Shown here: in pieces, positions 1 to 64,000 of the stretch | How the letters are laid out: the number at the start of each line of letters is the position of its first letter | Numbering within the stretch: the stretch's first letter is position 1 | Origin: Pleomorphomonas carboxyditropha | GTDB taxonomy: Bacteria; Pseudomonadota; Alphaproteobacteria; Rhizobiales; Pleomorphomonadaceae | Assembly (NCBI RefSeq): GCF_002770725.1 | Contig: NZ_NQVN01000013.1 | Span: 1 to 64,000, forward strand | Direction: 5' to 3' | DNA length: 64,000 bases | Translations under genes and position numbers: made by a program | Notes under the pieces: generated by a model | What the model saw: only the letters and a program-made list of their open reading frames with translations | The model's database searches: none | What the model was told of the DNA's origin: nothing

Positions 1-1
1 C

Positions 2-811
2 GACGTGTTCACCATGAGCCGCAAGAACGCCTTCATCGAGGCGGTCAAGGCCGATCCGGACGTCGAGGTCCGCTTCACCGACGCCAATCTCGACATCTCC
101 AAGCAGCTCGACCAGATCGACAACTTCATCACCCAGAAGGTCAACGCGATCATCGCCGTGCCGGTCGATTACGACGGCATCGTGCCGGGCATCGAGAAGG
201 CCAACGCGGCCGGCGTGCCGGTGATCACGCTGGGCATCGCCGCCGCCGGCGGCGAATACACCTTCGTCGGCTCGAAGAACTACGACGCCGGCAGGCTGCA
301 GGGCGAGTTCATGAAGGAGAAGCTGCCCAAGGACGCCAAGATCCTCTATCTCCAAGGCACGCCCGGCCTCTATCACTCGGTGGAACGCCTGCAGGGCTTC
401 ACCGACGCCTGCCTGAAGGAACGGCCCGACGTCACCCTGCTGGCCAGCCTGACCGGCAACTACGACCGTGCCGAGGGCATGAAGGTGACCGAGGACTGGA
501 TCCAGTCCTTCCCGCAGTTCGACGCCATCATCGCCGCCAACGACCAGATGGCGCTCGGCGCCCTCGAAGCGCTGAAGACCGCCGGCCGCCTCCAGGGCGT
601 GATGATCTCCGGCGTCGACGGCACCGCCGATGCGCTTGCCGCCATCAAGGCCGGCGAGATCGCGCAGACGATCTTCCAGAACGCCAAGGGCCAGGGCGCC
701 GCCACCTTCGAGGTGATCGAGGGCCTCAAGGCCGGCCAGCCGGCGCCCAAGGAGAAGCTCGTCGCCTTCGAGTCGATCACCGCCGACAACGTCGATCAGT
801 ACATGCAGTAA
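2..811 (+). CDS. Sugar ABC transporter periplasmic binding protein, 5' end missing
   Basis: This is a type-I periplasmic binding protein of the ribose/inositol family (RbsB/IbpA-like). It captures a sugar or cyclitol outside the inner membrane for an ABC importer. The frame is open from the window edge to the stop at 811, so the signal peptide and the first beta strands lie upstream. The visible part has the two-lobe pattern typical of the family: an aspartate-rich strand near residues 20-30, then IAANDQMALGALEALK and SGVDGTADALAAIKAGEIAQTIFQNAKGQG in the second lobe. It resembles the complete paralogue at 9348-10277, which has the same GxDxTADAL motif. It is followed by a strong hairpin and then by catabolic genes. 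The matching ATPase and permease are probably upstream of the window. The substrate is inferred only. Confidence 0.9.
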   Translation, partial: DVFTMSRKNAFIEAVKADPDVEVRFTDANLDISKQLDQIDNFITQKVNAIIAVPVDYDGIVPGIEKANAAGVPVITLGIAAAGGEYTFVGSKNYDAGRLQGEFMKEKLPKDAKILYLQGTPGLYHSVERLQGFTDACLKERPDVTLLASLTGNYDRAEGMKVTEDWIQSFPQFDAIIAANDQMALGALEALKTAGRLQGVMISGVDGTADALAAIKAGEIAQTIFQNAKGQGAATFEVIEGLKAGQPAPKEKLVAFESITADNVDQYMQ

Positions 812-818
812 CCGCCTT

Positions 819-851
819 GGGGCGACGCGGCAAACGAACCCGCGTCGCCCC
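819..851 (+). terminator. 12-bp GC hairpin behind binding-protein gene
   Basis: A perfect 12-bp stem (819-830 with 840-851) closes a 9-base loop eight bases after the binding-protein stop. There is no T-run after it, so it may protect the mRNA 3' end or attenuate readthrough rather than act as a full intrinsic terminator. Hairpins in this position often raise binding-protein expression over downstream genes. Confidence 0.6.
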
Positions 852-979
852 GCAAAAGATAGCCGCAGGCAAGCGCCGGTCCTCGAACGGGCCCCGGCGC
901 CCCGAGACGGCCGACCCCGCGGGCAAGCGAACTCAGACCTCCCGAGACCGGACGCGCCCGACAAGCCTGGAGACTCCCC

Positions 980-1924
980 ATGATGAAGATCAGCCTGGTT
1001 ACCAACATCTTTGCCCGCATGCCGTTCGACCAACTGACGGCGACGGCGGCGGGGCTCGGGATCGAGGCGCTCGAGCTGGGCACCGGCAACTGGTCCGCCA
1101 ACGATCACCTGAAACTGGATGCGCTGATCGACAGCGCCGCCGAGCGCGACAAGTACAAGGAGACGCTGAAGCGCCACGGCCTGGAGATCGCCGCCTTCAA
1201 CTGCTCGGGCAATCCGCTGAAGCCCGGCCCGGACGGCGAGGCGCACAAGGCGGTGATGGTGAAGACGCTGCGCCTTGCCGAGCTGTTCGACGTCAAGACC
1301 GTGGTCGGCATGTCCGGCTGCCCCGGCGGCGCCCCCGGGGACAGCACCGTCAACTGGATCACCCATCCGATCCTGCCCGAGCACCAGGAATCGCTCGACT
1401 GGCAGTGGGACGAGATGCTGATCCCCTTCTGGCAGGAGATGTCGAGGCTCGCCGAGAACCACGGCGTCGAGCGGCTGGCCATCGAGAACCTCGGCATGAA
1501 CCTCGTCTACAACGCCGATACGCTGCTGCGCCTCCGGGCGGCGGTCGGCCCGCGCGTCGGCATGAACCTCGATCCCAGCCATCAGATGTGGATGGGCGGC
1601 GATCCGATCGCCATGGCGCGCAAGCTCGGCGACGCCATCCTGCACGTCCACGCCAAGGACGTGCGCATCGAGCGCGTGCTGGCCGACGCCGACGGCCTGA
1701 TCGACACCCACTGGATCGCCGACGTGCCGAAGCGCCAGTGGAACTACGTCGCCCTCGGCCATGCGCACGACGTCGCCTGGTGGAAGGAATTCTTCTCGGT
1801 GCTCGTCTACCTCGGCTACGACGGCCCGGTCAGCCTGGAAATGGAAGACCTCAGCATGCCGCCGATCGTCGGCGTCAAGAAGTCGCTCGACGTGCTGCGG
1901 CAGGCGCTGCCGCGGGATCTTTGA
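980..1924 (+). CDS. Sugar phosphate isomerase/epimerase family TIM barrel (IolE/IolI type)
   Basis: A 314-residue AP endonuclease-2/xylose isomerase-like TIM barrel. Members isomerise, epimerise or dehydrate keto-sugars and inosose with a divalent metal held by Glu, Asp, His and Glu. The expected pattern is visible: ERLAIENLGMN with a ligand Glu, MNLDPSHQMWMGGD with Asp and His, ILHVHAKDVRIE with His, and VSLEMED with the last Glu near the C-terminus. Start: the first of two adjacent ATGs, with GGAG seven bases upstream. The next gene, an IolG-like dehydrogenase, follows after 26 bases, so the two are probably co-transcribed. It is not a close copy of the near-identical pair at 3367 and 8165. 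The exact reaction cannot be read from the sequence. Confidence 0.85.
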   Translation: MMKISLVTNIFARMPFDQLTATAAGLGIEALELGTGNWSANDHLKLDALIDSAAERDKYKETLKRHGLEIAAFNCSGNPLKPGPDGEAHKAVMVKTLRLAELFDVKTVVGMSGCPGGAPGDSTVNWITHPILPEHQESLDWQWDEMLIPFWQEMSRLAENHGVERLAIENLGMNLVYNADTLLRLRAAVGPRVGMNLDPSHQMWMGGDPIAMARKLGDAILHVHAKDVRIERVLADADGLIDTHWIADVPKRQWNYVALGHAHDVAWWKEFFSVLVYLGYDGPVSLEMEDLSMPPIVGVKKSLDVLRQALPRDL

Positions 1925-1950
1925 GACCAAGAGTAGAGGATTGAAAAGAA

Positions 1951-2967
1951 ATGACTCTCAAGATCGGTGTCATCGGAACCGGCGCCATCGGCCAGGACCA
2001 TATCCGTCGGCTCACCAACACGCTGACCGGCGCCGAGGTCGTCGCCGTCAACGACATCAACCTCGATGAGACCAAGGCCTTCGTCGCCCGGGAAAAGCTC
2101 GGCGCCAAGGTCTACGACAACGGCCAGGAGCTGATCCGGGCTTCCGATGTCGACGCGCTGGTCGTCACCTCCTGGGGGCCGTCGCACGCCGAGTTCGTGC
2201 TCGGCTCGATCGCCGCCGGCAAGCCGGTGTTCTGCGAGAAGCCGCTGGCCACCACGGCGAAGGACGCCCGCAGCATCGTCGATGCCGAGATCCGGCACGG
2301 CCGCAAGCTGGTGCAGGTCGGCTTCATGCGCCGCTACGACGCCGGCTATCGCATGCTGAAGGCCGCATTGCAGGCCGGCACCATCGGCGAGGCGCTGATG
2401 GTGCACTGCGCCCACCGCAATCCGTCGGTGCCCGACACCTATACCGGCGACATGGCGCTGACCGACTCCTTCGTGCACGAGATCGACGTGCTGCGCTGGC
2501 TGCTCGACGACGACTACGTGACGGCGCAGGTCGTCAACGGCCGCGACACCCGCCGGGCCGAGGGCGGCCTCCGCGATCCGCATTTCGTCCTGCTGGAAAC
2601 GCGCAAGGGCATCCGCATCGACGTCGAGATCTACGTCAACTGCCAGTACGGCTACGACATCCAGTGCCAGGTGGTGGGCGAGACCGGCATCGCCAACCTG
2701 CCGGAGCCGATGAGCCTGCTGCTGCGCAAGGACGCCAGCCTGTCGCAGGCCATCCTCACCGACTGGAAGCAGCGCTTCATCGCCTCCTACGATGTCGAGT
2801 TGCAGGAGTGGATCAACTCGACGCGCGACGGCGAGGTGCACGGCCCGACCTCCTGGGACGGCTATTTCGCCTCCGTCACCGCCGACGCCTGCGTCGAGGC
2901 CAAGCGGACGCGGGCCATCGTGCCGATCTCCATCGACGACACGCCAGCCTTCTACGCGCGGCGCTGA
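1951..2967 (+). CDS. Gfo/Idh/MocA oxidoreductase, inositol 2-dehydrogenase-like
   Basis: A 338-residue NAD(P)-dependent dehydrogenase of the Gfo/Idh/MocA family. The N-terminal Rossmann motif is [12 protein letters not shown]. The catalytic Lys is in FCEKPLATT, and the IolG-like [12 protein letters not shown] and [11 protein letters not shown] (Asp and His of the active site) are present. Known relatives oxidise myo-, scyllo- or chiro-inositol or glucosides to keto forms. The gene at 5826-6842 is the same length and clearly a paralogue, so two related polyols or two stereoisomers may be handled. It lies 26 bases after an isomerase gene. Cytoplasmic. Family call is firm, substrate is inference. 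Confidence 0.9.
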
Positions 2968-2990
2968 GACATTGGGCCATTGTCGCCGCC

Positions 2991-3047
2991 TCCGGATGAA
3001 TCCGGAAGGCAAGCCAATTGCATGCATGCCGGGTTTGGCATGCATGC
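2991..3047 (+). terminator. Two palindromic hairpins after the first dehydrogenase
   Basis: A short TCCGGAT/ATCCGGA palindrome (2991-3006) is followed by a perfect 11-bp hairpin, GCATGCATGCC (3020-3030) with its complement (3037-3047) around a 6-base loop. It lies just after the dehydrogenase stop codon. No U-tract follows, so termination is not certain. It may be an mRNA-end hairpin or a protein site. Confidence 0.5.
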
Positions 3048-3225
3048 GACCCGACCGCGGCGGAGGGGGACGAATGCTCCAGCATCTCCCAGAGCATGCC
3101 CTTTGCCGCGGCACGCATCGGCACTCTCCTCGGGGCGAGCTCCCCCTTTACCCGTGCCCCGCCGATGCAACTCACCGGAGCCGCCGAAGTCCATCTCCCA
3201 CTGTGACCGAGGCGCTCCCGTGGAC

Positions 3226-3334
3226 CCGTGCCGGTGTTTCACGTGAGACCACTCGCAAGAGACGTGAAATCCGGCGTGGTTCGGCGGCCCGTTCGGAAGC
3301 CCGTTGTCCTGACGCTGTCTTCCGGCGGGTCGCC
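3226..3334 (+). repeat. 109-bp structured intergenic element, copy 1
   Basis: This segment matches 7932-8040 over 109 ungapped bases (12 differences, 89 percent) while the bases on both sides do not match. It holds two inverted repeats: TTTCACGT (3237-3244) with ACGTGAAA (3262-3269), and CGGAAG (3294-3299) with CTTCCG (3319-3324). It ends 32 bases before the epimerase start. It could be a dispersed rhizobial-type intergenic mosaic element or a leader RNA of the downstream gene. Confidence 0.7.
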
Positions 3335-3366
3335 TGTCTTTCTTTTCCGATGCCCAGGAGGAAACG

Positions 3367-4290
3367 ATGAAACTCGCGCTCGATCCCTACATGCACCGTC
3401 ACCTGTCGCTGCCGGAGATCTGCCGGCTGACCGCCGAACTCGGCTACGACGGCGTCGAGCTGTCGCCGCGCGCCGACTTCCTCGACTGGTGGGTGATGCC
3501 GCGCGCCACCCCCGAACGCCGCGCCGAGTTCAAGAAGGCGCTGAAGGACCACGGCCTCGAACTGATCACCCTGCAGCCGATGTATCGCTGGGCCAGCCCG
3601 GTCGAGGAAGAGCGCCAGATGGCGGTGCGCTACTGGAAGCGGGCCATCGAGGTGGCCGTCGACATGGGCTGCGACACCATGGTCTCCGAGTTCGGCCGCG
3701 GCACCTCGCCGGAACGCTCCAGGACGCTGCCGCTCGGCACCGATACCCGCGAGACCAAGGAAGCGGCCTGGTGGCGGTCGATCGAGGAGTTGACGCCGAT
3801 CTTCGAGAAGGAAGGCGTCATCCTGTCGGTCGAGCCGCATCCGGAGGACTGGGTGGAGACCTTCCATCCGGCCTTCGACATCATCCGCATGGTCGGCTCG
3901 AAGAACGTCAGGATGAGCTACATCGCGCCGCACACCTTCTACTATTGCAGCGGCGACGCCAGCAAGATGGCGACGACGCTCAGGGAGGCGGCGCCCATTC
4001 TGCACCACGTTCGGGTGGCCGACACGTTCAATCCCTTCGTGTCGTCGGGCAACCGCTACATCGCCAACCCGCCGGATGCGTCGATCCGGGTGCACCAGCA
4101 CCTCGACATCGGCCAGGGCGAGATCGACTGGGAGACGTTCTTCAAGACGCTCGGCGAGGTGAAGTTCGACGGCATCTATTCGTCCTGCGTGTTCGCCTGG
4201 GAGGATAGGGCCGAGGAATCGTCGCGCTTCATGTGCAAGGAAATCAGACGGTACGTCGAGAAATACGCCAGGGCCGGCGCCGCCGCGTGA
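3367..4290 (+). CDS. Sugar phosphate isomerase/epimerase TIM barrel, copy 1
   Basis: A 307-residue xylose isomerase-like TIM barrel. The metal-site pattern is present: VILSVEPHPEDW with Glu, the region HPAFDIIRMVGSKNVRMSYIAPH in the Asp/His position, LHHVRVADTF with His, and GIYSSCVFAWEDR. The start is well supported by AGGAGG a few bases upstream. The protein is almost identical to the product of 8165-9076; the few differences include L-E versus L-S near residue 60 and a different C-terminal tail. It is the last gene on this strand before the convergent LacI-type repressor. Probable role: interconversion of a keto-cyclitol or keto-sugar made by the neighbouring dehydrogenase. The reaction is not proven. 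Confidence 0.85.
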   Translation: MKLALDPYMHRHLSLPEICRLTAELGYDGVELSPRADFLDWWVMPRATPERRAEFKKALKDHGLELITLQPMYRWASPVEEERQMAVRYWKRAIEVAVDMGCDTMVSEFGRGTSPERSRTLPLGTDTRETKEAAWWRSIEELTPIFEKEGVILSVEPHPEDWVETFHPAFDIIRMVGSKNVRMSYIAPHTFYYCSGDASKMATTLREAAPILHHVRVADTFNPFVSSGNRYIANPPDASIRVHQHLDIGQGEIDWETFFKTLGEVKFDGIYSSCVFAWEDRAEESSRFMCKEIRRYVEKYARAGAAA

Positions 4291-4382
4291 GGGAGCATCG
4301 CCTGGGAGACGAGCGGCGGGGTCGGCTGTTTGCCGGTCCCGCGGTCTCTTTCACATTCCATCGGCGCTGCCGGTAGCAGCAG

Positions 4383-5435
4383 CTATTTGATGTAGGCGCC
4401 TTCGGCGAAATTCTCGGAAAAATAGACCCGGAACTCGCACCCCTGTTCGCCGGGGGCCGGTCGTTCGTCCTCGGTGTCCGCCGAGCGGACGAGATAGCGG
4501 AGCGCCGAAATGGCCTGCATGTCGGGGTCCTGGTCGATGACCATGGTCAGCGTGCCGGACTTCAGGTACTGCCGGTGATCGTCGGACAATTCGTGGGTGA
4601 TCCAGACGACCTCGTGGCCCGGGTCGTACTCGTTCAACGCCTTGACGATGCCGGCCGAGCCGGCGCCGCTGTTGTAGAGGCCGGCGAGGCCCGTCGTCCT
4701 GAGGGCGGAGGTGACCGCTTCGTAGCAGCGGGTGTCGTCGTCGTGGGTTTCCTGCGACGTCCTGTCGCAGGTGAGGTGCTGGAACGACGCCGTGAGGACG
4801 TCGCGGCAGCCCGCCGTGCGGTCGAAATGCGCCTTCCAGATGTCGCGATTGCTGAGAAACATCACGCGGCCCGGCTTGCGGGCGAAGCGGCCCAGGATGA
4901 GGCCGGCGGTGCGGCCGGCGCGGTAGTTGTCGATGCCGACATAGGCCAGGCCGTCGGCACCGACCACGTTGACCACCGCCACCACCGCTTCCCCGCGGCC
5001 GATGACCTCGCGCAGCGCCTGCCGGATCGGCAGCGTATCCGGGGCGGCGACGACGAGGCCCTGACGCGGATAGCCCGGCTCCAGCATCGCCCGGGTCAAC
5101 AGGTCCTCCCTGTCCTCGCGGACGATGCGGCGGTGAATGACGAAACGCTTGTCAAGAAAGCGCGCCGATTCCTCGAAGGACTTGCGCAGCCGCTGAAAGA
5201 AGGGCGTGCGGTCGTCGGGCAGCAGCAGGTCGAAATGGATGAGCTTGTGGGTCCGGCTGGGCAATATCCGGGGCACGCCGAGCTTGGAGGCGGCGGCGAT
5301 CACCTTGGCGCGCGCCTTGTCGGAGACGCTGCCGCGCTCGTTGAGGACGCGGTCGACCGTCGACGGGCTGACGCCGGCTTCCGCGGCGATTTCCAGGAAG
5401 CGGGGCGTACGTTTGCGGCGCGGCGCGTCGGCCAT
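4383..5435 (-). CDS. LacI-family transcriptional repressor
   Basis: A 350-residue LacI/GalR regulator. The N-terminal helix-turn-helix reads FLEIAAEAGVSPSTVDRVLNERGSVSDKARAKV, the classical LacI layout (residues about 13-45), followed by a periplasmic-binding-protein-like ligand domain with YVGIDNYRAGRTAG and GLYNSGAGSAGIV. Relatives in rhizobia repress sugar or polyol ABC and catabolic genes and are released by the sugar or an intermediate. The gene converges with the epimerase at 3367-4290 and diverges from the second dehydrogenase operon. Two palindromes (5457-5488) directly upstream of its start suggest autoregulation and perhaps control of the divergent operon at 5826. Confidence 0.9.
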   Translation of the reverse strand: MADAPRRKRTPRFLEIAAEAGVSPSTVDRVLNERGSVSDKARAKVIAAASKLGVPRILPSRTHKLIHFDLLLPDDRTPFFQRLRKSFEESARFLDKRFVIHRRIVREDREDLLTRAMLEPGYPRQGLVVAAPDTLPIRQALREVIGRGEAVVAVVNVVGADGLAYVGIDNYRAGRTAGLILGRFARKPGRVMFLSNRDIWKAHFDRTAGCRDVLTASFQHLTCDRTSQETHDDDTRCYEAVTSALRTTGLAGLYNSGAGSAGIVKALNEYDPGHEVVWITHELSDDHRQYLKSGTLTMVIDQDPDMQAISALRYLVRSADTEDERPAPGEQGCEFRVYFSENFAEGAYIK

Positions 5436-5456
5436 GGAGCGGAATCCTCAAGTTTT

Positions 5457-5488
5457 TCGACTTTAGTCGATTGACGATAATTCGTCAA
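5457..5488. promoter_or_regulatory. Paired palindromes, candidate LacI operators
   Basis: Two palindromes sit side by side 22 bases upstream of the LacI-type start: TCGACT-TT-AGTCGA (5457-5470) and TTGACGA-TAAT-TCGTCAA (5471-5488). LacI proteins bind such inverted repeats, and the position overlaps the likely repressor promoter. Assignment to this regulator is inference from position. Confidence 0.55.
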
Positions 5489-5694
5489 AAGCCAGCTCGG
5501 TCAAGCCCGGCCTGTCGGGTTAGCTTTCCCGTCGAGGAGAGGGAGCTATCTCGAAATAACCAATGATCACCCGCAGCTTCTTTGCAAGCCGGCGTGGTCG
5601 TTTTTGGCCGAAGACGGGTTTTGCTCGGCTTTACGGGTGGGATTGTTGTGATTTGAGACAGCTTTTCCCGTGCGCACGACCGTGCCCGGGACAG

Positions 5695-5795
5695 TTCCGG
5701 ACCGTTGGACGCGGTCCGGAAGGCAACAATTATTGGCTATCGCCAGCCAGATGGACGGGACCGTCAGTATTTCGATGACGTCCGGCTTTCCGGAC
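5695..5795 (+). other. Leader of second dehydrogenase operon with two hairpins
   Basis: The 390-base gap between the divergent repressor and dehydrogenase carries two perfect hairpins: TTCCGGACC (5695-5703) with GGTCCGGAA (5713-5721), and GTCCGG (5780-5785) with CCGGAC (5790-5795) around CTTT. The second ends 30 bases before the ATG at 5826, upstream of AAGGTGGA. They could be mRNA leader structures or further regulator sites. No terminator T-run is present. Confidence 0.45.
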
Positions 5796-5825
5796 TTCTG
5801 GGACTTGAGACAAGGTGGATTTGAC

Positions 5826-6842
5826 ATGACGCTGAAAGTTGGCGTGATCGGTACCGGGGCTATCGGTCAGGAACACATCAATCGCCTCAACAACAAGCTG
5901 GCGGGCGCGCAGGTCGTCGCCGCGAGCGACATCGACGCCGCCGCCGCCAGGGCCGCCGTCGCCAAGCTCGCCCCCGGCGCCAAGGTGCATGCCGACGGCC
6001 GGGCGGTCATCGCCGATCCGAACGTCGATGCCGTGGTGGTCACCTCGTGGGGGCCGACGCACGAGGAGTTCGTGCTCGCCGCCATCGCCGCCGGCAAGCC
6101 GGTGTTCTGCGAGAAGCCGCTGGCGACGACGGCCGACGCCTGCCTGAAGATCGTCAACGCCGAGATCGCCGCCGGCCGGCACCTGGTGCAGGTGGGCTTC
6201 ATGCGCCGCTACGACAGCGGCTATCGCGCCCTCAAGAAGGCGATCGACGACGGTGCGATCGGCGCGCCGCTGATGGTCCACTGCGCGCACCGCAACCCGT
6301 CGGTGCCCGAGGCCTACGTCAGCTCCATGGCGATCGTCGACACGTTCATCCACGAGATCGACGTCCTGCGCTGGCTGATCGGCGACGACTACGCCTCCGC
6401 CCAGGTGATCGTGCCGCGCAACACCCGCCTGACGCATTCCAAGCTCGACGACCCGATCATCGTCATGCTGGCCACCAAGGGCGGCATCCGCATCGACGGC
6501 GAGGTCTTCGTCAATTGCCAGTACGGCTACGACATCCGCTGCCAGGTCGTCGGCGAGGACGGCGTCGCCGACCTGCCCGAACCGCAGAGCGTGCCGCTGC
6601 GCCGCGAAGGCAGGTTCAGCACCGCCATCCTGCAGGACTGGAAGCTCCGCTTCATCGATTCCTACGACGTGGAGCTGCAGGACTGGATCGACGCGACCAA
6701 GCTCGGCAAGGTCGACGGCCCCAACGCCTGGGACGGCTATTTCGCCGCGGTGACCGCCGACGCCTGCCTCGAAGCGCAGCGCACCGGCGCGGTCGTTCCG
6801 ATCGTCACCACCCCTCGGCCGGTTTTCTACGACAAGGGCTGA
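5826..6842 (+). CDS. Gfo/Idh/MocA oxidoreductase, inositol 2-dehydrogenase-like, paralogue
   Basis: A 338-residue dehydrogenase of the Gfo/Idh/MocA family, the same length as 1951-2967 and similar throughout. It carries [16 protein letters not shown] (nucleotide binding), FCEKPLATT (catalytic Lys), [12 protein letters not shown] and [11 protein letters not shown]. The frame is open further upstream to 5670, but the ATG at 5826 with AAGGTGGA before it gives a protein matching its paralogue, so I use that start. It begins an operon with the TIM barrel at 6889. Likely NAD-dependent oxidation of a cyclitol or sugar. The pair suggests two isomeric substrates. Confidence 0.9.
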
Positions 6843-6888
6843 CCGCCGGCCATCGGTACCCACCAAGCAAATGCTGGGAGGACAGGAC

Positions 6889-7716
6889 ATGTCCAGCAAG
6901 ACAATCAAATTCGGCTTCAACCACATGGTCAGCCCGTCGCTGACGCCGGGCGCCCTGCTGACCACGGCGGTCAAGGTCGGCGCCGTCGCCGTCGAGCTGC
7001 GCAACGACGTCGGCGACAACAGCGTGAAGGATGTCGACGCCGCCCGCGACATCGGCGCCAAGGCGGCCGACCTCGGCCTGAGCATTCGCAGCATCAACGC
7101 GCTCTATCCCTTCAACGTCTGGAACGACGAGCGGGCCCGGCAGGCCGAGGCGCTGGCCAAGCTCGCCAGGGCGTCGCGGGCCGAGGGGCTGGTGGTCTGC
7201 CCGCTCAACGAGGGCAAGCTGCTGGAGGACACGCCGGAGAAGGCGGCGGGCCTGCGCGCCGCGCTGACGGCGCTCCGCGACATCCTCGGCGAATACGGCA
7301 TCAAGGGGTTCGTCGAGCCGCTCGGCTTCCCGGTTTCGTCGCTGCGCTTCAAGCGCGAGGCCCTGGCCGCCATCGACGCCATCGGCGCCGCCGACACCTT
7401 CTCGCTGGTGCACGACACGTTCCATCACGCCGGGGCCGGCGAGAAGGAGATCTTCGCCAAGCGGACGGGGCTTGTCCACATCTCCGGCCTCGAGGATCCG
7501 TCGATCGGCTTCGACGACATGCTCGACGGCCACCGCGTGCTCGTCGGCCCCAAGGACCGGCTCGGCAACATCGAGCAACTGCAGGTGCTCCTCGACGACG
7601 GCTACGACGGCATCGTCTCCTTCGAGCCGTTCGCCAAGGAGGTCCACGACAGTCCCGATCCCATCGGGGCGATCCGGAGAAGCATGGACTATGTACGCCA
7701 GCAACTCGGCGTCTAG
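6889..7716 (+). CDS. TIM-barrel isomerase/epimerase family protein
   Basis: A 275-residue AP endonuclease-2-like TIM barrel, more distant from the other three in this region. Visible landmarks are GFNHMVSPSL at the N-terminus, FVEPLGFPVSS (metal Glu), SLVHDTFHHAGAGE (His/Asp region), LVHISGLEDPS and IVSFEPFAKEVHDS (final Glu). An upstream in-frame ATG at 6871 lacks a ribosome site, while GGGAGG lies seven bases before the ATG at 6889. It follows the dehydrogenase by 46 bases. It resembles the IolE/inosose dehydratase or IolI/epimerase side of cyclitol pathways, without proof of the reaction. Confidence 0.8.
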   Translation: MSSKTIKFGFNHMVSPSLTPGALLTTAVKVGAVAVELRNDVGDNSVKDVDAARDIGAKAADLGLSIRSINALYPFNVWNDERARQAEALAKLARASRAEGLVVCPLNEGKLLEDTPEKAAGLRAALTALRDILGEYGIKGFVEPLGFPVSSLRFKREALAAIDAIGAADTFSLVHDTFHHAGAGEKEIFAKRTGLVHISGLEDPSIGFDDMLDGHRVLVGPKDRLGNIEQLQVLLDDGYDGIVSFEPFAKEVHDSPDPIGAIRRSMDYVRQQLGV

Positions 7717-7931
7717 GCCGGCCCTCGCCCGCCCTGCCGAAACGGCGGGGCGGCACGGGGTGGTCAACATCTTCACGACGGCCGGTATTTATCTCCCACG
7801 GTACTATGGGCCGTCGTGTCGCGCGTCGGTGAGGGCTGCCGCTCCCCAATTTCACGGCGCCCCTCGCCGACGCAATCGCGCCCGAACGTCCGGTCACCTC
7901 CTCACTCCCATCGACCGCGTCAGGGCGTGCA

Positions 7932-8040
7932 CCGTGCCGGCATTTCGCGTGCGACCACTCGCAAGAGGCGCGAAATCCGGCGTGGTCCGGCGGCCCGTTC
8001 GGAAGTCCGTTCTCCTGATGCTGCCTTCCGGCGGGCCGCC
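7932..8040 (+). repeat. 109-bp structured intergenic element, copy 2
   Basis: This is the second copy of the element at 3226-3334. The first stem keeps its pairing although the bases changed: TTTCGCGT (7943-7950) pairs with GCGCGAAA (7968-7975), where copy 1 has an A-T pair in place of this G-C pair. The second stem is CGGAAG (8000-8005) with CTTCCG (8025-8030). The rest of the 448-base gap (7717-8164) shows no gene I can support. Confidence 0.7.
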
Positions 8041-8164
8041 ATCTCCCATCGGCATGTCCCGGGCATCGGCTCGCTTGCCGGCGACGATCGGCCGGCGGCA
8101 GCAGGGCCCGCATGTTCCGCCGGCCCGGGCGGCCCTGAGCACATAGCAAAACAGGATGAAGTCC

Positions 8165-9076
8165 ATGAAACTCGCGCTCGATCCCTACATGCACCGCCAC
8201 CTGTCGCTGCCGGAGATCTGCCGGCTGACCGCCGAGCTCGGCTACGACGGCGTCGAGCTGTCGCCGCGCGCCGACTTCCTCGACTGGTGGGTGATGCCGC
8301 GCGCCACGCCGGAGCGCCGCGCCGAATTCAAAAAGGCGCTGAAGGACCACGGGCTGTCGCTGATCACCCTGCAGCCGATGTACCGCTGGGCCAGCCCGGT
8401 CGAGGAAGAACGCCAGATGGCGGTGCGCTACTGGAAGCGGGCCATCGAGGTGGCCGTCGACATGGGCTGCGACACCATGGTGTCCGAGTTCGGTCGCGGC
8501 ACCTCGCCGGAGCGCTCCAGGACATTGCCGCTCGGCACCGACACCCGCGAGACCAAGGAGGCGGCCTGGTGGCGGTCGATCGAGGAGCTGACGCCGATCT
8601 TCGAGAAGGAGGGCGTCATCCTGTCGGTCGAGCCGCACCCGGAGGACTGGGTGGAGACCTTCCATCCGGCCTTCGACATCATCCGCATGGTCGGCTCGAA
8701 GAACGTCAGGATGAGCTACATCGCGCCGCACACCTTCTACTATTGCAGCGGCGACGCCAGCAAGATGGCGACGACGCTGCACGAGGCGGCGCCGATCCTG
8801 CATCACGTTCGGGTGGCCGACACGTTCAATCCCTTCGTGTCGTCGGGCAATCGCTATATCGCCAACCCGCCGGACGCGTCGATCCGGGTGCACCAGCACC
8901 TCGACATCGGCCAGGGCGAGATCGACTGGGAGACCTTCTTCAAGACGCTCGGCGAGGTGAAGTTCGACGGCATCTATTCCTCCTGCGTCTTCGCCTGGGA
9001 GGATAGGGCCGAGGAATCGTCGCGCTTCATGTGCCAGGAGATCAGACGGTACATCGACAAGTACCGCAAGGTTTAG
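8165..9076 (+). CDS. Sugar phosphate isomerase/epimerase TIM barrel, copy 2
   Basis: A 303-residue TIM barrel almost identical to the 3367-4290 product over its whole length; they diverge only in the last residues and at scattered sites. An in-frame ATG lies three codons upstream (8156), but the ATG at 8165 gives the same MKLALDPYMHRH start as the paralogue, so I use it. The same metal-site motifs are present (VEPHPEDW, LHHVRVADTF). With the dehydrogenase pair, it shows that this block arose by duplication of a dehydrogenase-epimerase unit. The function is inferred to be the same as copy 1. Confidence 0.85.
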   Translation: MKLALDPYMHRHLSLPEICRLTAELGYDGVELSPRADFLDWWVMPRATPERRAEFKKALKDHGLSLITLQPMYRWASPVEEERQMAVRYWKRAIEVAVDMGCDTMVSEFGRGTSPERSRTLPLGTDTRETKEAAWWRSIEELTPIFEKEGVILSVEPHPEDWVETFHPAFDIIRMVGSKNVRMSYIAPHTFYYCSGDASKMATTLHEAAPILHHVRVADTFNPFVSSGNRYIANPPDASIRVHQHLDIGQGEIDWETFFKTLGEVKFDGIYSSCVFAWEDRAEESSRFMCQEIRRYIDKYRKV

Positions 9077-9242
9077 AAGTTCCTGGCCAGCATTCCGCCA
9101 TCAAAATCGGCCCTTTCGAGCAACGAGCGAAGCAAAAGACAGCTCCATTCCTATTTCAGGCATCGATCCGAGCTTGGAGTTAGTGCTGTCTAAATCGAAT
9201 AAGACCGAGTTGGACGGGTTGCTGGCCAGTCGTTGAATTCCG

Positions 9243-9276
9243 TTTTGGCGGTCGATTGAGGAATCGGCCGCCAAAA
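9243..9276 (+). promoter_or_regulatory. 15-bp hairpin upstream of sugar ABC operon
   Basis: The arms 9243-9257 and 9262-9276 form a continuous 15-bp stem (one G-U pair) around a GAGG loop, about 70 bases before the binding-protein start. The arms begin with TTTT and end with AAAA, the reverse of a bidirectional terminator. An operator or an mRNA leader structure is more likely. Confidence 0.5.
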
Positions 9277-9347
9277 GAGACGGAACGCCCCTGGAGGAGG
9301 GGATCCGGTAAATCGGGTGGACCGGACACCAGCAAGCGGAGGTATTC

Positions 9348-10277
9348 ATGAAGAAGTTTCTTATAGCCACGGCCATGACCCTGATCATGGCTTCGTCCTC
9401 GCAGGCGACGACCATCGGCATCTCGATGGCGTGGTTCGACGACAACTTCCTGACGGTGCTGCGCAACGGCATGATCTCCTATGCCGGGACGCTCGATGAC
9501 GTGCAGTTGCAGATCGAGGACGCGCAGAACGACATTTCCAGGCAGCAGAACCAGATCCAGAACTTCATCGCATCCAAGGTCGATGCGCTGATCGTCAACG
9601 CCGTCGACACCAACGCCACCGTCGCCATGTCGGAACTGGCCGCCAACGCCGGCATTCCGCTGGTCTTCGTCAACCGCATGCCGGTGAACGTCGACAGCCT
9701 GCCGCCCAAGCAGGCCTTCGTCGCCTCCGACGAACGCGAGTCGGGCACGCTGGAGGCCCAGGAGGTCTGCCGGCTGCTCAACGGCAAGGGCAAGGCCCTG
9801 GTGATGATGGGCGAACTGTCGACGTTCCATGCGCGCCAGCGGACCCAGGACATCGAGGACGTCTTCAGCACGCCGGAATGCTCGGGCATCGAGATCGTCG
9901 ACAAGCAGACCGCCAACTACATGCGGGTGCAGGGCGCCGACCTGATGTCGAACTGGCTGTCGGCCGGCATCGAGTTCAACGCCGTCGTCGCCAACAACGA
10001 CGAGATGGCGATCGGCGCCATCCAGTCCATGAAGGCGGCCGGCCTGGACATGAAGGACATCGTGGTCGGCGGCATCGACGCCACCGCCGATGCGCTGGAG
10101 GCGATGAAGGCCGGCGACCTCGACGTCACCGTGTTCCAGAATGCCGCCGGCCAGGGCCAGGGCGCCGTCGACGCGGCGCTGAAGCTCGTCAAGGGCGAGC
10201 CGGTGGAAACGAAGGTCTACGTGCCCTTCGAGCTGGTGACGCCGGCCAACCTCGACAACTACCTCAAGAAGAACTGA
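9348..10277 (+). CDS. Sugar (inositol-like) ABC transporter binding protein
   Basis: A 309-residue periplasmic binding protein with a Sec signal peptide (MKKFLIATAMTLIMASSSQA). The mature protein has the type-I sugar-binding layout: ISMAWFDDNFLTVLRNGM in lobe 1, VVANNDEMAIGAIQSM and VGGIDATADALEAMKAGDLDVTVFQNAAGQGQG in lobe 2. The VGGIDATADALEAM segment is like inositol-binding proteins of the IbpA type, which fits the IolG-like dehydrogenases nearby, but the ligand is inference. GGAGG precedes the start. It heads a binding protein-ATPase-permease operon followed by a chemoreceptor; such binding proteins can also serve as chemotaxis ligands. Confidence 0.9.
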   Translation: MKKFLIATAMTLIMASSSQATTIGISMAWFDDNFLTVLRNGMISYAGTLDDVQLQIEDAQNDISRQQNQIQNFIASKVDALIVNAVDTNATVAMSELAANAGIPLVFVNRMPVNVDSLPPKQAFVASDERESGTLEAQEVCRLLNGKGKALVMMGELSTFHARQRTQDIEDVFSTPECSGIEIVDKQTANYMRVQGADLMSNWLSAGIEFNAVVANNDEMAIGAIQSMKAAGLDMKDIVVGGIDATADALEAMKAGDLDVTVFQNAAGQGQGAVDAALKLVKGEPVETKVYVPFELVTPANLDNYLKKN

Positions 10278-10300
10278 ACGGCTTCGGCAAACGGACCAGA

Positions 10301-10326
10301 GAGTGCAGGCCTTCGGGCCTGCGCTC
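10301..10326 (+). terminator. UUCG-loop hairpin between binding protein and ATPase
   Basis: An 11-bp stem (10301-10311 with 10316-10326, one G-U pair) closes the very stable loop TTCG. It lies 24 bases after the binding-protein stop and 37 bases before the ATPase start. This placement is known to favour excess binding protein over the membrane components through mRNA stabilisation or partial termination. Confidence 0.65.
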
Positions 10327-10362
10327 CAATGACAATTGCATCAAGCCCGCAAGGAAAAGGTC

Positions 10363-11904
10363 ATGGTACTCAGTCCATCGACAATGGCCGCTGTCCGCAA
10401 GAGTGGCGCGATACCCAATGCGGAATTTCTTTTGACAGCCGAGGGCATCCGCAAGGAATTCCCCGGGGTGCTCGCCCTCGACGACGTGCAGTTCCACCTC
10501 AAACGCGGCACTGTGCATGCGCTGATGGGCGAGAACGGCGCCGGCAAGTCGACGCTGATGAAGATCCTGGCCGGCATCTACCATCCCGACCAGGGCGAGA
10601 TCCGCATGAAGGGCGTCGACATCCGCCTGGAATCGCCGCTCGACGCGCTGGAGAACGGCATCGCCATGATCCATCAGGAGCTCAACCTGATGCCGTTCAT
10701 GACGGTGGCCGAGAACATCTGGATCCGCCGCGAGCCGAAAAGCCGCTACGGCCTGGTCGACCACGCCGAGATGAACCGCAAGACGGCGGAGCTGTTCGAG
10801 CGGCTCAACATTCCGATCGATCCGAGAGCCGAGGTGCGCGACCTGTCGGTGGCCAACCGCCAGATGGTCGAGATCGCCAAGGCCATCTCCTACGAATCCG
10901 ACGTGCTGATCATGGACGAGCCGACCTCGGCCATCACCGAGCGCGAGGTCGAGCACCTGTTCCATATCATCCGCGACCTCAAGGCGCAGGGCCTCGGCAT
11001 CGTCTACATCACCCACAAGATGAGCGAATTGTTCGAGGTGGCCGACGAGGTGTCGGTGTTCCGCGACGGCCGCTACGTCGGCACCCACGCCTCGAGCGAG
11101 GTGACGCGCGACGACATCATCCGCATGATGGTCGGCCGCGAGATCACCCAGATGTTCCCCAAGGAGGAGGTGCCGATCGGCGACGTGGTGCTGTCGGTCA
11201 GGAACCTGACCCTCGACGGCGTGTTCCGGGACGTCAGCTTCGACGTGCGGGCCGGCGAGATCCTCGGCGTCGCCGGGCTGGTCGGCTCGGGCCGGTCGAA
11301 CGTCGCCGAGACGCTGTTCGGCGTGACGCCGGCCAGTTCCGGCAGCATCGCCATCGACGGCAAGCAGGTGAAGATCGACAGGCCGGTCGAGGCGATCCGC
11401 CACCACATGGCCTTCCTGACCGAGGACCGCCGCGACACCGGCTGCCTGCTGATCCTCGACGTGATGGACAACATGCAGGTCGCCTCGCTGCACGACCAGT
11501 TCGTGCGCGGCGGCTTCGTCGACGAGAAGGCGGTGGCCAGGGTCTGCAGGGACATGGCCGGCAAGCTCAGGATCAAGACGCCGAACCTCTACGAGCGGGT
11601 CGAGAACCTGTCGGGCGGCAACCAGCAGAAGGTGCTGATCGGCCGCTGGCTCTTGACCAATCCGCGCATCCTGATCCTCGACGAACCGACGCGCGGCATC
11701 GACGTCGGCGCCAAGGCGGAAATCCACCGTCTGGTCACCGACCTCGCCCGCACCGGCGTGGCGGTGATCATGATCTCGTCGGAGCTGCCGGAAGTGCTCG
11801 GCATGAGCGACCGCATCATGGTGATGCACGAGGGCCGCGTCACCGGCTTCCTCGATCGGGCCGAGGCCGATCAGGTGAGCGTCATGGATCTCGCCGCGCG
11901 CTGA
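10363..11904 (+). CDS. Sugar ABC transporter ATPase, two-domain RbsA/MglA type
   Basis: A 513-residue cytoplasmic ATPase with two fused nucleotide-binding domains, the usual form for ribose/galactose/inositol importers. The first domain has Walker [10 protein letters not shown], the [12 protein letters not shown] signature region and Walker [12 protein letters not shown]; the second has GLVGSGRSN in place of a strict Walker [16 protein letters not shown] and [13 protein letters not shown] degenerate second P-loop is normal for this family. The frame extends upstream to a TTG, but AAGGA before the ATG at 10363 and the normal family length favour this start. It pairs with the permease at 11936 and the binding protein at 9348. 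Confidence 0.95.
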
Positions 11905-11935
11905 CGCGCCCCACAGGCTTCAGGGAGAAATTTCA

Positions 11936-12973
11936 ATGAATACGGACATGCTAGACAAGCAGGCGGTCACCGCGCCTGTCGCCGGCATCGGCAAACGCCG
12001 GCTTCCGCCCGAGCTCAGCATCTTCATCGTGCTGATCGGCATCGCACTGCTGTTCGAGCTGGTCGGCTGGCTGGCGATCGGCCAGAGCTTCCTGCTCAAC
12101 ACCGCCCGCCTGAAGATCATGATCCTGCAGGTGTCGGTGATCGGCATCATCTCGGTCGGCGTGACGCAGGTGATCATCACCAGCGGCATCGACCTGTCGT
12201 CGGGCTCGCTGGTCGGCATGACCGCCATGCTGGCGGCGAGCCTCGCGCAGACGTCGCAGTTCGTCGACCGCGCCGTCTATCCGTCGCTGGTTGACTTGCC
12301 GTTCGTCGTGCCGGTCGTGGTCGGCCTTGCCGCCGGCCTGCTGGCCGGCGTCGTCAACGGCACGCTGATCGCCAAGACCGGCATCCCGCCGTTCATCGCC
12401 ACGCTCGGCATGTTCGTGTCGGCGCGCGGCATCGCCAAATGGTACACCAAGGGCCAGCCGGTATCCTTCCTGTCCGACGGCTTCACCTTCTTCGGCTCCG
12501 GTCTGGTGCCGGTGGTGATCTTCCTGGTGGTGGCGGTGATCTTCCACATCCTCCTGCGCTACACGCGCTACGGCAAGTTCACCTATGCCATCGGCTCCAA
12601 CATGCAGGCGGCCCGCGTTTCCGGCATCAACATCCAGGCGCACCTGATCAAGGTCTACGCCGTCGCCGGCCTCTTGGCCGGTCTCGCCGGCGTGCTGACC
12701 GCCGCCCGCGCCCAGACCGCCCAGGCCGGCATGGGCGTCGGCTACGAATTCGACGCCATCACAGCCGCGGTGATCGGCGGCACCTCGCTGGCCGGCGGCG
12801 TCGGCCGCATCACCGGCACGGTGATCGGCACGCTGATCCTCGGCGTCATGCTGTCCGGCTTCACCTTCCTGAGGATCGACGCCTACTACCAGGAGATCAT
12901 CAAGGGCGTGATCATCGTCGGCGCCGTCATCACCGACGTCTACCGGCAGAACAAGAAGAAGAAAAAGGTCTGA
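11936..12973 (+). CDS. Sugar ABC transporter permease (RbsC type)
   Basis: A 345-residue inner-membrane permease of the BPD_transp_2 family with about ten hydrophobic segments. Landmarks are VTQVIITSGIDLSSGSLVGM, GIPPFIATLGMFVSARGIA and AVIGGTSLAGGVGRITGTVIGTLILG, all typical of ribose/inositol permeases. It probably forms a homodimer with the ATPase at 10363. The C-terminus is a lysine-rich tail (NKKKKKV). The 31-base gap to the ATPase indicates one operon. A 12-bp hairpin follows at 12991-13023. Confidence 0.95.
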   Translation: MNTDMLDKQAVTAPVAGIGKRRLPPELSIFIVLIGIALLFELVGWLAIGQSFLLNTARLKIMILQVSVIGIISVGVTQVIITSGIDLSSGSLVGMTAMLAASLAQTSQFVDRAVYPSLVDLPFVVPVVVGLAAGLLAGVVNGTLIAKTGIPPFIATLGMFVSARGIAKWYTKGQPVSFLSDGFTFFGSGLVPVVIFLVVAVIFHILLRYTRYGKFTYAIGSNMQAARVSGINIQAHLIKVYAVAGLLAGLAGVLTAARAQTAQAGMGVGYEFDAITAAVIGGTSLAGGVGRITGTVIGTLILGVMLSGFTFLRIDAYYQEIIKGVIIVGAVITDVYRQNKKKKKV

Positions 12974-12990
12974 CGACCTCCGCCACGCAA

Positions 12991-13023
12991 GACCCGGACG
13001 GGGCAGGACCGCCCGTCCGGGTC
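12991..13023 (+). terminator. 12-bp hairpin after sugar permease
   Basis: A perfect 12-bp stem (12991-13002 with 13012-13023) with a 9-base loop lies 18 bases after the permease stop. It lacks a T-run, so complete termination before the chemoreceptor gene is not certain. Confidence 0.6.
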
Positions 13024-13057
13024 AACGGAATATTCGTCGGGCGGTTCGGGAACGATC

Positions 13058-15439
13058 ATGAAACTCATGTCCGCCGTGCTGGATCTGCCGATCGTCGCCA
13101 AGGCGTGGTCGGGGGTTGCCGTCATTCTCGTGCTGTCGTCGCTGCCGGGCCTGATCGGCGTCGGCGGCGTCGACAGGCTGGCGGCCCTGGTCCAGGCCTC
13201 CGACGGGGCGGCGCGCGCGCTGATCGAGGTGAACAGAGCCACGCAGGAGGTCAACCGGTTCATCGCCGGCGGCGACAGGGCGGCGCTGGAGGAAGCGGCG
13301 AAAGCGCTGGCGGATGCCAGGGATTCGGCGGCGGCCGTCCGACTGGCCGACACCGCCGAGGCCAGCCGCAATCTCGGCGACATCTTCGCGGCCTACACGG
13401 AGGCCATCGGCCGCCTCGACCAGGCGACGGCGCGCATTCGCGAGGCCGAGGACCTGCAGGGCAGCCTCAACGCCCGGCTCGTCACCACCGCCGAGGCGCT
13501 GCGCGCCGCCGCCGATGCCGCCTACAAAGAGGCGCTGACGGCGGCCGGCGACGCCAAGGCCGGCGCCGATCGCCTGCAGGAGCTGATTGTCGCCAACGGC
13601 AGCATCGCCACGGCGAGCGCCCGGGCCCAGTTGCTGCTGCGCGACGCCGGGGACGGCCGCGCCGAACTCCTGAAGCAGGCCAAGGCCACCTCCAACATGA
13701 TCGGCGCGTCGGTCGCCGCCCTCGGGCAGAACGGGCCGGCGACCATCAAGGACGACGTCGCCGCCATGCAGCGGGATCTCGCGACGGCGCTCGACGGCCT
13801 GGCGGCGCTGCCGGCCGGCGATGGCGGCGCGGCGCCCGTCGCCGTTCTGAACGGCATCGCCGCCCGGCTCAACAGCCTGTCGGCGCATACCCTGAAGATC
13901 GGCTTTGCCTTGAAGAGCGCCGAGGCCGAGGCGAATGTCGTGGCCAAACGCGCCAGCTTCGCCGCCGAGCAGGCGACCGGGCAGGCCAATCTCGGACGCG
14001 ACCTCAACGAAACGGCCGTCACCCTCAGGGAACGGATCGCCTTGTTCCAACTCGCCAGATCGGACGCCTCGGCCAAGGCCATCGTCGAGTATCTCGACAA
14101 GGCCGATGCGCTGACCGGTCGTTTCGGCTCGGGCTCGCAGGCGATCGCGGCGGATTTCGCCAGCTATCGCCAGAGCTTCGAAAACCTGTCGCGCTCGCTC
14201 GCCGCCTTCGGCGAAGCCGTCGCCAACACCCGCGATCTCGCCGAGCGCTCGACGGCGGAGATCGGCAAGCTGATGGCGGCCCAGACCGCCTTTGCCCTCG
14301 CGTCCAGGCAGACCTTCCTCGGCCTTTCCATCCTGGTGTTCGCCCTCGCCATCGTCGCCGCGCTGATCGTCGGCCTGTTCCTCGCCCGCGCCATCGGCCG
14401 GCCGATCGTGCAGATGACCAGGACCATGCTGGCGCTCGCCGCCGGCGACACCGGCAGCGAACTCGCTTTCCGGCCGCGCCAGGACGAGATCGGCAAGATG
14501 CAGTCGGCCGTCGTCACCTTCCGCGACAACGCCGTGGAGCGGCAGCGTCTCGAAGCCGGGAAGCGGCTCGAGGACCTCGGTCGCCAGCAACGCGCCGACC
14601 GGATTCGCACCCTGATCGACGGCTTCCGCCGGCAGACCGAAAACCTGGTCGTCTCGGTCGACAATGCCGCCAGGGAGATGCAGGCGACGAGCGATCACCT
14701 GGCGTCGATTGCCGCCGCCACCGCCGAGCGGGCCTCCGCGGCCCAGGCGGCCGCCGGCCAGAGCCTGAAGGAAATCACCGTGGTGGCCAGCTCCAGCGAG
14801 GAGCTTTCGGCGTCGATCGAGGAGATCAGCCGCCAGGCCAGCGCCGCGTCGTCCCTGGTTTCCACCACGAGCCAGTCGGCGGGCCATGTCCGGACGCATG
14901 TCGGCGATCTCCACCGCTGCGCCGAGCAAATCGGCATGATCGTCGACCTGATCAAGGGCATCGCCGCGCAGACCGATCTGTTGGCGCTCAACGCGACGAT
15001 CGAGGCGGCGAGAGGCGGCGAGGCCGGCAAGGGCTTCGCGGTGGTGGCCAACGAGGTGAAGGCCCTGGCCAACCAGACGACGAAGGCGACCGAGGACATC
15101 GGCCAGCAGGTGGCCGCCATTCAAGGCGTCACCCATGCGACGACGGACGGCGTGCTCGGCATCGTCGACCAGATGAACACCGCCAGCCAGGCGGCCAATG
15201 CCATCGCCACCTCGGTGCTCGAGCAGCAAGCCGCCACGGCCGAAATCTCCCGCAGCGTCCGGGCGGCGACGCAGAGCTCGCTGGTTTCGCACGACGAGAT
15301 GATGGAGCTTCTCAACAAGGCGACGGAAACCTCCCAATCGGCCGACGGCCTGCTGTCGGCCTCCCGCAGCGTCATCCGGAGCTCGGCGGGACTGCGGCAG
15401 GCCATCGACGGTTTTCTTCATGAGGTGGAAGCGGTTTAG
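13058..15439 (+). CDS. Methyl-accepting chemotaxis protein with HAMP domain
   Basis: A 793-residue chemoreceptor. A first membrane helix near residues 14-36 is followed by a long alanine-rich, helical periplasmic region of about 380 residues, then a second membrane helix ([20 protein letters not shown], near 420-445). A HAMP segment ([21 protein letters not shown]) and the cytoplasmic signalling domain follow, with the hallmark [34 protein letters not shown] hairpin tip. It relays ligand binding to CheA/CheW. Its place directly behind the sugar ABC operon suggests it senses the same compound, perhaps through the binding protein. No CheB/CheR-docking pentapeptide is evident at the C-terminus (EVEAV). 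Confidence 0.93.
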
Positions 15440-15835
15440 ACGCTGACGCGAGCCCGCTCGTCGGGGCGGCCGGGCCGCCAGGAAACCAACCGTCGGCTTT
15501 TCGCGCGAGAGTACGGCGATCCCGGCGAATTTCGGAGATTCATTGCGTCGTCGCGCAATAATATGACACAGATTTTATAGATCCGGACCCACCCGCCCTT
15601 TTCCGGGACGCAACGCGCAACCCCCGTCACTACATATAAAAGCTTTTATTTTCAATGTTATACGCTACGAACGGCACGTCTCTTTCTGCCGCTTTCGCCT
15701 GCCTTCTACCGTCTGTTTTCAAAGACGGAACGAGGGCGCATGACAGGTGGTCATTCCCTGGAAACGGCAGACGATGCCAGCGCGTGACATCGGAAACCCG
15801 CGTGATGATCTATTCGCCGCCGGGAAGGAGAAGAC
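15440..15835. other. Gene-free gap between chemoreceptor and Fe transporter
   Basis: About 400 bases between two convergent units. I see no gene. An AT-rich stretch around 15560-15660 contains a perfect 14-bp palindrome, ATAAAAGCTTTTAT (15636-15649), which could be a weak bidirectional terminator or a regulator site. Confidence 0.4.
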
Positions 15836-17515
15836 TCACGCCGCGACGAGGCCGGTCCGCCGCAGCAGCGCCAGGAAGGCGAGCGGCAGCAGCGTGGTGA
15901 CGACGATGGTGACGAAGGCCATCGCCATGCCGAGGCCGACCGAGCCCTGCTCGAACTGCCGCCAGATGAACAGCGCGATGGTCTGCATGCCGACCGGCGC
16001 CACGACGACGGAGGCGACGAGTTCGCGCGAGGCCAGGGCGAAGACGAGCAGCATCGCCGAGGCGAGGCTCGGGAAGATCAGCGGCAGCAGGATGCGGCGG
16101 AAGGCGGTGGGCGCGCTGGCGCCGCAGACCCGGGCGGCCGCCTCGAGGTTGTCGCCGATCTGCAGGAAGGCGGCGGTGGCGTAGCGGGCCGTCTGCGGCA
16201 GCAGGATGCAGCAATAGGCGAACAGCAGGATGAGCGGCGTGTTGTAGGGGGTGAAGGGCAGCGCCGGCATGTTCCAGGCGAGGATCAGGCCGACGGCCAC
16301 CACGATGCCGGGCAGCGCGTTGGGCAGCACGGTCAACACGTCGATGGCGGTGCGGCCGCGGATGCGCGTCTTGACCACCGCATAGGCGGCGACGGCGCCG
16401 ATGACGCCGGTGACGGCGGCGGTGAGAACGCCGAGCAAGAGGCTGTTGCCGAGGGCGGCGAGCGCGCCGGAGGCGCCGCCGAAGACGGCGGCGAAATTGC
16501 CGCCGCCGAGGTTGTCGAGCCTGAGGCCGCCGGAGATCGTCCGCGTCAGCGCCGTGGCCAGCACCGCCAGCATCGGCACGCCGGTCGCGAGGAAGGAGAC
16601 CGCGGCGAAGGCGGCCAGCACCGGCGCGGCGAGCCGGCCGAGCGGCTGCTTTTCGGCCGCTTGCGGCTTGCCGCCCACCGTCTGGTAGGAGCGGCGGTTG
16701 AGGATCCAGCGCTGGACCAGGAAGGCGGCGAGCGACAGCAGCACCAGCACCAGCGACAGGGCGGCGGCGCCGGGCAGGTCGATCGGCCAGTCGGAGACGC
16801 GCGAATCGATGCCGGTCACCAGTACCTCGAAGCCGGCGCGGCGCCCGAGGGCGGCCGGCGTGCCGTATTCCTCGATGGCGGCGGCGAACACCAGCAGCAG
16901 GCTGGCGGCGAGCCCCGGCGCCGACAGCGGCAGCGTGATGTGGAAGAAGGCCCGCAGCGGCGAGGCGCCGAACACCCGTCCGACGCCGGCATAGCGCGAG
17001 CCGACCGCCTCGACGGTGCGCGAGACGGCGAAATAAACCACCGGAAAGGTGTTGAAGGTCATCACCAGCGTCATGCCGGTCAACGAGAACAATATCGGCG
17101 CCAGGTTGAAGCCAGCGATCTGTTCGAGATAGCCGCGCGGCTGCAGCGTCATGATCCAGCCGAGCGTGGCGATATAGGGCGGGATCATGAAGGGGACGAG
17201 CAGCAGCACGTCCCAGAGCGGCGCGAGCGGCACCCGGTAGAGCGCCCGGACCATGCCGAGCGGCACCGCGAGGCAGGCCGAGGCGGCGACGACCGCGAGG
17301 CCGAGCAGCACGGTGTTTCCGGCCATGCCGACGAGGCGGATGTCGGACAGCGTCGCCAACAGGAGCGAGAAGGGCTCCGCGAAGGAGCCCCGCCCGAGGT
17401 TGGGGAAAATCGCCTGCAGCACGACCGCGGCGAAGGGAACGACGACGATGACGGCGAGCCCGATGCCGGCCAGCCAGGCGGCCGGCGCCGCGCCGCCGAT
17501 CTCCTTGGCGCGCAT
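15836..17515 (-). CDS. Fe3+-type ABC transporter permease, two fused membrane domains
   Basis: A 559-residue inner-membrane protein with two BPD_transp_1 domains in tandem (about twelve hydrophobic segments), the layout of AfuB/FbpB ferric-iron permeases. EAA-like loops are visible as RVFGASPLRAFFHITLPLSAPGLAASLLLVF in the first half and RVCGASAPTAFRRILLPLIFPSLASAML in the second. It lies ten bases downstream of the binding-protein gene in the order binding protein-permease on this strand, with the ATPase first. It probably imports ferric iron, though related systems move 2-aminoethylphosphonate, thiamine or other anions. Confidence 0.9.
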   Translation of the reverse strand: MRAKEIGGAAPAAWLAGIGLAVIVVVPFAAVVLQAIFPNLGRGSFAEPFSLLLATLSDIRLVGMAGNTVLLGLAVVAASACLAVPLGMVRALYRVPLAPLWDVLLLVPFMIPPYIATLGWIMTLQPRGYLEQIAGFNLAPILFSLTGMTLVMTFNTFPVVYFAVSRTVEAVGSRYAGVGRVFGASPLRAFFHITLPLSAPGLAASLLLVFAAAIEEYGTPAALGRRAGFEVLVTGIDSRVSDWPIDLPGAAALSLVLVLLSLAAFLVQRWILNRRSYQTVGGKPQAAEKQPLGRLAAPVLAAFAAVSFLATGVPMLAVLATALTRTISGGLRLDNLGGGNFAAVFGGASGALAALGNSLLLGVLTAAVTGVIGAVAAYAVVKTRIRGRTAIDVLTVLPNALPGIVVAVGLILAWNMPALPFTPYNTPLILLFAYCCILLPQTARYATAAFLQIGDNLEAAARVCGASAPTAFRRILLPLIFPSLASAMLLVFALASRELVASVVVAPVGMQTIALFIWRQFEQGSVGLGMAMAFVTIVVTTLLPLAFLALLRRTGLVAA

Positions 17516-17525
17516 CGGCCGCGCC

Positions 17526-18485
17526 TCAGTTGGCGGCGAAGATCTTGGCGATCTCGTCGAGGATTTCCTTGCGCTTGCCGTAGATGGCGGCGGTGTCGTA
17601 GTCCATCAGTTCGAGGTCGGAGATCAGCGGCCGGGCGGCGGGAACGTCGGTGCGGGCCGGCATCAGGAAGGTGTCGGCAACCAGCTTCTGTCCGGCGTCG
17701 GACAGCATGTAGTCGACGAACTTCTTGGCCTCGTCCTGGTTCTTCGACCAGTTGAGGATCATGGCCGGACGCGGCGCGACGACGGTGCCCGAGGCCGGGA
17801 AGATCATGTCGATGCTCTCGCCCTTGGCCTTGGAGCCGAAGGTGATGTAGTCGACGGCGCCGAACACGGCAGCCTTGGCGCCCTGCAGCACCGGGTTCAG
17901 CGCTTCGGCGTTGGCGCCGGCGATCGCCGCGTCGTTGGCCTTGAGGTCCTTGAACAGCTTGTAGTCGTCGGCGGCACCGAGGGCGGCGTCGAGCTCGAAG
18001 GCCGAGCCGGACTGCGCCGGATCCGGCAGGTTGACGAGGCCCTTGTACTCGGGCTTGGCGAGATCGGCCCACTCGGCCGGCTTCGGCGTGCCGGAGTTGG
18101 TGTTCCAGGCGATGCCGAGCGCCGAGACGCCCTGCGCCACGGTCGTGTCGTTCTTCAGGAAGGCGGGCACCTTCTCGGCGTTGGGGCTGCTGTAGGGCAC
18201 GAGCCAGCCGCGCTTGGCAAAGTCGGTGGCGGTGTCCCAGGAGGCCGAGATCAGCACGTCGACCACCGGATTGGCGGCCTCCGCCTCGATGCGGGCCATG
18301 ATCTTGCCGGTGGTCGCCTGGAAGACGTTGACCTTGATGCCGCTCTCGGCGGTGAAGCCCTCGGCCAGCTTGTCGATCAGGCTCTGGGGGCCGGCGGTGT
18401 AGACGGTGATGTCGGCATGGGCGACGCCGGCGCCAAGGATGGTGGCAAGAGCGCCGAAGGCGACGCTTTTCAATGATTTAAGCAT
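17526..18485 (-). CDS. Fe3+-type ABC transporter binding protein (AfuA-like)
   Basis: A 319-residue periplasmic protein with a Sec signal peptide (MLKSLKSVAFGALATILGAGVAHA). The mature part starts ITVYTAGPQSLIDKLAEGFTAESGIKVNVFQATTGKIMARIEAE, the pattern of the extracellular solute-binding family 1/6 to which ferric-ion binding proteins belong. VFGAVDYITFGSKAKGESIDMIFP lies where the ferric-binding tyrosine motif of FbpA is found, but the paired YY motif is not clear, so a non-iron ligand remains possible. It sits between the ATPase and permease genes of the same operon. Confidence 0.85.
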   Translation of the reverse strand: MLKSLKSVAFGALATILGAGVAHADITVYTAGPQSLIDKLAEGFTAESGIKVNVFQATTGKIMARIEAEAANPVVDVLISASWDTATDFAKRGWLVPYSSPNAEKVPAFLKNDTTVAQGVSALGIAWNTNSGTPKPAEWADLAKPEYKGLVNLPDPAQSGSAFELDAALGAADDYKLFKDLKANDAAIAGANAEALNPVLQGAKAAVFGAVDYITFGSKAKGESIDMIFPASGTVVAPRPAMILNWSKNQDEAKKFVDYMLSDAGQKLVADTFLMPARTDVPAARPLISDLELMDYDTAAIYGKRKEILDEIAKIFAAN

Positions 18486-18500
18486 GTCTGGTCCTCTCCT

Positions 18501-19580
18501 CTATGAAACGCGCCCGGCCGGCGGAAAGACGTGGATACGGTCCGGGTCGATGGAAAGACGGATGCTGTCGCCCGGCTTCAGCCGGACCTGGCTCAGCACC
18601 TGAAGCTCGACGCCGGCGAGCCCTTCGGGGGCCACCGCCGCCAGATGTCCGTCGCCGCGGAACTGCGTGCGCAGCACCGTGGCGGCAATGCCCGTCCCGG
18701 CGAGCGAAACCGCTGCCGTCGGGATCAGCACGCGGGCCGGGCCGCTACCGGCCGGCCGGCGCAACGGCAGCTCGACCGGGCTGCCAGCAAAGCGCCACCG
18801 GTCATCCCAAGGCTCGACCTCGGCGGTGCCTCCGAGACGCAGGAAGTCGGCGACTTCCGGCGCGGCGGGCGTCGCGACCAGCCTGTCGGGCGAGGCCAGC
18901 TGGACGATGCGGCCGCCGCGCATCACCGCCACCTCGTCGGCGAGCGTCAGCGCCTCGGCGTGATCGTGGGTGACGTAGACGGCGGTGAGCGCCAGCGCGG
19001 CGATGAGCGCAGCGAGCTCGCCCACCATGGTCTCGCGCAGCTCGCGGTCGAGGTTGCTGAGCGGCTCGTCGAACAGGATGAGCTGCGGTTCGGCGACGAT
19101 GGCGCGGGCGATGGCGACCCGCTGCTGCTGGCCGCCCGACAATTCGCCCGGCCGCCGGTCGGCAAAGCCGGCGAGGCCGACGCGGTCGAGCGCCTGGAGC
19201 GTGCGCTGCCGCCGCCCGGCGCGAGGGACACCGCGCATCTGGAGCGGGAAGGCGACGTTGCCGGCCACCGTCATGTGCGGCCACAGCGCGTAATCCTGGA
19301 AGACCATGCCGAGGTTGCGCTTTTCCGGCGGCACAAAGGCGCCGGAGGCGGCGTCGGCCACCGTGCGGCCGGCGATCGCCACCCTGCCCCGCGTCGGCCC
19401 GAGCAGGCCGGCGATGAGACGCAGCAGCGTCGTCTTGCCGCAACCCGACGGCCCCAGCAGCGCCAGCGTCCGGCCGCGGGCAAGCGTCAGGTCGATGCCG
19501 TCGAGCACGACGGTCTCGCCGAAATGGAGCTTGAGCGCGGACGTCGAGACGGCCTCGGCTGCGGATGGGTCGTGGAGCAT
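18501..19580 (-). CDS. Fe3+-type ABC transporter ATPase
   Basis: A 359-residue ABC ATPase of the FbpC/PotA class. Walker [15 protein letters not shown] is near residues 41-54, the signature is [15 protein letters not shown], Walker [13 protein letters not shown], and the switch His lies in [13 protein letters not shown]-terminal TOBE-like domain (about 270-355) is present, as is usual for this group. It is the first gene of the three-gene operon on the - strand, 15 bases before the binding protein gene. No Fur-box-like sequence was recognised in the 299-base gap upstream (19581-19879). Confidence 0.92.
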
Positions 19581-19879
19581 CGAAACGATTTTCGACAGAG
19601 CGAGATCCGAGCCTGACTATTGCCTGCCCATGACAGGGATGTGACGGCACCGGCACGCCGCTGCGGGAAGCCTGCGCAGCTATCGAATGCGGACCACGCA
19701 CGGGTCGGAGAAAACGGTACACCCTCAAAACCGGGGATTAAACAACCATGTCCGGGCAGACGACGGCCGCTACGACGGCGCTTTCGTTGACCATCTGCCG
19801 CCAGAAAGTGTTGGAGCCCGGCTGCCCTCGATTCCGGCCATTGACAAGTTTGGCCTCTCGTCGCGATCGCAGGAAAAAG

Positions 19880-22800
19880 TCAGCGCGGCCGCTGTCCAAT
19901 ATTGACTTCCCCTAAATTGCGGAACGCCACTGAAAGCATCAGCTTGATCCTATTGAGCTGATTGACGGCGGACGAACCAGCATCATAGTCGATTGCGGCA
20001 ATGTTGGTGTTCGGATACCGCGCCTTCAGCGCTTTCATGACGCCCTTGCCAACGACATGGTTGGGCAGGCAGGCGAATGGTTGCATGCAAATGATGTTTG
20101 GCACGCCATGCCCGATCAACTCGACCATTTCGGCCGGGAGGAGCCAGCCTTCGCCGGCCTGGTTGCCGCGCGCCAGGAGCGGCTCCGCGCCAAGTGCCAA
20201 CTGGTCGACCGAGCTTGGCGCATCAAAACGCCGGCTCCGCAACAATGCCTTGCGCATGTCTTTGCGGTAGAATTCCAGCAGTCTGATCATGGCGTTGCCT
20301 GCCACGGCGGCCAGTCTGCCCTTGGAGAGGCAGGCATGGTTGTAGCTATAGTCATAGGCACAGTATTGGAGGAAATCCATCAAGCCCAACATCACGGCTT
20401 CGCCGCCTTCCTGCTCGATCAGCTTGATGATGTCGTTGTTGGCGCCAGGATGGAACTTGACCAGAATCTCCCCAACCAACCCAATCCGGGGTTTGTGCAC
20501 GCCGGTCAGTTCGAGAGTGTCGAAATCATCAACGATGGCATGGACGTTCTTCCTGAAGCCTGCGAAATCACCTTGGCAAACCGCGCTTTTGCAGCGTCCG
20601 ACCCAGCTTTGGTACAGGGCTTCCGCTGCGCCCGGCGCTTTTTCGTAGGGGCGGGTCCGCAGCAGCGTCTGCAACAACAAGTCGCCATAGACGACGCCCA
20701 TGAGGAGACGGCTGAGCATCGGCAGGGTCAGGTGAAAGCCGCTGGCCTTTTCCATGCCGAGCGCGTTCAGCGAGATCACCGGCACATTCGGAAAGCCGCT
20801 GTCATGCAACGCCTTGCGCAGGTAGCTGATGTAGTTGGTCGCCCGACAGCACCCTCCGGTCTGGGAAATCATCACCGCGGTTCTGTCCGGGTCGTATTCG
20901 CCGGAGCGCAGCGCCGCGATGATCTGGCCGACGACGATGATCGCCGGATAGCAGGCATCGTTGTTGACGTAGCGCAGGCCCTCGTCGACCGTACCAGCGG
21001 TGACATCGCCCAGGATTTTCAGATTGTACCCGATCGCCTGAAGGGCCGGTTCGAAGAACTGGAAATGCACCGGCGACATCTGCGGCGCGATGATGGTGTA
21101 GTCCTTGCGCATTTCCCTGGTGAAGGCGACGCGCCCATACGCGCGAGGGTGCGCGCCGGGATGCGGGGAAGGAGGATCGTGACGGCCCCGTTCCGCCAGG
21201 GAGGCCCGCAGCGAGCGGATGCGGATGCGCGCCGCGCCGAGATTGTTGCCCTCGTCGATCTTGATGCCGGTGTAGATCCTGCCGTGCGCCTCCAGGATTT
21301 CCTGGACCTGGTCCGTGGTGATCGAGTCCAGGCCGCAGCCGAATGAATTCATATGGACGACGTCGAGGTTCCCGTTGGCGGCGGCATAGGCGGCGGCGCG
21401 ATAGAGCCGGCTGTGGTAGGTCCATTGGTCGACGACGCGCAGGGGCGGCTCGATCTTGCCCAGGTGGGCAACGGAATCCTCGGTCAGGACCGCCATGCCG
21501 AGCGAGGTGACGATCTGCGGAATGCCGTGATGGATTTCCGGATCGACATGGTAGGGCCGCCCGGCGAGGACGATGCCGTGCCCGCCGTTGAGGCGCAGCG
21601 CCTCGAGCGTCTCCTGGCCCTTCTGCCGGATGTCCCGCTTGAACCGCTCCTGCTCTGCCCAGCCGGCATCCAGGGCCCGGCGGACGTCTTCCGGCGCGAC
21701 GCCCAGCGGTGCAAATTCCTCGGTCAGGCGCCGGCCGAGCCTGTCACGGTTCTCCAGCGACAGGAACGGCTGGACCAGCGTTACGTCCCGCTCGGCAAGC
21801 AGATCGATGTTGTTGCGGATCAACTCGGGATAGGACGTGACGATCGGGCAATTGAAGTGATTGTGGCTGTCGGCGAATTCTCGGCGCTCGTAAGGCACGC
21901 ACGGATAGAAAATGGTCGTCAGGCCCTGCCGGACCAGGTCGATGACGTGACCGTTGGCGAGCTTGGCCGGATAGCAGATCGAATCCGACGGCAGGGTGTC
22001 CAGGCCCTGTTCCAGCAGCGCTTTCGATGATGGCGACGACAGGATGACGCGGAAGCCCAGTCCGGTCAGGAACGTGAACCAGAGCGGGTAGTTCTCGAAG
22101 AGATTGAGCGCCCGCGGCACGCCGATGGCGCCGCGGGGCGCCTGCGCTTCACCGAGCGGCGCATAGTCGAAGACGCGCTGGTACTTGTAGGCATAGAGAT
22201 CGATGACGTCGTTGCCGGCCCGTTTGCCGCCCAGCCCGCGCTCGCAGCGATTGCCGGTGACGAAACGGCGCCCATCGGAGAAGCGGTTTATGGTCATCGG
22301 GCAGGTGTTGGGACAGGCCCGGCAGCGCGTCATCGAGTGCCGGACCGAGAACTGCTCGACGGCCTTCGCATCCAGCATCGCGCTTTTCCGGCCGCCTTGC
22401 CAACGCTCCTTGGCGATGAGCGCCGAGCCGAAGGCGCCCATCAGTCCGGCAATGTCCGGACGGACCGCCTCCCGCCCGGCGACCAGTTCGAAGGCGCGCA
22501 GCACCGCGTCGTTGCAGAACGTCCCTCCCTGGACAATGATCTTCCGGCCCAGATCTTCCGGTTTCCTGACCTTGATGACCTTGATCAGCGCGTTCTTGAT
22601 GACCGCGTAGGACAGGCCGGCGGCGATGTCGCCGATCGAGGCGCCTTCCTTTTGTGCCTGCTTGACGCTGGAATTCATGAAGACCGTGCAGCGCGACCCG
22701 AGGTCGGGCGGGGCCCTCGCCTCCAAGGCCGCCCTGGCGAAATCCGTGACCGACATCTTCAGCGACCGGGCAAAGGTTTCGATGAACGAGCCGCAGCCCG

Positions 22801-24199
22801 AAGAGCAGGCTTCGTTGAGCAGGATGCTGTCGATGACGCCGTTCCTGATGCGCAGGCACTTCATGTCCTGGCCGCCGATGTCGAGAATGAAGTCGACGCC
22901 GGGGAGGAAGTGGTTGGCCGCCTTGTAATGGGCGATGGTTTCGACTTCCGAGAAGTCCATCCTGTAGGCTTCGCGGATCAAGGCCTCGCCGTAACCCGTC
23001 ACCGACGAGGCGGCGATTTCCGCGCCTTCCGGCAATACGGCATAAATTTCACCGAGGATATGACCGACGATCTTCAGCGGATCGCCTTCGTTGCCGCGGT
23101 AATAGCTGTAGAGCAACTGGCCGTCTTCGCCGATCAGCACGGCCTTGGTCGTGGTCGAGCCGCCGTCGATGCCGAGGAACGCCGCACCGCGATATCCTGT
23201 CAGGTCGGCGCGTGCGACACAGGCGCGCCGATGACGTTCTTCAAAGGTTTGCCGCTCTTCCTCACTGGAGAACAGAGCGGGCAGAGCGGAGCGTTGCTGC
23301 CGCGGACCCATCCCCGTCAGCTTGCCGAAAGCGCGCAGGAGCGCATCCAGCGTCACTTGCCGCTTACGATCGCCATGCAGCGCCGCCCCCATCGCGACGA
23401 ACAGCTCGCTGTCCGGGGGAGAGACGATATCCTCCGGCGTCAGATGAAGCGTCTCGACGAAGCGCTGCTTCAGCTCGGGGAGGAATGTCAGCGGACCGCC
23501 GAGAAAGGCCACCTTGCCGCGGATCTTGCGGCCGCAGGCCAGACCGCTGATCGACTGGTGCGCAACGGCCTGCAGCACCGACAGGGCGATATCCTGCCGG
23601 GAAGCCCCCTCGTTGAGCAGCGACTGCACGTCCGTCTTGGCAAAGACGCCGCAACGGGCGGCGATCGGGTAGAGGCTCACGGCATTTCCGGCCAAGTCGT
23701 TGAGGCCGCGGGCATCGGTCTGCAGCAGACTGGCCATTTGGTCGATGAAGGCGCCGGTGCCGCCGGCGCAAGAACCGTTCATTCGCTGTTCGATGCCGTC
23801 GGTAAAAAAGGTGATCTTAGCGTCCTCACCGCCGAGTTCGATCGACACGTCGGTCTCCGGCGCGAAGGTCTCAACCGCCTTGGCGCAGGCGATGACTTCC
23901 TGCACGAAGGGGAAGCCGATGGTTTCCGCGACTCCCATGCCACCGGAGCCGGTAATCATCAGCGCCAATGGCAGATTGCCGGGAACCGTATTGCTGCCCT
24001 GCAAACAAGAAAGACAGTACACAATAGATTGAGCGATATCCGAATAATGTCTTGTATATGTTTTATACAGAATGTTTTCATTATTGCCGATCACAACAAG
24101 CTTGGTGGTTGTGGAACCGATGTCTACTCCAACTCTAAGGCAATCTGGATAGCAGCCGGTGGACCTTACATCGAGGGGCAGAGGAGCTATATTGTACAT
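19880..24199 (-). CDS. Giant tandem acyl-CoA dehydratase activase-related protein
   Basis: A 1439-residue protein joining two ASKHA-type activase domains to a C-terminal region related to 2-hydroxyacyl-CoA dehydratase subunits (DUF2229/HGD-D type). Each activase half has the ATP motif (DIGSTTTK at 26-33; DGGSTTTK at about 345-352), the phosphate-2 motif ([16 protein letters not shown]) and the two cysteines that bridge a [4Fe-4S] cluster in known activases (Cys144 and Cys183; Cys465 or Cys469 and Cys504). A CxxCxxxC segment follows (626-633). Known activases pump a low-potential electron into dehydratases, benzoyl-CoA reductase or double-cubane proteins. No separate partner subunit is present nearby. 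An upstream TTG exists, but GGGGAGGG before the ATG at 24199 sets the start. Its substrate is unknown. Confidence 0.85.
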
Positions 24200-24293
24200 A
24201 TATCCAGCCCTCCCCAAATTCAGGCGCCAGTCACCCGCTATCCATGGAAAACCATCCAGTTACATCCCGCTTGTCCCGGGTTCTCTTGCCTGC

Positions 24294-24974
24294 TCAACCC
24301 AGAGCAGGAGACGTTTTCACGAGGGCTTTACAACCATAAGCGCGGAGAAACGTTGTCACGGCAGAGGAGACCCATTGGTCGATCTGCTCCGGCGATGGAC
24401 GGGCCTCGGGATGCATCAGGTAGTGCATTTGCGGCTCGCTACGGACCAGTCCTGCAAAAACCTGCGCTGCCGCTTCGATACCGATCGTGGTCAGCTCCAC
24501 ATCTCCCGTCGCGGCGGCTCTGGCGAGATGTTCCGACGCTCGATCTATAACGACACGTGGCCCACCCCGATAAAAAGCATGCGCCAATTGAGGAAATCGC
24601 GGCGCCTCTGCCACCACGATCCGGAAAAGCGCCAGCCCATCGGAAGATATGACGGTCTTGAGATAGGCGCGGCCGAACTCCGTGAGCGTCTGGCGGAAAT
24701 TGCCCGGAACAAACGCGATGTCATCGAGTCCGTTCGCAAACCATTCGCATCTCGACTCAATCACCGCGACAAAGAGCGCCTCTTTGTTTGGGTAATGCGC
24801 ATAGACCGTAGCCTTGGAGACGCCGGCCTCTCGCTGGATCATGTCGGTCGTTGCGGCACTGAAGCCGTAAGTCAGAAATATCTTGTTTGCGGCTTGCAGC
24901 ACCGCATCCGCCTTGCTGGACAGCGGATGCGCCTCGAGGCTGCGTGATGCTGGATCCGGCGAGGATTGGGTCAT
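24294..24974 (-). CDS. TetR-family transcriptional regulator
   Basis: A 226-residue TetR/AcrR regulator. The DNA-binding helix-turn-helix is ADAVLQAANKIFLTYGFSAATTDMIQREAGVSKATVYAHYPNKEALF, and the C-terminal ligand domain resembles the AefR-like group. The open frame extends 65 codons upstream, but the added residues do not look like TetR, and ATG at 24974 gives a normal length. A palindrome (ACCGATCGGT) sits seven bases before this start and a longer form lies at 25100-25119, so the gene probably represses itself. Its other targets are unknown; the giant activase gene lies directly downstream on the same strand. Confidence 0.88.
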   Translation of the reverse strand: MTQSSPDPASRSLEAHPLSSKADAVLQAANKIFLTYGFSAATTDMIQREAGVSKATVYAHYPNKEALFVAVIESRCEWFANGLDDIAFVPGNFRQTLTEFGRAYLKTVISSDGLALFRIVVAEAPRFPQLAHAFYRGGPRVVIDRASEHLARAAATGDVELTTIGIEAAAQVFAGLVRSEPQMHYLMHPEARPSPEQIDQWVSSAVTTFLRAYGCKALVKTSPALG

Positions 24975-24980
24975 AAGAAA

Positions 24981-24990
24981 ACCGATCGGT
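24981..24990. promoter_or_regulatory. Candidate TetR operator, proximal
   Basis: The perfect palindrome ACCGATCGGT, followed by TCA, overlaps the ribosome-binding region of the TetR gene. The same 13 bases recur at the distal site. Confidence 0.6.
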
Positions 24991-25099
24991 TCACCTCGCC
25001 TCATGCCGGCGAGATTGTGAATGATACTAGCACAATTTGCTGCTTTTGAAAGAAATTTTTGAGCCCTATCTATTAGCTCGATATTCCGATCACCGACGA

Positions 25100-25119
25100 A
25101 CTGTACCGATCGGTTCAGT
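25100..25119. promoter_or_regulatory. Candidate TetR operator, distal
   Basis: A 20-bp near-perfect palindrome (18 of 20 positions symmetric) centred on ACCGATCGGT, 126 bases upstream of the TetR start. TetR dimers bind palindromes of this size, and the shared core with 24981-24990 supports autoregulation. Confidence 0.65.
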
Positions 25120-25196
25120 CTAGTTGCCGTGTCAAGAAAGCGCACTCTTGCAAGCCGATGCATGTTCACGCGGATATGACCTGATCAATGAGCCAG

Positions 25197-25439
25197 CTAG
25201 GCCGCGCACAGACAGGAAGCACACGACTTTGCCCCGGCGTCAGAGTGGCAAACGAATGTGTCGGCGCGGCGTGCCAACACCTCCTGGAGGCGCTGGGCGT
25301 GCGGCTTCTGTGCCAGCGCGAGCCAGTAGGTTCTTACACTTACCAACTCGCCGCTCGACGGCAACGGCCGGATAATGCCCGGTTGGCTACAAACGAGGGG
25401 GGACAGCCGCGGACACGAAATGGTGCGGCTTGCCGCCAA
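25197..25439 (-). pseudogene. Possible LysR-family C-terminal remnant
   Basis: This - strand frame reads PRLSPLVCSQPGIIRPLP, then ELVSVRTYWLAL and RLQEVLARRAD, which is like the last 45 residues of a LysR effector domain. No helix-turn-helix or other LysR part is present upstream in any frame, so it would be a decayed fragment. The similarity is by eye and short, so this may also be chance. Confidence 0.3.
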
Positions 25440-25604
25440 ATCCGGCCGATTTCCCGATCGGCGGGATTCGCAGCACAGCCTGACGGTTGCGCCAAGGTAA
25501 TTAGAATAGTTTTTTTGTAGATTATATGGACAACCGACACCCCCGGATTATCCTTCCGGTTGACGGGCCGTGGCGTGACACGGCGGCAAACGGGAGTACG
25601 GGGC

Positions 25605-26645
25605 ATGGCGGATATTTCGACCAATCTGGCGGCGGCGCGACCTTCGCGGCGCGACCTCCTGAAGCGGACGGCGGTCGGCGCCGGCGTCGTCGCCCTCGGC
25701 GCGGCGGCCGGCGGCCGGCTGTTCACGCCGGCCATCGCGGCGCCGCCGACCAAGATCCGCCTCGCCTGGACGGAAGTGGCGGCCTGCCACTCGCCGCTCG
25801 GCTTCGGCGTCGCCAAGGGCATCTACGCCAAGCACAACGTCGACGTCGAGCTGTTCTACCAGGGGCAGAGCGGCCAGACGCTGATCCAGGCGCTGGCCAC
25901 CGGCAAGGCCGACGCCGGCGCCGGCCTGGTCGGCGACTGGCTGAAGCCGCTGGAGCAGGGCTTCGACGTCAAGCTGTTCGTCGGCTCGCACGGCGGCTGC
26001 CTGCGCCTGCTCGCGCCGGAGGCGTCCGGCATCAAAACGCTGGCCGACGTCAAGGGCAAGACCATCTCGGTCGCCGGCCTCGGCACCTCGCCGCACCTGC
26101 AGTTCCAGGTGGCGCTCGCCAAGGCGGGCGTCGACGTGCAGAACGACATCACCTGGAAGGTGGTGCCCTTCGAGCTGGTGGGCGACGCCGTGGTGAAGGG
26201 CGAGGCCGACGCCGTCGCCCACCTCGACCCCTGGGCCTACTCGATCCAGAAACAGCACGGCTTCAACCTGATCGCCGACAGCCAGACCGGCTATTTCGAC
26301 GGCCGCGTCTGCTGCGTGCTCGGCGCCAACGGCCCGTTCCTCAACGACAACAAGGACGCCATCCGCCGGCTGGCCGAGGGCAACATCGAGCTGCACGAAT
26401 ACACCGCCGCCCATCCCGACGAAGTGGCGGCCTGGTATCTCGAAAACCTCAAGCCGGCCGGGCTCGACCTTCAGAGCCTCACCGAGATCATCGGCCATCT
26501 CGTCACCCACAACCATCCGGTCGGCGCCGATCTCGTCGAGCAGGTGCGGCGCGGCGCCGACGACCTGAAGTTCGTCAACGTGCTCGATCCGACCACCGAT
26601 CCCAGGGAACTGGCCGAACGGGTGACGGTCAACATCCTCGCCTGA
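25605..26645 (+). CDS. NitT/TauT-type ABC transporter binding protein with Tat-like signal
   Basis: A 346-residue substrate-binding protein of the nitrate/sulfonate/taurine family. The N-terminus carries a twin-arginine signal (SRRDLLKRTAVGAGVVALGAAAGG) rather than a simple Sec peptide. The mature protein has VEVELFYQGQSGQTLIQALATGKADAGAGL-like binding-loop features and a KTLADVKGKTISVAGLGTSPHLQ strand, as in SsuA/TauA. Start: ATG at 25605 with GGGAG upstream; an upstream in-frame codon at 25560 has no such site. It opens an operon with permease, ATPase, a small membrane protein and O-acetylhomoserine sulfhydrylase, so the cargo is probably an organosulfur compound. Confidence 0.88.
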   Translation: MADISTNLAAARPSRRDLLKRTAVGAGVVALGAAAGGRLFTPAIAAPPTKIRLAWTEVAACHSPLGFGVAKGIYAKHNVDVELFYQGQSGQTLIQALATGKADAGAGLVGDWLKPLEQGFDVKLFVGSHGGCLRLLAPEASGIKTLADVKGKTISVAGLGTSPHLQFQVALAKAGVDVQNDITWKVVPFELVGDAVVKGEADAVAHLDPWAYSIQKQHGFNLIADSQTGYFDGRVCCVLGANGPFLNDNKDAIRRLAEGNIELHEYTAAHPDEVAAWYLENLKPAGLDLQSLTEIIGHLVTHNHPVGADLVEQVRRGADDLKFVNVLDPTTDPRELAERVTVNILA

Positions 26646-26699
26646 CGACGGACGGCGGCCCGAGAGCCGCCTTCCTCTTTTTTTGCCGGGAGTATTGTC

Positions 26700-27698
26700 G
26701 TGAGCGATCTGGCTCAAACCGCTGGTGACGGCGTCGTCTCGACGTCGGTGCCGTCCTTTTCCATCTGGCACCAGGGCCTGGTGGCGGCCGTCTTCTGGCT
26801 GCTGACGGCCGCCGTCACCTGGGGCCTGCCGGACGTGCTTCCCTGGGGCAGCGCCGGGCTGTTCGCGGCGATCACGGCGACGGGCGGCGTGCTGCTGCTG
26901 GCGCTGGCGCTGACCCTTCACCGCCTCGGCGCCTTCGGCCGCCGCATCGCCTTCTGGGGGCCGTGGCTGATCGCCGTCGGCGTGTGGTTCCTGGTCTGGG
27001 AATACACCACCGCCAAGACCGGCTGGCTGCCGAAGCCGTTCTTCTCGCCGCCGCACGGCCTGCTGCAGGTCTACGTCACCGACTGGTCGCGCCTCCTGCT
27101 CTGCATCGGCTATTCGCTGCGCCTCTGGGGCCTCGGCTTCTTCTCGGGCATCACCGTCGGCTTTACGATCGGCGTGGCGCTCGGCTGGTCGGCCCGCTTC
27201 AACTACTGGGGCATGCCGATCCTGAAGCTGATCGGTCCGGTGCCCGCCACCGCCTGGATCCCGGCCACCTTCTACTTCTTCCCCACCACCTTCCACGCCT
27301 CGGTCTTTCTGGTGGCGCTGTCCTGCGGCATCCCGGTGGCCATTCTCACCGCCGCCGGCGTGTCGCAGGTCAACCGCGCCTACTACGACGTGGCGCGGAC
27401 GCTCGGCGCCAACGACCGTTTCCTGGTGCTGAAGGTCGCCGTACCGGCCGCCCTCAACCACGTGTTCGTCGGCCTGTTCATGGGCCTCTACTATTCGTTC
27501 GCCGTGCTGGTGGTGGCCGAGATGCTGGGCGCCAAATACGGCCTCGGCTGGTACATCGCCTTCCAGAGCGCCTATTCGGCCTACGCCAACGTCTACGCCA
27601 CCATCGTCATCATGGCGATCCTGTGCTCCGGCCTCGTCAAGCTGCTGTTCGTGGCGCGCGACCGGCTGCTCGTCTGGCAGGAAAGGGGGCTGATCTGA
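26700..27698 (+). CDS. NitT/TauT-type ABC transporter permease
   Basis: A 332-residue inner-membrane permease starting at GTG. It has two extra N-terminal hydrophobic segments (about residues 20-75) before the normal SsuC/TauC-like part, which starts near WGPWLIAVGVWFLVWEY. The EAA loop is VARTLGANDRFLVLKVAVPAALNHVFVGLFMG. The extended N-terminus makes it longer than the usual 250-280 residues. The stop overlaps the start of the ATPase gene (TGATG), which shows translational coupling. It forms the membrane channel for the binding protein at 25605. Confidence 0.9.
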   Translation: MSDLAQTAGDGVVSTSVPSFSIWHQGLVAAVFWLLTAAVTWGLPDVLPWGSAGLFAAITATGGVLLLALALTLHRLGAFGRRIAFWGPWLIAVGVWFLVWEYTTAKTGWLPKPFFSPPHGLLQVYVTDWSRLLLCIGYSLRLWGLGFFSGITVGFTIGVALGWSARFNYWGMPILKLIGPVPATAWIPATFYFFPTTFHASVFLVALSCGIPVAILTAAGVSQVNRAYYDVARTLGANDRFLVLKVAVPAALNHVFVGLFMGLYYSFAVLVVAEMLGAKYGLGWYIAFQSAYSAYANVYATIVIMAILCSGLVKLLFVARDRLLVWQERGLI

Positions 27699-28483
27699 TG
27701 TCGGCGCTCGCCCAAACCGACGGCCCGGCCCGCGCCCTGTCGCTGGACATCCGCTCCGTCTCCCACCACTACGACATCGCCGGCACGCGGTTCGACGTGC
27801 TCGACGACATCAGCCTGTCGCTCACGCCGGGCGAGTTCGTCGCCCTGCTCGGTCCGTCGGGCTGCGGCAAGTCGACGCTCTTGCGTCTCGCCGCCGGCCT
27901 CGAGCATCCCCGGCAGGGGACGCTCCTCGAAGACGGCAACCAGATCGAGGCGCCCGATCCGTCGCGCCTCCTGGTCTTCCAGGACCCGACGCTGTTTCCC
28001 TGGCGCACCGTCCGCAGGAACGTCGCCACCGGCCTCGAGGCGCGCGGCCTGCTGCCGCAGAGGGCGCACCGCATCGACGAGGCGCTGTCGCTGGTCCGCC
28101 TCGAGGATTTCGCCGACGCCTATCCGCGCCAGTTGTCGGGCGGCATGGCGCAGCGCGTGGCGCTGGCCCGGGCGCTCGTCAACGACCCCGGCCTGCTGCT
28201 GCTCGACGAGCCGTTCGGCAAGCTCGATTCCCTCACCCGCCTGTCCTTGCAGACAGAGTTCCTGAGGCTGTGGCAGACGGCGGGCTTCACGGCGCTGCTC
28301 GTCACCCACGACGTCGAGGAGGCGCTGCTGCTCGCCGGCCGCATCGTCGTGCTGTCCGACCGGCCGGCCCGCGTCCTCGCCGAATTCAGGATCACCGCCG
28401 ACTATCCGCGCCACCGCGACGATCCCGACTTCGTGCGGCTGCGCCGCGACATCCTGCATGAACTGGGGGTGCAAAGTGTCTAG
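27698..28483 (+). CDS. NitT/TauT-type ABC transporter ATPase
   Basis: A 261-residue ATPase like SsuB/TauB. Walker A is [19 protein letters not shown], the Q-loop LLVFQDPTLFPWRTV, the signature LSGGMAQRVALARAL, Walker B LLLLDEPFGKLD and the switch LLVTHDVEEAL. The ATG overlaps the permease stop by one base. The 3' end overlaps the small membrane protein gene by eight bases. All members of the unit are tightly packed, which indicates one transcript. Confidence 0.93.
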   Translation: MSALAQTDGPARALSLDIRSVSHHYDIAGTRFDVLDDISLSLTPGEFVALLGPSGCGKSTLLRLAAGLEHPRQGTLLEDGNQIEAPDPSRLLVFQDPTLFPWRTVRRNVATGLEARGLLPQRAHRIDEALSLVRLEDFADAYPRQLSGGMAQRVALARALVNDPGLLLLDEPFGKLDSLTRLSLQTEFLRLWQTAGFTALLVTHDVEEALLLAGRIVVLSDRPARVLAEFRITADYPRHRDDPDFVRLRRDILHELGVQSV

Positions 28484-28781
28484 CCGCCTTCCCATCACGC
28501 TGATCGGCGCCGGCGCCGCCGCCGGCCTCGTCACCGGCCTCTGGTGGTGGGTCGTCTACGGCCGGCAGGTCGATAGCGGCAGCCTGCCGCTCGCCAACGC
28601 CCTCTCCTGCCTCACCCGCAAGACCGACATCTGCTCGCTGGCCGAGGCGCTCTGCGCCCAAAGCCATGTTCTCGGCATCACCCATTATGCGCCGGCCGCC
28701 TTTTGGCTGTCCGCCGCCCTGCTCGCCGCCGGCCTCGTCCTGCTCGGCCGGCGGTCCCTTCCTCCGGAGAGCTTGCCATGA
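28476..28781 (+). CDS. Small two-helix membrane protein with cysteine-rich loop, unknown function
   Basis: A 101-residue protein I do not recognise. It has a membrane helix at about residues 5-26, a hydrophilic loop with three cysteines (SCLTRKTDICSLAEALC) and a second helix at about 70-90. The N-terminus is short and basic. The start is GTG at 28476 with GGGGG seven bases before it; an ATG at 28458 in the same frame lies inside the ATPase and has a weaker site. It overlaps the ATPase end by eight bases and the sulfhydrylase start by four (ATGA). The tight packing suggests that it belongs to the sulfur import unit, perhaps as an accessory membrane or redox factor. Confidence 0.7.
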   Translation: MSSRLPITLIGAGAAAGLVTGLWWWVVYGRQVDSGSLPLANALSCLTRKTDICSLAEALCAQSHVLGITHYAPAAFWLSAALLAAGLVLLGRRSLPPESLP

Positions 28782-30088
28782 ACGCGCCGACCCCGATCAA
28801 ACCGCCGCTGGCAATCGATACGCTGGTGCTGCACGGCGGCAGCTTCCGCGTCGATCCGGCCACCTCGGCCGTCGCCGTGCCGATCTACCAGACGACGTCC
28901 TTCGCCTTCGAGAGCACCGAGAAGGCCAAGCGCATCTCCGCCTTCGAGGAGATCGCCTACACCTATTCGCGCGTCGGCAACCCGACGGTCGACGCCTTCG
29001 AGCAGCGCCTTGCCGAGCTCGACGGCGGCGTCGCGGCGCTCGGCGTCGCCTCGGGACAGGCGGCCACCGCCGTCGCCGTGCTGTCGCTGGTGCAGGCCGG
29101 CGACAACATCGTCGCCTCGCGCGGCCTTTATGGCGGCACCGTCAATTTCTTCCGCGAGCGGCTGAAGCAGTTCGGCATCGAGGCGCGCTTCGTCGACGGC
29201 GACGCCCCCGAGGATTTCCGCCGGGCGACCGACGACCGCACCCGCCTCTATTTCGGCGAGACGCTGCCCAATCCGAGGCTCACGGTGTTCCCGATCCGCG
29301 AGGTGGCCGACATCGGCCGGCCGCTCGGCATACCGTTGATCATCGACAACACCGCCGCGCCGCTGGCCGCCCGGCCGCTCGACCACGGCGCCGCCATCGT
29401 CGTCTACTCGGCGACCAAGTATATCGGCGGCCACGGCACCACGATCGGCGGCGCCATCGTCGACGGCGGCTTCCCCTGGGCCGATTTCCCGGAGCGGCAG
29501 CCGCTGATCAACAGCCCCGACCCGGCCTACGACAATCGCTCCTACATCGATCTCGCCGCCGCCCTCGGCGGGCCGATCGCCTTCATCGTCCGCGCCCGCG
29601 CCGCCATCGTCCGCGACCTCGGGCCGTCGCTGTCGCCGCAGAATGCCTTCCAGCTCATCCAGGGCCTGGAAACGCTGCCGCTGCGCCTCGAACGGCATTT
29701 CAGCAATGCCGCCAAGGTGGCCGAGTTCCTCGCCCGGCATCCGAAGGTCGAGCGCACCGTCTATCCGGGCCTTCAGGCCGGCGAGCAGCGTCGGCGCGCC
29801 GACGCCTATCTCAAGGGCGGCTACGGCGCCTTGATCGGCTTCGAGCCGAAGGGCGGCGAAGAGGCGGCGCTCGCCTTCATCGACCGGCTGAAGCTGATCT
29901 ACCACCTCGCCAACATCGGCGACGCCCGCACGCTGGCCATCCACCCCTATTCGACGACGCACGGCCAGTTGTCGCCGGAGGAGAAGCTGGCCGCCGGGGT
30001 GACGCCGGCCTTCGTCCGGCTCTCCATCGGCATCGAGAACCCCGCCGACATCATCGCCGACATCGACCAGGCGCTGTCGGGGCTGTAG
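28778..30088 (+). CDS. metY: O-acetylhomoserine sulfhydrylase
   Basis: A 436-residue PLP enzyme of the Cys/Met metabolism family, of the long O-acetylhomoserine sulfhydrylase type. It joins O-acetylhomoserine with sulfide to give homocysteine, or with methanethiol to give methionine. PLP Lys214 lies in SATKYIGGHG, and YTYSRVGNPT and the glycine-rich ASGQAATA loop are present. The ATG at 28778 overlaps the previous stop; the frame extends 25 codons upstream but those residues are arginine- and proline-rich shadow sequence. In bacteria with methylthio-alkane reductase this enzyme captures the methanethiol released, which fits the mar operon 18 kb away. Cytoplasmic. Confidence 0.9.
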   Translation: MNAPTPIKPPLAIDTLVLHGGSFRVDPATSAVAVPIYQTTSFAFESTEKAKRISAFEEIAYTYSRVGNPTVDAFEQRLAELDGGVAALGVASGQAATAVAVLSLVQAGDNIVASRGLYGGTVNFFRERLKQFGIEARFVDGDAPEDFRRATDDRTRLYFGETLPNPRLTVFPIREVADIGRPLGIPLIIDNTAAPLAARPLDHGAAIVVYSATKYIGGHGTTIGGAIVDGGFPWADFPERQPLINSPDPAYDNRSYIDLAAALGGPIAFIVRARAAIVRDLGPSLSPQNAFQLIQGLETLPLRLERHFSNAAKVAEFLARHPKVERTVYPGLQAGEQRRRADAYLKGGYGALIGFEPKGGEEAALAFIDRLKLIYHLANIGDARTLAIHPYSTTHGQLSPEEKLAAGVTPAFVRLSIGIENPADIIADIDQALSGL

Positions 30089-30097
30089 GAGCCGGCC

Positions 30098-30770
30098 TCA
30101 GCGACTGTTGCGCCGCCGCGCCAGGCGATGGTTGACGGCGAAGGCGGCGCGGTCGCCGGCGAGCTGGATCACCTGCACCAGCACCACCAGGATGGCGACG
30201 ACCACCAGCATCACCTCCGGCATGAAGCGCTGGTAGCCGTAGCGGATGCCGAGGTCGCCGAGGCCGCCGCCGCCCACCGTGCCGGCCATGGTCGAGTAGC
30301 CGACCAGGCTGACCAGCGTCACCGTCACGCCGGCGACGATGCCCGGCAGCGCTTCGGGGATGATCACCTTGACGATGATCTGGAACGGCGTGGCGCCGAT
30401 CGCCTCGGCCGCCTCGATCAGTCCCCGGTCGACCTCGCGCATCGCCGTCTCGGCGAGGCGGGCGAACAGCGGCGTGATAGCCACGGTCAGCGGCACGATG
30501 GCCGCCGAGGTGCCGACCGAGGTGCCGACCAGCAGCCGGGTCAGCGGAATGATCGCCACCATCATGATGATGAAGGGCGTCGAGCGGATCAGGTTGACGA
30601 AGGTGCCGACCACCCGGTTGAGCAGCGGCCGGGCGAAGATGTGGCCGGGCGTCGTCACCACCAGCAGCACGCCGAGCGGCAGCCCCAGCACCAGGGCCAG
30701 CACCGCCGACACCGACACCATCACCGCCGTCTGGGTCAGCGAATCGAGAAGAAGGCTGGCCAGCGCCGGA

Positions 30771-30790
<20 letters not shown>
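30098..30790 (-). CDS. metI: Methionine ABC transporter permease MetI
   Basis: A 230-residue inner-membrane permease with five to six hydrophobic segments. NLIRSTPFIIMMVAIIPLTRLLVGTSVG and EAIGATPFQIIVKVIIPEALPGIVAGVTVTLVSLVGYSTMAGTVGGGGLGDLGIRYGYQRF are close to MetI signatures. It overlaps the 3' end of metN by 20 bases. It ends ten bases from the convergent sulfhydrylase gene, so transcripts from both sides meet here. It imports methionine or close analogues with MetN and MetQ. Confidence 0.93.
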
Positions 30791-31868
<1,078 letters not shown>

Positions 31869-31875
31869 CCGACCC

Positions 31876-32664
31876 TCACCAACTGACGATGATGTTGCCC
31901 TGGAACTCCTTGTCGATGAAGGCCTTCACCTCGGGCGAGCGATAGGCCTCGACCAGCGTCTTCACCCAGGGCTTGTCGGCGTTCTCCGGCTTGACGGCGA
32001 TCAGGCAGAAATACTCCGACTGCTGGCTCTCGATCAGCAGCGCGTCGCGGCTGGGCAACAGGCCGGCGCTGATGGCGAAATGCGAGGTGATCACCGAGAA
32101 GTCGACGTCCTCCAGCGAGCGCGGCAGTTGCGCCGTCTCCAGCGACAGGATCCTGACGTGCCTGGGGTTGTCGACGATGTCGAGCTCGGTCGCCTTGGAG
32201 GTGACGCCCGGCGTCAGCTTGATGATGCCGCCCTGGTCGAGCAGCTTCAGGGCGCGGCCGCCGTTGGAGGGGTCGTTGGGGATAGTGATCTCGGCGCCGT
32301 CCGGCAGGTCGGCGATCGACTTGACCTTACGCGAATAGGCGGCCATCGGCAGCAGCACCGTCTTGGCCACCGAGACGAGATGAAGGCCGCGGTCGGCATT
32401 CTGCTGCTCGAGATAGGGCGTGTGCTGGAAGGCGTTGGCGTCGAGGTCGCCGTCCTCGGTGGCCGGATCGATCAGCGCGCCGTCGGAAAACTCGACGATC
32501 TCGACGTCGAGCCCCCTGGCGGCGGCCACCGGCTTCAGCGCCTCGGCGATCTCAGCGTGCGGGCCGGCGGTGACGCCGAGCTTGATGGTTTCGGCGGCGG
32601 CGCCGCCGGCAAGGGCCAGCAGCAGGCCGAAGGCGGAAGCGGCAAGTAAATTCCTGACGGGCAT
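31876..32664 (-). CDS. metQ: Methionine ABC transporter binding protein MetQ
   Basis: A 262-residue NlpA/MetQ-family binding protein. The signal peptide is MPVRNLLAASAFGLLLALAGGAAA with no lipobox cysteine, so it is probably soluble in the periplasm rather than a lipoprotein. IKLGVTAGPHAEIAEALKPVAAARGLDVEIVEFSD and DANAFQHTPYLEQQN are typical of MetQ. Ligands may include L- or D-methionine or oxidised forms. It stands 16 bases downstream of the FAD dehydrogenase gene, so dehydrogenase, aminotransferase and metQNI probably share one transcript from near 35.3 kb. Confidence 0.92.
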   Translation of the reverse strand: MPVRNLLAASAFGLLLALAGGAAAETIKLGVTAGPHAEIAEALKPVAAARGLDVEIVEFSDGALIDPATEDGDLDANAFQHTPYLEQQNADRGLHLVSVAKTVLLPMAAYSRKVKSIADLPDGAEITIPNDPSNGGRALKLLDQGGIIKLTPGVTSKATELDIVDNPRHVRILSLETAQLPRSLEDVDFSVITSHFAISAGLLPSRDALLIESQQSEYFCLIAVKPENADKPWVKTLVEAYRSPEVKAFIDKEFQGNIIVSW

Positions 32665-32680
32665 CGTTGTCTCCGGAAGG

Positions 32681-34114
32681 TCAAGCGAAGGGCAGCGGCA
32701 GGCCGGCGGCCGCCGCGATGTCGTCCGGCAGCACCTTGCCGGGGTTGAGGATGTTGTCGGGATCGAGCGCCTTCTTCAAAAGCGCCATCACCGCCACGGC
32801 GTCGCGGCCGTGCTCGGCCTCGAGATAGGCGCGCTTGCCGAGGCCGACGCCGTGCTCGCCGGTCGACGTGCCGCCGGCGGCGATCGCCCGCCCGACGATG
32901 CGGGCGTTGAGGCGGGCGACCTCGGCCACCTCGGCCGGGTCGTCGGCTTTCAATTTGAAGACGCAATGGAAATTGCCGTCGCCGACGTGGCCGACGATAT
33001 AGGCCGGCACATGGGAGGCGGCGACGTCGGCCTCGGTCTCGACGATCACCTCGGCGAGGCGCGACACCGGCACGCAGACGTCGGACGGCCAGGAGCGGGA
33101 GCCCGGCCGCTCGCTGCCGGCCCAGCCGAGGCCGAGCCGCCGCGTTTCCCAGAGCGCCCGCGCCTCGTCGGCCGTCCTCATCCAGGCGATGGCGTCGCCG
33201 CCGTGCTCGGCGACGATCTCCGCCACCGTGCCGGCGACGGCGTCGATCTGCGGCCGGCTGCCGTGGAATTCGAAATAGAGCGTCGGCTTTTCCGGCAGGC
33301 GAACGGTAGAATGGCGGCCGATGACGCCGATCAGGCGGGCGTCGAGAAGCTCGACGCGGCCGATCTCCAGCCCCATCCGCCTGATGTCGACCACCGCCCG
33401 GACGGCGCCTTCCAGGGTGGCGAAGCCGGCGACGGCCGACACCGAATCCGGCAGCGGATGCAGGCGCAGCGTCACTTCGGTGACGATGCCGAGCGTGCCC
33501 TCGGAGCCGACGACGAGGCGCGTCAGGTCGTAGCCGGCCGACGACTTGCGGGCCAGCGAGCCGGTGCGGACGACGCGGCCGTCGGCCAGCACTACCGTCA
33601 GGCCGAGCACGTTCTCGCGCATGACGCCGAAGCGGACGGCGTTGGTGCCGGAGGCGCCGGTGCCGACCATGCCGCCGATCGACGCGTCGGCGCCGGGATC
33701 GACCGGAAAGAACAGGCCGGTGTCGCGCAGGAAGGCGTTGAGCGTCTGCCGGCGGACGCCCGCCTCGACGCGGGCGATCATGTCGGCCTCGCGGATCTCC
33801 AGGATGCGGTTGAGGCGGATGGTGTCGAGGCTGATGCCGCCATGCACCGGGATCGCCGCGCCTTCGAGGCCCGAGCCGGCGCCGAACGGCACCAGCGGCA
33901 CCCTGTGGCGGCCGGCGATGCGGACGATCTCCGCCACCTCCTCGGTGGTCTCGGGCTCGACGACCACGTCGGGCAGGCCGACGGCATGATGGCTCTCGTC
34001 GGCGCCGTGATGGCGGCGCACCGCCTCGGCATCGCGCGCCCGGGCGCCGAACCGCGCCTTGAGCTCGGCGACGGCGGCCGCGACATCCGGCTTCAGGCGA
34101 AAGGGGCTGTTCAT
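32681..34114 (-). CDS. FAD-linked 2-hydroxyacid dehydrogenase (GlcD/D-lactate dehydrogenase type)
   Basis: A 477-residue flavoprotein with an N-terminal FAD_binding_4 domain (VVVEPETTEEVAEIV, VPFGAGSGLEGAAIPVHGG) and the C-terminal FAD-oxidase C domain with HVGDGNFHCVF and GEHGVGLGKRAYL. Known members oxidise D-lactate, glycolate or other D-2-hydroxyacids and pass electrons to cytochrome c or quinone. The gene overlaps the aminotransferase upstream by four bases (ATGA) and precedes metQNI. I infer that it oxidises a methionine-related hydroxyacid such as D-2-hydroxy-4-methylthiobutanoate to the keto acid. Plain D-lactate oxidation is the alternative. Confidence 0.85.
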   Translation of the reverse strand: MNSPFRLKPDVAAAVAELKARFGARARDAEAVRRHHGADESHHAVGLPDVVVEPETTEEVAEIVRIAGRHRVPLVPFGAGSGLEGAAIPVHGGISLDTIRLNRILEIREADMIARVEAGVRRQTLNAFLRDTGLFFPVDPGADASIGGMVGTGASGTNAVRFGVMRENVLGLTVVLADGRVVRTGSLARKSSAGYDLTRLVVGSEGTLGIVTEVTLRLHPLPDSVSAVAGFATLEGAVRAVVDIRRMGLEIGRVELLDARLIGVIGRHSTVRLPEKPTLYFEFHGSRPQIDAVAGTVAEIVAEHGGDAIAWMRTADEARALWETRRLGLGWAGSERPGSRSWPSDVCVPVSRLAEVIVETEADVAASHVPAYIVGHVGDGNFHCVFKLKADDPAEVAEVARLNARIVGRAIAAGGTSTGEHGVGLGKRAYLEAEHGRDAVAVMALLKKALDPDNILNPGKVLPDDIAAAAGLPLPFA

Positions 34115-35289
34115 TCGGCGGCCGCCCGGAAACCGGCGCCGGCACGCCAGGCGGCGAGGCGGCGCACCGCCTCTTCGAGCGTCTCGCGGCGCTTGGCGAA
34201 GCAGAAGCGGACATGGCTGCGGACGTCGCGATTGCCGTAGAAGGAGGAGATCGGCACGGCGGCGACGCCGGCCTCGCGGGTGATGCGCTGGCAGAAGGCG
34301 AAGTCGTCGCCGTTGGGATCGAGGTCGCCGAGTTCGACGAGCGCGAAATAGGTGGCCTCGACGCCGGCCACCTTGAAGCCGGCCGCCCGGAGGCCGCCGA
34401 CCAGAAGGTCGCGCCGCTCGGCCAGCGTAGCACGCAGGCCGTCGAAATAGCGGTCCGGCTGGTTGAGCCCGAAGGCGACCGCCGCCTGCAAGGCCGGCGG
34501 CGTGGTGAAGGTGATGAACTGGTGCGCCCGGGCGATCGGCGCCAGCAGCCGCCGGTCGGCGGTGACGTAGCCGACCTTCCAGCCGGTGACCGAGAAGGTC
34601 TTGCCGGCCGAGCCGATGCGCACCACCCGGTTCCGCACCTCCGGCAGGGCGAACAGCGTCCGGTGGCGGCGGCCGTCGAAGACCAGATGCTCGTAGACTT
34701 CGTCGGAGATGGCGACGAGGTCGTGCTTCAGGAGGAGGTCGGCGAGGAAGCGCAGTTCCTCGTCGCCGACGATGCGGCCGGTCGGGTTCCACGGCGTGTT
34801 GAGGACGATCGCCCGGGTGCGCCGGGTGACCGCCTTCTCTATCCGGTCGGCCGGCAGCTCCCAGCGGGGCGGATCGAGGCGCACCGGCACCGGCACGCCG
34901 CCGGCGCGGCGGATGATGGTGGCGTAGCTGTCGTAGACCGGCTCGAACAGGATCACCTCGTCGCCGGGCTCGATGAGGCCGAAGAAGGCGTCGCTCAGCG
35001 CTTCCGTCGCCCCGGAGGTGACGAGCACCTCCTGCTCCCAGTCGACCTCGATGTCGAGGAAGCGGCGGGTGTTGGCGGCCACCGCCTGGCGCAGCGCCGG
35101 CAGGCCGAGCATCGGCGGATATTGGTGCGGCCCGGCGCGCAACGCCTCGATGGCCGCCTCGACGACCTCTTGGGGTTCCAGCCCCTCGGGAAAGCCCTGT
35201 CCGAGATTGATGGCGTCGGTCTCGACCGCGAGACGCGACATGGCCTCGAAGATGGAAGTCCCGATGGCGCCGAAAACCGAGCTGACCAT
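34111..35289 (-). CDS. Class I aminotransferase, methionine/kynurenine type
   Basis: A 392-residue fold-type I PLP aminotransferase. Lys230 (SAGKTFSVTGWKVGY) binds PLP; NTPWNPTG and AISDEVYEHLVFDG are the usual cofactor contacts. It is most like YbdL/kynurenine aminotransferase-type enzymes that act well on methionine and aromatic residues. Coupled to the next gene by a four-base overlap, it may convert 4-methylthio-2-oxobutanoate into methionine after the FAD enzyme oxidises the hydroxy analogue. It is the first gene of the met operon. The AT-rich motif at 35359-35375 lies 70 bases upstream. Confidence 0.85.
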   Translation of the reverse strand: MVSSVFGAIGTSIFEAMSRLAVETDAINLGQGFPEGLEPQEVVEAAIEALRAGPHQYPPMLGLPALRQAVAANTRRFLDIEVDWEQEVLVTSGATEALSDAFFGLIEPGDEVILFEPVYDSYATIIRRAGGVPVPVRLDPPRWELPADRIEKAVTRRTRAIVLNTPWNPTGRIVGDEELRFLADLLLKHDLVAISDEVYEHLVFDGRRHRTLFALPEVRNRVVRIGSAGKTFSVTGWKVGYVTADRRLLAPIARAHQFITFTTPPALQAAVAFGLNQPDRYFDGLRATLAERRDLLVGGLRAAGFKVAGVEATYFALVELGDLDPNGDDFAFCQRITREAGVAAVPISSFYGNRDVRSHVRFCFAKRRETLEEAVRRLAAWRAGAGFRAAAE

Positions 35290-35358
35290 GGCGTCGTTCC
35301 CTTATCGCGCGGCGCGTGTCGCCGGCTATTGGGACGCGATGATAAGAATACCGCTATA

Positions 35359-35375
35359 ATAGACTAAGTATATTA
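35359..35375 (+). promoter_or_regulatory. AT-rich motif shared with mar promoter, met copy
   Basis: The 17-base sequence matches 51445-51461 at 14 of 17 positions (consensus ATAGAYTWAGTATWTTA) and has the same orientation relative to the - strand gene it precedes. The surroundings are GC-rich. A shared sulfur-responsive regulator site is the likely reading. The rest of the 344-base gap holds no gene I can support. Confidence 0.5.
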
Positions 35376-35633
35376 TTCGAAATGTCGGCGAGCGCCGGAA
35401 ACTTTGTTCTCCCGCGGCGCCGGCCGGTCGACGCAATCATTCGCCCGGCCGGCCGGACGGGCGAGTCACTTCGTCTCTTCACCGATCCGTCCCGGCAACA
35501 GCCATCCGCCTTGGCGGTCGAAAAGGAAAAATCAGACCACTACAAGCGCCGACGCAGCGCCTAACCTTTCCCCTATGCGGCAGAGGCGCCCCCTCGGGCT
35601 CCCGGCCGCCGTTCTGGCAAAGGGAGACACGCG

Positions 35634-36251
35634 ATGGCGACGCTCATTCTTCCGGGCTGGCAAGGCTCGGGGCCCGAACACTGGCAGGCGCATTGGCTCG
35701 ACCTGATGGACAGGACCGTGCTGGTGCGCCAGCGCGACTGGAACCGTCCGGACCTCGGCGACTGGCTCGACGCGGCCGTCAAGGCGATCGAACGGCATCC
35801 CAATCCCATCCTGGTCGGGCATAGCCTCGGCGCCATCCTGATCGCCCACCTGGCCAGCCGCTATCCCGAGCTGCCGATCGCCGGCGCGCTGCTGGTGGCG
35901 CCGGCCGACGTCGACAACCAGGCGGACGGCCTGCCCGCCCTCGCCTCCTTCGCCCCCATTCCGACCGGACCGTTCGGCTTCCCGGCCATCGTCGTCGGCA
36001 GCCGCAACGATCCCTGGATGCCGTCCGCCCGCGCCCGCATCCTCGCCCGCATGTGGGAAGCCGAATATGTCGATGCCGGCCGCGCCGGCCATATCAACGC
36101 CGCCACCGACCTCGGCGCCTGGCCGGAAGGCCAGAGGCTGCTCGCCCGCCTGACGAGCGTGGCACGGCACCGGTCGCTGGCGCTCGGCAGCGGTTTCTGC
36201 GGCGGCGCGGTGCGCAAGGCGATTTTCCCGCCGGCCGCCGCCGCGAACTGA
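35634..36251 (+). CDS. RBBP9/YdeN-family alpha/beta hydrolase
   Basis: A 205-residue serine hydrolase. The nucleophile is Ser64 in VGHSLGA, with Asp126 (GSRNDPWMP) and His153 (AGHINAATDLG) completing the triad. The N-terminal LILPGWQGSGPEHWQAHW is the family hallmark. Relatives act on small esters but natural substrates are poorly known. It is next to organosulfur genes but stands alone on the + strand, so its link to sulfur is only positional. The last 35 residues, ending in an alanine-rich tail, are an extension beyond the usual fold. Start: ATG with AGGGAG upstream. Confidence 0.85.
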   Translation: MATLILPGWQGSGPEHWQAHWLDLMDRTVLVRQRDWNRPDLGDWLDAAVKAIERHPNPILVGHSLGAILIAHLASRYPELPIAGALLVAPADVDNQADGLPALASFAPIPTGPFGFPAIVVGSRNDPWMPSARARILARMWEAEYVDAGRAGHINAATDLGAWPEGQRLLARLTSVARHRSLALGSGFCGGAVRKAIFPPAAAAN

Positions 36252-36363
36252 AAATGCGAGGTGGAGGCGATCTAAAGAATACCAAATCTGTCGCCTATCC
36301 CGTCGACATGCTCGAATGGCCGCCGGACGCCGGTGCGGCGGCCGACCTTCGAGGAGCATGTCC

Positions 36364-37419
36364 ATGACCTATCAGCCCGCCTCCGTCACCCTGCCCTTCG
36401 TCGACATTTCCCGCTTCCGCGGCCCGGCCGAGGAGCGGACGCGCTTCATCGACGAGCTGCGCCGCATCCTTTACGACCACGGCTTCTTCTACCTGACCGG
36501 TCACGGCGTGCCGCAGCCGCTGATCGACGACGTGCTGGCCGCCGCCCGCCGCTTCTTCGCCCTGCCGGTCGAGGAAAAGCTCAAGGTGGAGATGATCAAC
36601 TCGCCGCATTTCCGCGGCTACAACCGGCCCGGCTGGGAACTGACGCGTGGCGAGAAGGACTGGCGCGAGCAGATCGACATCGCCACCGAGGCCGAACGGC
36701 TGCCCGAGGATCCGGAAAAGCCGTGGAACCGGCTGACCGGCCCCAACCAGTGGCCGGAGGCGCTGCCCGACTTCAAGCCGCTCATCCTCCGCTATCAGGC
36801 GGAGGTGACGCGCGTCGGCCTTGAGGTGCTGAAGGCGGTCTCGGTGGCGCTCGGCCAGGACGAGGAGGCGTTCGCCGACATCTATACGCCGCTGCCGACC
36901 CAGCTTCTGAAACTGATCCGCTATCCCGGCCGCGACGTCGCCGAAAGCTCGCAGGGCGTCGGCGCCCACAAGGACGGCGGCTTCGTCACGGTGCTGTTGC
37001 AGGACAAGGTGGGCGGCCTGCGCGTCCGCACCGAGGAAGGCGAATGGATCGAGGCGCCGCCGGTGCCCGGCACCTTCGTCATCAACACCGGCGAGGTGCT
37101 GGAGCTGGCGACGCAGGGCTACGTCCGCGCCGACGTGCACGACGTGGTGACGCCGCCGGCCGGCAGCGAGCGCTTCTCGGTCGCCTTCTTCCTCGGCGCC
37201 CGCGTCGACTCGGTGGTGCCGGTGATCGAGCTGCCCGAGGAGATCAAGGACAAGCGGCGCGGCGTCACCGTCGACGCGCTCAATCCGATCTTCCAGGACG
37301 TCGGACGCAACGTGCTGAAAAGCCGGCTGCGCTCGCATCCGGACGTCGCCCGCCGGCATCACGCCGACCTGCTGACGGCCGAGGAGCGGGCGGCGAGCGG
37401 CCCCGGCTCGGCCTACTGA
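36364..37419 (+). CDS. Isopenicillin N synthase-family 2-oxoglutarate/Fe(II) oxygenase
   Basis: A 351-residue non-haem iron oxygenase. The DIOX_N domain is near 10-120 and the 2OG-Fe(II) domain near 180-280. Iron ligands His202, Asp204 (AHKDGGF) and His259 (ADVHDVV) and the 2-oxoglutarate-binding Arg270-x-Ser272 (RFSVAF) are all present, so it should be active. The ATG at 36364 has GAGGAG seven bases upstream; the ATG at 36358 is too close to that site. Members hydroxylate, desaturate or split C-S and C-N bonds. In an organosulfur island a role in sulfonate or thioether oxidation is possible but not shown. Confidence 0.85.
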   Translation: MTYQPASVTLPFVDISRFRGPAEERTRFIDELRRILYDHGFFYLTGHGVPQPLIDDVLAAARRFFALPVEEKLKVEMINSPHFRGYNRPGWELTRGEKDWREQIDIATEAERLPEDPEKPWNRLTGPNQWPEALPDFKPLILRYQAEVTRVGLEVLKAVSVALGQDEEAFADIYTPLPTQLLKLIRYPGRDVAESSQGVGAHKDGGFVTVLLQDKVGGLRVRTEEGEWIEAPPVPGTFVINTGEVLELATQGYVRADVHDVVTPPAGSERFSVAFFLGARVDSVVPVIELPEEIKDKRRGVTVDALNPIFQDVGRNVLKSRLRSHPDVARRHHADLLTAEERAASGPGSAY

Positions 37420-37464
37420 AAGGGCCTTGCGAAGAGGCGCCGCATATCCCTGTCGCGCCTCCTT

Positions 37465-37497
37465 CGTCCCGAGGTCCTCGCCTTCGCGAGGATGACA
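37465..37497 (+). repeat. Partial right arm of the 135-bp intergenic repeat
   Basis: This 33-base segment equals the right end of the repeats at 37652 and 37866 (GAGGTCCTCGCC and its complement, then GGATGACA). It continues into a flank (to about 37580) that recurs as reverse complement at 45935-46009. Confidence 0.7.
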
Positions 37498-37642
37498 ATC
37501 TATGGGAAGCGATGCGCGCGGCGACGACGGCGTGACAGGAACGTTCGCGTGCCCGGGGCAAACTTCCGGGCCAGCTTGAGAAACAGCACGCGCGGGAATT
37601 TGCCTCGGGCACCAGCGTGCCGACCTATCCGTTTGTTCCCCA

Positions 37643-38042
37643 ATATAAAGCTGTCATCCTCGCGCAGGCGAGGACCTCAGGCAGAACAAAGCTCGACGCG
37701 GATATAGCGCTCCAGCAACGCTGGGGCGCCTGATACGCCCCTCATCACCTTCTCGTCCTGAGGTCCTCGCCTGCGCGAGGATGACAACCTATGGGACCAT
37801 GGGAGACGATGCGCTCGGCGATGACGGCAACCTATGTAATTGTTTTATATATATATATATAAAGCTGTCATCCTCGCGCAGGCGAGGACCTCGGGCAGGA
37901 CAAAGCTCGACGCAGATATAGCGCTCCGGCAACGCTGGGGCGCCTGATACGCCCCTCATCGCCTTCTCGTCCCGAGGTCCTCGCCTTCGCGAGGATGACA
38001 ATCTATGGGACCATGGGAGACGATGCGCTCGGCGATGACGGC
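37643..38042 (+). repeat. Tandem 186-bp repeat carrying two 135-bp inverted-repeat elements
   Basis: Two copies (37643-37828 and 37857-38042) are 96 percent identical with eight differences. Inside each, a 135-bp unit (37652-37786; 37866-38000) begins TGTCATCCTCGCGC and ends with the complement, so it has about 27-bp terminal inverted repeats. Each arm is also self-complementary around GAGGACCTC and CCTCGC/GCGAGG. No reading frame codes for a transposase. A TA run (about 37846-37860) lies between the copies. This resembles rhizobial intergenic mosaic or REP-type elements. The whole 37420-38113 gap has no gene. Confidence 0.8.
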
Positions 38043-38113
38043 GTGACAGGGACGTTCGCGTGCCCCCGGGGCAGACGAAGCCTAGCCGGACTTGCACCGG
38101 TCCCCAGGCAAGA

Positions 38114-38557
38114 TCAGCCGGCGAGCACCATGGCGGCGGTGTTGGACTTGTTCAGCATGTCGGCCAGCGTGGTGCGGTCGAGCACCTCGGCGATGGCGTC
38201 CCGCACCTCGGTCATGACGATGCGCACCGAGCAGGTCGACAGGTCGCCGCAGTCGTCGCAGGGCTGGAAGGCGGTGCGGCTGGCGCAGGCGATCGGCGCC
38301 AGCGGTCCGTCGAGCGCCCGCACCACCGGCCCGATGACGATATCGGCGGCCGGCCGGCTCAGCGCGAAGCCGCCGCCCGGCCCCTTCCACGAGCGGACGA
38401 AGCCGGCGTTCTTCAGGTCGCGCATGATGGCGTCGAGGAATTTCTTGGAAATATTCTCGCGCGCGGCGATTTCCGCCACCTGGACTGCCTTGCCCGGCTC
38501 CGATCGGGCAAGATGGACCAGCGCCTTAAGCCCGTATTTGCCCTTCTTGGTCAGCAT
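38114..38557 (-). CDS. Rrf2-family regulator with four cysteines
   Basis: A 147-residue Rrf2 regulator (IscR/CymR class). The winged helix is AVQVAEIAARENISKKFLDAIMRDLKNAGFVRSWKGPGGGFALSRP. Cysteines 91, 100, 103 and 109 form a CX8CX2CX5C pattern, in the region where IscR binds an iron-sulfur cluster. Cysteine-metabolism regulators of this family (CymR type) sense sulfur supply. Its position, divergent from the amino acid transporter and inside the sulfur island, makes it the best local candidate for the island's regulator. Whether it senses a cluster, cysteine or a thiol cannot be read. Confidence 0.88.
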   Translation of the reverse strand: MLTKKGKYGLKALVHLARSEPGKAVQVAEIAARENISKKFLDAIMRDLKNAGFVRSWKGPGGGFALSRPAADIVIGPVVRALDGPLAPIACASRTAFQPCDDCGDLSTCSVRIVMTEVRDAIAEVLDRTTLADMLNKSNTAAMVLAG

Positions 38558-38844
38558 CGATCGTCTCCGGACACCTTCAGGCCGAGATAGCCGCGCGCGC
38601 CGGTAACGTCAATCGACCGAACGCGCTTCGACCTGTCCTCGCCGCGAAAATCGGCGTTTTCGAGGGCGGCCGGACCGGAATGGAACGAAATTCGCCATAA
38701 TGCTATAAAATTGATAGTTTATATTTTGGAACCTTGGGCCGGACCTGCTCAATTCGGCGTCAGAGCCCGCCCCGACCGGGGGCTTCTCTCCTCTCCCGGT
38801 CTTCAGCCTTTCGGCGGGCTCGTCCTTTTTCGATAGGTGCTCTC

Positions 38845-39882
38845 ATGTCCTTTCATTTCGGGCTCGGCCAGGGCCTCCGGGCGGCGGCCGTCGCCGTCGC
38901 CGTCAGCGGCGCCTTCCTCGGCGCGGCCAAGGCAGGCCCCACCCTCGACGCCATTCAGCAGCGCGGCCTCATCAAGGTCGGCGTCGGCACCTCGCCGGGC
39001 TTCTTCGCCCCCGATTCCAACGGCAAGTGGCAGGGCTTCTTCGTCGACTTCGGCCGGGCGCTGGCGGTGACCGTGTTCAACGACCCCGACAAGGTCGAGT
39101 TCACCTCGTCGTCGCCGCAGCAGCGCCTGCCGGCGTTGCAGGCCGGCGAGTTCGACATCCTGCTGTCCGGCGTGACGCAGACCATCACCCGCGCCTTCAA
39201 GCTCGGCTTCCACTTCGGCCCGGTGATCTTCTACGACGGCCAGGGCATCCTGGTGAGCAAGTCGCTCGGCGTCGAGAAGGCCGCCGACCTCGACGGCGCC
39301 ACCATCGGCGTGCAGTCGGGCACCACCGGCGAGCTCAACATCGCCGACTTCTTCCGCAAGACGGGCAAGAAATACACGCCGGTGGTGATCGAGGATTCCA
39401 AGGAGTTCCTCGCCGCCCTCGAATCGGGCCGCGTCGACGCGCTGACGCAGGACAGCTCCGACCTCGCCATTCGCCGCGGCCTGCTCGCCAAGCCCGACGA
39501 CTACGTGGTGCTGCCCGAGCGCCTGTCCAAGGAGCCGCTGGTGCCGGCCGTCCGCGCCGGCGACGACCGCTGGCTGGAGATCGTCAACTGGACGGTCTAC
39601 GCCACCATCCAGGCCGAGGAATTCGGCATCACCCAGGCCAACGTCGACGAGTTCCTGAAGAGCGAGGATCCGTCGATCAAGCGCTTCCTCGGCGTCGACG
39701 CCTCGCTCGGCGAAGCCATCGGCCTCGATCCGAAGTTCGCCTACAACATCATCAAGGCGGTGGGCAACTACGGCGAGATCTTCGACCGCAACATCGGCCC
39801 GAAGACGCCGGTCGGCTTCGAGCGCGGCTACAACCAGCTCTGGACCAAGGGCGGCCTGCTCTATTCCCCGCCGTTCCGCTGA
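38845..39882 (+). CDS. Polar amino acid ABC transporter binding protein (AapJ/BztA type)
   Basis: A 345-residue binding protein with a Sec signal peptide cut after about GAAKA. TLDAIQQRGLIKVGVGTSPGFFAPDSNGKWQGFFVDFGRALAVTVF is the AapJ/BztA start, and LLSGVTQTITRAFKLGFHFGPVIFYDGQG is the usual ligand-loop region. Aap systems move a wide set of L-amino acids; in this context cystine, cysteine or methionine derivatives are plausible. ATG at 38845 is chosen because it begins a signal peptide; upstream in-frame residues are not protein-like. It leads an operon with two permeases. Confidence 0.9.
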   Translation: MSFHFGLGQGLRAAAVAVAVSGAFLGAAKAGPTLDAIQQRGLIKVGVGTSPGFFAPDSNGKWQGFFVDFGRALAVTVFNDPDKVEFTSSSPQQRLPALQAGEFDILLSGVTQTITRAFKLGFHFGPVIFYDGQGILVSKSLGVEKAADLDGATIGVQSGTTGELNIADFFRKTGKKYTPVVIEDSKEFLAALESGRVDALTQDSSDLAIRRGLLAKPDDYVVLPERLSKEPLVPAVRAGDDRWLEIVNWTVYATIQAEEFGITQANVDEFLKSEDPSIKRFLGVDASLGEAIGLDPKFAYNIIKAVGNYGEIFDRNIGPKTPVGFERGYNQLWTKGGLLYSPPFR

Positions 39883-39892
39883 GCCGCCGGCC

Positions 39893-41104
39893 ATGGTCGA
39901 CGGCGTCATGAACGCCTCTGCCGGAAATGAGGAACCGGGCCGCGCGCGGCCCGGTATTCCCGCGTTCATCCGCCTGTGGCTGGGCGGCTGGCCGCTCGCC
40001 CAGATCGCCCTCTACCTCGGCACGCTGCTGCTGTTCGTCTGGCTCGGCCGCAACCTCGTCGCCAACATGGCGCGGCTCGGCCTGACGCCCGGCTTCGAAT
40101 TCCTCGAACACGCCGCCAACTACGAGATCGGCGAGAGCTTCATCGCCTACGCCGCCGGCGACAGCTACGCCCGGGCGGCGCTGGCCGGCCTTCTCAACAC
40201 CATCGTCGTCTCGGCGCTCGGCTGCCTCGTCGCGACGGTGCTCGGCGTGGCCTTGGGCATCGCCCGCCTGTCGATCAATCCGTTGGTCTCCCGCCTGGTG
40301 CAGGCCTATGTCGAGGTGCTGCGCAACACGCCGCTGCTGCTGCAGCTCTTTGCCTGGAACACGGTGATCCACCTGCTGCCGGTGCCGCGCCAGGCGCTGT
40401 CGCCGCTGCCCGGCGTGCTGCTCACCAATCGCGGCCTGTTCCTGCCGGCGGTCGATGCCGGCGGCCACGGGGCGGTGGTGGCGGCGGCGATCGTCGCCGC
40501 CATCGTCGCGACATGGCTGGTCCTGAAGCGGCGCCGCCGCCTCGCCGGCCCGGCGCCGCGCCGCGTCGTCGTGCTGGCCTATGCCGCCGCCGTCCTGCTG
40601 CCGGTCGGCATCGCCGCCGGCTTCGGCGTCGCCTTCGCACCCGACATTCCGACGCTCGGGGGCTTCAACATCCGCGGCGGCGTCTCGATGACGCCGGAAT
40701 TCGCGGCGTTGATGCTGGGCCTTGCCGTCAACGCCTCCGCCTCGATCGCCGAGACGGTGCGGGCCGGCATTCTCGCCGTGCCCGGCGGACAGTGGGAGGC
40801 GGCGCGGGCGCTCGGCCTCAGGCCGTTCGCCGTGCTGCGCCTCGTGGTGCTGCCGCAGGCGCTCAGGATCATCATCCCGGTGATGACGTCGAGCTATCTG
40901 AGCCTCACCAAGAACTCGTCGCTGGCCGTCGCCATCGGCTTCCCGGACCTCGTCAGCATCCTCAACACCACCGCCAACGTCACCGGACAGGCGCTGGAGG
41001 TGATCGCGCTGATGCTGGGCGCCTATCTCACGCTCAGCCTCGCCACCTCCGCCGTCATGAACGTCTACAATCGCCGCAGCGTCCTCCGGGGAGAGCGGCG
41101 ATGA
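39893..41104 (+). CDS. Amino acid ABC transporter permease 1 (AapQ type)
   Basis: A 403-residue inner-membrane permease of the long AapQ/BztB type with about eight hydrophobic segments. LNTIVVSALGCLVATVLGVALGIARLS is the first core segment and ARALGLRPFAVLRLVVLPQALRIIIPVMTSSYLSLTKNSSLAVAIGFPDL is the EAA-loop region. It starts ten bases after the binding protein gene and overlaps the second permease by four bases (ATGA). It forms a heterodimer with the next gene's product in known Aap systems. Confidence 0.92.
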   Translation: MVDGVMNASAGNEEPGRARPGIPAFIRLWLGGWPLAQIALYLGTLLLFVWLGRNLVANMARLGLTPGFEFLEHAANYEIGESFIAYAAGDSYARAALAGLLNTIVVSALGCLVATVLGVALGIARLSINPLVSRLVQAYVEVLRNTPLLLQLFAWNTVIHLLPVPRQALSPLPGVLLTNRGLFLPAVDAGGHGAVVAAAIVAAIVATWLVLKRRRRLAGPAPRRVVVLAYAAAVLLPVGIAAGFGVAFAPDIPTLGGFNIRGGVSMTPEFAALMLGLAVNASASIAETVRAGILAVPGGQWEAARALGLRPFAVLRLVVLPQALRIIIPVMTSSYLSLTKNSSLAVAIGFPDLVSILNTTANVTGQALEVIALMLGAYLTLSLATSAVMNVYNRRSVLRGERR

Positions 41105-42156
41105 GCGCGCTGCGTCCGCCCGCCCTCCTCGACCGGTCGCCTCTGCTGAAGGCCACCGTCGGCAGCCGGGGCAACCTCACGCTGTCGGTCGCCGTGCTGC
41201 TCCTCGCCGCGCTGGCGCTGCCGCCGATGCTTCGCTGGCTCTTGCTCGACGCCACGTTCATCGGCACCGCCGAAAGCTGCAAGGCGGCCTCCGGCGCCTG
41301 CTGGGCCTTCATCGGCGAGAAGCTGAAGTTCGTCGTCCTCGGCTTCTACCCGCAGGACCAGGCGCCGCGCGCCTACGCGGCGATCGGCCTGCTGATCGGG
41401 CTGGTCGGCCTCTCCGCCATCCCCCGCCTCTGGAGCCGCTGGCTGGCGGCCGCCTGGGTGGCCGGCCTCGTCGCCGTCCTCTGGCTGCTCGGCGGCGGCG
41501 GTCCGCTCGCCCCGGTGCCGACCGACAAATGGGGCGGCCTGCCGGTGACGCTGCTCCTGTCGCTCGGCAGCTTCATCCTCGCCTTTCCGCTCGCCATCCT
41601 GCTGGCGCTGGCCCGCCGCTCGAAGCTCGGCGGCGTCAGGCTCTACGCGGTCCTGTTGATCGAGACGGTGCGCGGCGTGCCGTTCATCGCCATCCTCTAC
41701 GCCTCGACGCTATTGTTCCCGCTGATGCTGCCGGCCGGCGCCGCCATCGACAAGTTCGCCCGCGCCGCCGTGGCGCTCTCCATCTTCGTCGCCGCCTATC
41801 TGGCCGAGATCGTGCGCGCCGGCCTGCAGGCGGTGCCGCGCGGCCAGTCGGAGGCGGCGGCCTCGCTCGGCCTCACCCACTGGCAGACGCTGCGCCTTAT
41901 CGTGCTGCCGCAGGCGCTGAAGGAGGTGATCGCGCCGATCGTCAACCTGGCCGTCGGCATCTTCCAGGATACGACGCTGGTGGCGATCATCGGCATGTTC
42001 GACCTGCTCAACGCGGCGCGGGCGGCGGCGACCGATCCGCAGTGGATCGGCTTCTACGCCGAGGCCTACGTCTTCGTGGCCGCCGTCTACTTCGTCTTCT
42101 GCTTCGCGGCCGCCCGCTACAGCCTGTGGCTGGAGCGGCATCTCAGGACGCCATGA
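41101..42156 (+). CDS. Amino acid ABC transporter permease 2 (AapM type)
   Basis: A 351-residue permease of the AapM/BztC type. It has an N-terminal cytoplasmic stretch, two early membrane segments and the core LGSFILAFPLAILLALARRSKLGGVRLYAVLLIETVRGVPFIAILYASTLLF, then SLGLTHWQTLRLIVLPQALKEVIAPIVNLAVGIFQDTTLVAIIGMFDLL. The ATG at 41101 overlaps the previous stop. In known aap operons an ATPase gene (aapP) follows directly; here the next gene is an aldo/keto reductase homologue and no ATPase follows, so the energising subunit must be supplied from elsewhere. Confidence 0.92.
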   Translation: MSALRPPALLDRSPLLKATVGSRGNLTLSVAVLLLAALALPPMLRWLLLDATFIGTAESCKAASGACWAFIGEKLKFVVLGFYPQDQAPRAYAAIGLLIGLVGLSAIPRLWSRWLAAAWVAGLVAVLWLLGGGGPLAPVPTDKWGGLPVTLLLSLGSFILAFPLAILLALARRSKLGGVRLYAVLLIETVRGVPFIAILYASTLLFPLMLPAGAAIDKFARAAVALSIFVAAYLAEIVRAGLQAVPRGQSEAAASLGLTHWQTLRLIVLPQALKEVIAPIVNLAVGIFQDTTLVAIIGMFDLLNAARAAATDPQWIGFYAEAYVFVAAVYFVFCFAAARYSLWLERHLRTP

Positions 42157-42323
42157 CGACTTTGGGCAAATCGCTTGCGGCAAAACCGGCCTGTCGCGGC
42201 ATATCGTTCCGGCATTTCCCGCCAAAAGGAAAACCCAAGCCTGATGGTCCGGCGGAATATTGGCTAGCCTTCTCAGGATTACCGGCGAGGGCCGGCACCC
42301 GTAACCCATCCGGAGCGAGGACA

Positions 42324-43277
42324 ATGCCAGAAGGCCGCATGCCGAGCGCCCTCACCACCGTCGGCGGCGCGCCGCTGTCGCGGGTCGGGCTCGGCACGGC
42401 GGCCTTCGGCATGGGCGGCACCGGCGACGACCTCGCCGACGCCACCTTCCGGCATGCCATCGACCTCGGCATCAACTGGATCGACACCGACGCCATATTC
42501 GGCTTCGGCGGCGCCGAACGGCTCGTCGGCCGCACCCTGGCCGAGCTGCCCGCCGGCGACCGTCCGTTCATCGCCACCGCGGTCGGCTTCGACTGGGACG
42601 GCCGGTCGCGGCGGGCGACGCCGCAGCCGGCCATGGAGCCGCGCCGCCTGCGCCAGCAGCTCGAACGGTCGCTCGGCCGGCTCGGCGTCGAGGCGGTCGA
42701 CCTCGTCAAGCTCAACCTCGACGCCGGCTCCGACGCGCTGTTCGAGGATGCCTGGTCGACGCTGCTCGACCTCAAGCAGGGCGGCCTGGTGCGGGCGGTC
42801 GGCCTGATCGCGCCCGACAGCGCCCGCCTCGAACGCGCCGAGCGGATCGGCGCCTGCGACGCCGTCTACGTCGAGCTGTCGCTGATCGACCGCCGCGTCG
42901 GCGACAGCGAGCTTTTGTGGCGGCGGACGCCGACGCCGACCGTCATCGCCTATCGCGCGCTGGGCGGCGGCGGGCTGGTGGCGCCGGACGATCCGGCCGG
43001 CGAGCCCGCCCTCGGGCCGCTCCGGCATCTCATCCAGACGATCGCCGGCCGCCGGCACGCGACGCCGCCGGCCGTCGCCGCCGCCTGGAGCCTGACCTGG
43101 CCGGGGGTGGCCGGCGTCGCCGTCGGCGCCCGATGTCCCGAGCACGTCGCCGCCGTCGCCCCGGCGCCGGAGATCGACCTGTCCGTGCGCGACCTCTCCG
43201 ACATCGCCAACCTCCTGCCGACGCTCGGTGCCGGGCGCGGCCCCCTTCATCCCCGCCGGTTCGCCAAGGCAGCATGA
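42324..43277 (+). CDS. Aldo/keto reductase-fold protein lacking the catalytic tetrad
   Basis: A 317-residue protein with the aldo/keto reductase barrel: RVGLGTAAFGMGG at the N-terminus, HAIDLGINWIDTD, and ERSLGRLGVEAVDLVKLN. Of the tetrad Asp-Tyr-Lys-His, only Asp54 is kept. The Tyr position is Phe59 (IFGFGGAERLVG), the Lys position is Ala86 (IATAVG) and the His position is Asn131 (DLVKLN). Normal hydride transfer with acid catalysis is therefore unlikely, and it may be a binding or regulatory protein. GGAGCGAGG precedes the ATG. It lies between the permeases and cystathionine beta-synthase. The residue alignment is by eye. Confidence 0.75.
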   Translation: MPEGRMPSALTTVGGAPLSRVGLGTAAFGMGGTGDDLADATFRHAIDLGINWIDTDAIFGFGGAERLVGRTLAELPAGDRPFIATAVGFDWDGRSRRATPQPAMEPRRLRQQLERSLGRLGVEAVDLVKLNLDAGSDALFEDAWSTLLDLKQGGLVRAVGLIAPDSARLERAERIGACDAVYVELSLIDRRVGDSELLWRRTPTPTVIAYRALGGGGLVAPDDPAGEPALGPLRHLIQTIAGRRHATPPAVAAAWSLTWPGVAGVAVGARCPEHVAAVAPAPEIDLSVRDLSDIANLLPTLGAGRGPLHPRRFAKAA

Positions 43278-43306
43278 AACCGGCCGCGTTCTCCCAGGAG
43301 AAGTCC

Positions 43307-44692
43307 ATGTCCGCTCTCAGGAAACCCGCCCGCTCGGCGCTCGACCTGATCGGCGCCACGCCGGTGGTCGAACTGACCCGCTTCGACACCGGCCCCTGCC
43401 GCCTGTTCGTCAAGCTGGAAAGCGCCAACCCCGGCGGCTCGATCAAGGATCGCGTCGCCCTGTCGATGATCTCGGCCGCCGAGGCCGACGGCCGGCTGAA
43501 GCCGGGCGGCATCCTCATCGAGGCGACCGCCGGCAACACCGGCCTCGGCCTCGCCCAGGTCGGCCTGCCCAAGGGCTACAAGGTGATCCTCGTCGTGCCC
43601 GACAAGATGTCGCGCGAGAAGATCGCCCACCTGCGCGCCCTCGGCACCGACGTGCGCCTCACCCGCTCGGATGTCGGCAAGGGCCACCCCGCCTATTACC
43701 AGGACATGGCCGAGCGGCTGGCCGACGAACTCGGCGCCTTCTACGTCAACCAGTTCGCCAACCCGGCCAATCCGGCCGCCCACGAGACGACCACGGCGCC
43801 GGAGATCCACGCCCAGCTCGACGGCGACGTCGATGCCGTGGTGGTCGGCGTCGGCTCGGGCGGCACGCTTTCCGGCATCGGCCGCTATTTCAAGCGGGTG
43901 TCGCCGAAGACCGAGATGGTGCTCGCCGACCCCGAGGGCTCGGTGCTGGCGCCGCTCGTCAACACCGGCAAGCTGATCGAGGCCGGCTCCTGGGCCGTCG
44001 AGGGCATCGGCGAGGACTTCGTGCCGCCCAATTGCGACCTGTCGCTGGTATCGTCGGCCTACACCGTCACCGACGCCGAGAGCTTTGCCGCCGCCCGCGA
44101 GCTGCTGTCCAAGGAAGGCATCCTCGCCGGCTCGTCGTCGGGCACGCTGCTCGCCGCCGCGCTCAAGTACTGCCGGGCGCAGACGGTGCCGAAGCGCGTC
44201 GTCACGCTGGTCTGCGACACCGGCGCCAAATACCTCTCCAAGGTCTACGACGACGGCTGGCTGGCCGAGCAGGGGCTGGCCGACCGGCCGCTGCACGGCA
44301 ACCTGTCCGACCTGGTGATCCGCCGCCAGCAGGACGGCTCGACGGTCACCGTCGCCCCCGACGACACGCTGGCCACCGCCTACAAGCGGATGCGGCAGGC
44401 CGACGTGTCGCAGCTGCCGGTCGTCGCCGGCGGCCGCCTCGTCGGCATCATCGACGAGGGCGACCTCTATGTGGCGCTGGGGCGTGGCGCCGCCGCCGGC
44501 CAGGCCCGCTTCGGCGAGACGGTGGGCGAGCACATGATCACCGACCTGCACACGCTGCAATCCGTCGACCCGGTCAGCGCCGCCCTGCCGCTGTTCGAGC
44601 GCGGCGAAGTCGCCCTGGTGCTCGACGGCAGCGACTTCCTCGGCGTGGTCACCCGCGTCGATCTCATCAATCACCTGAGGCTCCATTCGTGA
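43307..44692 (+). CDS. Cystathionine beta-synthase with two CBS domains
   Basis: A 461-residue fold-type II PLP enzyme that joins serine and homocysteine to cystathionine. PLP Lys47 is in GGSIKDR, with EATAGNTGLG and the phosphate loop GVGSGGTLSGIG. There is no N-terminal haem region, unlike the animal enzyme. Two CBS domains fill residues about 335-455 (LPVVAGGRLVGIIDEGDLYVAL; VALVLDGSDFLGVVTRVDLI) and may sense S-adenosylmethionine or nucleotides. ATG at 43307 has AGGAG six bases upstream; an ATG at 43274 lacks this. Its stop overlaps the gamma-lyase start (GTGA). Cysteine synthase with CBS domains is a possible alternative activity. Confidence 0.87.
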   Translation: MSALRKPARSALDLIGATPVVELTRFDTGPCRLFVKLESANPGGSIKDRVALSMISAAEADGRLKPGGILIEATAGNTGLGLAQVGLPKGYKVILVVPDKMSREKIAHLRALGTDVRLTRSDVGKGHPAYYQDMAERLADELGAFYVNQFANPANPAAHETTTAPEIHAQLDGDVDAVVVGVGSGGTLSGIGRYFKRVSPKTEMVLADPEGSVLAPLVNTGKLIEAGSWAVEGIGEDFVPPNCDLSLVSSAYTVTDAESFAAARELLSKEGILAGSSSGTLLAAALKYCRAQTVPKRVVTLVCDTGAKYLSKVYDDGWLAEQGLADRPLHGNLSDLVIRRQQDGSTVTVAPDDTLATAYKRMRQADVSQLPVVAGGRLVGIIDEGDLYVALGRGAAAGQARFGETVGEHMITDLHTLQSVDPVSAALPLFERGEVALVLDGSDFLGVVTRVDLINHLRLHS

Positions 44693-45867
44693 CCTACCAG
44701 CCCCCGCGCATCAATCACCGGCTCGCCTTCTCGACCCGCACCATCCACGGCGGCCAGAGCCACGATCCCACCACCGGCGCCGTCATGGTGCCGATCTACG
44801 CCACCTCCACCTTCGCCCAGTCGAGCCCCGGCGTGCACAAGGGTTGGGAATACGGCCGCACCCACAATCCGACCCGCCAGGCCTTCGAGCGGGCGATCGC
44901 CGACCTCGAAAGCGGCACCGCCGGCTTCGCCTTCGCCTCGGGCCTCGCCGCCATCGCCAACATCCTGGAAACGCTCGACCACGGCGACCATATCGTCGCC
45001 TCCGACGACCTCTACGGCGGCACCTTCCGGCTGATCGACAAGGTGCGGCGGCGGTCGGCCGGCCTCGACGTGTCGTTCGCCGACTTCCGCGACCCCGCGG
45101 CCATCGAGGCGGCCATCCGGCCGGAGACCAAGCTGATCTGGGTGGAGACGCCGACCAACCCGATGCTGAAGATCGCCGATCTCCAGGCGATCGCCGCCAT
45201 CGGCCGCAAGCGCGACATCGTCACCGTCGCCGACAACACCTTCGCCAGCCCGGCCATCCAGCGGCCGCTCGAGCACGGCATCGACCTCGTCGTCCACTCG
45301 ACGACCAAGTATCTCAACGGCCATTCCGACATGATCGGCGGCACGGTGGTGGTCGGCGACAACGCCGAGCTGCGCGAGCGGCTGACCTTCCTGCAGAACG
45401 CCGTCGGCGCCGTGTCCGGGCCGTTCGACAGCTTTCTCGCCCTGCGCGGCCTCAAGACGCTGGCGCTCCGGATCGAGCGGCATTCGGCCAACGCGCTTTC
45501 CATCGCCCGCTATCTCGAAGGCCGCAAGGACGTCAGGCGGGTGATCTATCCCGGCCTCGACAGCCATCCGCAGCACGCGCTGGCCAAGTCGCAGATGTCG
45601 GCCTTCGGCGGCATCGTCAGCGTCGAGCTCGACCGCGACCTCGAGGGCACCAAGCGCTTTCTGGAAAACACCCGGCTGTTCACGCTGGCCGAAAGCCTCG
45701 GCGGCGTCGAGAGCCTGATCGAACATCCGGCGATCATGACGCACGCCTCGATCCCGCCCGAGCAGCGCGCCGCCCTCGGCATCTCCGACGGTTTGGTGCG
45801 GCTGTCCGCCGGCATCGAGGACGGCAACGACCTGATCGAAGACCTCAAGGCCGCCCTCGACGCGTGA
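44689..45867 (+). CDS. Cystathionine gamma-lyase/gamma-synthase family enzyme
   Basis: A 392-residue fold-type I PLP enzyme of the Cys/Met family. Lys207 (HSTTKYLNGHSDMIGG) binds PLP, and EYGRTHNPTRQAFE and ASGLAAIANILETL are family landmarks. Next to cystathionine beta-synthase it most likely cleaves cystathionine to cysteine, 2-oxobutanoate and ammonia, completing reverse transsulfuration. The GTG start overlaps the upstream stop by three bases, so the two are translationally coupled. Methionine gamma-lyase activity, which would also release methanethiol, cannot be excluded by reading. Confidence 0.87.
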   Translation: MTYQPPRINHRLAFSTRTIHGGQSHDPTTGAVMVPIYATSTFAQSSPGVHKGWEYGRTHNPTRQAFERAIADLESGTAGFAFASGLAAIANILETLDHGDHIVASDDLYGGTFRLIDKVRRRSAGLDVSFADFRDPAAIEAAIRPETKLIWVETPTNPMLKIADLQAIAAIGRKRDIVTVADNTFASPAIQRPLEHGIDLVVHSTTKYLNGHSDMIGGTVVVGDNAELRERLTFLQNAVGAVSGPFDSFLALRGLKTLALRIERHSANALSIARYLEGRKDVRRVIYPGLDSHPQHALAKSQMSAFGGIVSVELDRDLEGTKRFLENTRLFTLAESLGGVESLIEHPAIMTHASIPPEQRAALGISDGLVRLSAGIEDGNDLIEDLKAALDA

Positions 45868-45924
45868 GGAGGCCACCCGGCCCGAGGATGACGCCGATTA
45901 TATAGTGAAATCAAATATATAAAA

Positions 45925-46146
45925 TGTCATCCTCGTACCCGGGGCAAGTTCCCGGGTACGCGAACGTTCCTATTACGCCGTCGCCGCCGAGCGCATCGCT
46001 TCCATAGATTGTTATCCTCGCGAAGGCGAGGACCTCGGGACGCGAAGGTGACGAAGGGCGTATCAGGCTCCTTGCGTTGCTGGAGCGCCATATCGGCCGA
46101 TCGCTCCATCCTGCCTGAGGTCCTATGCCTTCGCATAGGAAGACAG
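45925..46146 (-). repeat. Inverted-orientation copy of the intergenic repeat with its flank
   Basis: From 46010 to about 46146 the sequence is the 135-bp element of 37.6-38.0 kb in reverse orientation and more diverged. The left flank (about 45940-46009) is the reverse complement of 37498-37580. In one arm CCTCGC/GCGAGG has become CCTATGC/GCATAGG, so both sides changed and pairing is kept. There is no gene in 45868-46214. Confidence 0.65.
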
Positions 46147-46175
46147 TGAATTATATAAACAAATCAATATTATAA

Positions 46176-46208
46176 ATTGCCATCCTCCGCGAAGGCGGGG
46201 ATGGCAAT
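46176..46208 (-). terminator. Terminator-like hairpin at the end of the mar operon
   Basis: The arms 46176-46185 and 46199-46208 pair over 10 bp, and CCGC/GCGG extends the stem inside to a GAAG loop. In the - direction it lies 7 bases after the nifH-like stop and is followed by an AT-rich stretch (TTTATAATATTG), as expected for an intrinsic terminator. It may derive from the neighbouring repeat. Confidence 0.65.
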
Positions 46209-46214
46209 CTATAG

Positions 46215-47084
46215 TCACGCCACCGCCCGCGCCCGCTCGGCCCGTTCCATTTGGACGATATGCTCGGCCCAGCTTGCCGACCAGTCGCGCAGCTCGGTCT
46301 GGCTGAGCGGCGTCGGCACCTTCGACTGCTCGTGGCCGGCGATGTGGCGGGCGAGCGCCCGGTAGACGTCGGCCTGCTCGGATTGCGGCGCCGCCTCGAT
46401 GGTGGTCTTGCCGGACAGTTCGGCCTGGGTGACGGTGAGCGAGCGCGGCACGAACTGGACGATCGGCGTCGAGGTCTTGGCGGCGAAGTCCTCGATGATC
46501 TCGCGCTGGAAATCGGTGTTGATCGAGTTGGCGATGATGCCGCCGAGCAGCGCGCCGCCGGAATTGGAGAATTTCTCGATGCCGCGGAACAGGTTGTTGG
46601 CGGCGTAGATGGCCATGAAGTCGGCCGACGACACGGTGAACACGTGCTCGGCGATGCCCTCGCGCACCGGCACGGCGAAGCCGCCGCACACCACGTCGCC
46701 GAGCACGTCGTAGATGACGAAATCGAGGTCGAGGTCCTCGAAGACGCGCTGCTGCTTCAGGAGCTCGACGGCGGTGATGATGCCGCGGCCGGCGCAGCCG
46801 ACGCCGGGCGCCGGGCCGCCGGCCTCGACGCAGTAGATGCCGGCAAAGCCCTTGAACACCGCCTCGCGGGCATCGACCCGGCGCTTTTCGGCCAGGAGAT
46901 CGAGCACCGACGGGATGTATTCGCCGCCGCGCAGCGTCGTCGTGGAGTCGGCCTTCGGGTCGCAGCCGAACTGCATCACCTTGTAGCCGGCCTCGGCGAG
47001 GGCGGCGGAGATGTTGGAGGTGGTCGTCGACTTGCCGATGCCGCCCTTGCCGTAGATGGCGATCTGCTTGGGTTTGCGGGACAT
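46215..47084 (-). CDS. marH: NifH-like ATP-dependent reductase, MarH
   Basis: A 289-residue homodimeric iron-sulfur ATPase of the NifH/BchL/BchX superfamily. Walker A GKGGIGKS is at 12-19, and the cluster-bridging cysteines are Cys97 (GVGCAGRG) and Cys133 (DVLGDVVCGGFAVP). It would hydrolyse ATP to push low-potential electrons into the MarD-MarK component. Arg100 sits where nitrogenase reductase is ADP-ribosylated. It is the last gene of the operon, 30 bases after marB. The NifB- and NifD-like partners and organosulfur neighbours favour methylthio-alkane reductase over chlorophyll, F430 or nitrogenase systems. Confidence 0.85.
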   Translation of the reverse strand: MSRKPKQIAIYGKGGIGKSTTTSNISAALAEAGYKVMQFGCDPKADSTTTLRGGEYIPSVLDLLAEKRRVDAREAVFKGFAGIYCVEAGGPAPGVGCAGRGIITAVELLKQQRVFEDLDLDFVIYDVLGDVVCGGFAVPVREGIAEHVFTVSSADFMAIYAANNLFRGIEKFSNSGGALLGGIIANSINTDFQREIIEDFAAKTSTPIVQFVPRSLTVTQAELSGKTTIEAAPQSEQADVYRALARHIAGHEQSKVPTPLSQTELRDWSASWAEHIVQMERAERARAVA

Positions 47085-47114
47085 GAGGAACTCCTTGAAA
47101 AGAGGAAAGGGCGG

Positions 47115-48047
47115 TCAGCCGTGCGAAAAGGTCGGCTCGGCGACGAGATCGTCGCCGTAGAGGTCGCGGGTGTAGTCGGTGAGGCCTGGCACGCCGGCGG
47201 CGTCGGCGCGGCAGCGCTGGCAGTGGGTGAACACCTTGAGATGCCGCGCGGCGGCGGCGCGCGCCTTGTGGCGCTCGATGAACGTCGGCTCCCTGAGGTG
47301 GGCGAGCTGGTGCTCGGGGATCAGCGGGATGACGTTGATCATCCGAGCGCCGGCGGCCGCCACCCTTTCGGCCACGGCGCCGATGTGATGGTCGTTGAGG
47401 GTGGGGATCAGCACGGTGTTGATCTTGATCGTCAGGCCGAGCCCGGCGGCGCGGGCGATGCCGTCGAGCTGGTTGGCGATCAGACGCTCGGTCGCCGCGA
47501 GACCGTCGAGCCGCTTCCGCTGCCAGGCGAGCTTGGGGGTGATCGCCGCCTGGATCGCCGGGTCGACGGCGTTGACGGTCACCGTCAGCGTCGTCACGCC
47601 GGCGGCGTGGAGATCGTCGACGCGGGCCGGCAACATCAGGCCGTTGGTGGAGACGCAGAGCGTCAGCTCCGGCCAGCGGGCGTGGATGCGGGCGAAGGTG
47701 TCGATGGCATGGTCGGAGGCGAGCGGATCGCCGGGGCCGGCGATGCCGACCACCGTGAGGTTGGGGATCAGCCGCAGCGCCCGCTCGACCACGGCGACCG
47801 CCTCGCCGGGCTTGAGCAGCCGCGCCGCCACGCCGGGCCGCTGCTCGACGCGGTTGAAGTCGCGCCGGCAGAAGGCGCAGGCGATGTTGCAGGCCGGCGA
47901 GACCGGCAGATGCAGCCGCGCCGCCTTGGCGTGGCCCTCCGCCGTCGTCGAGAAGCAGGGATGATGGCCTTCGAGATCGGGGAAGGCCGGCTGCATCGAC
48001 GCCTGGCGCAGGGCGTGGGCCGCGCAGGCGGTGGAGGGCGCGCTCAT
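47115..48047 (-). CDS. marB: NifB-like radical SAM cofactor synthase, MarB
   Basis: A 310-residue radical SAM protein. The CxxxCxxC motif is Cys53-Cys57-Cys60 (PACNIACAFCRRDFNR), preceded by the NifB mark HPCFSTTAEGHAKAARLHL and followed by GIAGPGDPLA. A C-terminal CQRCRADAAG supplies further cysteines. NifB fuses two [4Fe-4S] units with a carbide to make the Fe8S9C precursor of nitrogenase cofactor. The fused C-terminal NifX domain of many NifBs is missing; a separate NifX-like gene lies directly upstream and overlaps by four bases (ATGA). Start: ATG at 48047; the longer frame only adds shadow residues. Its presence implies that the enzyme carries a large NifB-type cluster. Confidence 0.85.
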   Translation of the reverse strand: MSAPSTACAAHALRQASMQPAFPDLEGHHPCFSTTAEGHAKAARLHLPVSPACNIACAFCRRDFNRVEQRPGVAARLLKPGEAVAVVERALRLIPNLTVVGIAGPGDPLASDHAIDTFARIHARWPELTLCVSTNGLMLPARVDDLHAAGVTTLTVTVNAVDPAIQAAITPKLAWQRKRLDGLAATERLIANQLDGIARAAGLGLTIKINTVLIPTLNDHHIGAVAERVAAAGARMINVIPLIPEHQLAHLREPTFIERHKARAAAARHLKVFTHCQRCRADAAGVPGLTDYTRDLYGDDLVAEPTFSHG

Positions 48048-48415
48048 GCCGCCGTCTCCGCGGTGAACAGGCCGTCGAAGGCGGCAAGCTCGCGCAGCGC
48101 GTCGTCCACCCGATCGTCGGTCTCGAAGGCGAGAATGCCGAGCCTGGACAGGCGATTGATGGCGCATTCGCCGAGCCGCGACACCACCACCGCCCGGCAG
48201 TCGGCGACGAGGGCGACGGAGGCGTCCATTACTTCATCGGCGCGATCGCCGCACCCCGATCCGCAGGCGGGGCGGTTGTTGCGGGTTTCAAGGAAGCGCG
48301 TGCCGGCCGGGCCCACCTCCCAGATCTCGAAGCGGGTGGCATGGCCGAAGTGCTCGCTGACGCGGGCGCCGCTGGCGGTGCCGATGGCGACGCGGACGGG
48401 GCTGGAAAGGGTCAT
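48044..48415 (-). CDS. NifX/NifB-C-terminal-like cofactor carrier protein
   Basis: A 123-residue protein of the dinitrogenase iron-molybdenum cofactor biosynthesis family. VSEHFGHATRFEIWEV is the hallmark strand and LGECAINRLSRLGI the second conserved part. A CxxxC pair (Cys51, Cys55 in PACGSGCGD) is inserted in the middle. Such proteins hold NifB-cofactor or other cluster intermediates between NifB and the apo-enzyme. It overlaps marK and marB by four bases each, so its dose is coupled to both. I infer that it shuttles the cluster from MarB to MarDK. Confidence 0.8.
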   Translation of the reverse strand: MTLSSPVRVAIGTASGARVSEHFGHATRFEIWEVGPAGTRFLETRNNRPACGSGCGDRADEVMDASVALVADCRAVVVSRLGECAINRLSRLGILAFETDDRVDDALRELAAFDGLFTAETAA

Positions 48416-49815
48416 GACGCGGCCGCCTCCGGGTTCTCCTCGGTCGACTGGCGCACCACGGTGGTGTAGGTGCGCTCGATGAGCTGCAGGGCGCCGCGAT
48501 AGCCGACGTAGGCGCGGTTCAGCACCACCTCGTCGGTGACCGGATAGCTCACCTCGACGAGCGGCGCGCCGATCTCGGCGGCGATGTTCGCCTCCCAGGT
48601 CGAGCCGAAGACGATCGGCAGCTCGCCGATCCGGTCATGCGCCCGGATGACGGCGTGCGCCCGGTGGCCGTCGGTCTCGAACAGCGGCTCGCCGTCGATG
48701 CCGGGCGCGAGGTCGCGGAAGGCGGCGACGATGCCGTCGCGTTCGCTGTCCGGCGGGTTCTCGGTGACGACGATGACGCCGGGATTGAGCCCGAGGTCGC
48801 CGACCAGGAACTTCGAGACGGCGAGCGCATAGGCGCTGTCGGCGACGACGTTCACCTCCGACGGCAGCCGGTACTGGCTGGTGCAGCCGGAATAGAAATG
48901 GGCGAAGTCGCGGAGGTAGCGGTAATAGGTCCGCTCCTCGGCGGCGACGAAGGTGTCCACCTTGCTCCGGGCGATGCCGGCATGGTCGCCGACGGCGCGC
49001 AGGAAGGCCGCCGTCTGCCGCGCGCCGACCGGCAGGGCCGGAATGTGCAGCGTCGGCTGGCCGTAGGCCGCTTCGAGGTCGCGGGCGGTGGACAAGCCCA
49101 GCCAGGGCGACAGCACCAGGTTGAATTCGGCCGAGGGGACGGCGCGCCATTCGGCAAGGCCGGCCGAGGCCGGACCGAACAGGATGTTCACCTCGAGGCC
49201 GATGCCCTCCAGCAGGCGGCGGATCTCGGTGAGGTCGCCGCGCCAGAACGGGTTCTGGTAGGGCAACAGCGACCAGACGTTGACGAGGCCGGCCCGCTTC
49301 GGCGCGGCCGGCTGTTTCGCCACGTATTGTTCGAGGATGGCCTTCACCACCGTCTCGTGGCCGGTGAAGTTGTTGCCGCGATAGCCGAGCGTCTCGGCGA
49401 AGACGATGGGAACGCCGCGGCGCTGATAGCTGCGCACCACGTTGTCGACGTCGTCGCCGACCAGGCCGGGAATGCAGCCGGACTGCACGACGTAGAGCTC
49501 GGCCTCCATGATCTTCAGCGTCGAGGCGATCAGCTCGTCGAGGCGGTCGGCGCCGCCGAAGATCACTTCCTTGTTGCCGATGTTGGTGGAGGGAACGTGG
49601 AACTCGCCGCCCTGGTAGCCGGAGATGCCGGACAGCGCGTGGAACTGCTTCGATGCGCAGCCGGGGCCGCAATGGGTGATCGGGATCGCCCCCTCGATGG
49701 CGATCACCGAGGTGAGCGCGCCGAGGGCGCAGGCGTAGCGCACCTGCTCGATCGGGCCGGGCGGCGCGATAAACGAGGCCGAGGGCACGGCGGCAATGGG
49801 AGTGAGGACGTTCAT
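48412..49815 (-). CDS. marK: NifK-like catalytic component subunit, MarK
   Basis: A 467-residue oxidoreductase/nitrogenase component 1 family subunit. Cys29 (RYACALGAL), Cys49 or Cys53 (THCGPGCASKQ) and Cys114 (QSGCIPGLVGDD) match the P-cluster ligand positions of NifK. FHVPSTNIGNKEVIFGGADRLDELI is a conserved family segment. It is shorter than NifK (about 510-520), as it lacks the long N-terminal wrap. It would pair with MarD as a heterotetramer and host a P-cluster-type electron relay. It begins 13 bases after marD. BchB/BchZ-type or NifN assignments are less likely given the neighbours. Confidence 0.85.
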   Translation of the reverse strand: MNVLTPIAAVPSASFIAPPGPIEQVRYACALGALTSVIAIEGAIPITHCGPGCASKQFHALSGISGYQGGEFHVPSTNIGNKEVIFGGADRLDELIASTLKIMEAELYVVQSGCIPGLVGDDVDNVVRSYQRRGVPIVFAETLGYRGNNFTGHETVVKAILEQYVAKQPAAPKRAGLVNVWSLLPYQNPFWRGDLTEIRRLLEGIGLEVNILFGPASAGLAEWRAVPSAEFNLVLSPWLGLSTARDLEAAYGQPTLHIPALPVGARQTAAFLRAVGDHAGIARSKVDTFVAAEERTYYRYLRDFAHFYSGCTSQYRLPSEVNVVADSAYALAVSKFLVGDLGLNPGVIVVTENPPDSERDGIVAAFRDLAPGIDGEPLFETDGHRAHAVIRAHDRIGELPIVFGSTWEANIAAEIGAPLVEVSYPVTDEVVLNRAYVGYRGALQLIERTYTTVVRQSTEENPEAAAS

Positions 49816-49828
49816 CGGATGCTCCGGC

Positions 49829-51334
49829 TCATTCGGCGGCTTCTAGGGCGAAGGGATCGGTCTCCTCCAGCCACTCCCGCCGGTAGGGGAAGGCGGAATG
49901 GGCCTCGACGTCCTCGTAGAAGCGGCGGCGCGGCAGCACGCGCAGGATGGCGCGGCCGATGGTCAGGAGGCCGTCGTAGCCGATGCCGTCGTTGGAATAG
50001 AAGATCGGCAGCACCGGGATGCCCATGCGGGCGGCGAGGACGGCCATGGTGCCGGAATGGCGGCAGATGACGAAGTCGGGCCTTGCCCGCTTCAGCGCCG
50101 CGTGCGCCTGGAAATGCTGGTCGGGGCTGACGGTGAAGTTGCGCACGTCGCCGGTGGTCTGCACCAGGTGGCCGAGCGAATCCTGCTCCGGATCGCCGCT
50201 GTCGGTGGAAGGATCGTGGTGGAAGGAATAGGCGTCGTCGACGGTGACGCCGAGCTCGCGCAGGTCGGCGATCAGGCCGTGGGCGAAGGCGGCGCCGGCG
50301 GCGACGAAGCCCTTCTTGCCCTTGAGGAGCCGTCTGAGGCGGTCGAGCTCCGGCGCGATGCGGGCGCGCTCGGAGGCGATCACCGCCTCGACGAGATGCG
50401 TCCGGCCGGTGACGCGGGCGATGTCGCGCAGCCAGTTGTCGCTGGCGTCGAGGCCGTAGGGCAAGGGCGCGCGGATCTCCGGCACGCCGTATTCCTGCTC
50501 GAGGCCGGTGGCGAGGTAGCTGAGCACGAAGCACATGGTCACCGTCGCCGCCGCCGTCGACAGCGCCGCCAGCCGTTCGAGCGGGTTGCCGCCCATGACG
50601 AGGTTGACCTCGAGGCCGAGCGGGTTGAGCAGCGGCGAGAACACGTCGGGGCCGCCGAGGTGGATGACGTTGATCAGGTCGGGATTCTTGTCGTCCGGCC
50701 GGTGCGGCACCAGGCGGCGCAGGATGCCGTGCTCGATGACGTCCCAGCCCGACGACCAGTGGCGCGACTTGAAGCCCTCGCAGTGGAGCGGCACCACGGG
50801 AATGCCGATCTCCTCCTCCAACTGGCGGGCGGTGCCGTCGACGTCGTCGCCGATGATGCCGGTGGCGCAGGAGGTGGCGACGAAGATGACGCGCGGATGG
50901 TGGCGCTCGTAGGCGTCGCGGATGGTATCGGCGAGGCGCTCGACGCCGCCGAACACCATGTCCTGCTCGCCGAGATTGGTACAGATGGAGCGCGGGTCCT
51001 CCGGCTTCCAGCCGCGCCGGGCGGCGAGATCGCGCGAATAGCGCGAGGTGAACGACTGGCTGGAGGCGCAGCCGATCGGCGCATGCTGGATCACCACCGT
51101 GTCGCGGATGATGGTGGCGTTGGTGACCGCGATCTGCTCGGCGCACATCGACGCCTGCGAATAGGGGCTCGACAGCTCGCAGAGCCGCCGGCCGCCGGGA
51201 CCGCAGTCGCGGCCGCAGCCGAAGGTGAAGGCGCTGTCCCTGGCGAGCTGCGCGGCGCTGCCGTCCCATTGGGTGATGGTGCCGAGGCGCTGCTCGCGCG
51301 TCTCGGCCTGCGGGGTGCGAAGATTGATCGGCAT
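49829..51334 (-). CDS. marD: NifD-like catalytic subunit, MarD
   Basis: A 501-residue nitrogenase component 1-like subunit, first gene of the operon. Cys64 (SMCAEQIAV), Cys89 (PIGCASSQSF) and Cys156 (ATSCATGIIGDD) match the NifD P-cluster ligands. Cys268 (VTMCFVLSYLATGLEQEYG) is placed like the cofactor ligand Cys275 of NifD. The position of the NifD cofactor His442 reads IFYSNDGIGYDG with no His, and the HCEGF loop continues SRHWSSGW instead of the Gln and His that serve N2 reduction. This fits a cluster-bearing enzyme with another substrate. MAR reduces methylthio-alkanes such as (2-methylthio)ethanol or dimethylsulfide to methanethiol and a hydrocarbon. The alignment is by eye. Confidence 0.85.
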   Translation of the reverse strand: MPINLRTPQAETREQRLGTITQWDGSAAQLARDSAFTFGCGRDCGPGGRRLCELSSPYSQASMCAEQIAVTNATIIRDTVVIQHAPIGCASSQSFTSRYSRDLAARRGWKPEDPRSICTNLGEQDMVFGGVERLADTIRDAYERHHPRVIFVATSCATGIIGDDVDGTARQLEEEIGIPVVPLHCEGFKSRHWSSGWDVIEHGILRRLVPHRPDDKNPDLINVIHLGGPDVFSPLLNPLGLEVNLVMGGNPLERLAALSTAAATVTMCFVLSYLATGLEQEYGVPEIRAPLPYGLDASDNWLRDIARVTGRTHLVEAVIASERARIAPELDRLRRLLKGKKGFVAAGAAFAHGLIADLRELGVTVDDAYSFHHDPSTDSGDPEQDSLGHLVQTTGDVRNFTVSPDQHFQAHAALKRARPDFVICRHSGTMAVLAARMGIPVLPIFYSNDGIGYDGLLTIGRAILRVLPRRRFYEDVEAHSAFPYRREWLEETDPFALEAAE

Positions 51335-51444
51335 ATGGTGGTATCCCTGTCGGCTGGCCGCTCGAACGGACCGGTCGCCGAAGGATGAATGCGACCATCC
51401 CGGCGACCCCTGGCTTTCAGGAGATCACGGGTGAACATTAGACG

Positions 51445-51461
51445 ATAGATTTAGTATTTTA
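51445..51461 (+). promoter_or_regulatory. AT-rich motif shared with met promoter, mar copy
   Basis: This 17-base site matches 35359-35375 at 14 positions and lies 111 bases upstream of marD, in the same orientation. The 337-base gap 51335-51671 otherwise holds no gene and should contain the mar promoter and the aldolase gene's end. Confidence 0.5.
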
Positions 51462-51671
51462 AAAGAGCTCGGGCGTGAGCAGTTTTTGCCCGCAAACGGC
51501 GAAGCGCCGGGAACTCGTTTTCAAGGAGGCCGCTTAGTACATCATACTTACGATGTTTTACTTAAGAACGACTTTGCCGAGATTGCTCATGCCTATGATT
51601 TGCAGTCCTTATTTCCATGTGGCTCGCCCGAGGCCTGCGAAACGTCGATCCCGCGTCGCCGACGCCGGCCC

Positions 51672-52739
51672 TCAAGCCACGCTGGACCGCAGTGGCTCGG
51701 CGGCGGCCGCCGCCGCCGCGCGAATGTCGGCCGCCAGCTCGTCGACACGCGCCGGATCGGCGTCCCAGGCGAACATGAAGCGGGCGCCGCCGCCGATGAA
51801 GGTGTAGAAGCGCCAGCCGCGACGGCGCAACTCGTCCAGCACGCCGTCCGGGGCGCTCAGGAACACCGAGTTCGCCTCCACGGGAAAAAGGAACGCGATG
51901 CCGGGCGCGCCGGCAATCGCCGCCGCCAGCCGCGCCGCGCAGGCATTGCCGTGGCGGGCATTGCGCAGCCAGGCGCCGCTTTCCAGCATGCCGATCCACG
52001 GCGCCGACAGGAAGCGCATCTTCGAGGCGAGCTGGCCGGCCTGCTTGCAGCGATAGTCGAAATCCTCGGCGAGGGCCCTGTCGAAGAAGATGACGGCCTC
52101 GCCGGCCGCCATGCCGTTCTTGGTGCCGCCGAAACAGAGCACGTCGACGCCGGCCTGCCAGGACAGTTCGGCGGGCGAGCAGCCGAGCGCCGCGCAGGCG
52201 TGGGCGAAGCGGGCGCCGTCCATGTGCAGCTTGAGCCCCAGCTCGCGGCAGACCGCCGCGATGGCCCGCACCTCGTCGAGGCTGTAGACGAGGCCGGTTT
52301 CGGTCGGCTGGGTGATGGTCACCACCCTCGGCTTGGGAAAGTGGATGTCGGACCGGCTGCCGGCCAGCGTCCTGATGATCGCCGGCGTCAGCTTGGGCGA
52401 CGCCGAGGGCGCGACCAGCAGCTTCGAGCCGTTGGAAAAGAACTCGGGCGCGCCGCATTCGTCGGTTTCCACGTGCGCCGACGACGCGCAGATGACGCTG
52501 TGGAACGACTGGCAGAGGGCGGCGAGCGCCAGCGAATTGGCGGCCGTGCCGTTGAACACGAAAAACACCTCGCAGTCCTTTTCGAACAGCCGCCGGAAGG
52601 CATCGGCGGCGCGCTCGGTCCAGGCGTCGTCGCCATAGGCAACGGCCGAGCCGCCGTTGGCCCGCTCCATCTCGGCCCAGGCCTCGGGGCAGATGCCGGC
52701 GTAGTTGTCGCTTGCGAATTGCTGGGCGGGATGGGTCAC
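51672..52739 (-). CDS. Low-specificity L-threonine aldolase-like PLP enzyme
   Basis: A 355-residue fold-type I PLP enzyme of the threonine aldolase/beta-eliminating lyase family. FASDNYAGICPEAWAEM is the N-terminal mark, Lys207 lies in CFGGTKNGMAAGEA, and LHMDGARFAHA is the cofactor Asp motif. It cleaves threonine or other beta-hydroxy amino acids to glycine and an aldehyde. It reads away from the mar operon's promoter region on the same strand, after 337 bases, so it is probably a separate unit. Link with sulfur metabolism is only by position. Confidence 0.87.
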   Translation of the reverse strand: MTHPAQQFASDNYAGICPEAWAEMERANGGSAVAYGDDAWTERAADAFRRLFEKDCEVFFVFNGTAANSLALAALCQSFHSVICASSAHVETDECGAPEFFSNGSKLLVAPSASPKLTPAIIRTLAGSRSDIHFPKPRVVTITQPTETGLVYSLDEVRAIAAVCRELGLKLHMDGARFAHACAALGCSPAELSWQAGVDVLCFGGTKNGMAAGEAVIFFDRALAEDFDYRCKQAGQLASKMRFLSAPWIGMLESGAWLRNARHGNACAARLAAAIAGAPGIAFLFPVEANSVFLSAPDGVLDELRRRGWRFYTFIGGGARFMFAWDADPARVDELAADIRAAAAAAAEPLRSSVA

Positions 52740-53154
52740 GTCAGCGTCCTCTCTTCCTTGAAAGGCGGAGCGACGCGCGTGGCTTCAATCCCGTTGTTTG
52801 CCGGTCGGCCACATCCCCTTCTTGCGAAGGGCACCACCTTGCCCGGGAGCAGGTTGGTGTCGGGCGTCTCCCCGACTCTTGATGCATGCATGGCAATTAC
52901 CACCGCGGCCCGGCGGCGGCAACCGCTTGTCGCATCGCCGCGCCCCGCACCGGCCGGGCCCATACGGAACACAGCGTAGGCCGTTGCGCCAGCGGTGGTT
53001 CCATCCTATTCCAGTTCGGTGCCGTGGCGGCCGGTTTTCGCGTTTCCGTGCTCGCCGGTGGCCGGCCACCGGTCACCGCACGGATCGAACAATCGGCTGC
53101 GCGCCCGCGAAAGCGGATGGGCGGGCGCCAAAAATCAACGAGGGGATATCGAAT
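52740..53154. other. Gene-free divergent promoter region
   Basis: About 415 bases between the divergent aldolase and PLP-enzyme genes. No gene, tRNA or clear palindrome was recognised. The only visible signal is a GAGGGG ribosome site before 53155. Confidence 0.4.
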
Positions 53155-54660
<1,506 letters not shown>

Positions 54661-54663
54661 GCC

Positions 54664-55944
<1,281 letters not shown>

Positions 55945-56359
55945 GTCCGCTCTCGATCAGAGGGTCAACCCGCCAACCTTCCGAACGCCGCCGGCCCGGA
56001 CGCGACGCAGCGGGGCGGCGTTCGCCTCGGGGCGGTCGACCATCCGGTCACTGGGCTGGACGCCATGTCCCGGCGCGCTTTCGGCTTGACGCGCGAGATC
56101 ACAGCATAACATCCAAATCAACCGATCCGTGTTTGTTTGATAAGTTATGTTGATATTTTTGTGACTTTGCGCTAGGAACTGTCTCAAACAGGAGAGCTAT
56201 AATGTCATCCTTAGCCCAGCGGATCAGGGAACAGGTCACCAGTGCCCCGATGGCCGTTGGCTGCAGGAAGCTTTCCGATTGTGCGGATGGCGCTTCCGGC
56301 TTTCTGAGCGACACCACGACGGAACCGTCTGCCTAAATCTCCAGCGACGGGTCCATACC
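55945..56359 (+). other. Intergenic region before DeoR gene
   Basis: About 415 bases. An AT-rich patch near 56105-56170 probably holds the promoter of the DeoR-type gene. I see no gene or strong palindrome. Confidence 0.35.
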
Positions 56360-57163
56360 GTGCAGCAAAACGATGACTTCCAGCAGGTGAAAGCGTCGGC
56401 CGGGCCGACCGGACGACGCAAGGCCCTTCTCGACTACCTGCTGCCGGCCGGCTCGGCGCAGGTCGAGGAGCTGGCCGACCATTTCGGCGTCAGCCGGATG
56501 ACCGTGCATCGCGACCTCAGGCTGCTGGAAGAACAGGGCATCGTCCGCCGCGTCCATGGCGGCGTGACGGTCCGCTCGTCGAGCCTCGCCGACAGCACCA
56601 TCCTCTACCGCGCCCGCCTCGCCGACGCCGAGAAGGACGCCCTCGCCCGCGCCGCCGCCGAGCTGGTCGAGCCGGGTCAGGCGGTGATCCTGGACGACTC
56701 GACGACCGTCGGCCATCTCGCCGCCCACCTCGTCGACTGCAAGCCGCTGACGGTGATCACCAGCAGCCTGACCATCATCGACACGCTCAAGGACGCGCCG
56801 GGCATCGAGACCATCTGCCTCGGCGGCCACTACAACGCGCGCTTCAACGCCTTCTTCGGCTATCTGTGCGAACAGGCGGTCGGCTCCCTGCGCGCCAACA
56901 CGCTGTTCATGTCGACATCGACCATCCTCGGGCTCATCGCCTTTCACCAGCAGGAAGAAGTGGTGAAGACCAAGCGGGCGCTGATGGAAGCCGCCGACCG
57001 CAAGATCCTGCTGATCGACAGCTCCAAGTTCGGCAAGACGTCGCTGATCAAGCTCGCCATGCTCACCGAATTCGATCTGGTGATCACCGACAGCGGCCTT
57101 GCCCGGGCCGACGCCGACACCCTGCTGAAGGACGGCGTCAAGCTCAGCATCGTCGACGCCTGA
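56360..57163 (+). CDS. DeoR-family transcriptional regulator
   Basis: A 267-residue DeoR/GlpR-type repressor. The N-terminal helix-turn-helix reads RRKALLDYLLPAGSAQVEELADHFGVSRMTVHRDLRLLEEQGIVRRVHGGV. The DeoR sugar-phosphate domain follows (VILDDSTTVGHLAAHL, TSSLTIIDTL, DRKILLIDSSKFGKTSL), with the usual Asp and Lys of the ligand site. The start is uncertain: GTG at 56360 gives a normal length but has no strong ribosome site, and the frame is open to 56279. It converges with the tpi-dhaL-dhaK operon and probably senses a phosphorylated tetrose or triose. Confidence 0.85.
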   Translation: MQQNDDFQQVKASAGPTGRRKALLDYLLPAGSAQVEELADHFGVSRMTVHRDLRLLEEQGIVRRVHGGVTVRSSSLADSTILYRARLADAEKDALARAAAELVEPGQAVILDDSTTVGHLAAHLVDCKPLTVITSSLTIIDTLKDAPGIETICLGGHYNARFNAFFGYLCEQAVGSLRANTLFMSTSTILGLIAFHQQEEVVKTKRALMEAADRKILLIDSSKFGKTSLIKLAMLTEFDLVITDSGLARADADTLLKDGVKLSIVDA

Positions 57164-57238
57164 CGGCGACGGCGGCAAGGCGGCGGCCGAACACGGCGAT
57201 CATCAATGCGGGAGGTTACGGGCGAGCGTGAAGCCCAC

Positions 57239-58042
57239 CTACCCGGCGGTTATTGCTTCGGTTGGGACCGGCCTCAGCCGTTTGCGCGCCGCCATGGCCC
57301 GCGAGACCAGCGAGACAAGTCCCTCCGCCGACCAGGCGGCACGGCCGACGAACAGGCCGTCGATGGCCGGCTCGGCGGCAAGCGCCGCGGCGTTTTCGAG
57401 ATTGACGCTGCCGCCGTAAAGCACCGGCACCGACGGAGCCCCAAGCTCCTTCAGGGCGTCGTGCAGGGCGACATGGACGGCGCCCGCCTCGTCGGGCGTC
57501 GCCGGCATGCCGCTCTCGCCGATCGCCCAGACCGGTTCATAGGCAACCAGAGAGCGGCCGATCTCGGCCCTGGTCAATCCGGCGAAAGCCAGCCTTACCT
57601 GGCGCACCACGGCCGCGGCCGACGCGCCGGCCGCCCGCTCCTCGGCGCTGTCGCCGACGCAGACCAGCGGCCTCAGGCCATGCCGCAGGGCGGCCTTCAC
57701 CTTCAGATTGATCGTCGCGTCGGTCTCGCCGAAATATTCCCGGCGCTCGGAATGGCCGAGCTCGACCAGATCGATGCGGAACTCCTCCAGCATCGAGGCG
57801 GAGATTTCGCCGGTATAGGCGCCGGCCTCGGCCCAGTGCATGTTTTGCGCCCCGAGCAGCACCGGCGCCGCGCCGATCGCTTCGCGCGCCGCGGCGAGCG
57901 CCGTGAAGGGCGGAATGATGAACAGCGCGCAATCGGCGCCGGCCTCGTCCGGCAACCGCGCCTTCAGGTCGGCGATATAGCGCCGGGTTTCGGCAACCGT
58001 CTTGTTCATCTTCCAGCCGGTGCCGATCCAGAATGTGCTCAC
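57239..58042 (-). CDS. Triose/tetrulose-phosphate isomerase (TpiA/EryH type)
   Basis: A 267-residue TIM-family isomerase. The catalytic Lys11 (GTGWKMNKT), His97 (ELGHSERREYF) and Glu169 (VAYEPVWAIG) are all present. The MSTFWIGTGWKMNKT start is like EryH of Brucella and rhizobia, which isomerises L-erythrulose 1-phosphate to D-erythrulose 4-phosphate, more than like housekeeping TpiA. It lies downstream of dhaL in the same direction, 71 bases apart. With dhaK, dhaL and a polyol dehydrogenase this supports tetritol catabolism. Simple triose phosphate isomerase activity is the alternative. Confidence 0.85.
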   Translation of the reverse strand: MSTFWIGTGWKMNKTVAETRRYIADLKARLPDEAGADCALFIIPPFTALAAAREAIGAAPVLLGAQNMHWAEAGAYTGEISASMLEEFRIDLVELGHSERREYFGETDATINLKVKAALRHGLRPLVCVGDSAEERAAGASAAAVVRQVRLAFAGLTRAEIGRSLVAYEPVWAIGESGMPATPDEAGAVHVALHDALKELGAPSVPVLYGGSVNLENAAALAAEPAIDGLFVGRAAWSAEGLVSLVSRAMAARKRLRPVPTEAITAG

Positions 58043-58113
58043 CTCTGCCTCCGCCTGACGGACGCGAAGGCTCTCCGGCCCTCGCCCGTCCCTGCCATTA
58101 TCGCCGTCGAGCG

Positions 58114-58746
58114 TCAGGCGGCAATATAGTCGCGCATCGCCTCGAGGATCAGCGACATCGAGACGGCGCCCGGGTCCGGATGGCCGAGCGACCGCTCGCC
58201 CAGCGTCCGTGCCTTGCCGGTGGTGGCGATCATGCCCTTGGTCGCCTCGACCCCGCCCTTGGCGGCGTCGGTGGCCTGCCGCACCGCCTCGGCGAGACCG
58301 CCGGCGATGGCCGCCTCGGCGGCGGCGGCGGCCGGCGCCAAGGCATCGATCATCGTCTTCTGGCCGGGCTGGGCGCCGCCGCGCTTTTCCACGCCTTCGA
58401 GGCCTTGGCGGAGAAAGGCGGCGAAGCCCGCGGCATCCAGCACCGGACGCTCCTCGAAGGCGGCGCTGCCGGCCCGGAACAGCGTGCCGAAAACGGCGCC
58501 GGCGGCACCGCCGGTCTTGGCCATGATCGCCGTGCCGGCGGCCTTGAACACCTTGGCCACCGACTCGGGATCGATGGCGGCCATGGTTTCCTCGACGGCG
58601 GAGAAGCCGCGCCGCATGCCGATGCCGTGATCGCCGTCGCCGATCGCCTGGTCGACCTCGGTGAGCATGTCGACGCTGGCGACGAGATGCCGGGCGACGG
58701 CCGTCAGCATGTCGCGCGCCTGGGACGGAGTGAGCGTGTCGTACAT
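58114..58746 (-). CDS. dhaL: DhaL-like ADP/ATP-binding kinase subunit
   Basis: A 210-residue all-helical subunit of the dihydroxyacetone kinase family. DQAIGDGDHGIGMRRG supplies the Asp ligands for the two magnesium ions on the nucleotide, and GRTLGERSLGHPDPGAVS-like residues near the C-terminus close the site (seen here as ARTLGERSLGHPDPGAVSM). It transfers phosphate to the hydroxyketone held covalently on DhaK. No DhaM phosphotransfer subunit is present in the window, so it may use ATP directly. It starts three bases after dhaK ends. Confidence 0.9.
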   Translation of the reverse strand: MYDTLTPSQARDMLTAVARHLVASVDMLTEVDQAIGDGDHGIGMRRGFSAVEETMAAIDPESVAKVFKAAGTAIMAKTGGAAGAVFGTLFRAGSAAFEERPVLDAAGFAAFLRQGLEGVEKRGGAQPGQKTMIDALAPAAAAAEAAIAGGLAEAVRQATDAAKGGVEATKGMIATTGKARTLGERSLGHPDPGAVSMSLILEAMRDYIAA

Positions 58747-58749
58747 CGG

Positions 58750-59754
58750 TCAGGCCCTCGAATAGGCAAAGGAACGGGCGGGCATGTCGAGATAGCGCTT
58801 GAGCTCGCCGTCGAGCTTCATCAGCGTGATCGACAGGCCGGCCATCTCCTGGCAGGTCAGGAAGGAGCCGACGTCGGTGCGGTGGACGGCAATCCCCCGC
58901 GCCTTCAGGACGTGATGCACCTTGCGAGCGACGATCAGCATTTCCATGCAGGTCGTCGCGCCGAGGTTATTGACCAGGAGCGCGACCTCGTCGCCGGCCG
59001 AAAACGGCAGGTCGGCGAGGATGCGGTCGGTCATCTCCTCGGCGATGGCGTCGGCATCGGTGATCTTGCGGCGGGCGATGCCGGGTTCGCCATGGGCGCC
59101 CATGCCGATCTCGATCTCGTCCTCCGGCAGCTCGAAGGTGCGCTCGCCGGTCTCGGGAATCGAGCCGGCGGCCAGCGCGACGCCCATCGAGCGGGTGTTG
59201 TCGCGCGCCTTGACGGCGACGCGATACACCTCGTCGAGATCGGACAGCTCGGCGGCGGCCCCGCCGGCCACCTTGATGACGAAGAAATCGCCGGCGATGC
59301 CGCGCCGGTCCGTGATGCGGTCAAGCGGCGCGGCGGCGACGTCGTCCCACACCCGCACGGTGCGGGTGACGATGCCCACCTCCTCGGCCAGCTCGGCGGC
59401 GATGTCGAAGTTCATGTTGTCGCCGGCATAATTGCCGTAGACCATCAACACGCCCCGGCCGCGATCGACCGCCGACAACGTGTCGAGAATGAGATCGGGC
59501 GTCGGCGCGGCGAACACCTCGCCGCAGGGCGCGCCGTCGGCGAGATTGGGGCCGACGAAGCCCGGGAACATCGGCTCGTGGCCGCTGCCGCCGCCGATCA
59601 GCAAGGCCACCTTGCCGTCGGCGATCTCCGTCCGCACCACGGCATTGCGACCGTCGAGACGGCGAAGATCACCGCCGCAGGCGGCGGTCAAACCGTCGAT
59701 CAGCTCGGTGACGACATCGACCGGATTGTTGAGCAGTTTCTTCGGCTTGCCCAT
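58750..59754 (-). CDS. dhaK: DhaK-like dihydroxyacetone/erythrulose kinase subunit
   Basis: A 334-residue substrate-binding subunit. GGGSGHEPM (54-62) and YGNYAGDNMNF are the family landmarks, and His221 in IGMGAHGEPG is the residue that binds the ketone as a hemiaminal. In tetritol pathways DhaK-type kinases (LerK, DerK) phosphorylate erythrulose instead of dihydroxyacetone. ATG at 59754 has GGGAGG seven bases upstream; the longer frame to 59841 adds non-family residues. It is the first gene of a dhaK-dhaL-tpi operon. TTTTAG half-sites lie 117 bases or more upstream. Confidence 0.9.
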   Translation of the reverse strand: MGKPKKLLNNPVDVVTELIDGLTAACGGDLRRLDGRNAVVRTEIADGKVALLIGGGSGHEPMFPGFVGPNLADGAPCGEVFAAPTPDLILDTLSAVDRGRGVLMVYGNYAGDNMNFDIAAELAEEVGIVTRTVRVWDDVAAAPLDRITDRRGIAGDFFVIKVAGGAAAELSDLDEVYRVAVKARDNTRSMGVALAAGSIPETGERTFELPEDEIEIGMGAHGEPGIARRKITDADAIAEEMTDRILADLPFSAGDEVALLVNNLGATTCMEMLIVARKVHHVLKARGIAVHRTDVGSFLTCQEMAGLSITLMKLDGELKRYLDMPARSFAYSRA

Positions 59755-59870
59755 GCCGAACCTCCCATTTTCGTTTATGCGGCCGGGATTGCGCGCGGGC
59801 ATCCCGTCCAGTTGGGGCAATAGGGCCATCCGAATGAGCACATGTCAATGACAATTTCAGAATTTTGTTA

Positions 59871-59901
59871 TTTTAGTATCCTAAAACTGTTGTTTTTTAG
59901 G
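59871..59901. promoter_or_regulatory. Array of TTTTAG/CTAAAA half-sites
   Basis: TTTTAG (59871-59876), CTAAAA (59881-59886) and TTTTAG (59895-59900) make two overlapping inverted repeats, with the second extended to CCTAAAA/TTTTAGG. They lie between the divergent dhaK and polyol dehydrogenase genes, a 476-base gap with no gene. Candidate operator for the DeoR or SorC regulator of the module. Two direct TTTTTGAT repeats follow at 59991 and 60003. Confidence 0.5.
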
Positions 59902-60230
59902 CCACATGCCACGATTGACGTTGCATACGAACTCCGGATCGGCACCGGCAAGGCAGCCAAGAACGCTGGCGATATCGCCTCATATAATTGTTTTTGATGT
60001 ATTTTTTGATTTCTGACCGATATTTTCATTCAGGATCAAGCGAAACATCCCAGGAAGCAACGTCTCAGCGATCGGCTTGCCCCTGGCGCACATCAATGTT
60101 ATCAAATGATCATAGATCGTGACGCCATGGGGCGAGCCGGTTCCGCCAACGGGACGACGGCCGCCGGGCGGACACAGATCGAGCCGCACGGCGCCTGGCG
60201 CCGCGCAGGAAGAAGGCGGAGGAAAAAGAC

Positions 60231-61265
60231 ATGAAGGCGCTTGTTCTCGAAGAGATCGGCAAGATCCGTCTGCGGGACATCGATCTACCGACCGTGCCCG
60301 GACCGGACGACGTCAAGATCGCCATGAAGAACGTCGGCATCTGCGGCAGCGACGTCCACTTCTACGAATACGGCAACATCGGCCCGTTCGTCGTCAGGGA
60401 GCCGATGGTGCTCGGCCACGAGGGCTCGGGCGTCGTGGTGGCGGTCGGCGCCAACGTCACGTCGCTGAAGGTCGGCGACAAGGTCTGCATGGAGCCCGGC
60501 ATTCCCGACTGGACGTCGCGGGCCGCGCGCATGGGCCTTTACAATCTCGACCCGGCCGTCCGCTTCTGGGCGACGCCGCCGGTGCACGGCTGCCTGGCGC
60601 CGGAGGTGGTGCATCCGGCCAACCTGACCTTCAAGCTGCCGGACAACGTCAGCCTCGCCGAGGGCGCGATGGTCGAGCCGCTGGCCGTCGGCATGCAGGC
60701 CGCCACCAAGGCCCGCGTCCAGCCCGGCGCCACGGCCGCGGTCATCGGCTCGGGGACGATCGGCATCATGACCGCCCTGTCGGCGGTGGCCGCCGGCTGC
60801 TCGGACGTGTTCGTCATCGACCTGCAGCAGGAAAAGCTCGATGTCGCCGCCCAGTATCCGGCGCTGACGCCGGTCAACCTCGCCAAGGAGGACGCCGTCG
60901 CCCGGGTGCGGGCCGCTACCGGCGGCTGGGGCGTCGACGCCGTCTTCGAGGCGAGCGGCAGCATGAAGGCCTACGACACGCTGTTCGACTACGCCTGCCC
61001 CGGCGGCTGCGCGGTGCTGGTCGGCATGCCGGCCAAGCCGGTGGCCTACGACGTGGTGGCCGGACAGGCCAAGGAATTGCGCGTCGAGCACGTCTTCCGC
61101 TACGCCAACATCTACGACCGGGCCATCAACCTGTTGGCCTCCGGCAAGATCGACGTCAAGCCGCTGATCTCGAAGTATTATTCGTTCGAGCAGGCGGTCG
61201 AGGCCTTCGAGTTCGCGGCCAAGGCGCCGGCCAACGTCATCAAGACGCAGATCGTCTTCGCCTGA
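60231..61265 (+). CDS. Zinc-dependent polyol dehydrogenase (xylitol/sorbitol type)
   Basis: A 344-residue medium-chain dehydrogenase. Catalytic zinc ligands are Cys38 ([13 protein letters not shown]), His63 and Glu64 (LGHEGSG), with the fourth in MVEPLAVG. The structural-zinc cysteine cluster of alcohol dehydrogenases is absent, which is normal for some sorbitol dehydrogenases. [14 protein letters not shown] binds NAD. It would oxidise a polyol such as xylitol, erythritol or threitol to the ketose. The gene is divergent from dhaK and followed by a repeat with two hairpins. Ribosome site GGAGG upstream. Confidence 0.9.
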
Positions 61266-61287
61266 TACCGACGCCGCCGGGCCTAGA

Positions 61288-61377
61288 GCATCGGACCGAA
61301 AAGTGGGAACCGGTTTTCGGTCCGATGCGATAACAAAAAACTGGATCGTCATGCGTCTGTCAGGACGCATGACGATC
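61288..61377 (+). repeat. Rhizobial-type REP: two long perfect hairpins
   Basis: A 15-bp stem (61288-61302 with 61314-61328) holds the loop GTGGGAACCGG, the AAAAGTGGG-ACCGGTTTT palindrome family known across rhizobia. A second 14-bp stem (61344-61357 with 61364-61377) has the loop TGTCAG. It lies between convergent genes and may act as a terminator for both. Confidence 0.75.
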
Positions 61378-61406
61378 TAACGGATTCGGCGGCATCATTC
61401 TTTTCG

Positions 61407-62414
61407 CTACTGGCCGGTCGCCAGCCGCTGCGCCCGTTGCCGCCGCTTGCTGGTGGCGTCGTCGAGGGCGAGGACCGTGTGGGCGTTGGCCGCGCTGGTG
61501 GCCAGCGTGTTGACCACGCCGGTCCTGAGCGCGCCCAGGATGCCGGCCGCCTTGGTGTTCTCGCTGGCGATGGCGATGACGTTGGGGATCCGCTCGAGCT
61601 CGCCGATGGTCAGCCCGATGATGCGCCCCTGCATCGGCGTCCGCGACTGATGGCCCTCGATGTCGATGAAATCGTAGCCCATCAGATCGCCGATGGTTCC
61701 CGACAGGCGCGCCTCGACGATCTCCTGCGGCGAGAACCAGCCCATGCGGACCATGTTGCTGTCCTCGCTGAGATCGCCGACGCCGATCAGCGCCAGGTCG
61801 GCGCGGCGCGCCCGGTCGAGCGTCTGCTTGATGGTGTCGTTCTTCAGAAGGGCGGCGCGGATGTCCGGATTGGCGACCAAGGCCGGCGCGTAGAGCGTCT
61901 CGCTCTCGCCGCCGAAGCGGGAGGCGAGGCGGCGGCAGATGTGGTCCGGGTTCATGAACTCGCCGGCCCGGAGCGAGCCGCCGATCGCCGACACGAAGGT
62001 GACCGCCTTCTGGGTGGGCGCGAAGATGTTGTCGGCCACGGCACCGACGTTGCGCCCCATGCCGACGGCGACGATCATGCCGTCGAGCAGCGTCTTGTCG
62101 AGATAGTTGGCCACGAGGTTGGCGAGCGCCGACCGCTGGGCGTCGGGATCGCGATTGTCGGCGGCGATCAACACCCGGTCGACCCCGAAGCGCTTCACGA
62201 ACTCCTGCTCCAGCCTGAGGCTCAGCGTCGGATGGGTCCGGACGGCGATCTCGACGATGCCCTCCTCGCGCGCCTGGCGGAGCAGCCGGCCGATCTTGGC
62301 GCGCGACATGTGATATTTGCGGGAGAGCGCCTCCTGCGTCTCCTGCTCGAGATAGTAGGCCGCGGCAATCTCGGTGAGGATGGTCAGCTCTGGATCGTTC
62401 ATGGTCTCTGGCAT
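61407..62414 (-). CDS. SorC/DeoR-type sugar-binding transcriptional regulator
   Basis: A 335-residue SorC-family regulator. The N-terminal helix-turn-helix is LTEIAAAYYLEQETQEALSRKYHMSRAKIGRLLRQAREEGIVEI and the rest is the sugar-phosphate-binding domain (VAVGMGRNVGAVADNI, SAIGGSLRAGE, DLALIGVGDLSEDSNMV). Such proteins control polyol operons in rhizobia (for example the erythritol regulator class). The start is ambiguous: ATG at 62414 or 62402, and the frame is open to 62459. It converges with the polyol dehydrogenase and is probably the second regulator of this module. Confidence 0.87.
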   Translation of the reverse strand: MPETMNDPELTILTEIAAAYYLEQETQEALSRKYHMSRAKIGRLLRQAREEGIVEIAVRTHPTLSLRLEQEFVKRFGVDRVLIAADNRDPDAQRSALANLVANYLDKTLLDGMIVAVGMGRNVGAVADNIFAPTQKAVTFVSAIGGSLRAGEFMNPDHICRRLASRFGGESETLYAPALVANPDIRAALLKNDTIKQTLDRARRADLALIGVGDLSEDSNMVRMGWFSPQEIVEARLSGTIGDLMGYDFIDIEGHQSRTPMQGRIIGLTIGELERIPNVIAIASENTKAAGILGALRTGVVNTLATSAANAHTVLALDDATSKRRQRAQRLATGQ

Positions 62415-62504
62415 CCCATCCCGCCGCGCCGACGGCTCGCCCGAACGGTGATTTAACACGGGAGGCGGGGCATGATCAGCCCCGCCGACCGGCGTAGGAT
62501 GAGA

Positions 62505-64000
62505 TCAGGCCGCCCGGATCTCCTCGACGAAGGCGCACACTTCCTCGCCGAGCTGGGCCGACTGCCGCTTCAGCTCCTCGGAGACGGTGAGCACGTGCCG
62601 CGCCGTCGTGTCGGTCAGTTGCGAGGAGGCGCCGACCTTTTCCATGATCGCCGTCACCTCCGAGGCCGCCTCGGCGGCGCGCTGGGTGTTGCGGGCGATC
62701 TCGGAGGTCGCCGAGCCCTGCTCCTCGACGGCCGAGGCGATCGACTGCGAGGACAGCTCGATGCTGGAAAGCGTTTCGACGATGCCGTCCATCGCCCGCT
62801 CCGCCGCGTCGGTCGCCGCCTTGATCTCGCCGATCTTGCCGCCGATCTTCTCGGTCGCCCCGGTGGTCTGGTTGGCCAGTTCCTTGACCTCGGCGGCGAC
62901 GATGGCAAAGCCCCGGCCGGCCTCGCCGGCCCTCGCCGCCTCGATGGCGGCGTTGAGCGCCAGGAGGTTGGTCTGGGAGGCGATGTCGCTGATCATGCTG
63001 ACCACCTCGCCGATCTCGTGCACCGCCGTCGACAGCACCCTTACGCTGGAAACGCTGTCGCGGGCTTCCTCGGCCGCCTGGCTGGCGGTCAGCGACGAGC
63101 GTTCGACCAGCGAGGCGATTTCCTGGATGGAGGCGGCGAGCTCCTCGGCGCTGGCGGCGACGGCATGCACGTTCTGCGAGGCGTGATCGGCGGACGACGA
63201 GCCCTCCTGCCCCTGCCGCGCCGTGTCGCTGGCCGTCTCGGTCAGATTGTTGGCCGAATCGGCGAGCGCCATCGACGACGCTCCGAAGCCGGACACCATC
63301 TCCTGCGTCCGCTCGACGAAGCGCTCGGCCAGCCTGGCGCGCTCGGCGATCACCGCCTGCTGACGGGCATCGATCTCCTTCTGGGCGGCGCGCTCGGCAA
63401 CGCCGGCCGCCAGGGCGCGGCGCAGGGCCTCGAGGCTCTCGGCCAGCGCGCCGACCTCGTCCTTGCGGCGGTCGTGGGGAATGGCAAGATCGTAGTTGCC
63501 GCCCTCGATCTCGGCCATCAGGCCGAGCAGCCGGCGCAGCGGCCGCGAAACCGTCCGGCTCATGAAGCCGATGCCGACGGCCATCACGACGATGACGGCG
63601 AGCAGCGTTCCGCCGGCGGCGAATCCGATCGACAGCCAGGAATAGGCGTTGTTGGCCTGCGACTCCGTCCGCACATCCTTCAGCAGCAGATCGTTGAAGC
63701 GGACGGCGGTGGCCTGGGTCTTTTCGATGACCGGCGTGCAGGACTTCTGCATGTCGTCGACGGCGGCGGCGATCTGTCCGCGATCGGAGGAGGCCAGCCG
63801 CTCCATGACGCTGCCGCAGGTCTCCAGGAAGACCTTGTCAATGCTGGCGCGGATCGCCTTCAGCTCCGCGTCCTTGGCCGGCAGCGCCTTGGCGGCGGCG
63901 TCGATGTATTTGTTGAAATTGGAGCGGCTGGTGGTGCGCAGCATCGCCGCTTCCTGGATCTGCTCCGGGCTGGACGCCGCCGCGTTCTGATACATCGATG
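62505..64000 (-). CDS. Methyl-accepting chemotaxis protein, N-terminus outside window
   Basis: At least 496 residues of a chemoreceptor. The frame stays open to the window edge, so the first membrane helix and part of the sensor domain are missing. The visible part has the end of a helical sensor domain with two cysteines (ETCGSV, KSCTPV), a membrane helix ([25 protein letters not shown]), HAMP ([21 protein letters not shown]) and the signalling domain with [37 protein letters not shown]. It ends AFVEEIRAA. It is the second chemoreceptor here and unrelated in sensor sequence to the one at 13058. Confidence 0.93.

Follow-up and report, generated by a model that had tools for sequence, protein, structure and literature searches.

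A second, paralogous methylthio-alkane reductase-type operon with putative C-S reductase activity in Pleomorphomonas carboxyditropha

A five-gene nitrogenase-like operon of Pleomorphomonas carboxyditropha raises the question of whether it encodes the methylthio-alkane reductase (MAR) characterized in Rhodospirillum rubrum or a related enzyme with a role of its own. In this study, we analyzed the 64,000-nucleotide stretch of contig NZ_NQVN01000013.1 that carries it, referred to here as the window. All five open reading frames (ORFs) are present on the minus strand, from 51334 to 46215, in the order marD-marK-nifX-like-marB-marH (Table 1). The junctions, read from the sequence, are a 13-nt gap between marD and marK, 4-base ATGA overlaps between marK and the nifX-like gene (marX) and between marX and marB, and a 30-nt gap between marB and marH that contains an AAGGAG ribosome site. 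The order D-K-X-B-H differs from the B-H-D-K order of R. rubrum, and marX, the counterpart of the C-terminal domain of bacterial NifB, is extra in the window. A search around marB of R. rubrum gave no MarX, which is therefore not essential to the MAR family.

Table 1. Features of the mar operon and of its surroundings in the window.
Feature	Position	Strand	Remarks
O-acetylhomoserine sulfhydrylase	28703..30088	+	
MetI, MetN, MetQ methionine importer	30098..32664	-	
ORF with cystathionine beta-synthase (residues 141-587)	42917..44692	+	
ORF with cystathionine gamma-synthase/gamma-lyase family enzyme (C-terminal, residues 499-879)	43228..45867	+	convergent with marH
marH, Fe-protein-like reductase	46215..47084	-	289 aa; P-loop retained, as are the two cluster cysteines
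marB, NifB-like radical SAM maturase	47115..48047	-	310 aa; best start ATG 48047
marX, stand-alone NifX-type domain, putative cluster carrier	48044..48415	-	123 aa
marK, window-type, catalytic beta subunit	48412..49815	-	467 aa; 3/3 P-cluster cysteines retained
marD, window-type, catalytic alpha subunit	49829..51334	-	501 aa; P-cluster Cys64/89/156, cluster Cys268, and Arg425-His426 (own numbering) all retained
marD upstream region	51335..51671	-	blocks conserved with Pleomorphomonas relatives
PLP-dependent Beta_elim_lyase/threonine-aldolase-like gene	51672..52739	-	5' of marD
SAM-I/IV riboswitch aptamer	52784..52890	-	5' of aldolase-like gene

Judged by sequence, the assignment of the operon to the MAR family stands. 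The best PDB match of the window D and H proteins is R. rubrum MAR (9fmg; E=1.2e-179 and E=1.2e-157, respectively) and that of K is 9d9u/9fmg (E=6.2e-163), and all three are much closer to R. rubrum MAR than to any nitrogenase protein. In trees that contained no BchYZ, CfbD, or IsrD sequences, window MarD and R. rubrum MarD form one clade (96/98 with outgroups, 100/100 once three outgroups and eight further rows were removed) that lies apart from nitrogenase and from a Firmicutes-dominated group. D and K fall far under the cut-offs of the BchN, BchB, BchZ, and methan_mark_13 (CfbD-type) models listed. H scores above the NCBIfam nifH cut-off (403 versus 394 bits), so H alone cannot separate MAR from nitrogenase. 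The window shares with R. rubrum MarBHDK (PDB 9fmg, 9d9u; Rru_A0793-A0796) the H, D, K, and B components, the P-cluster and [Fe8S9C] ligands, and the Arg-His pair. R. rubrum MAR, for which a nitrogenase-deficient Rhodobacter capsulatus has served as expression host, contains about 32 Fe atoms per heterotetramer. In R. rubrum MarD numbering, P-cluster cysteines C66, C91, and C158, [Fe8S9C] ligands C270 and H429, and residues R428, W195, H194, and H375 are retained in all 23 MarD sequences of the clade to which window MarD belongs (the window type); Arg428 beside His429 is a proposed MAR hallmark according to PMC12552129. MarK residues C32, C56, and C121 are kept in 22/22 window-type sequences, a count that leaves out the row L029, where the match ran past the stop codon. 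MarB has all six motifs of a NifB list taken from PMC5715403, and MarH retains the P-loop and Cys97/Cys133, with conserved GVGCAGRG and DVLGDVVCGG segments. These results bear out a preliminary description of the locus as tightly packed NifD/K/X/B/H-like genes that retain the cluster ligands of H, D, and K and the NifB radical SAM motif, and trees of the kind it had proposed as a check place D with MAR.

That description had also called the locus a complete MAR operon, which is right as to family; the operon is neither the sole nor the orthologous MAR of the strain. A second MAR locus of this genome, on contig C22, consists of H-D-K without marB, and its MarD shares 82% identity with that of R. 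rubrum, compared with 54% for window MarD. On these sequence identities, it is the C22 copy, not the window copy, that is the orthologue of the characterized R. rubrum enzyme, and the window D-K pair falls in a paralogous clade, whose members share conserved changes near the active site. Window-type D is monophyletic (100/100) in both trees, whereas only 26% and 10% of the bootstrap trees, respectively, unite the R. rubrum type in a single clade, so that the window type may be either its sister or an offshoot from within it. Among the genomes searched here, the 23 window-type sequences come from Alphaproteobacteria only; a wide sampling of the class gave no match at 1e-60 in 384 other genomes, and we dropped plasmid carriage, for which there were two records, both with distant matches (<60%). 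Some 24 kb away from its marBHDK genes, R. rubrum (G1041) carries a second NifDK-like pair (L126/L128), next to which neither a B nor an H gene was found. We ruled out this pair as a window-type member: its D is 41% identical to window MarD, lacks the window-type indels, and falls on a long branch with the Firmicutes-dominated group. Several nifDK-like copies per genome are not exceptional among group IV, as indicated in PMC9147875. The window-type branch is apparently so far unstudied; the available parts of PMC12552129, PMC11423573, PMC9147875, PMC10418091, PMC12151479, PMC13245594, and PMC5715403 hold no description of a second MarD clade, and North 2020 (Science) and Murali 2025 (Nature Catalysis) lie outside this scope.

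The changes that set the window type apart are concentrated in MarD. Among doubly conserved columns, clade-specific differences number 23/160 in D versus 2/121 in K. Both [Fe8S9C]-ligand loops are altered in 23/23 window-type D sequences, with one residue lost beside Cys270 and one gained beside His429. All 23 also carry Gln74 to Asn and Phe199 to Trp substitutions and FY at positions 447-448, where the R. rubrum GDEH (447-450) reads FYSN in window MarD. A further difference in window MarD, C73T, falls at a position that is variable also within the R. rubrum type (17/23 Cys). Differing D columns lie near published active-site residues in 6/23 cases, versus 14/137 of the unchanged columns (Fisher P=0.045), a weak enrichment. 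Because fixed, clade-specific changes affect the ligand loops and active-site-side residues of MarD while few occur in MarK, the substrate range of the window type probably differs from that of R. rubrum MAR. The pocket changes could also be neutral or tune only affinity or oxygen tolerance.

The two types occur together in 14/23 window-type genomes, which also carry canonical MarD. The other nine, which include strains of Pleomorphomonas and Roseiarcus, among them P. koreensis and R. fermentans, and of Siculibacillus, have no second MarD (E<=1e-60) and all keep marX, marB, and marH, although some are metagenome assemblies from which genes may be missing. X-B-H lies directly 3' of D-K in eight of these nine; in the ninth, R. 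palustris JSC-3b, about 7 kb separate it from D-K, and it has no D2K2 adjoining. The association of the D-K-X-B-H operon with window-only genomes has a Fisher P of 1.6e-4, which overstates independence because essentially two lineages underlie it. Counting MarB-like genes at at least 50% identity and MarH at at least 76%, we found exactly one MarB-like gene in 9/9 window-only and 10/14 two-type genomes (19/23 in total), the window genome included, and exactly one MarH in 11/14 two-type genomes; two MarH are present in the window genome and in G791. One MarB per genome fails as a general rule, since four Rhodopseudomonas genomes (G781, G783, G784, and G795) have two. From these gene counts, a single MarB, and in most two-type genomes a single MarH as well, would appear to serve both MAR types. 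We also considered MtnA, a methylthioadenosine salvage marker, as a means of distinguishing the types and dropped it, as it is near-universal (30/31 genomes tested) and offers no substrate clue.

The transsulfuration, O-acetylhomoserine sulfhydrylase, and methionine transport genes that had been reported around the operon were all found (Table 1). The sulfhydrylase could add methanethiol to O-acetylhomoserine, and a gene of its type lies directly 5' of D-K in 10/14 window-type loci without a following X-B-H, where one representative was named by NCBIfam. On the other side, the 337-nt gap between the aldolase-like gene and marD contains conserved blocks (GTAA/TTAAGTA repeats, TAAATCTATCGTCTA, and a GGTCGC...GCGACC inverted repeat) and is likely the operon's own promoter or leader. 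We dropped riboswitch control of the mar genes: Rfam at gathering score gave no riboswitch in the mar loci of five relatives (L020-L024), and with this conserved-block gap before marD, the SAM-I/IV aptamer is kept as a mere neighbor, not as a demonstrated regulator.

Taken together, we favor, at a probability of roughly 70%, a reading in which the window operon encodes a second, paralogous MAR-type reductase with putative activity on C-S bonds. The NifB motifs suggest that MarB would build the [Fe8S9C] cluster, which MarX, by its NifX domain, probably carries or shields, and which would sit in MarD between the retained ligands Cys268 and His426. MarH would hydrolyze ATP and pass electrons to this cluster via the P-cluster common to MarD and MarK (6/6 cysteines retained), and there, as expected from the family, an organosulfur compound would undergo reductive C-S bond cleavage. 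The neighborhood points to the O-acetylhomoserine sulfhydrylase and the nearby transsulfuration enzymes as the route by which the freed thiol or sulfide may reach methionine. That the operon converts dimethylsulfide or (2-methylthio)ethanol to methanethiol and a hydrocarbon is an extrapolation across a sequence difference of about 46% and a changed pocket. It is conceivable, and we hold this only tentatively, that the window type is a distinct [Fe8S9C] enzyme with a substrate of its own rather than the R. rubrum methylthio-alkanes, owing to the paired loop indels and the FYSN segment beside the homocitrate void, while it would run on the very maturase and Fe protein that serve canonical MAR.

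A plain isoenzyme that runs the R. rubrum MAR reactions (on dimethylsulfide, ethyl methyl sulfide, and (2-methylthio)ethanol) and differs solely in affinity, regulation, or stability, which is what the preliminary description amounts to, is a serious possibility, if short of a probable one. The cluster ligands, the kind of maturase and reductase genes, and the methionine-linked neighborhood are all as in R. rubrum MAR, and nine of the 23 genomes show a window-type MarD as their only one; however, the presence of both types in the other 14, along with ligand-loop changes fixed throughout the clade, suggests a division of labor. The window-type paralogue adjoins a canonical set at L027, L033, L034, and L037, much as nifEN lies beside nifDK, which would suit a NifEN-like scaffold on which canonical MarDK is assembled. 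Such a role is nevertheless improbable, given the nine genomes that have window-type D-K and no other MarD, the canonical MarD without a window-type partner in R. rubrum and in three further genomes from the same order, and the active enzyme that R. rubrum marBHDK yields in a heterologous host, as reported in PMC12552129.

The architecture, P-cluster cysteines, and cluster cysteine are shared with NifHDK/AnfHDK and NifEN, and retention of the P-cluster and large-cluster ligands would also fit an unconventional, nitrogen-fixing enzyme like NfaDK. We consider this very unlikely. In a comparison with the genome's own NifD and AnfD, the nitrogenase residues Val70, Gln191, His195, and His442 (A. 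vinelandii numbering; diagnostic list from PMC12552129) are not kept in window D, which has Trp193 and Trp197 at the Gln191 and His195 positions and no histidine in the FeMoco-histidine loop. Moreover, the genome already encodes Mo- and Fe-only nitrogenases elsewhere, the Endomicrobium sequences fall in another clade, and the same paper reports no N2 reduction by R. rubrum MAR. An equally slight chance attaches to a sulfonate enzyme resembling isethionate reductase: IsrBHDK of Rhodobacter capsulatus likewise belongs to group IV, comprises a B-H-D-K set with a radical SAM partner, and functions in sulfur assimilation (PMC11423573). By the description in that paper, which is the sole basis of comparison, IsrD has just one of the three P-cluster cysteines and no FeMoco-type Cys, whereas window D retains all of these, and the likeness of IsrB to NifB is distant and confined to the radical SAM motif, unlike that of window MarB with its full set of motifs.

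The reading of the window operon as a second, paralogous MAR-type reductase carries a warning that a genomic "MAR operon" is no straightforward sign of methane or ethylene output from known thioethers. Two paralogues in one cell, mostly with one MarB, constitute a natural experiment in which the cluster ligands are identical and the donor is of the same kind while the pocket differs. The Pleomorphomonas, Roseiarcus, and Siculibacillus strains that carry the window type alone allow a direct test of its function.

Our analysis shows that the operon of the window encodes a methylthio-alkane reductase (MAR)-family system, because of its best PDB matches, its retained MAR residues and MarB motifs, and the missing nitrogenase residues. 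Against PDB sequences, MarD, MarK and MarH each matched the Rhodospirillum rubrum MAR (9fmg) best, at 601, 546 and 527 bits, far above nitrogenase-type entries: the best nitrogenase reached 138 bits with MarD, the runner-up for MarK was a NifE-annotated entry at 69 bits, and the next match of MarH scored 287 bits. The key residues checked were those named in the MAR structure paper (PMC12552129; R. rubrum numbering). The P-cluster cysteines, Cys270, His429, Arg428, Trp195, His194 and His375 are retained in 23/23 MarD sequences of the clade that includes the window copy (the window type), and three MarK P-cluster cysteines in 22/22 window-type MarK, a tally without locus L029, where the K match extended beyond the stop codon. 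MarB carries HPC, Cx3Cx2C, ExRP, AGPG, TxTxN and Cx2CRxDAxG, the motifs listed in PMC5715403, and an alignment of the window MarD showed none of the nitrogenase-specific residues looked for. MarH lies above the NCBIfam nifH cut-off (403 vs 394 bits), so the nifH label taken alone is misleading. The preliminary description had proposed a closely packed MAR operon with the cluster ligands and the NifB radical SAM motif kept. The family assignment stands, the ligands of MarD and MarK and the Cx3Cx2C motif of MarB are in place, and the coordinates agree with the junctions, namely gaps of 13 nt (marD/marK) and 30 nt (marB/marH) and ATGA overlaps at marK/marX and marX/marB. MarX covers positions 329-437 of the 441 in the NifB model, its C-terminal NifX-type domain, so NifB is here divided between two genes, the NifX portion first.

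Features of the window and of compared loci
Feature	Position	Strand	Assignment
marD	51334-49829	minus	Oxidored_nitro (Pfam, NCBIfam)
marK	49815-48412	minus	Oxidored_nitro (Pfam, NCBIfam)
marX	48415-48044	minus	NifX-type domain (Pfam, NCBIfam)
marB	48047-47115	minus	NifB-type radical SAM protein (Pfam, NCBIfam)
marH	47084-46215	minus	Fer4_NifH (Pfam, NCBIfam)
Conserved blocks upstream of marD	51335-51570	minus	
Aldolase-like gene	51672-52739	minus	Beta_elim_lyase / threonine-aldolase-like; between riboswitch and marD
SAM-I/IV riboswitch aptamer	52784-52890	minus	54 bits; upstream of aldolase-like gene
PLP (PALP) gene	52798-54660	plus	Cysteine-synthase-like; divergent from riboswitch-aldolase unit
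PLP (PALP) gene	54664-55944	plus	Threonine-synthase-like; divergent from riboswitch-aldolase unit
L013, window genome	C31:11606-18893		Nitrogenase genes (with L014)
L014, window genome	C22:307283-311600		Nitrogenase genes (with L013)
L090, genome G414	8906-11962		Tandem marD pair
L128, genome G1041	10097-12858	minus	NifDK-like pair
L130, Rhodoblastus sphagnicola	about 13181-13480	minus	Window-type D-K remnant

In the window genome (5.88 Mb in 80 contigs), a further MarD is encoded on contig C22, in the order H-D-K with no adjoining marB. This copy shares 82% identity with R. rubrum MarD, and the window copy shares 54% with each of the two. Of the phylogeny suggested as a check in the preliminary description, the part on the NifD-like protein was run against MAR-like and nitrogenase sequences, with 81 rows, three of them nitrogenase outgroups. 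The 23 window-type sequences form one clade in the maximum-likelihood tree (100/100, stem 0.76), which joins the R. rubrum (canonical) type at 96/98, apart from a Firmicutes-dominated group; both groupings reached 100/100 in a rerun without the outgroups and eight further rows, one being R. rubrum type. The K tree gives the same split between types (SH-aLRT 100). Because R. rubrum-type MarD was not recovered as a single clade in the best trees, the window type may be its sister or derived from within it. The window-type rows comprise 19 named loci (L020-L038), the window, G686, G713 and G414. The R. rubrum-type table holds 22 distinct sequences (23 rows counting the typed 9fmg copy) and leaves out six more full-length matches without a locus; two additional Rhodopseudomonas genomes carrying both types are also outside the tables. 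Genome G1041, taken as R. rubrum (MarD 100% identical to 9fmg chain A across 498 residues), yielded no window-type MarD at E<=1e-60. Its second NifDK-like pair (L128) is 41% identical to window MarD and falls in the Firmicutes-dominated group. Genome G414, which also has window-type D-K, carries a tandem pair of R. rubrum-type marD genes ahead of a single marK (L090), each of the pair 76% identical to C22 MarD.

Several changes set window-type MarD apart. All 23 sequences, and 0/56 other tabulated MarD-like rows, have lost a residue directly after Cys270 (CFVL-SY vs CYTLSTY), gained one directly after His429 (RHSGTMA vs RHNG-LA) and carry FYSN at 447-450 in place of the GD and two further residues seen in the R. 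rubrum type. Relative to that type, Gln74 is replaced by Asn, Phe199 by Trp, Phe269 by Met and Tyr271 by Phe in 23/23, and Ile427 by Cys in 22/23; Cys73 is replaced by Thr in 22/23, at a position variable in the R. rubrum type too (Cys in 17/23). The FYSN segment aligns with the stretch running into the FeMoco-holding histidine loop of nitrogenase and would lie next to the void that homocitrate leaves in MAR. Columns conserved in both types yet different amount to 23/160 in MarD vs 2/121 in MarK (Fisher 1e-4). Six of the 23 differing MarD columns, a count that excludes the indels, lie at most two residues from a published active-site residue, vs 14/137 unchanged columns (P=0.045). This enrichment is weak taken alone, and the indels are the stronger sign of an altered active site.

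Nine of the 23 window-type genomes have no other MarD at E<=1e-60 (window-only), and 14 also have a canonical MarD (two-type). D-K runs directly into X-B-H at nine loci, those of the window and of 8/9 window-only genomes; the remaining window-only genome, R. palustris JSC-3b, has X-B-H ~7 kb from D-K with no canonical pair (D2-K2) adjoining X-B-H. D-K lacks a following X-B-H in 13/14 two-type genomes, several of which have X-B-H or B-H beside D2-K2. Genome-wide, a single MarB-like gene (at least 50% identity) was found in 19/23 genomes (9/9 window-only, 10/14 two-type) and two in the Rhodopseudomonas genomes G781, G783, G784 and G795. MarH at identity of at least 76% occurs once in 11/14 two-type genomes (G792 by a partial match). 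The window genome and G791 have two each, and none reached that identity in G790, a metagenome assembly. The window genome combines D-K-X-B-H in the window and H-D2-K2 on C22 with one MarB in all, its other NifB-like protein being the nitrogenase NifB on contig C55. The window-only genomes, the locus orders and the MarB/MarH counts, which come from few lineages rather than independent events and include metagenome assemblies, argue against window-type D-K being a NifEN-like scaffold. They indicate instead that the pair would be autonomous and in most genomes would rely on a MarB and MarH common to canonical MAR. A short remnant in Rhodoblastus sphagnicola (L130), with a window-type D start and K end, precedes X-B-H-D2-K2 and thereby suggests the ancestral order D-K-X-B-H-D2-K2.

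Another MarD fragment of R. sphagnicola (residues 1-142) lies on a different contig. The second MarB-like genes of the four Rhodopseudomonas genomes (L024, L038, L135) are 50-60% identical, and an X gene adjoins them in L024 and L038 (G781 and G795). Besides its two MAR sets, the window genome holds nifHDKEN and a Fe-only nitrogenase anfHDK set (L013 and L014), making four catalytic complexes expected to need NifB-type clusters, for which one NifB and one MarB were found.

The system is a sporadic trait. At 1e-60, and counting the window genome itself, matches were found in 10/397 genomes of its order, in 6/20 of its family, all within its genus (6/14 members), and in 1/385 of its class, namely the window genome; the order of Magnetospirillum fulvum gave 6/297 and relatives of a Rhodopseudomonas genome 9/150. 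The closest named relatives of the window genome put it near Pleomorphomonas. Among the genomes searched, the window type was found solely in Alphaproteobacteria. The open literature covered here showed no description of this clade, and we do not claim that it is unreported.

Upstream of marD, GTAA/TTAAGTA repeats, TAAATCTATCGTCTA and, in the likely leader, a GGTCGC...GCGACC inverted repeat are conserved in Pleomorphomonas relatives; these blocks are a possible regulator site or leader RNA. An Rfam scan of this stretch listed nothing besides the SAM riboswitch, for which the loci L020-L024 of five relatives gave no match at the gathering score.

An O-acetylhomoserine-sulfhydrylase-type gene (identified by NCBIfam in the representative L026) lies directly upstream of D-K in 10/14 window-type loci without a following X-B-H, and several window-type loci have MetN/MetI or cystathionine beta-synthase paired with gamma-lyase. 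This methionine-linked set recurs in the window, confirming the transsulfuration, sulfhydrylase and methionine transport genes first described there; marH lies about 14-16 kb from the sulfhydrylase and MetINQ. Thiamine-synthesis genes flank the C22 copy on one side, and its other flank holds ABC transporter, sulfatase and NMT1-type genes. MtnA, present in 30/31 genomes, does not discriminate between types. The proposal that the strain can make methionine from dimethylsulfide or (2-methylthio)ethanol through the window operon holds in part: the operon is of the MAR family, but the characterised activity, by orthology, goes with the C22 copy (82% vs 54%). The window operon is a second MAR variant, whose substrate may differ. 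Because of the neighbouring sulfhydrylase, transsulfuration and methionine transport genes, we infer most simply that its product would be a thiol or sulfide passing to methionine synthesis.
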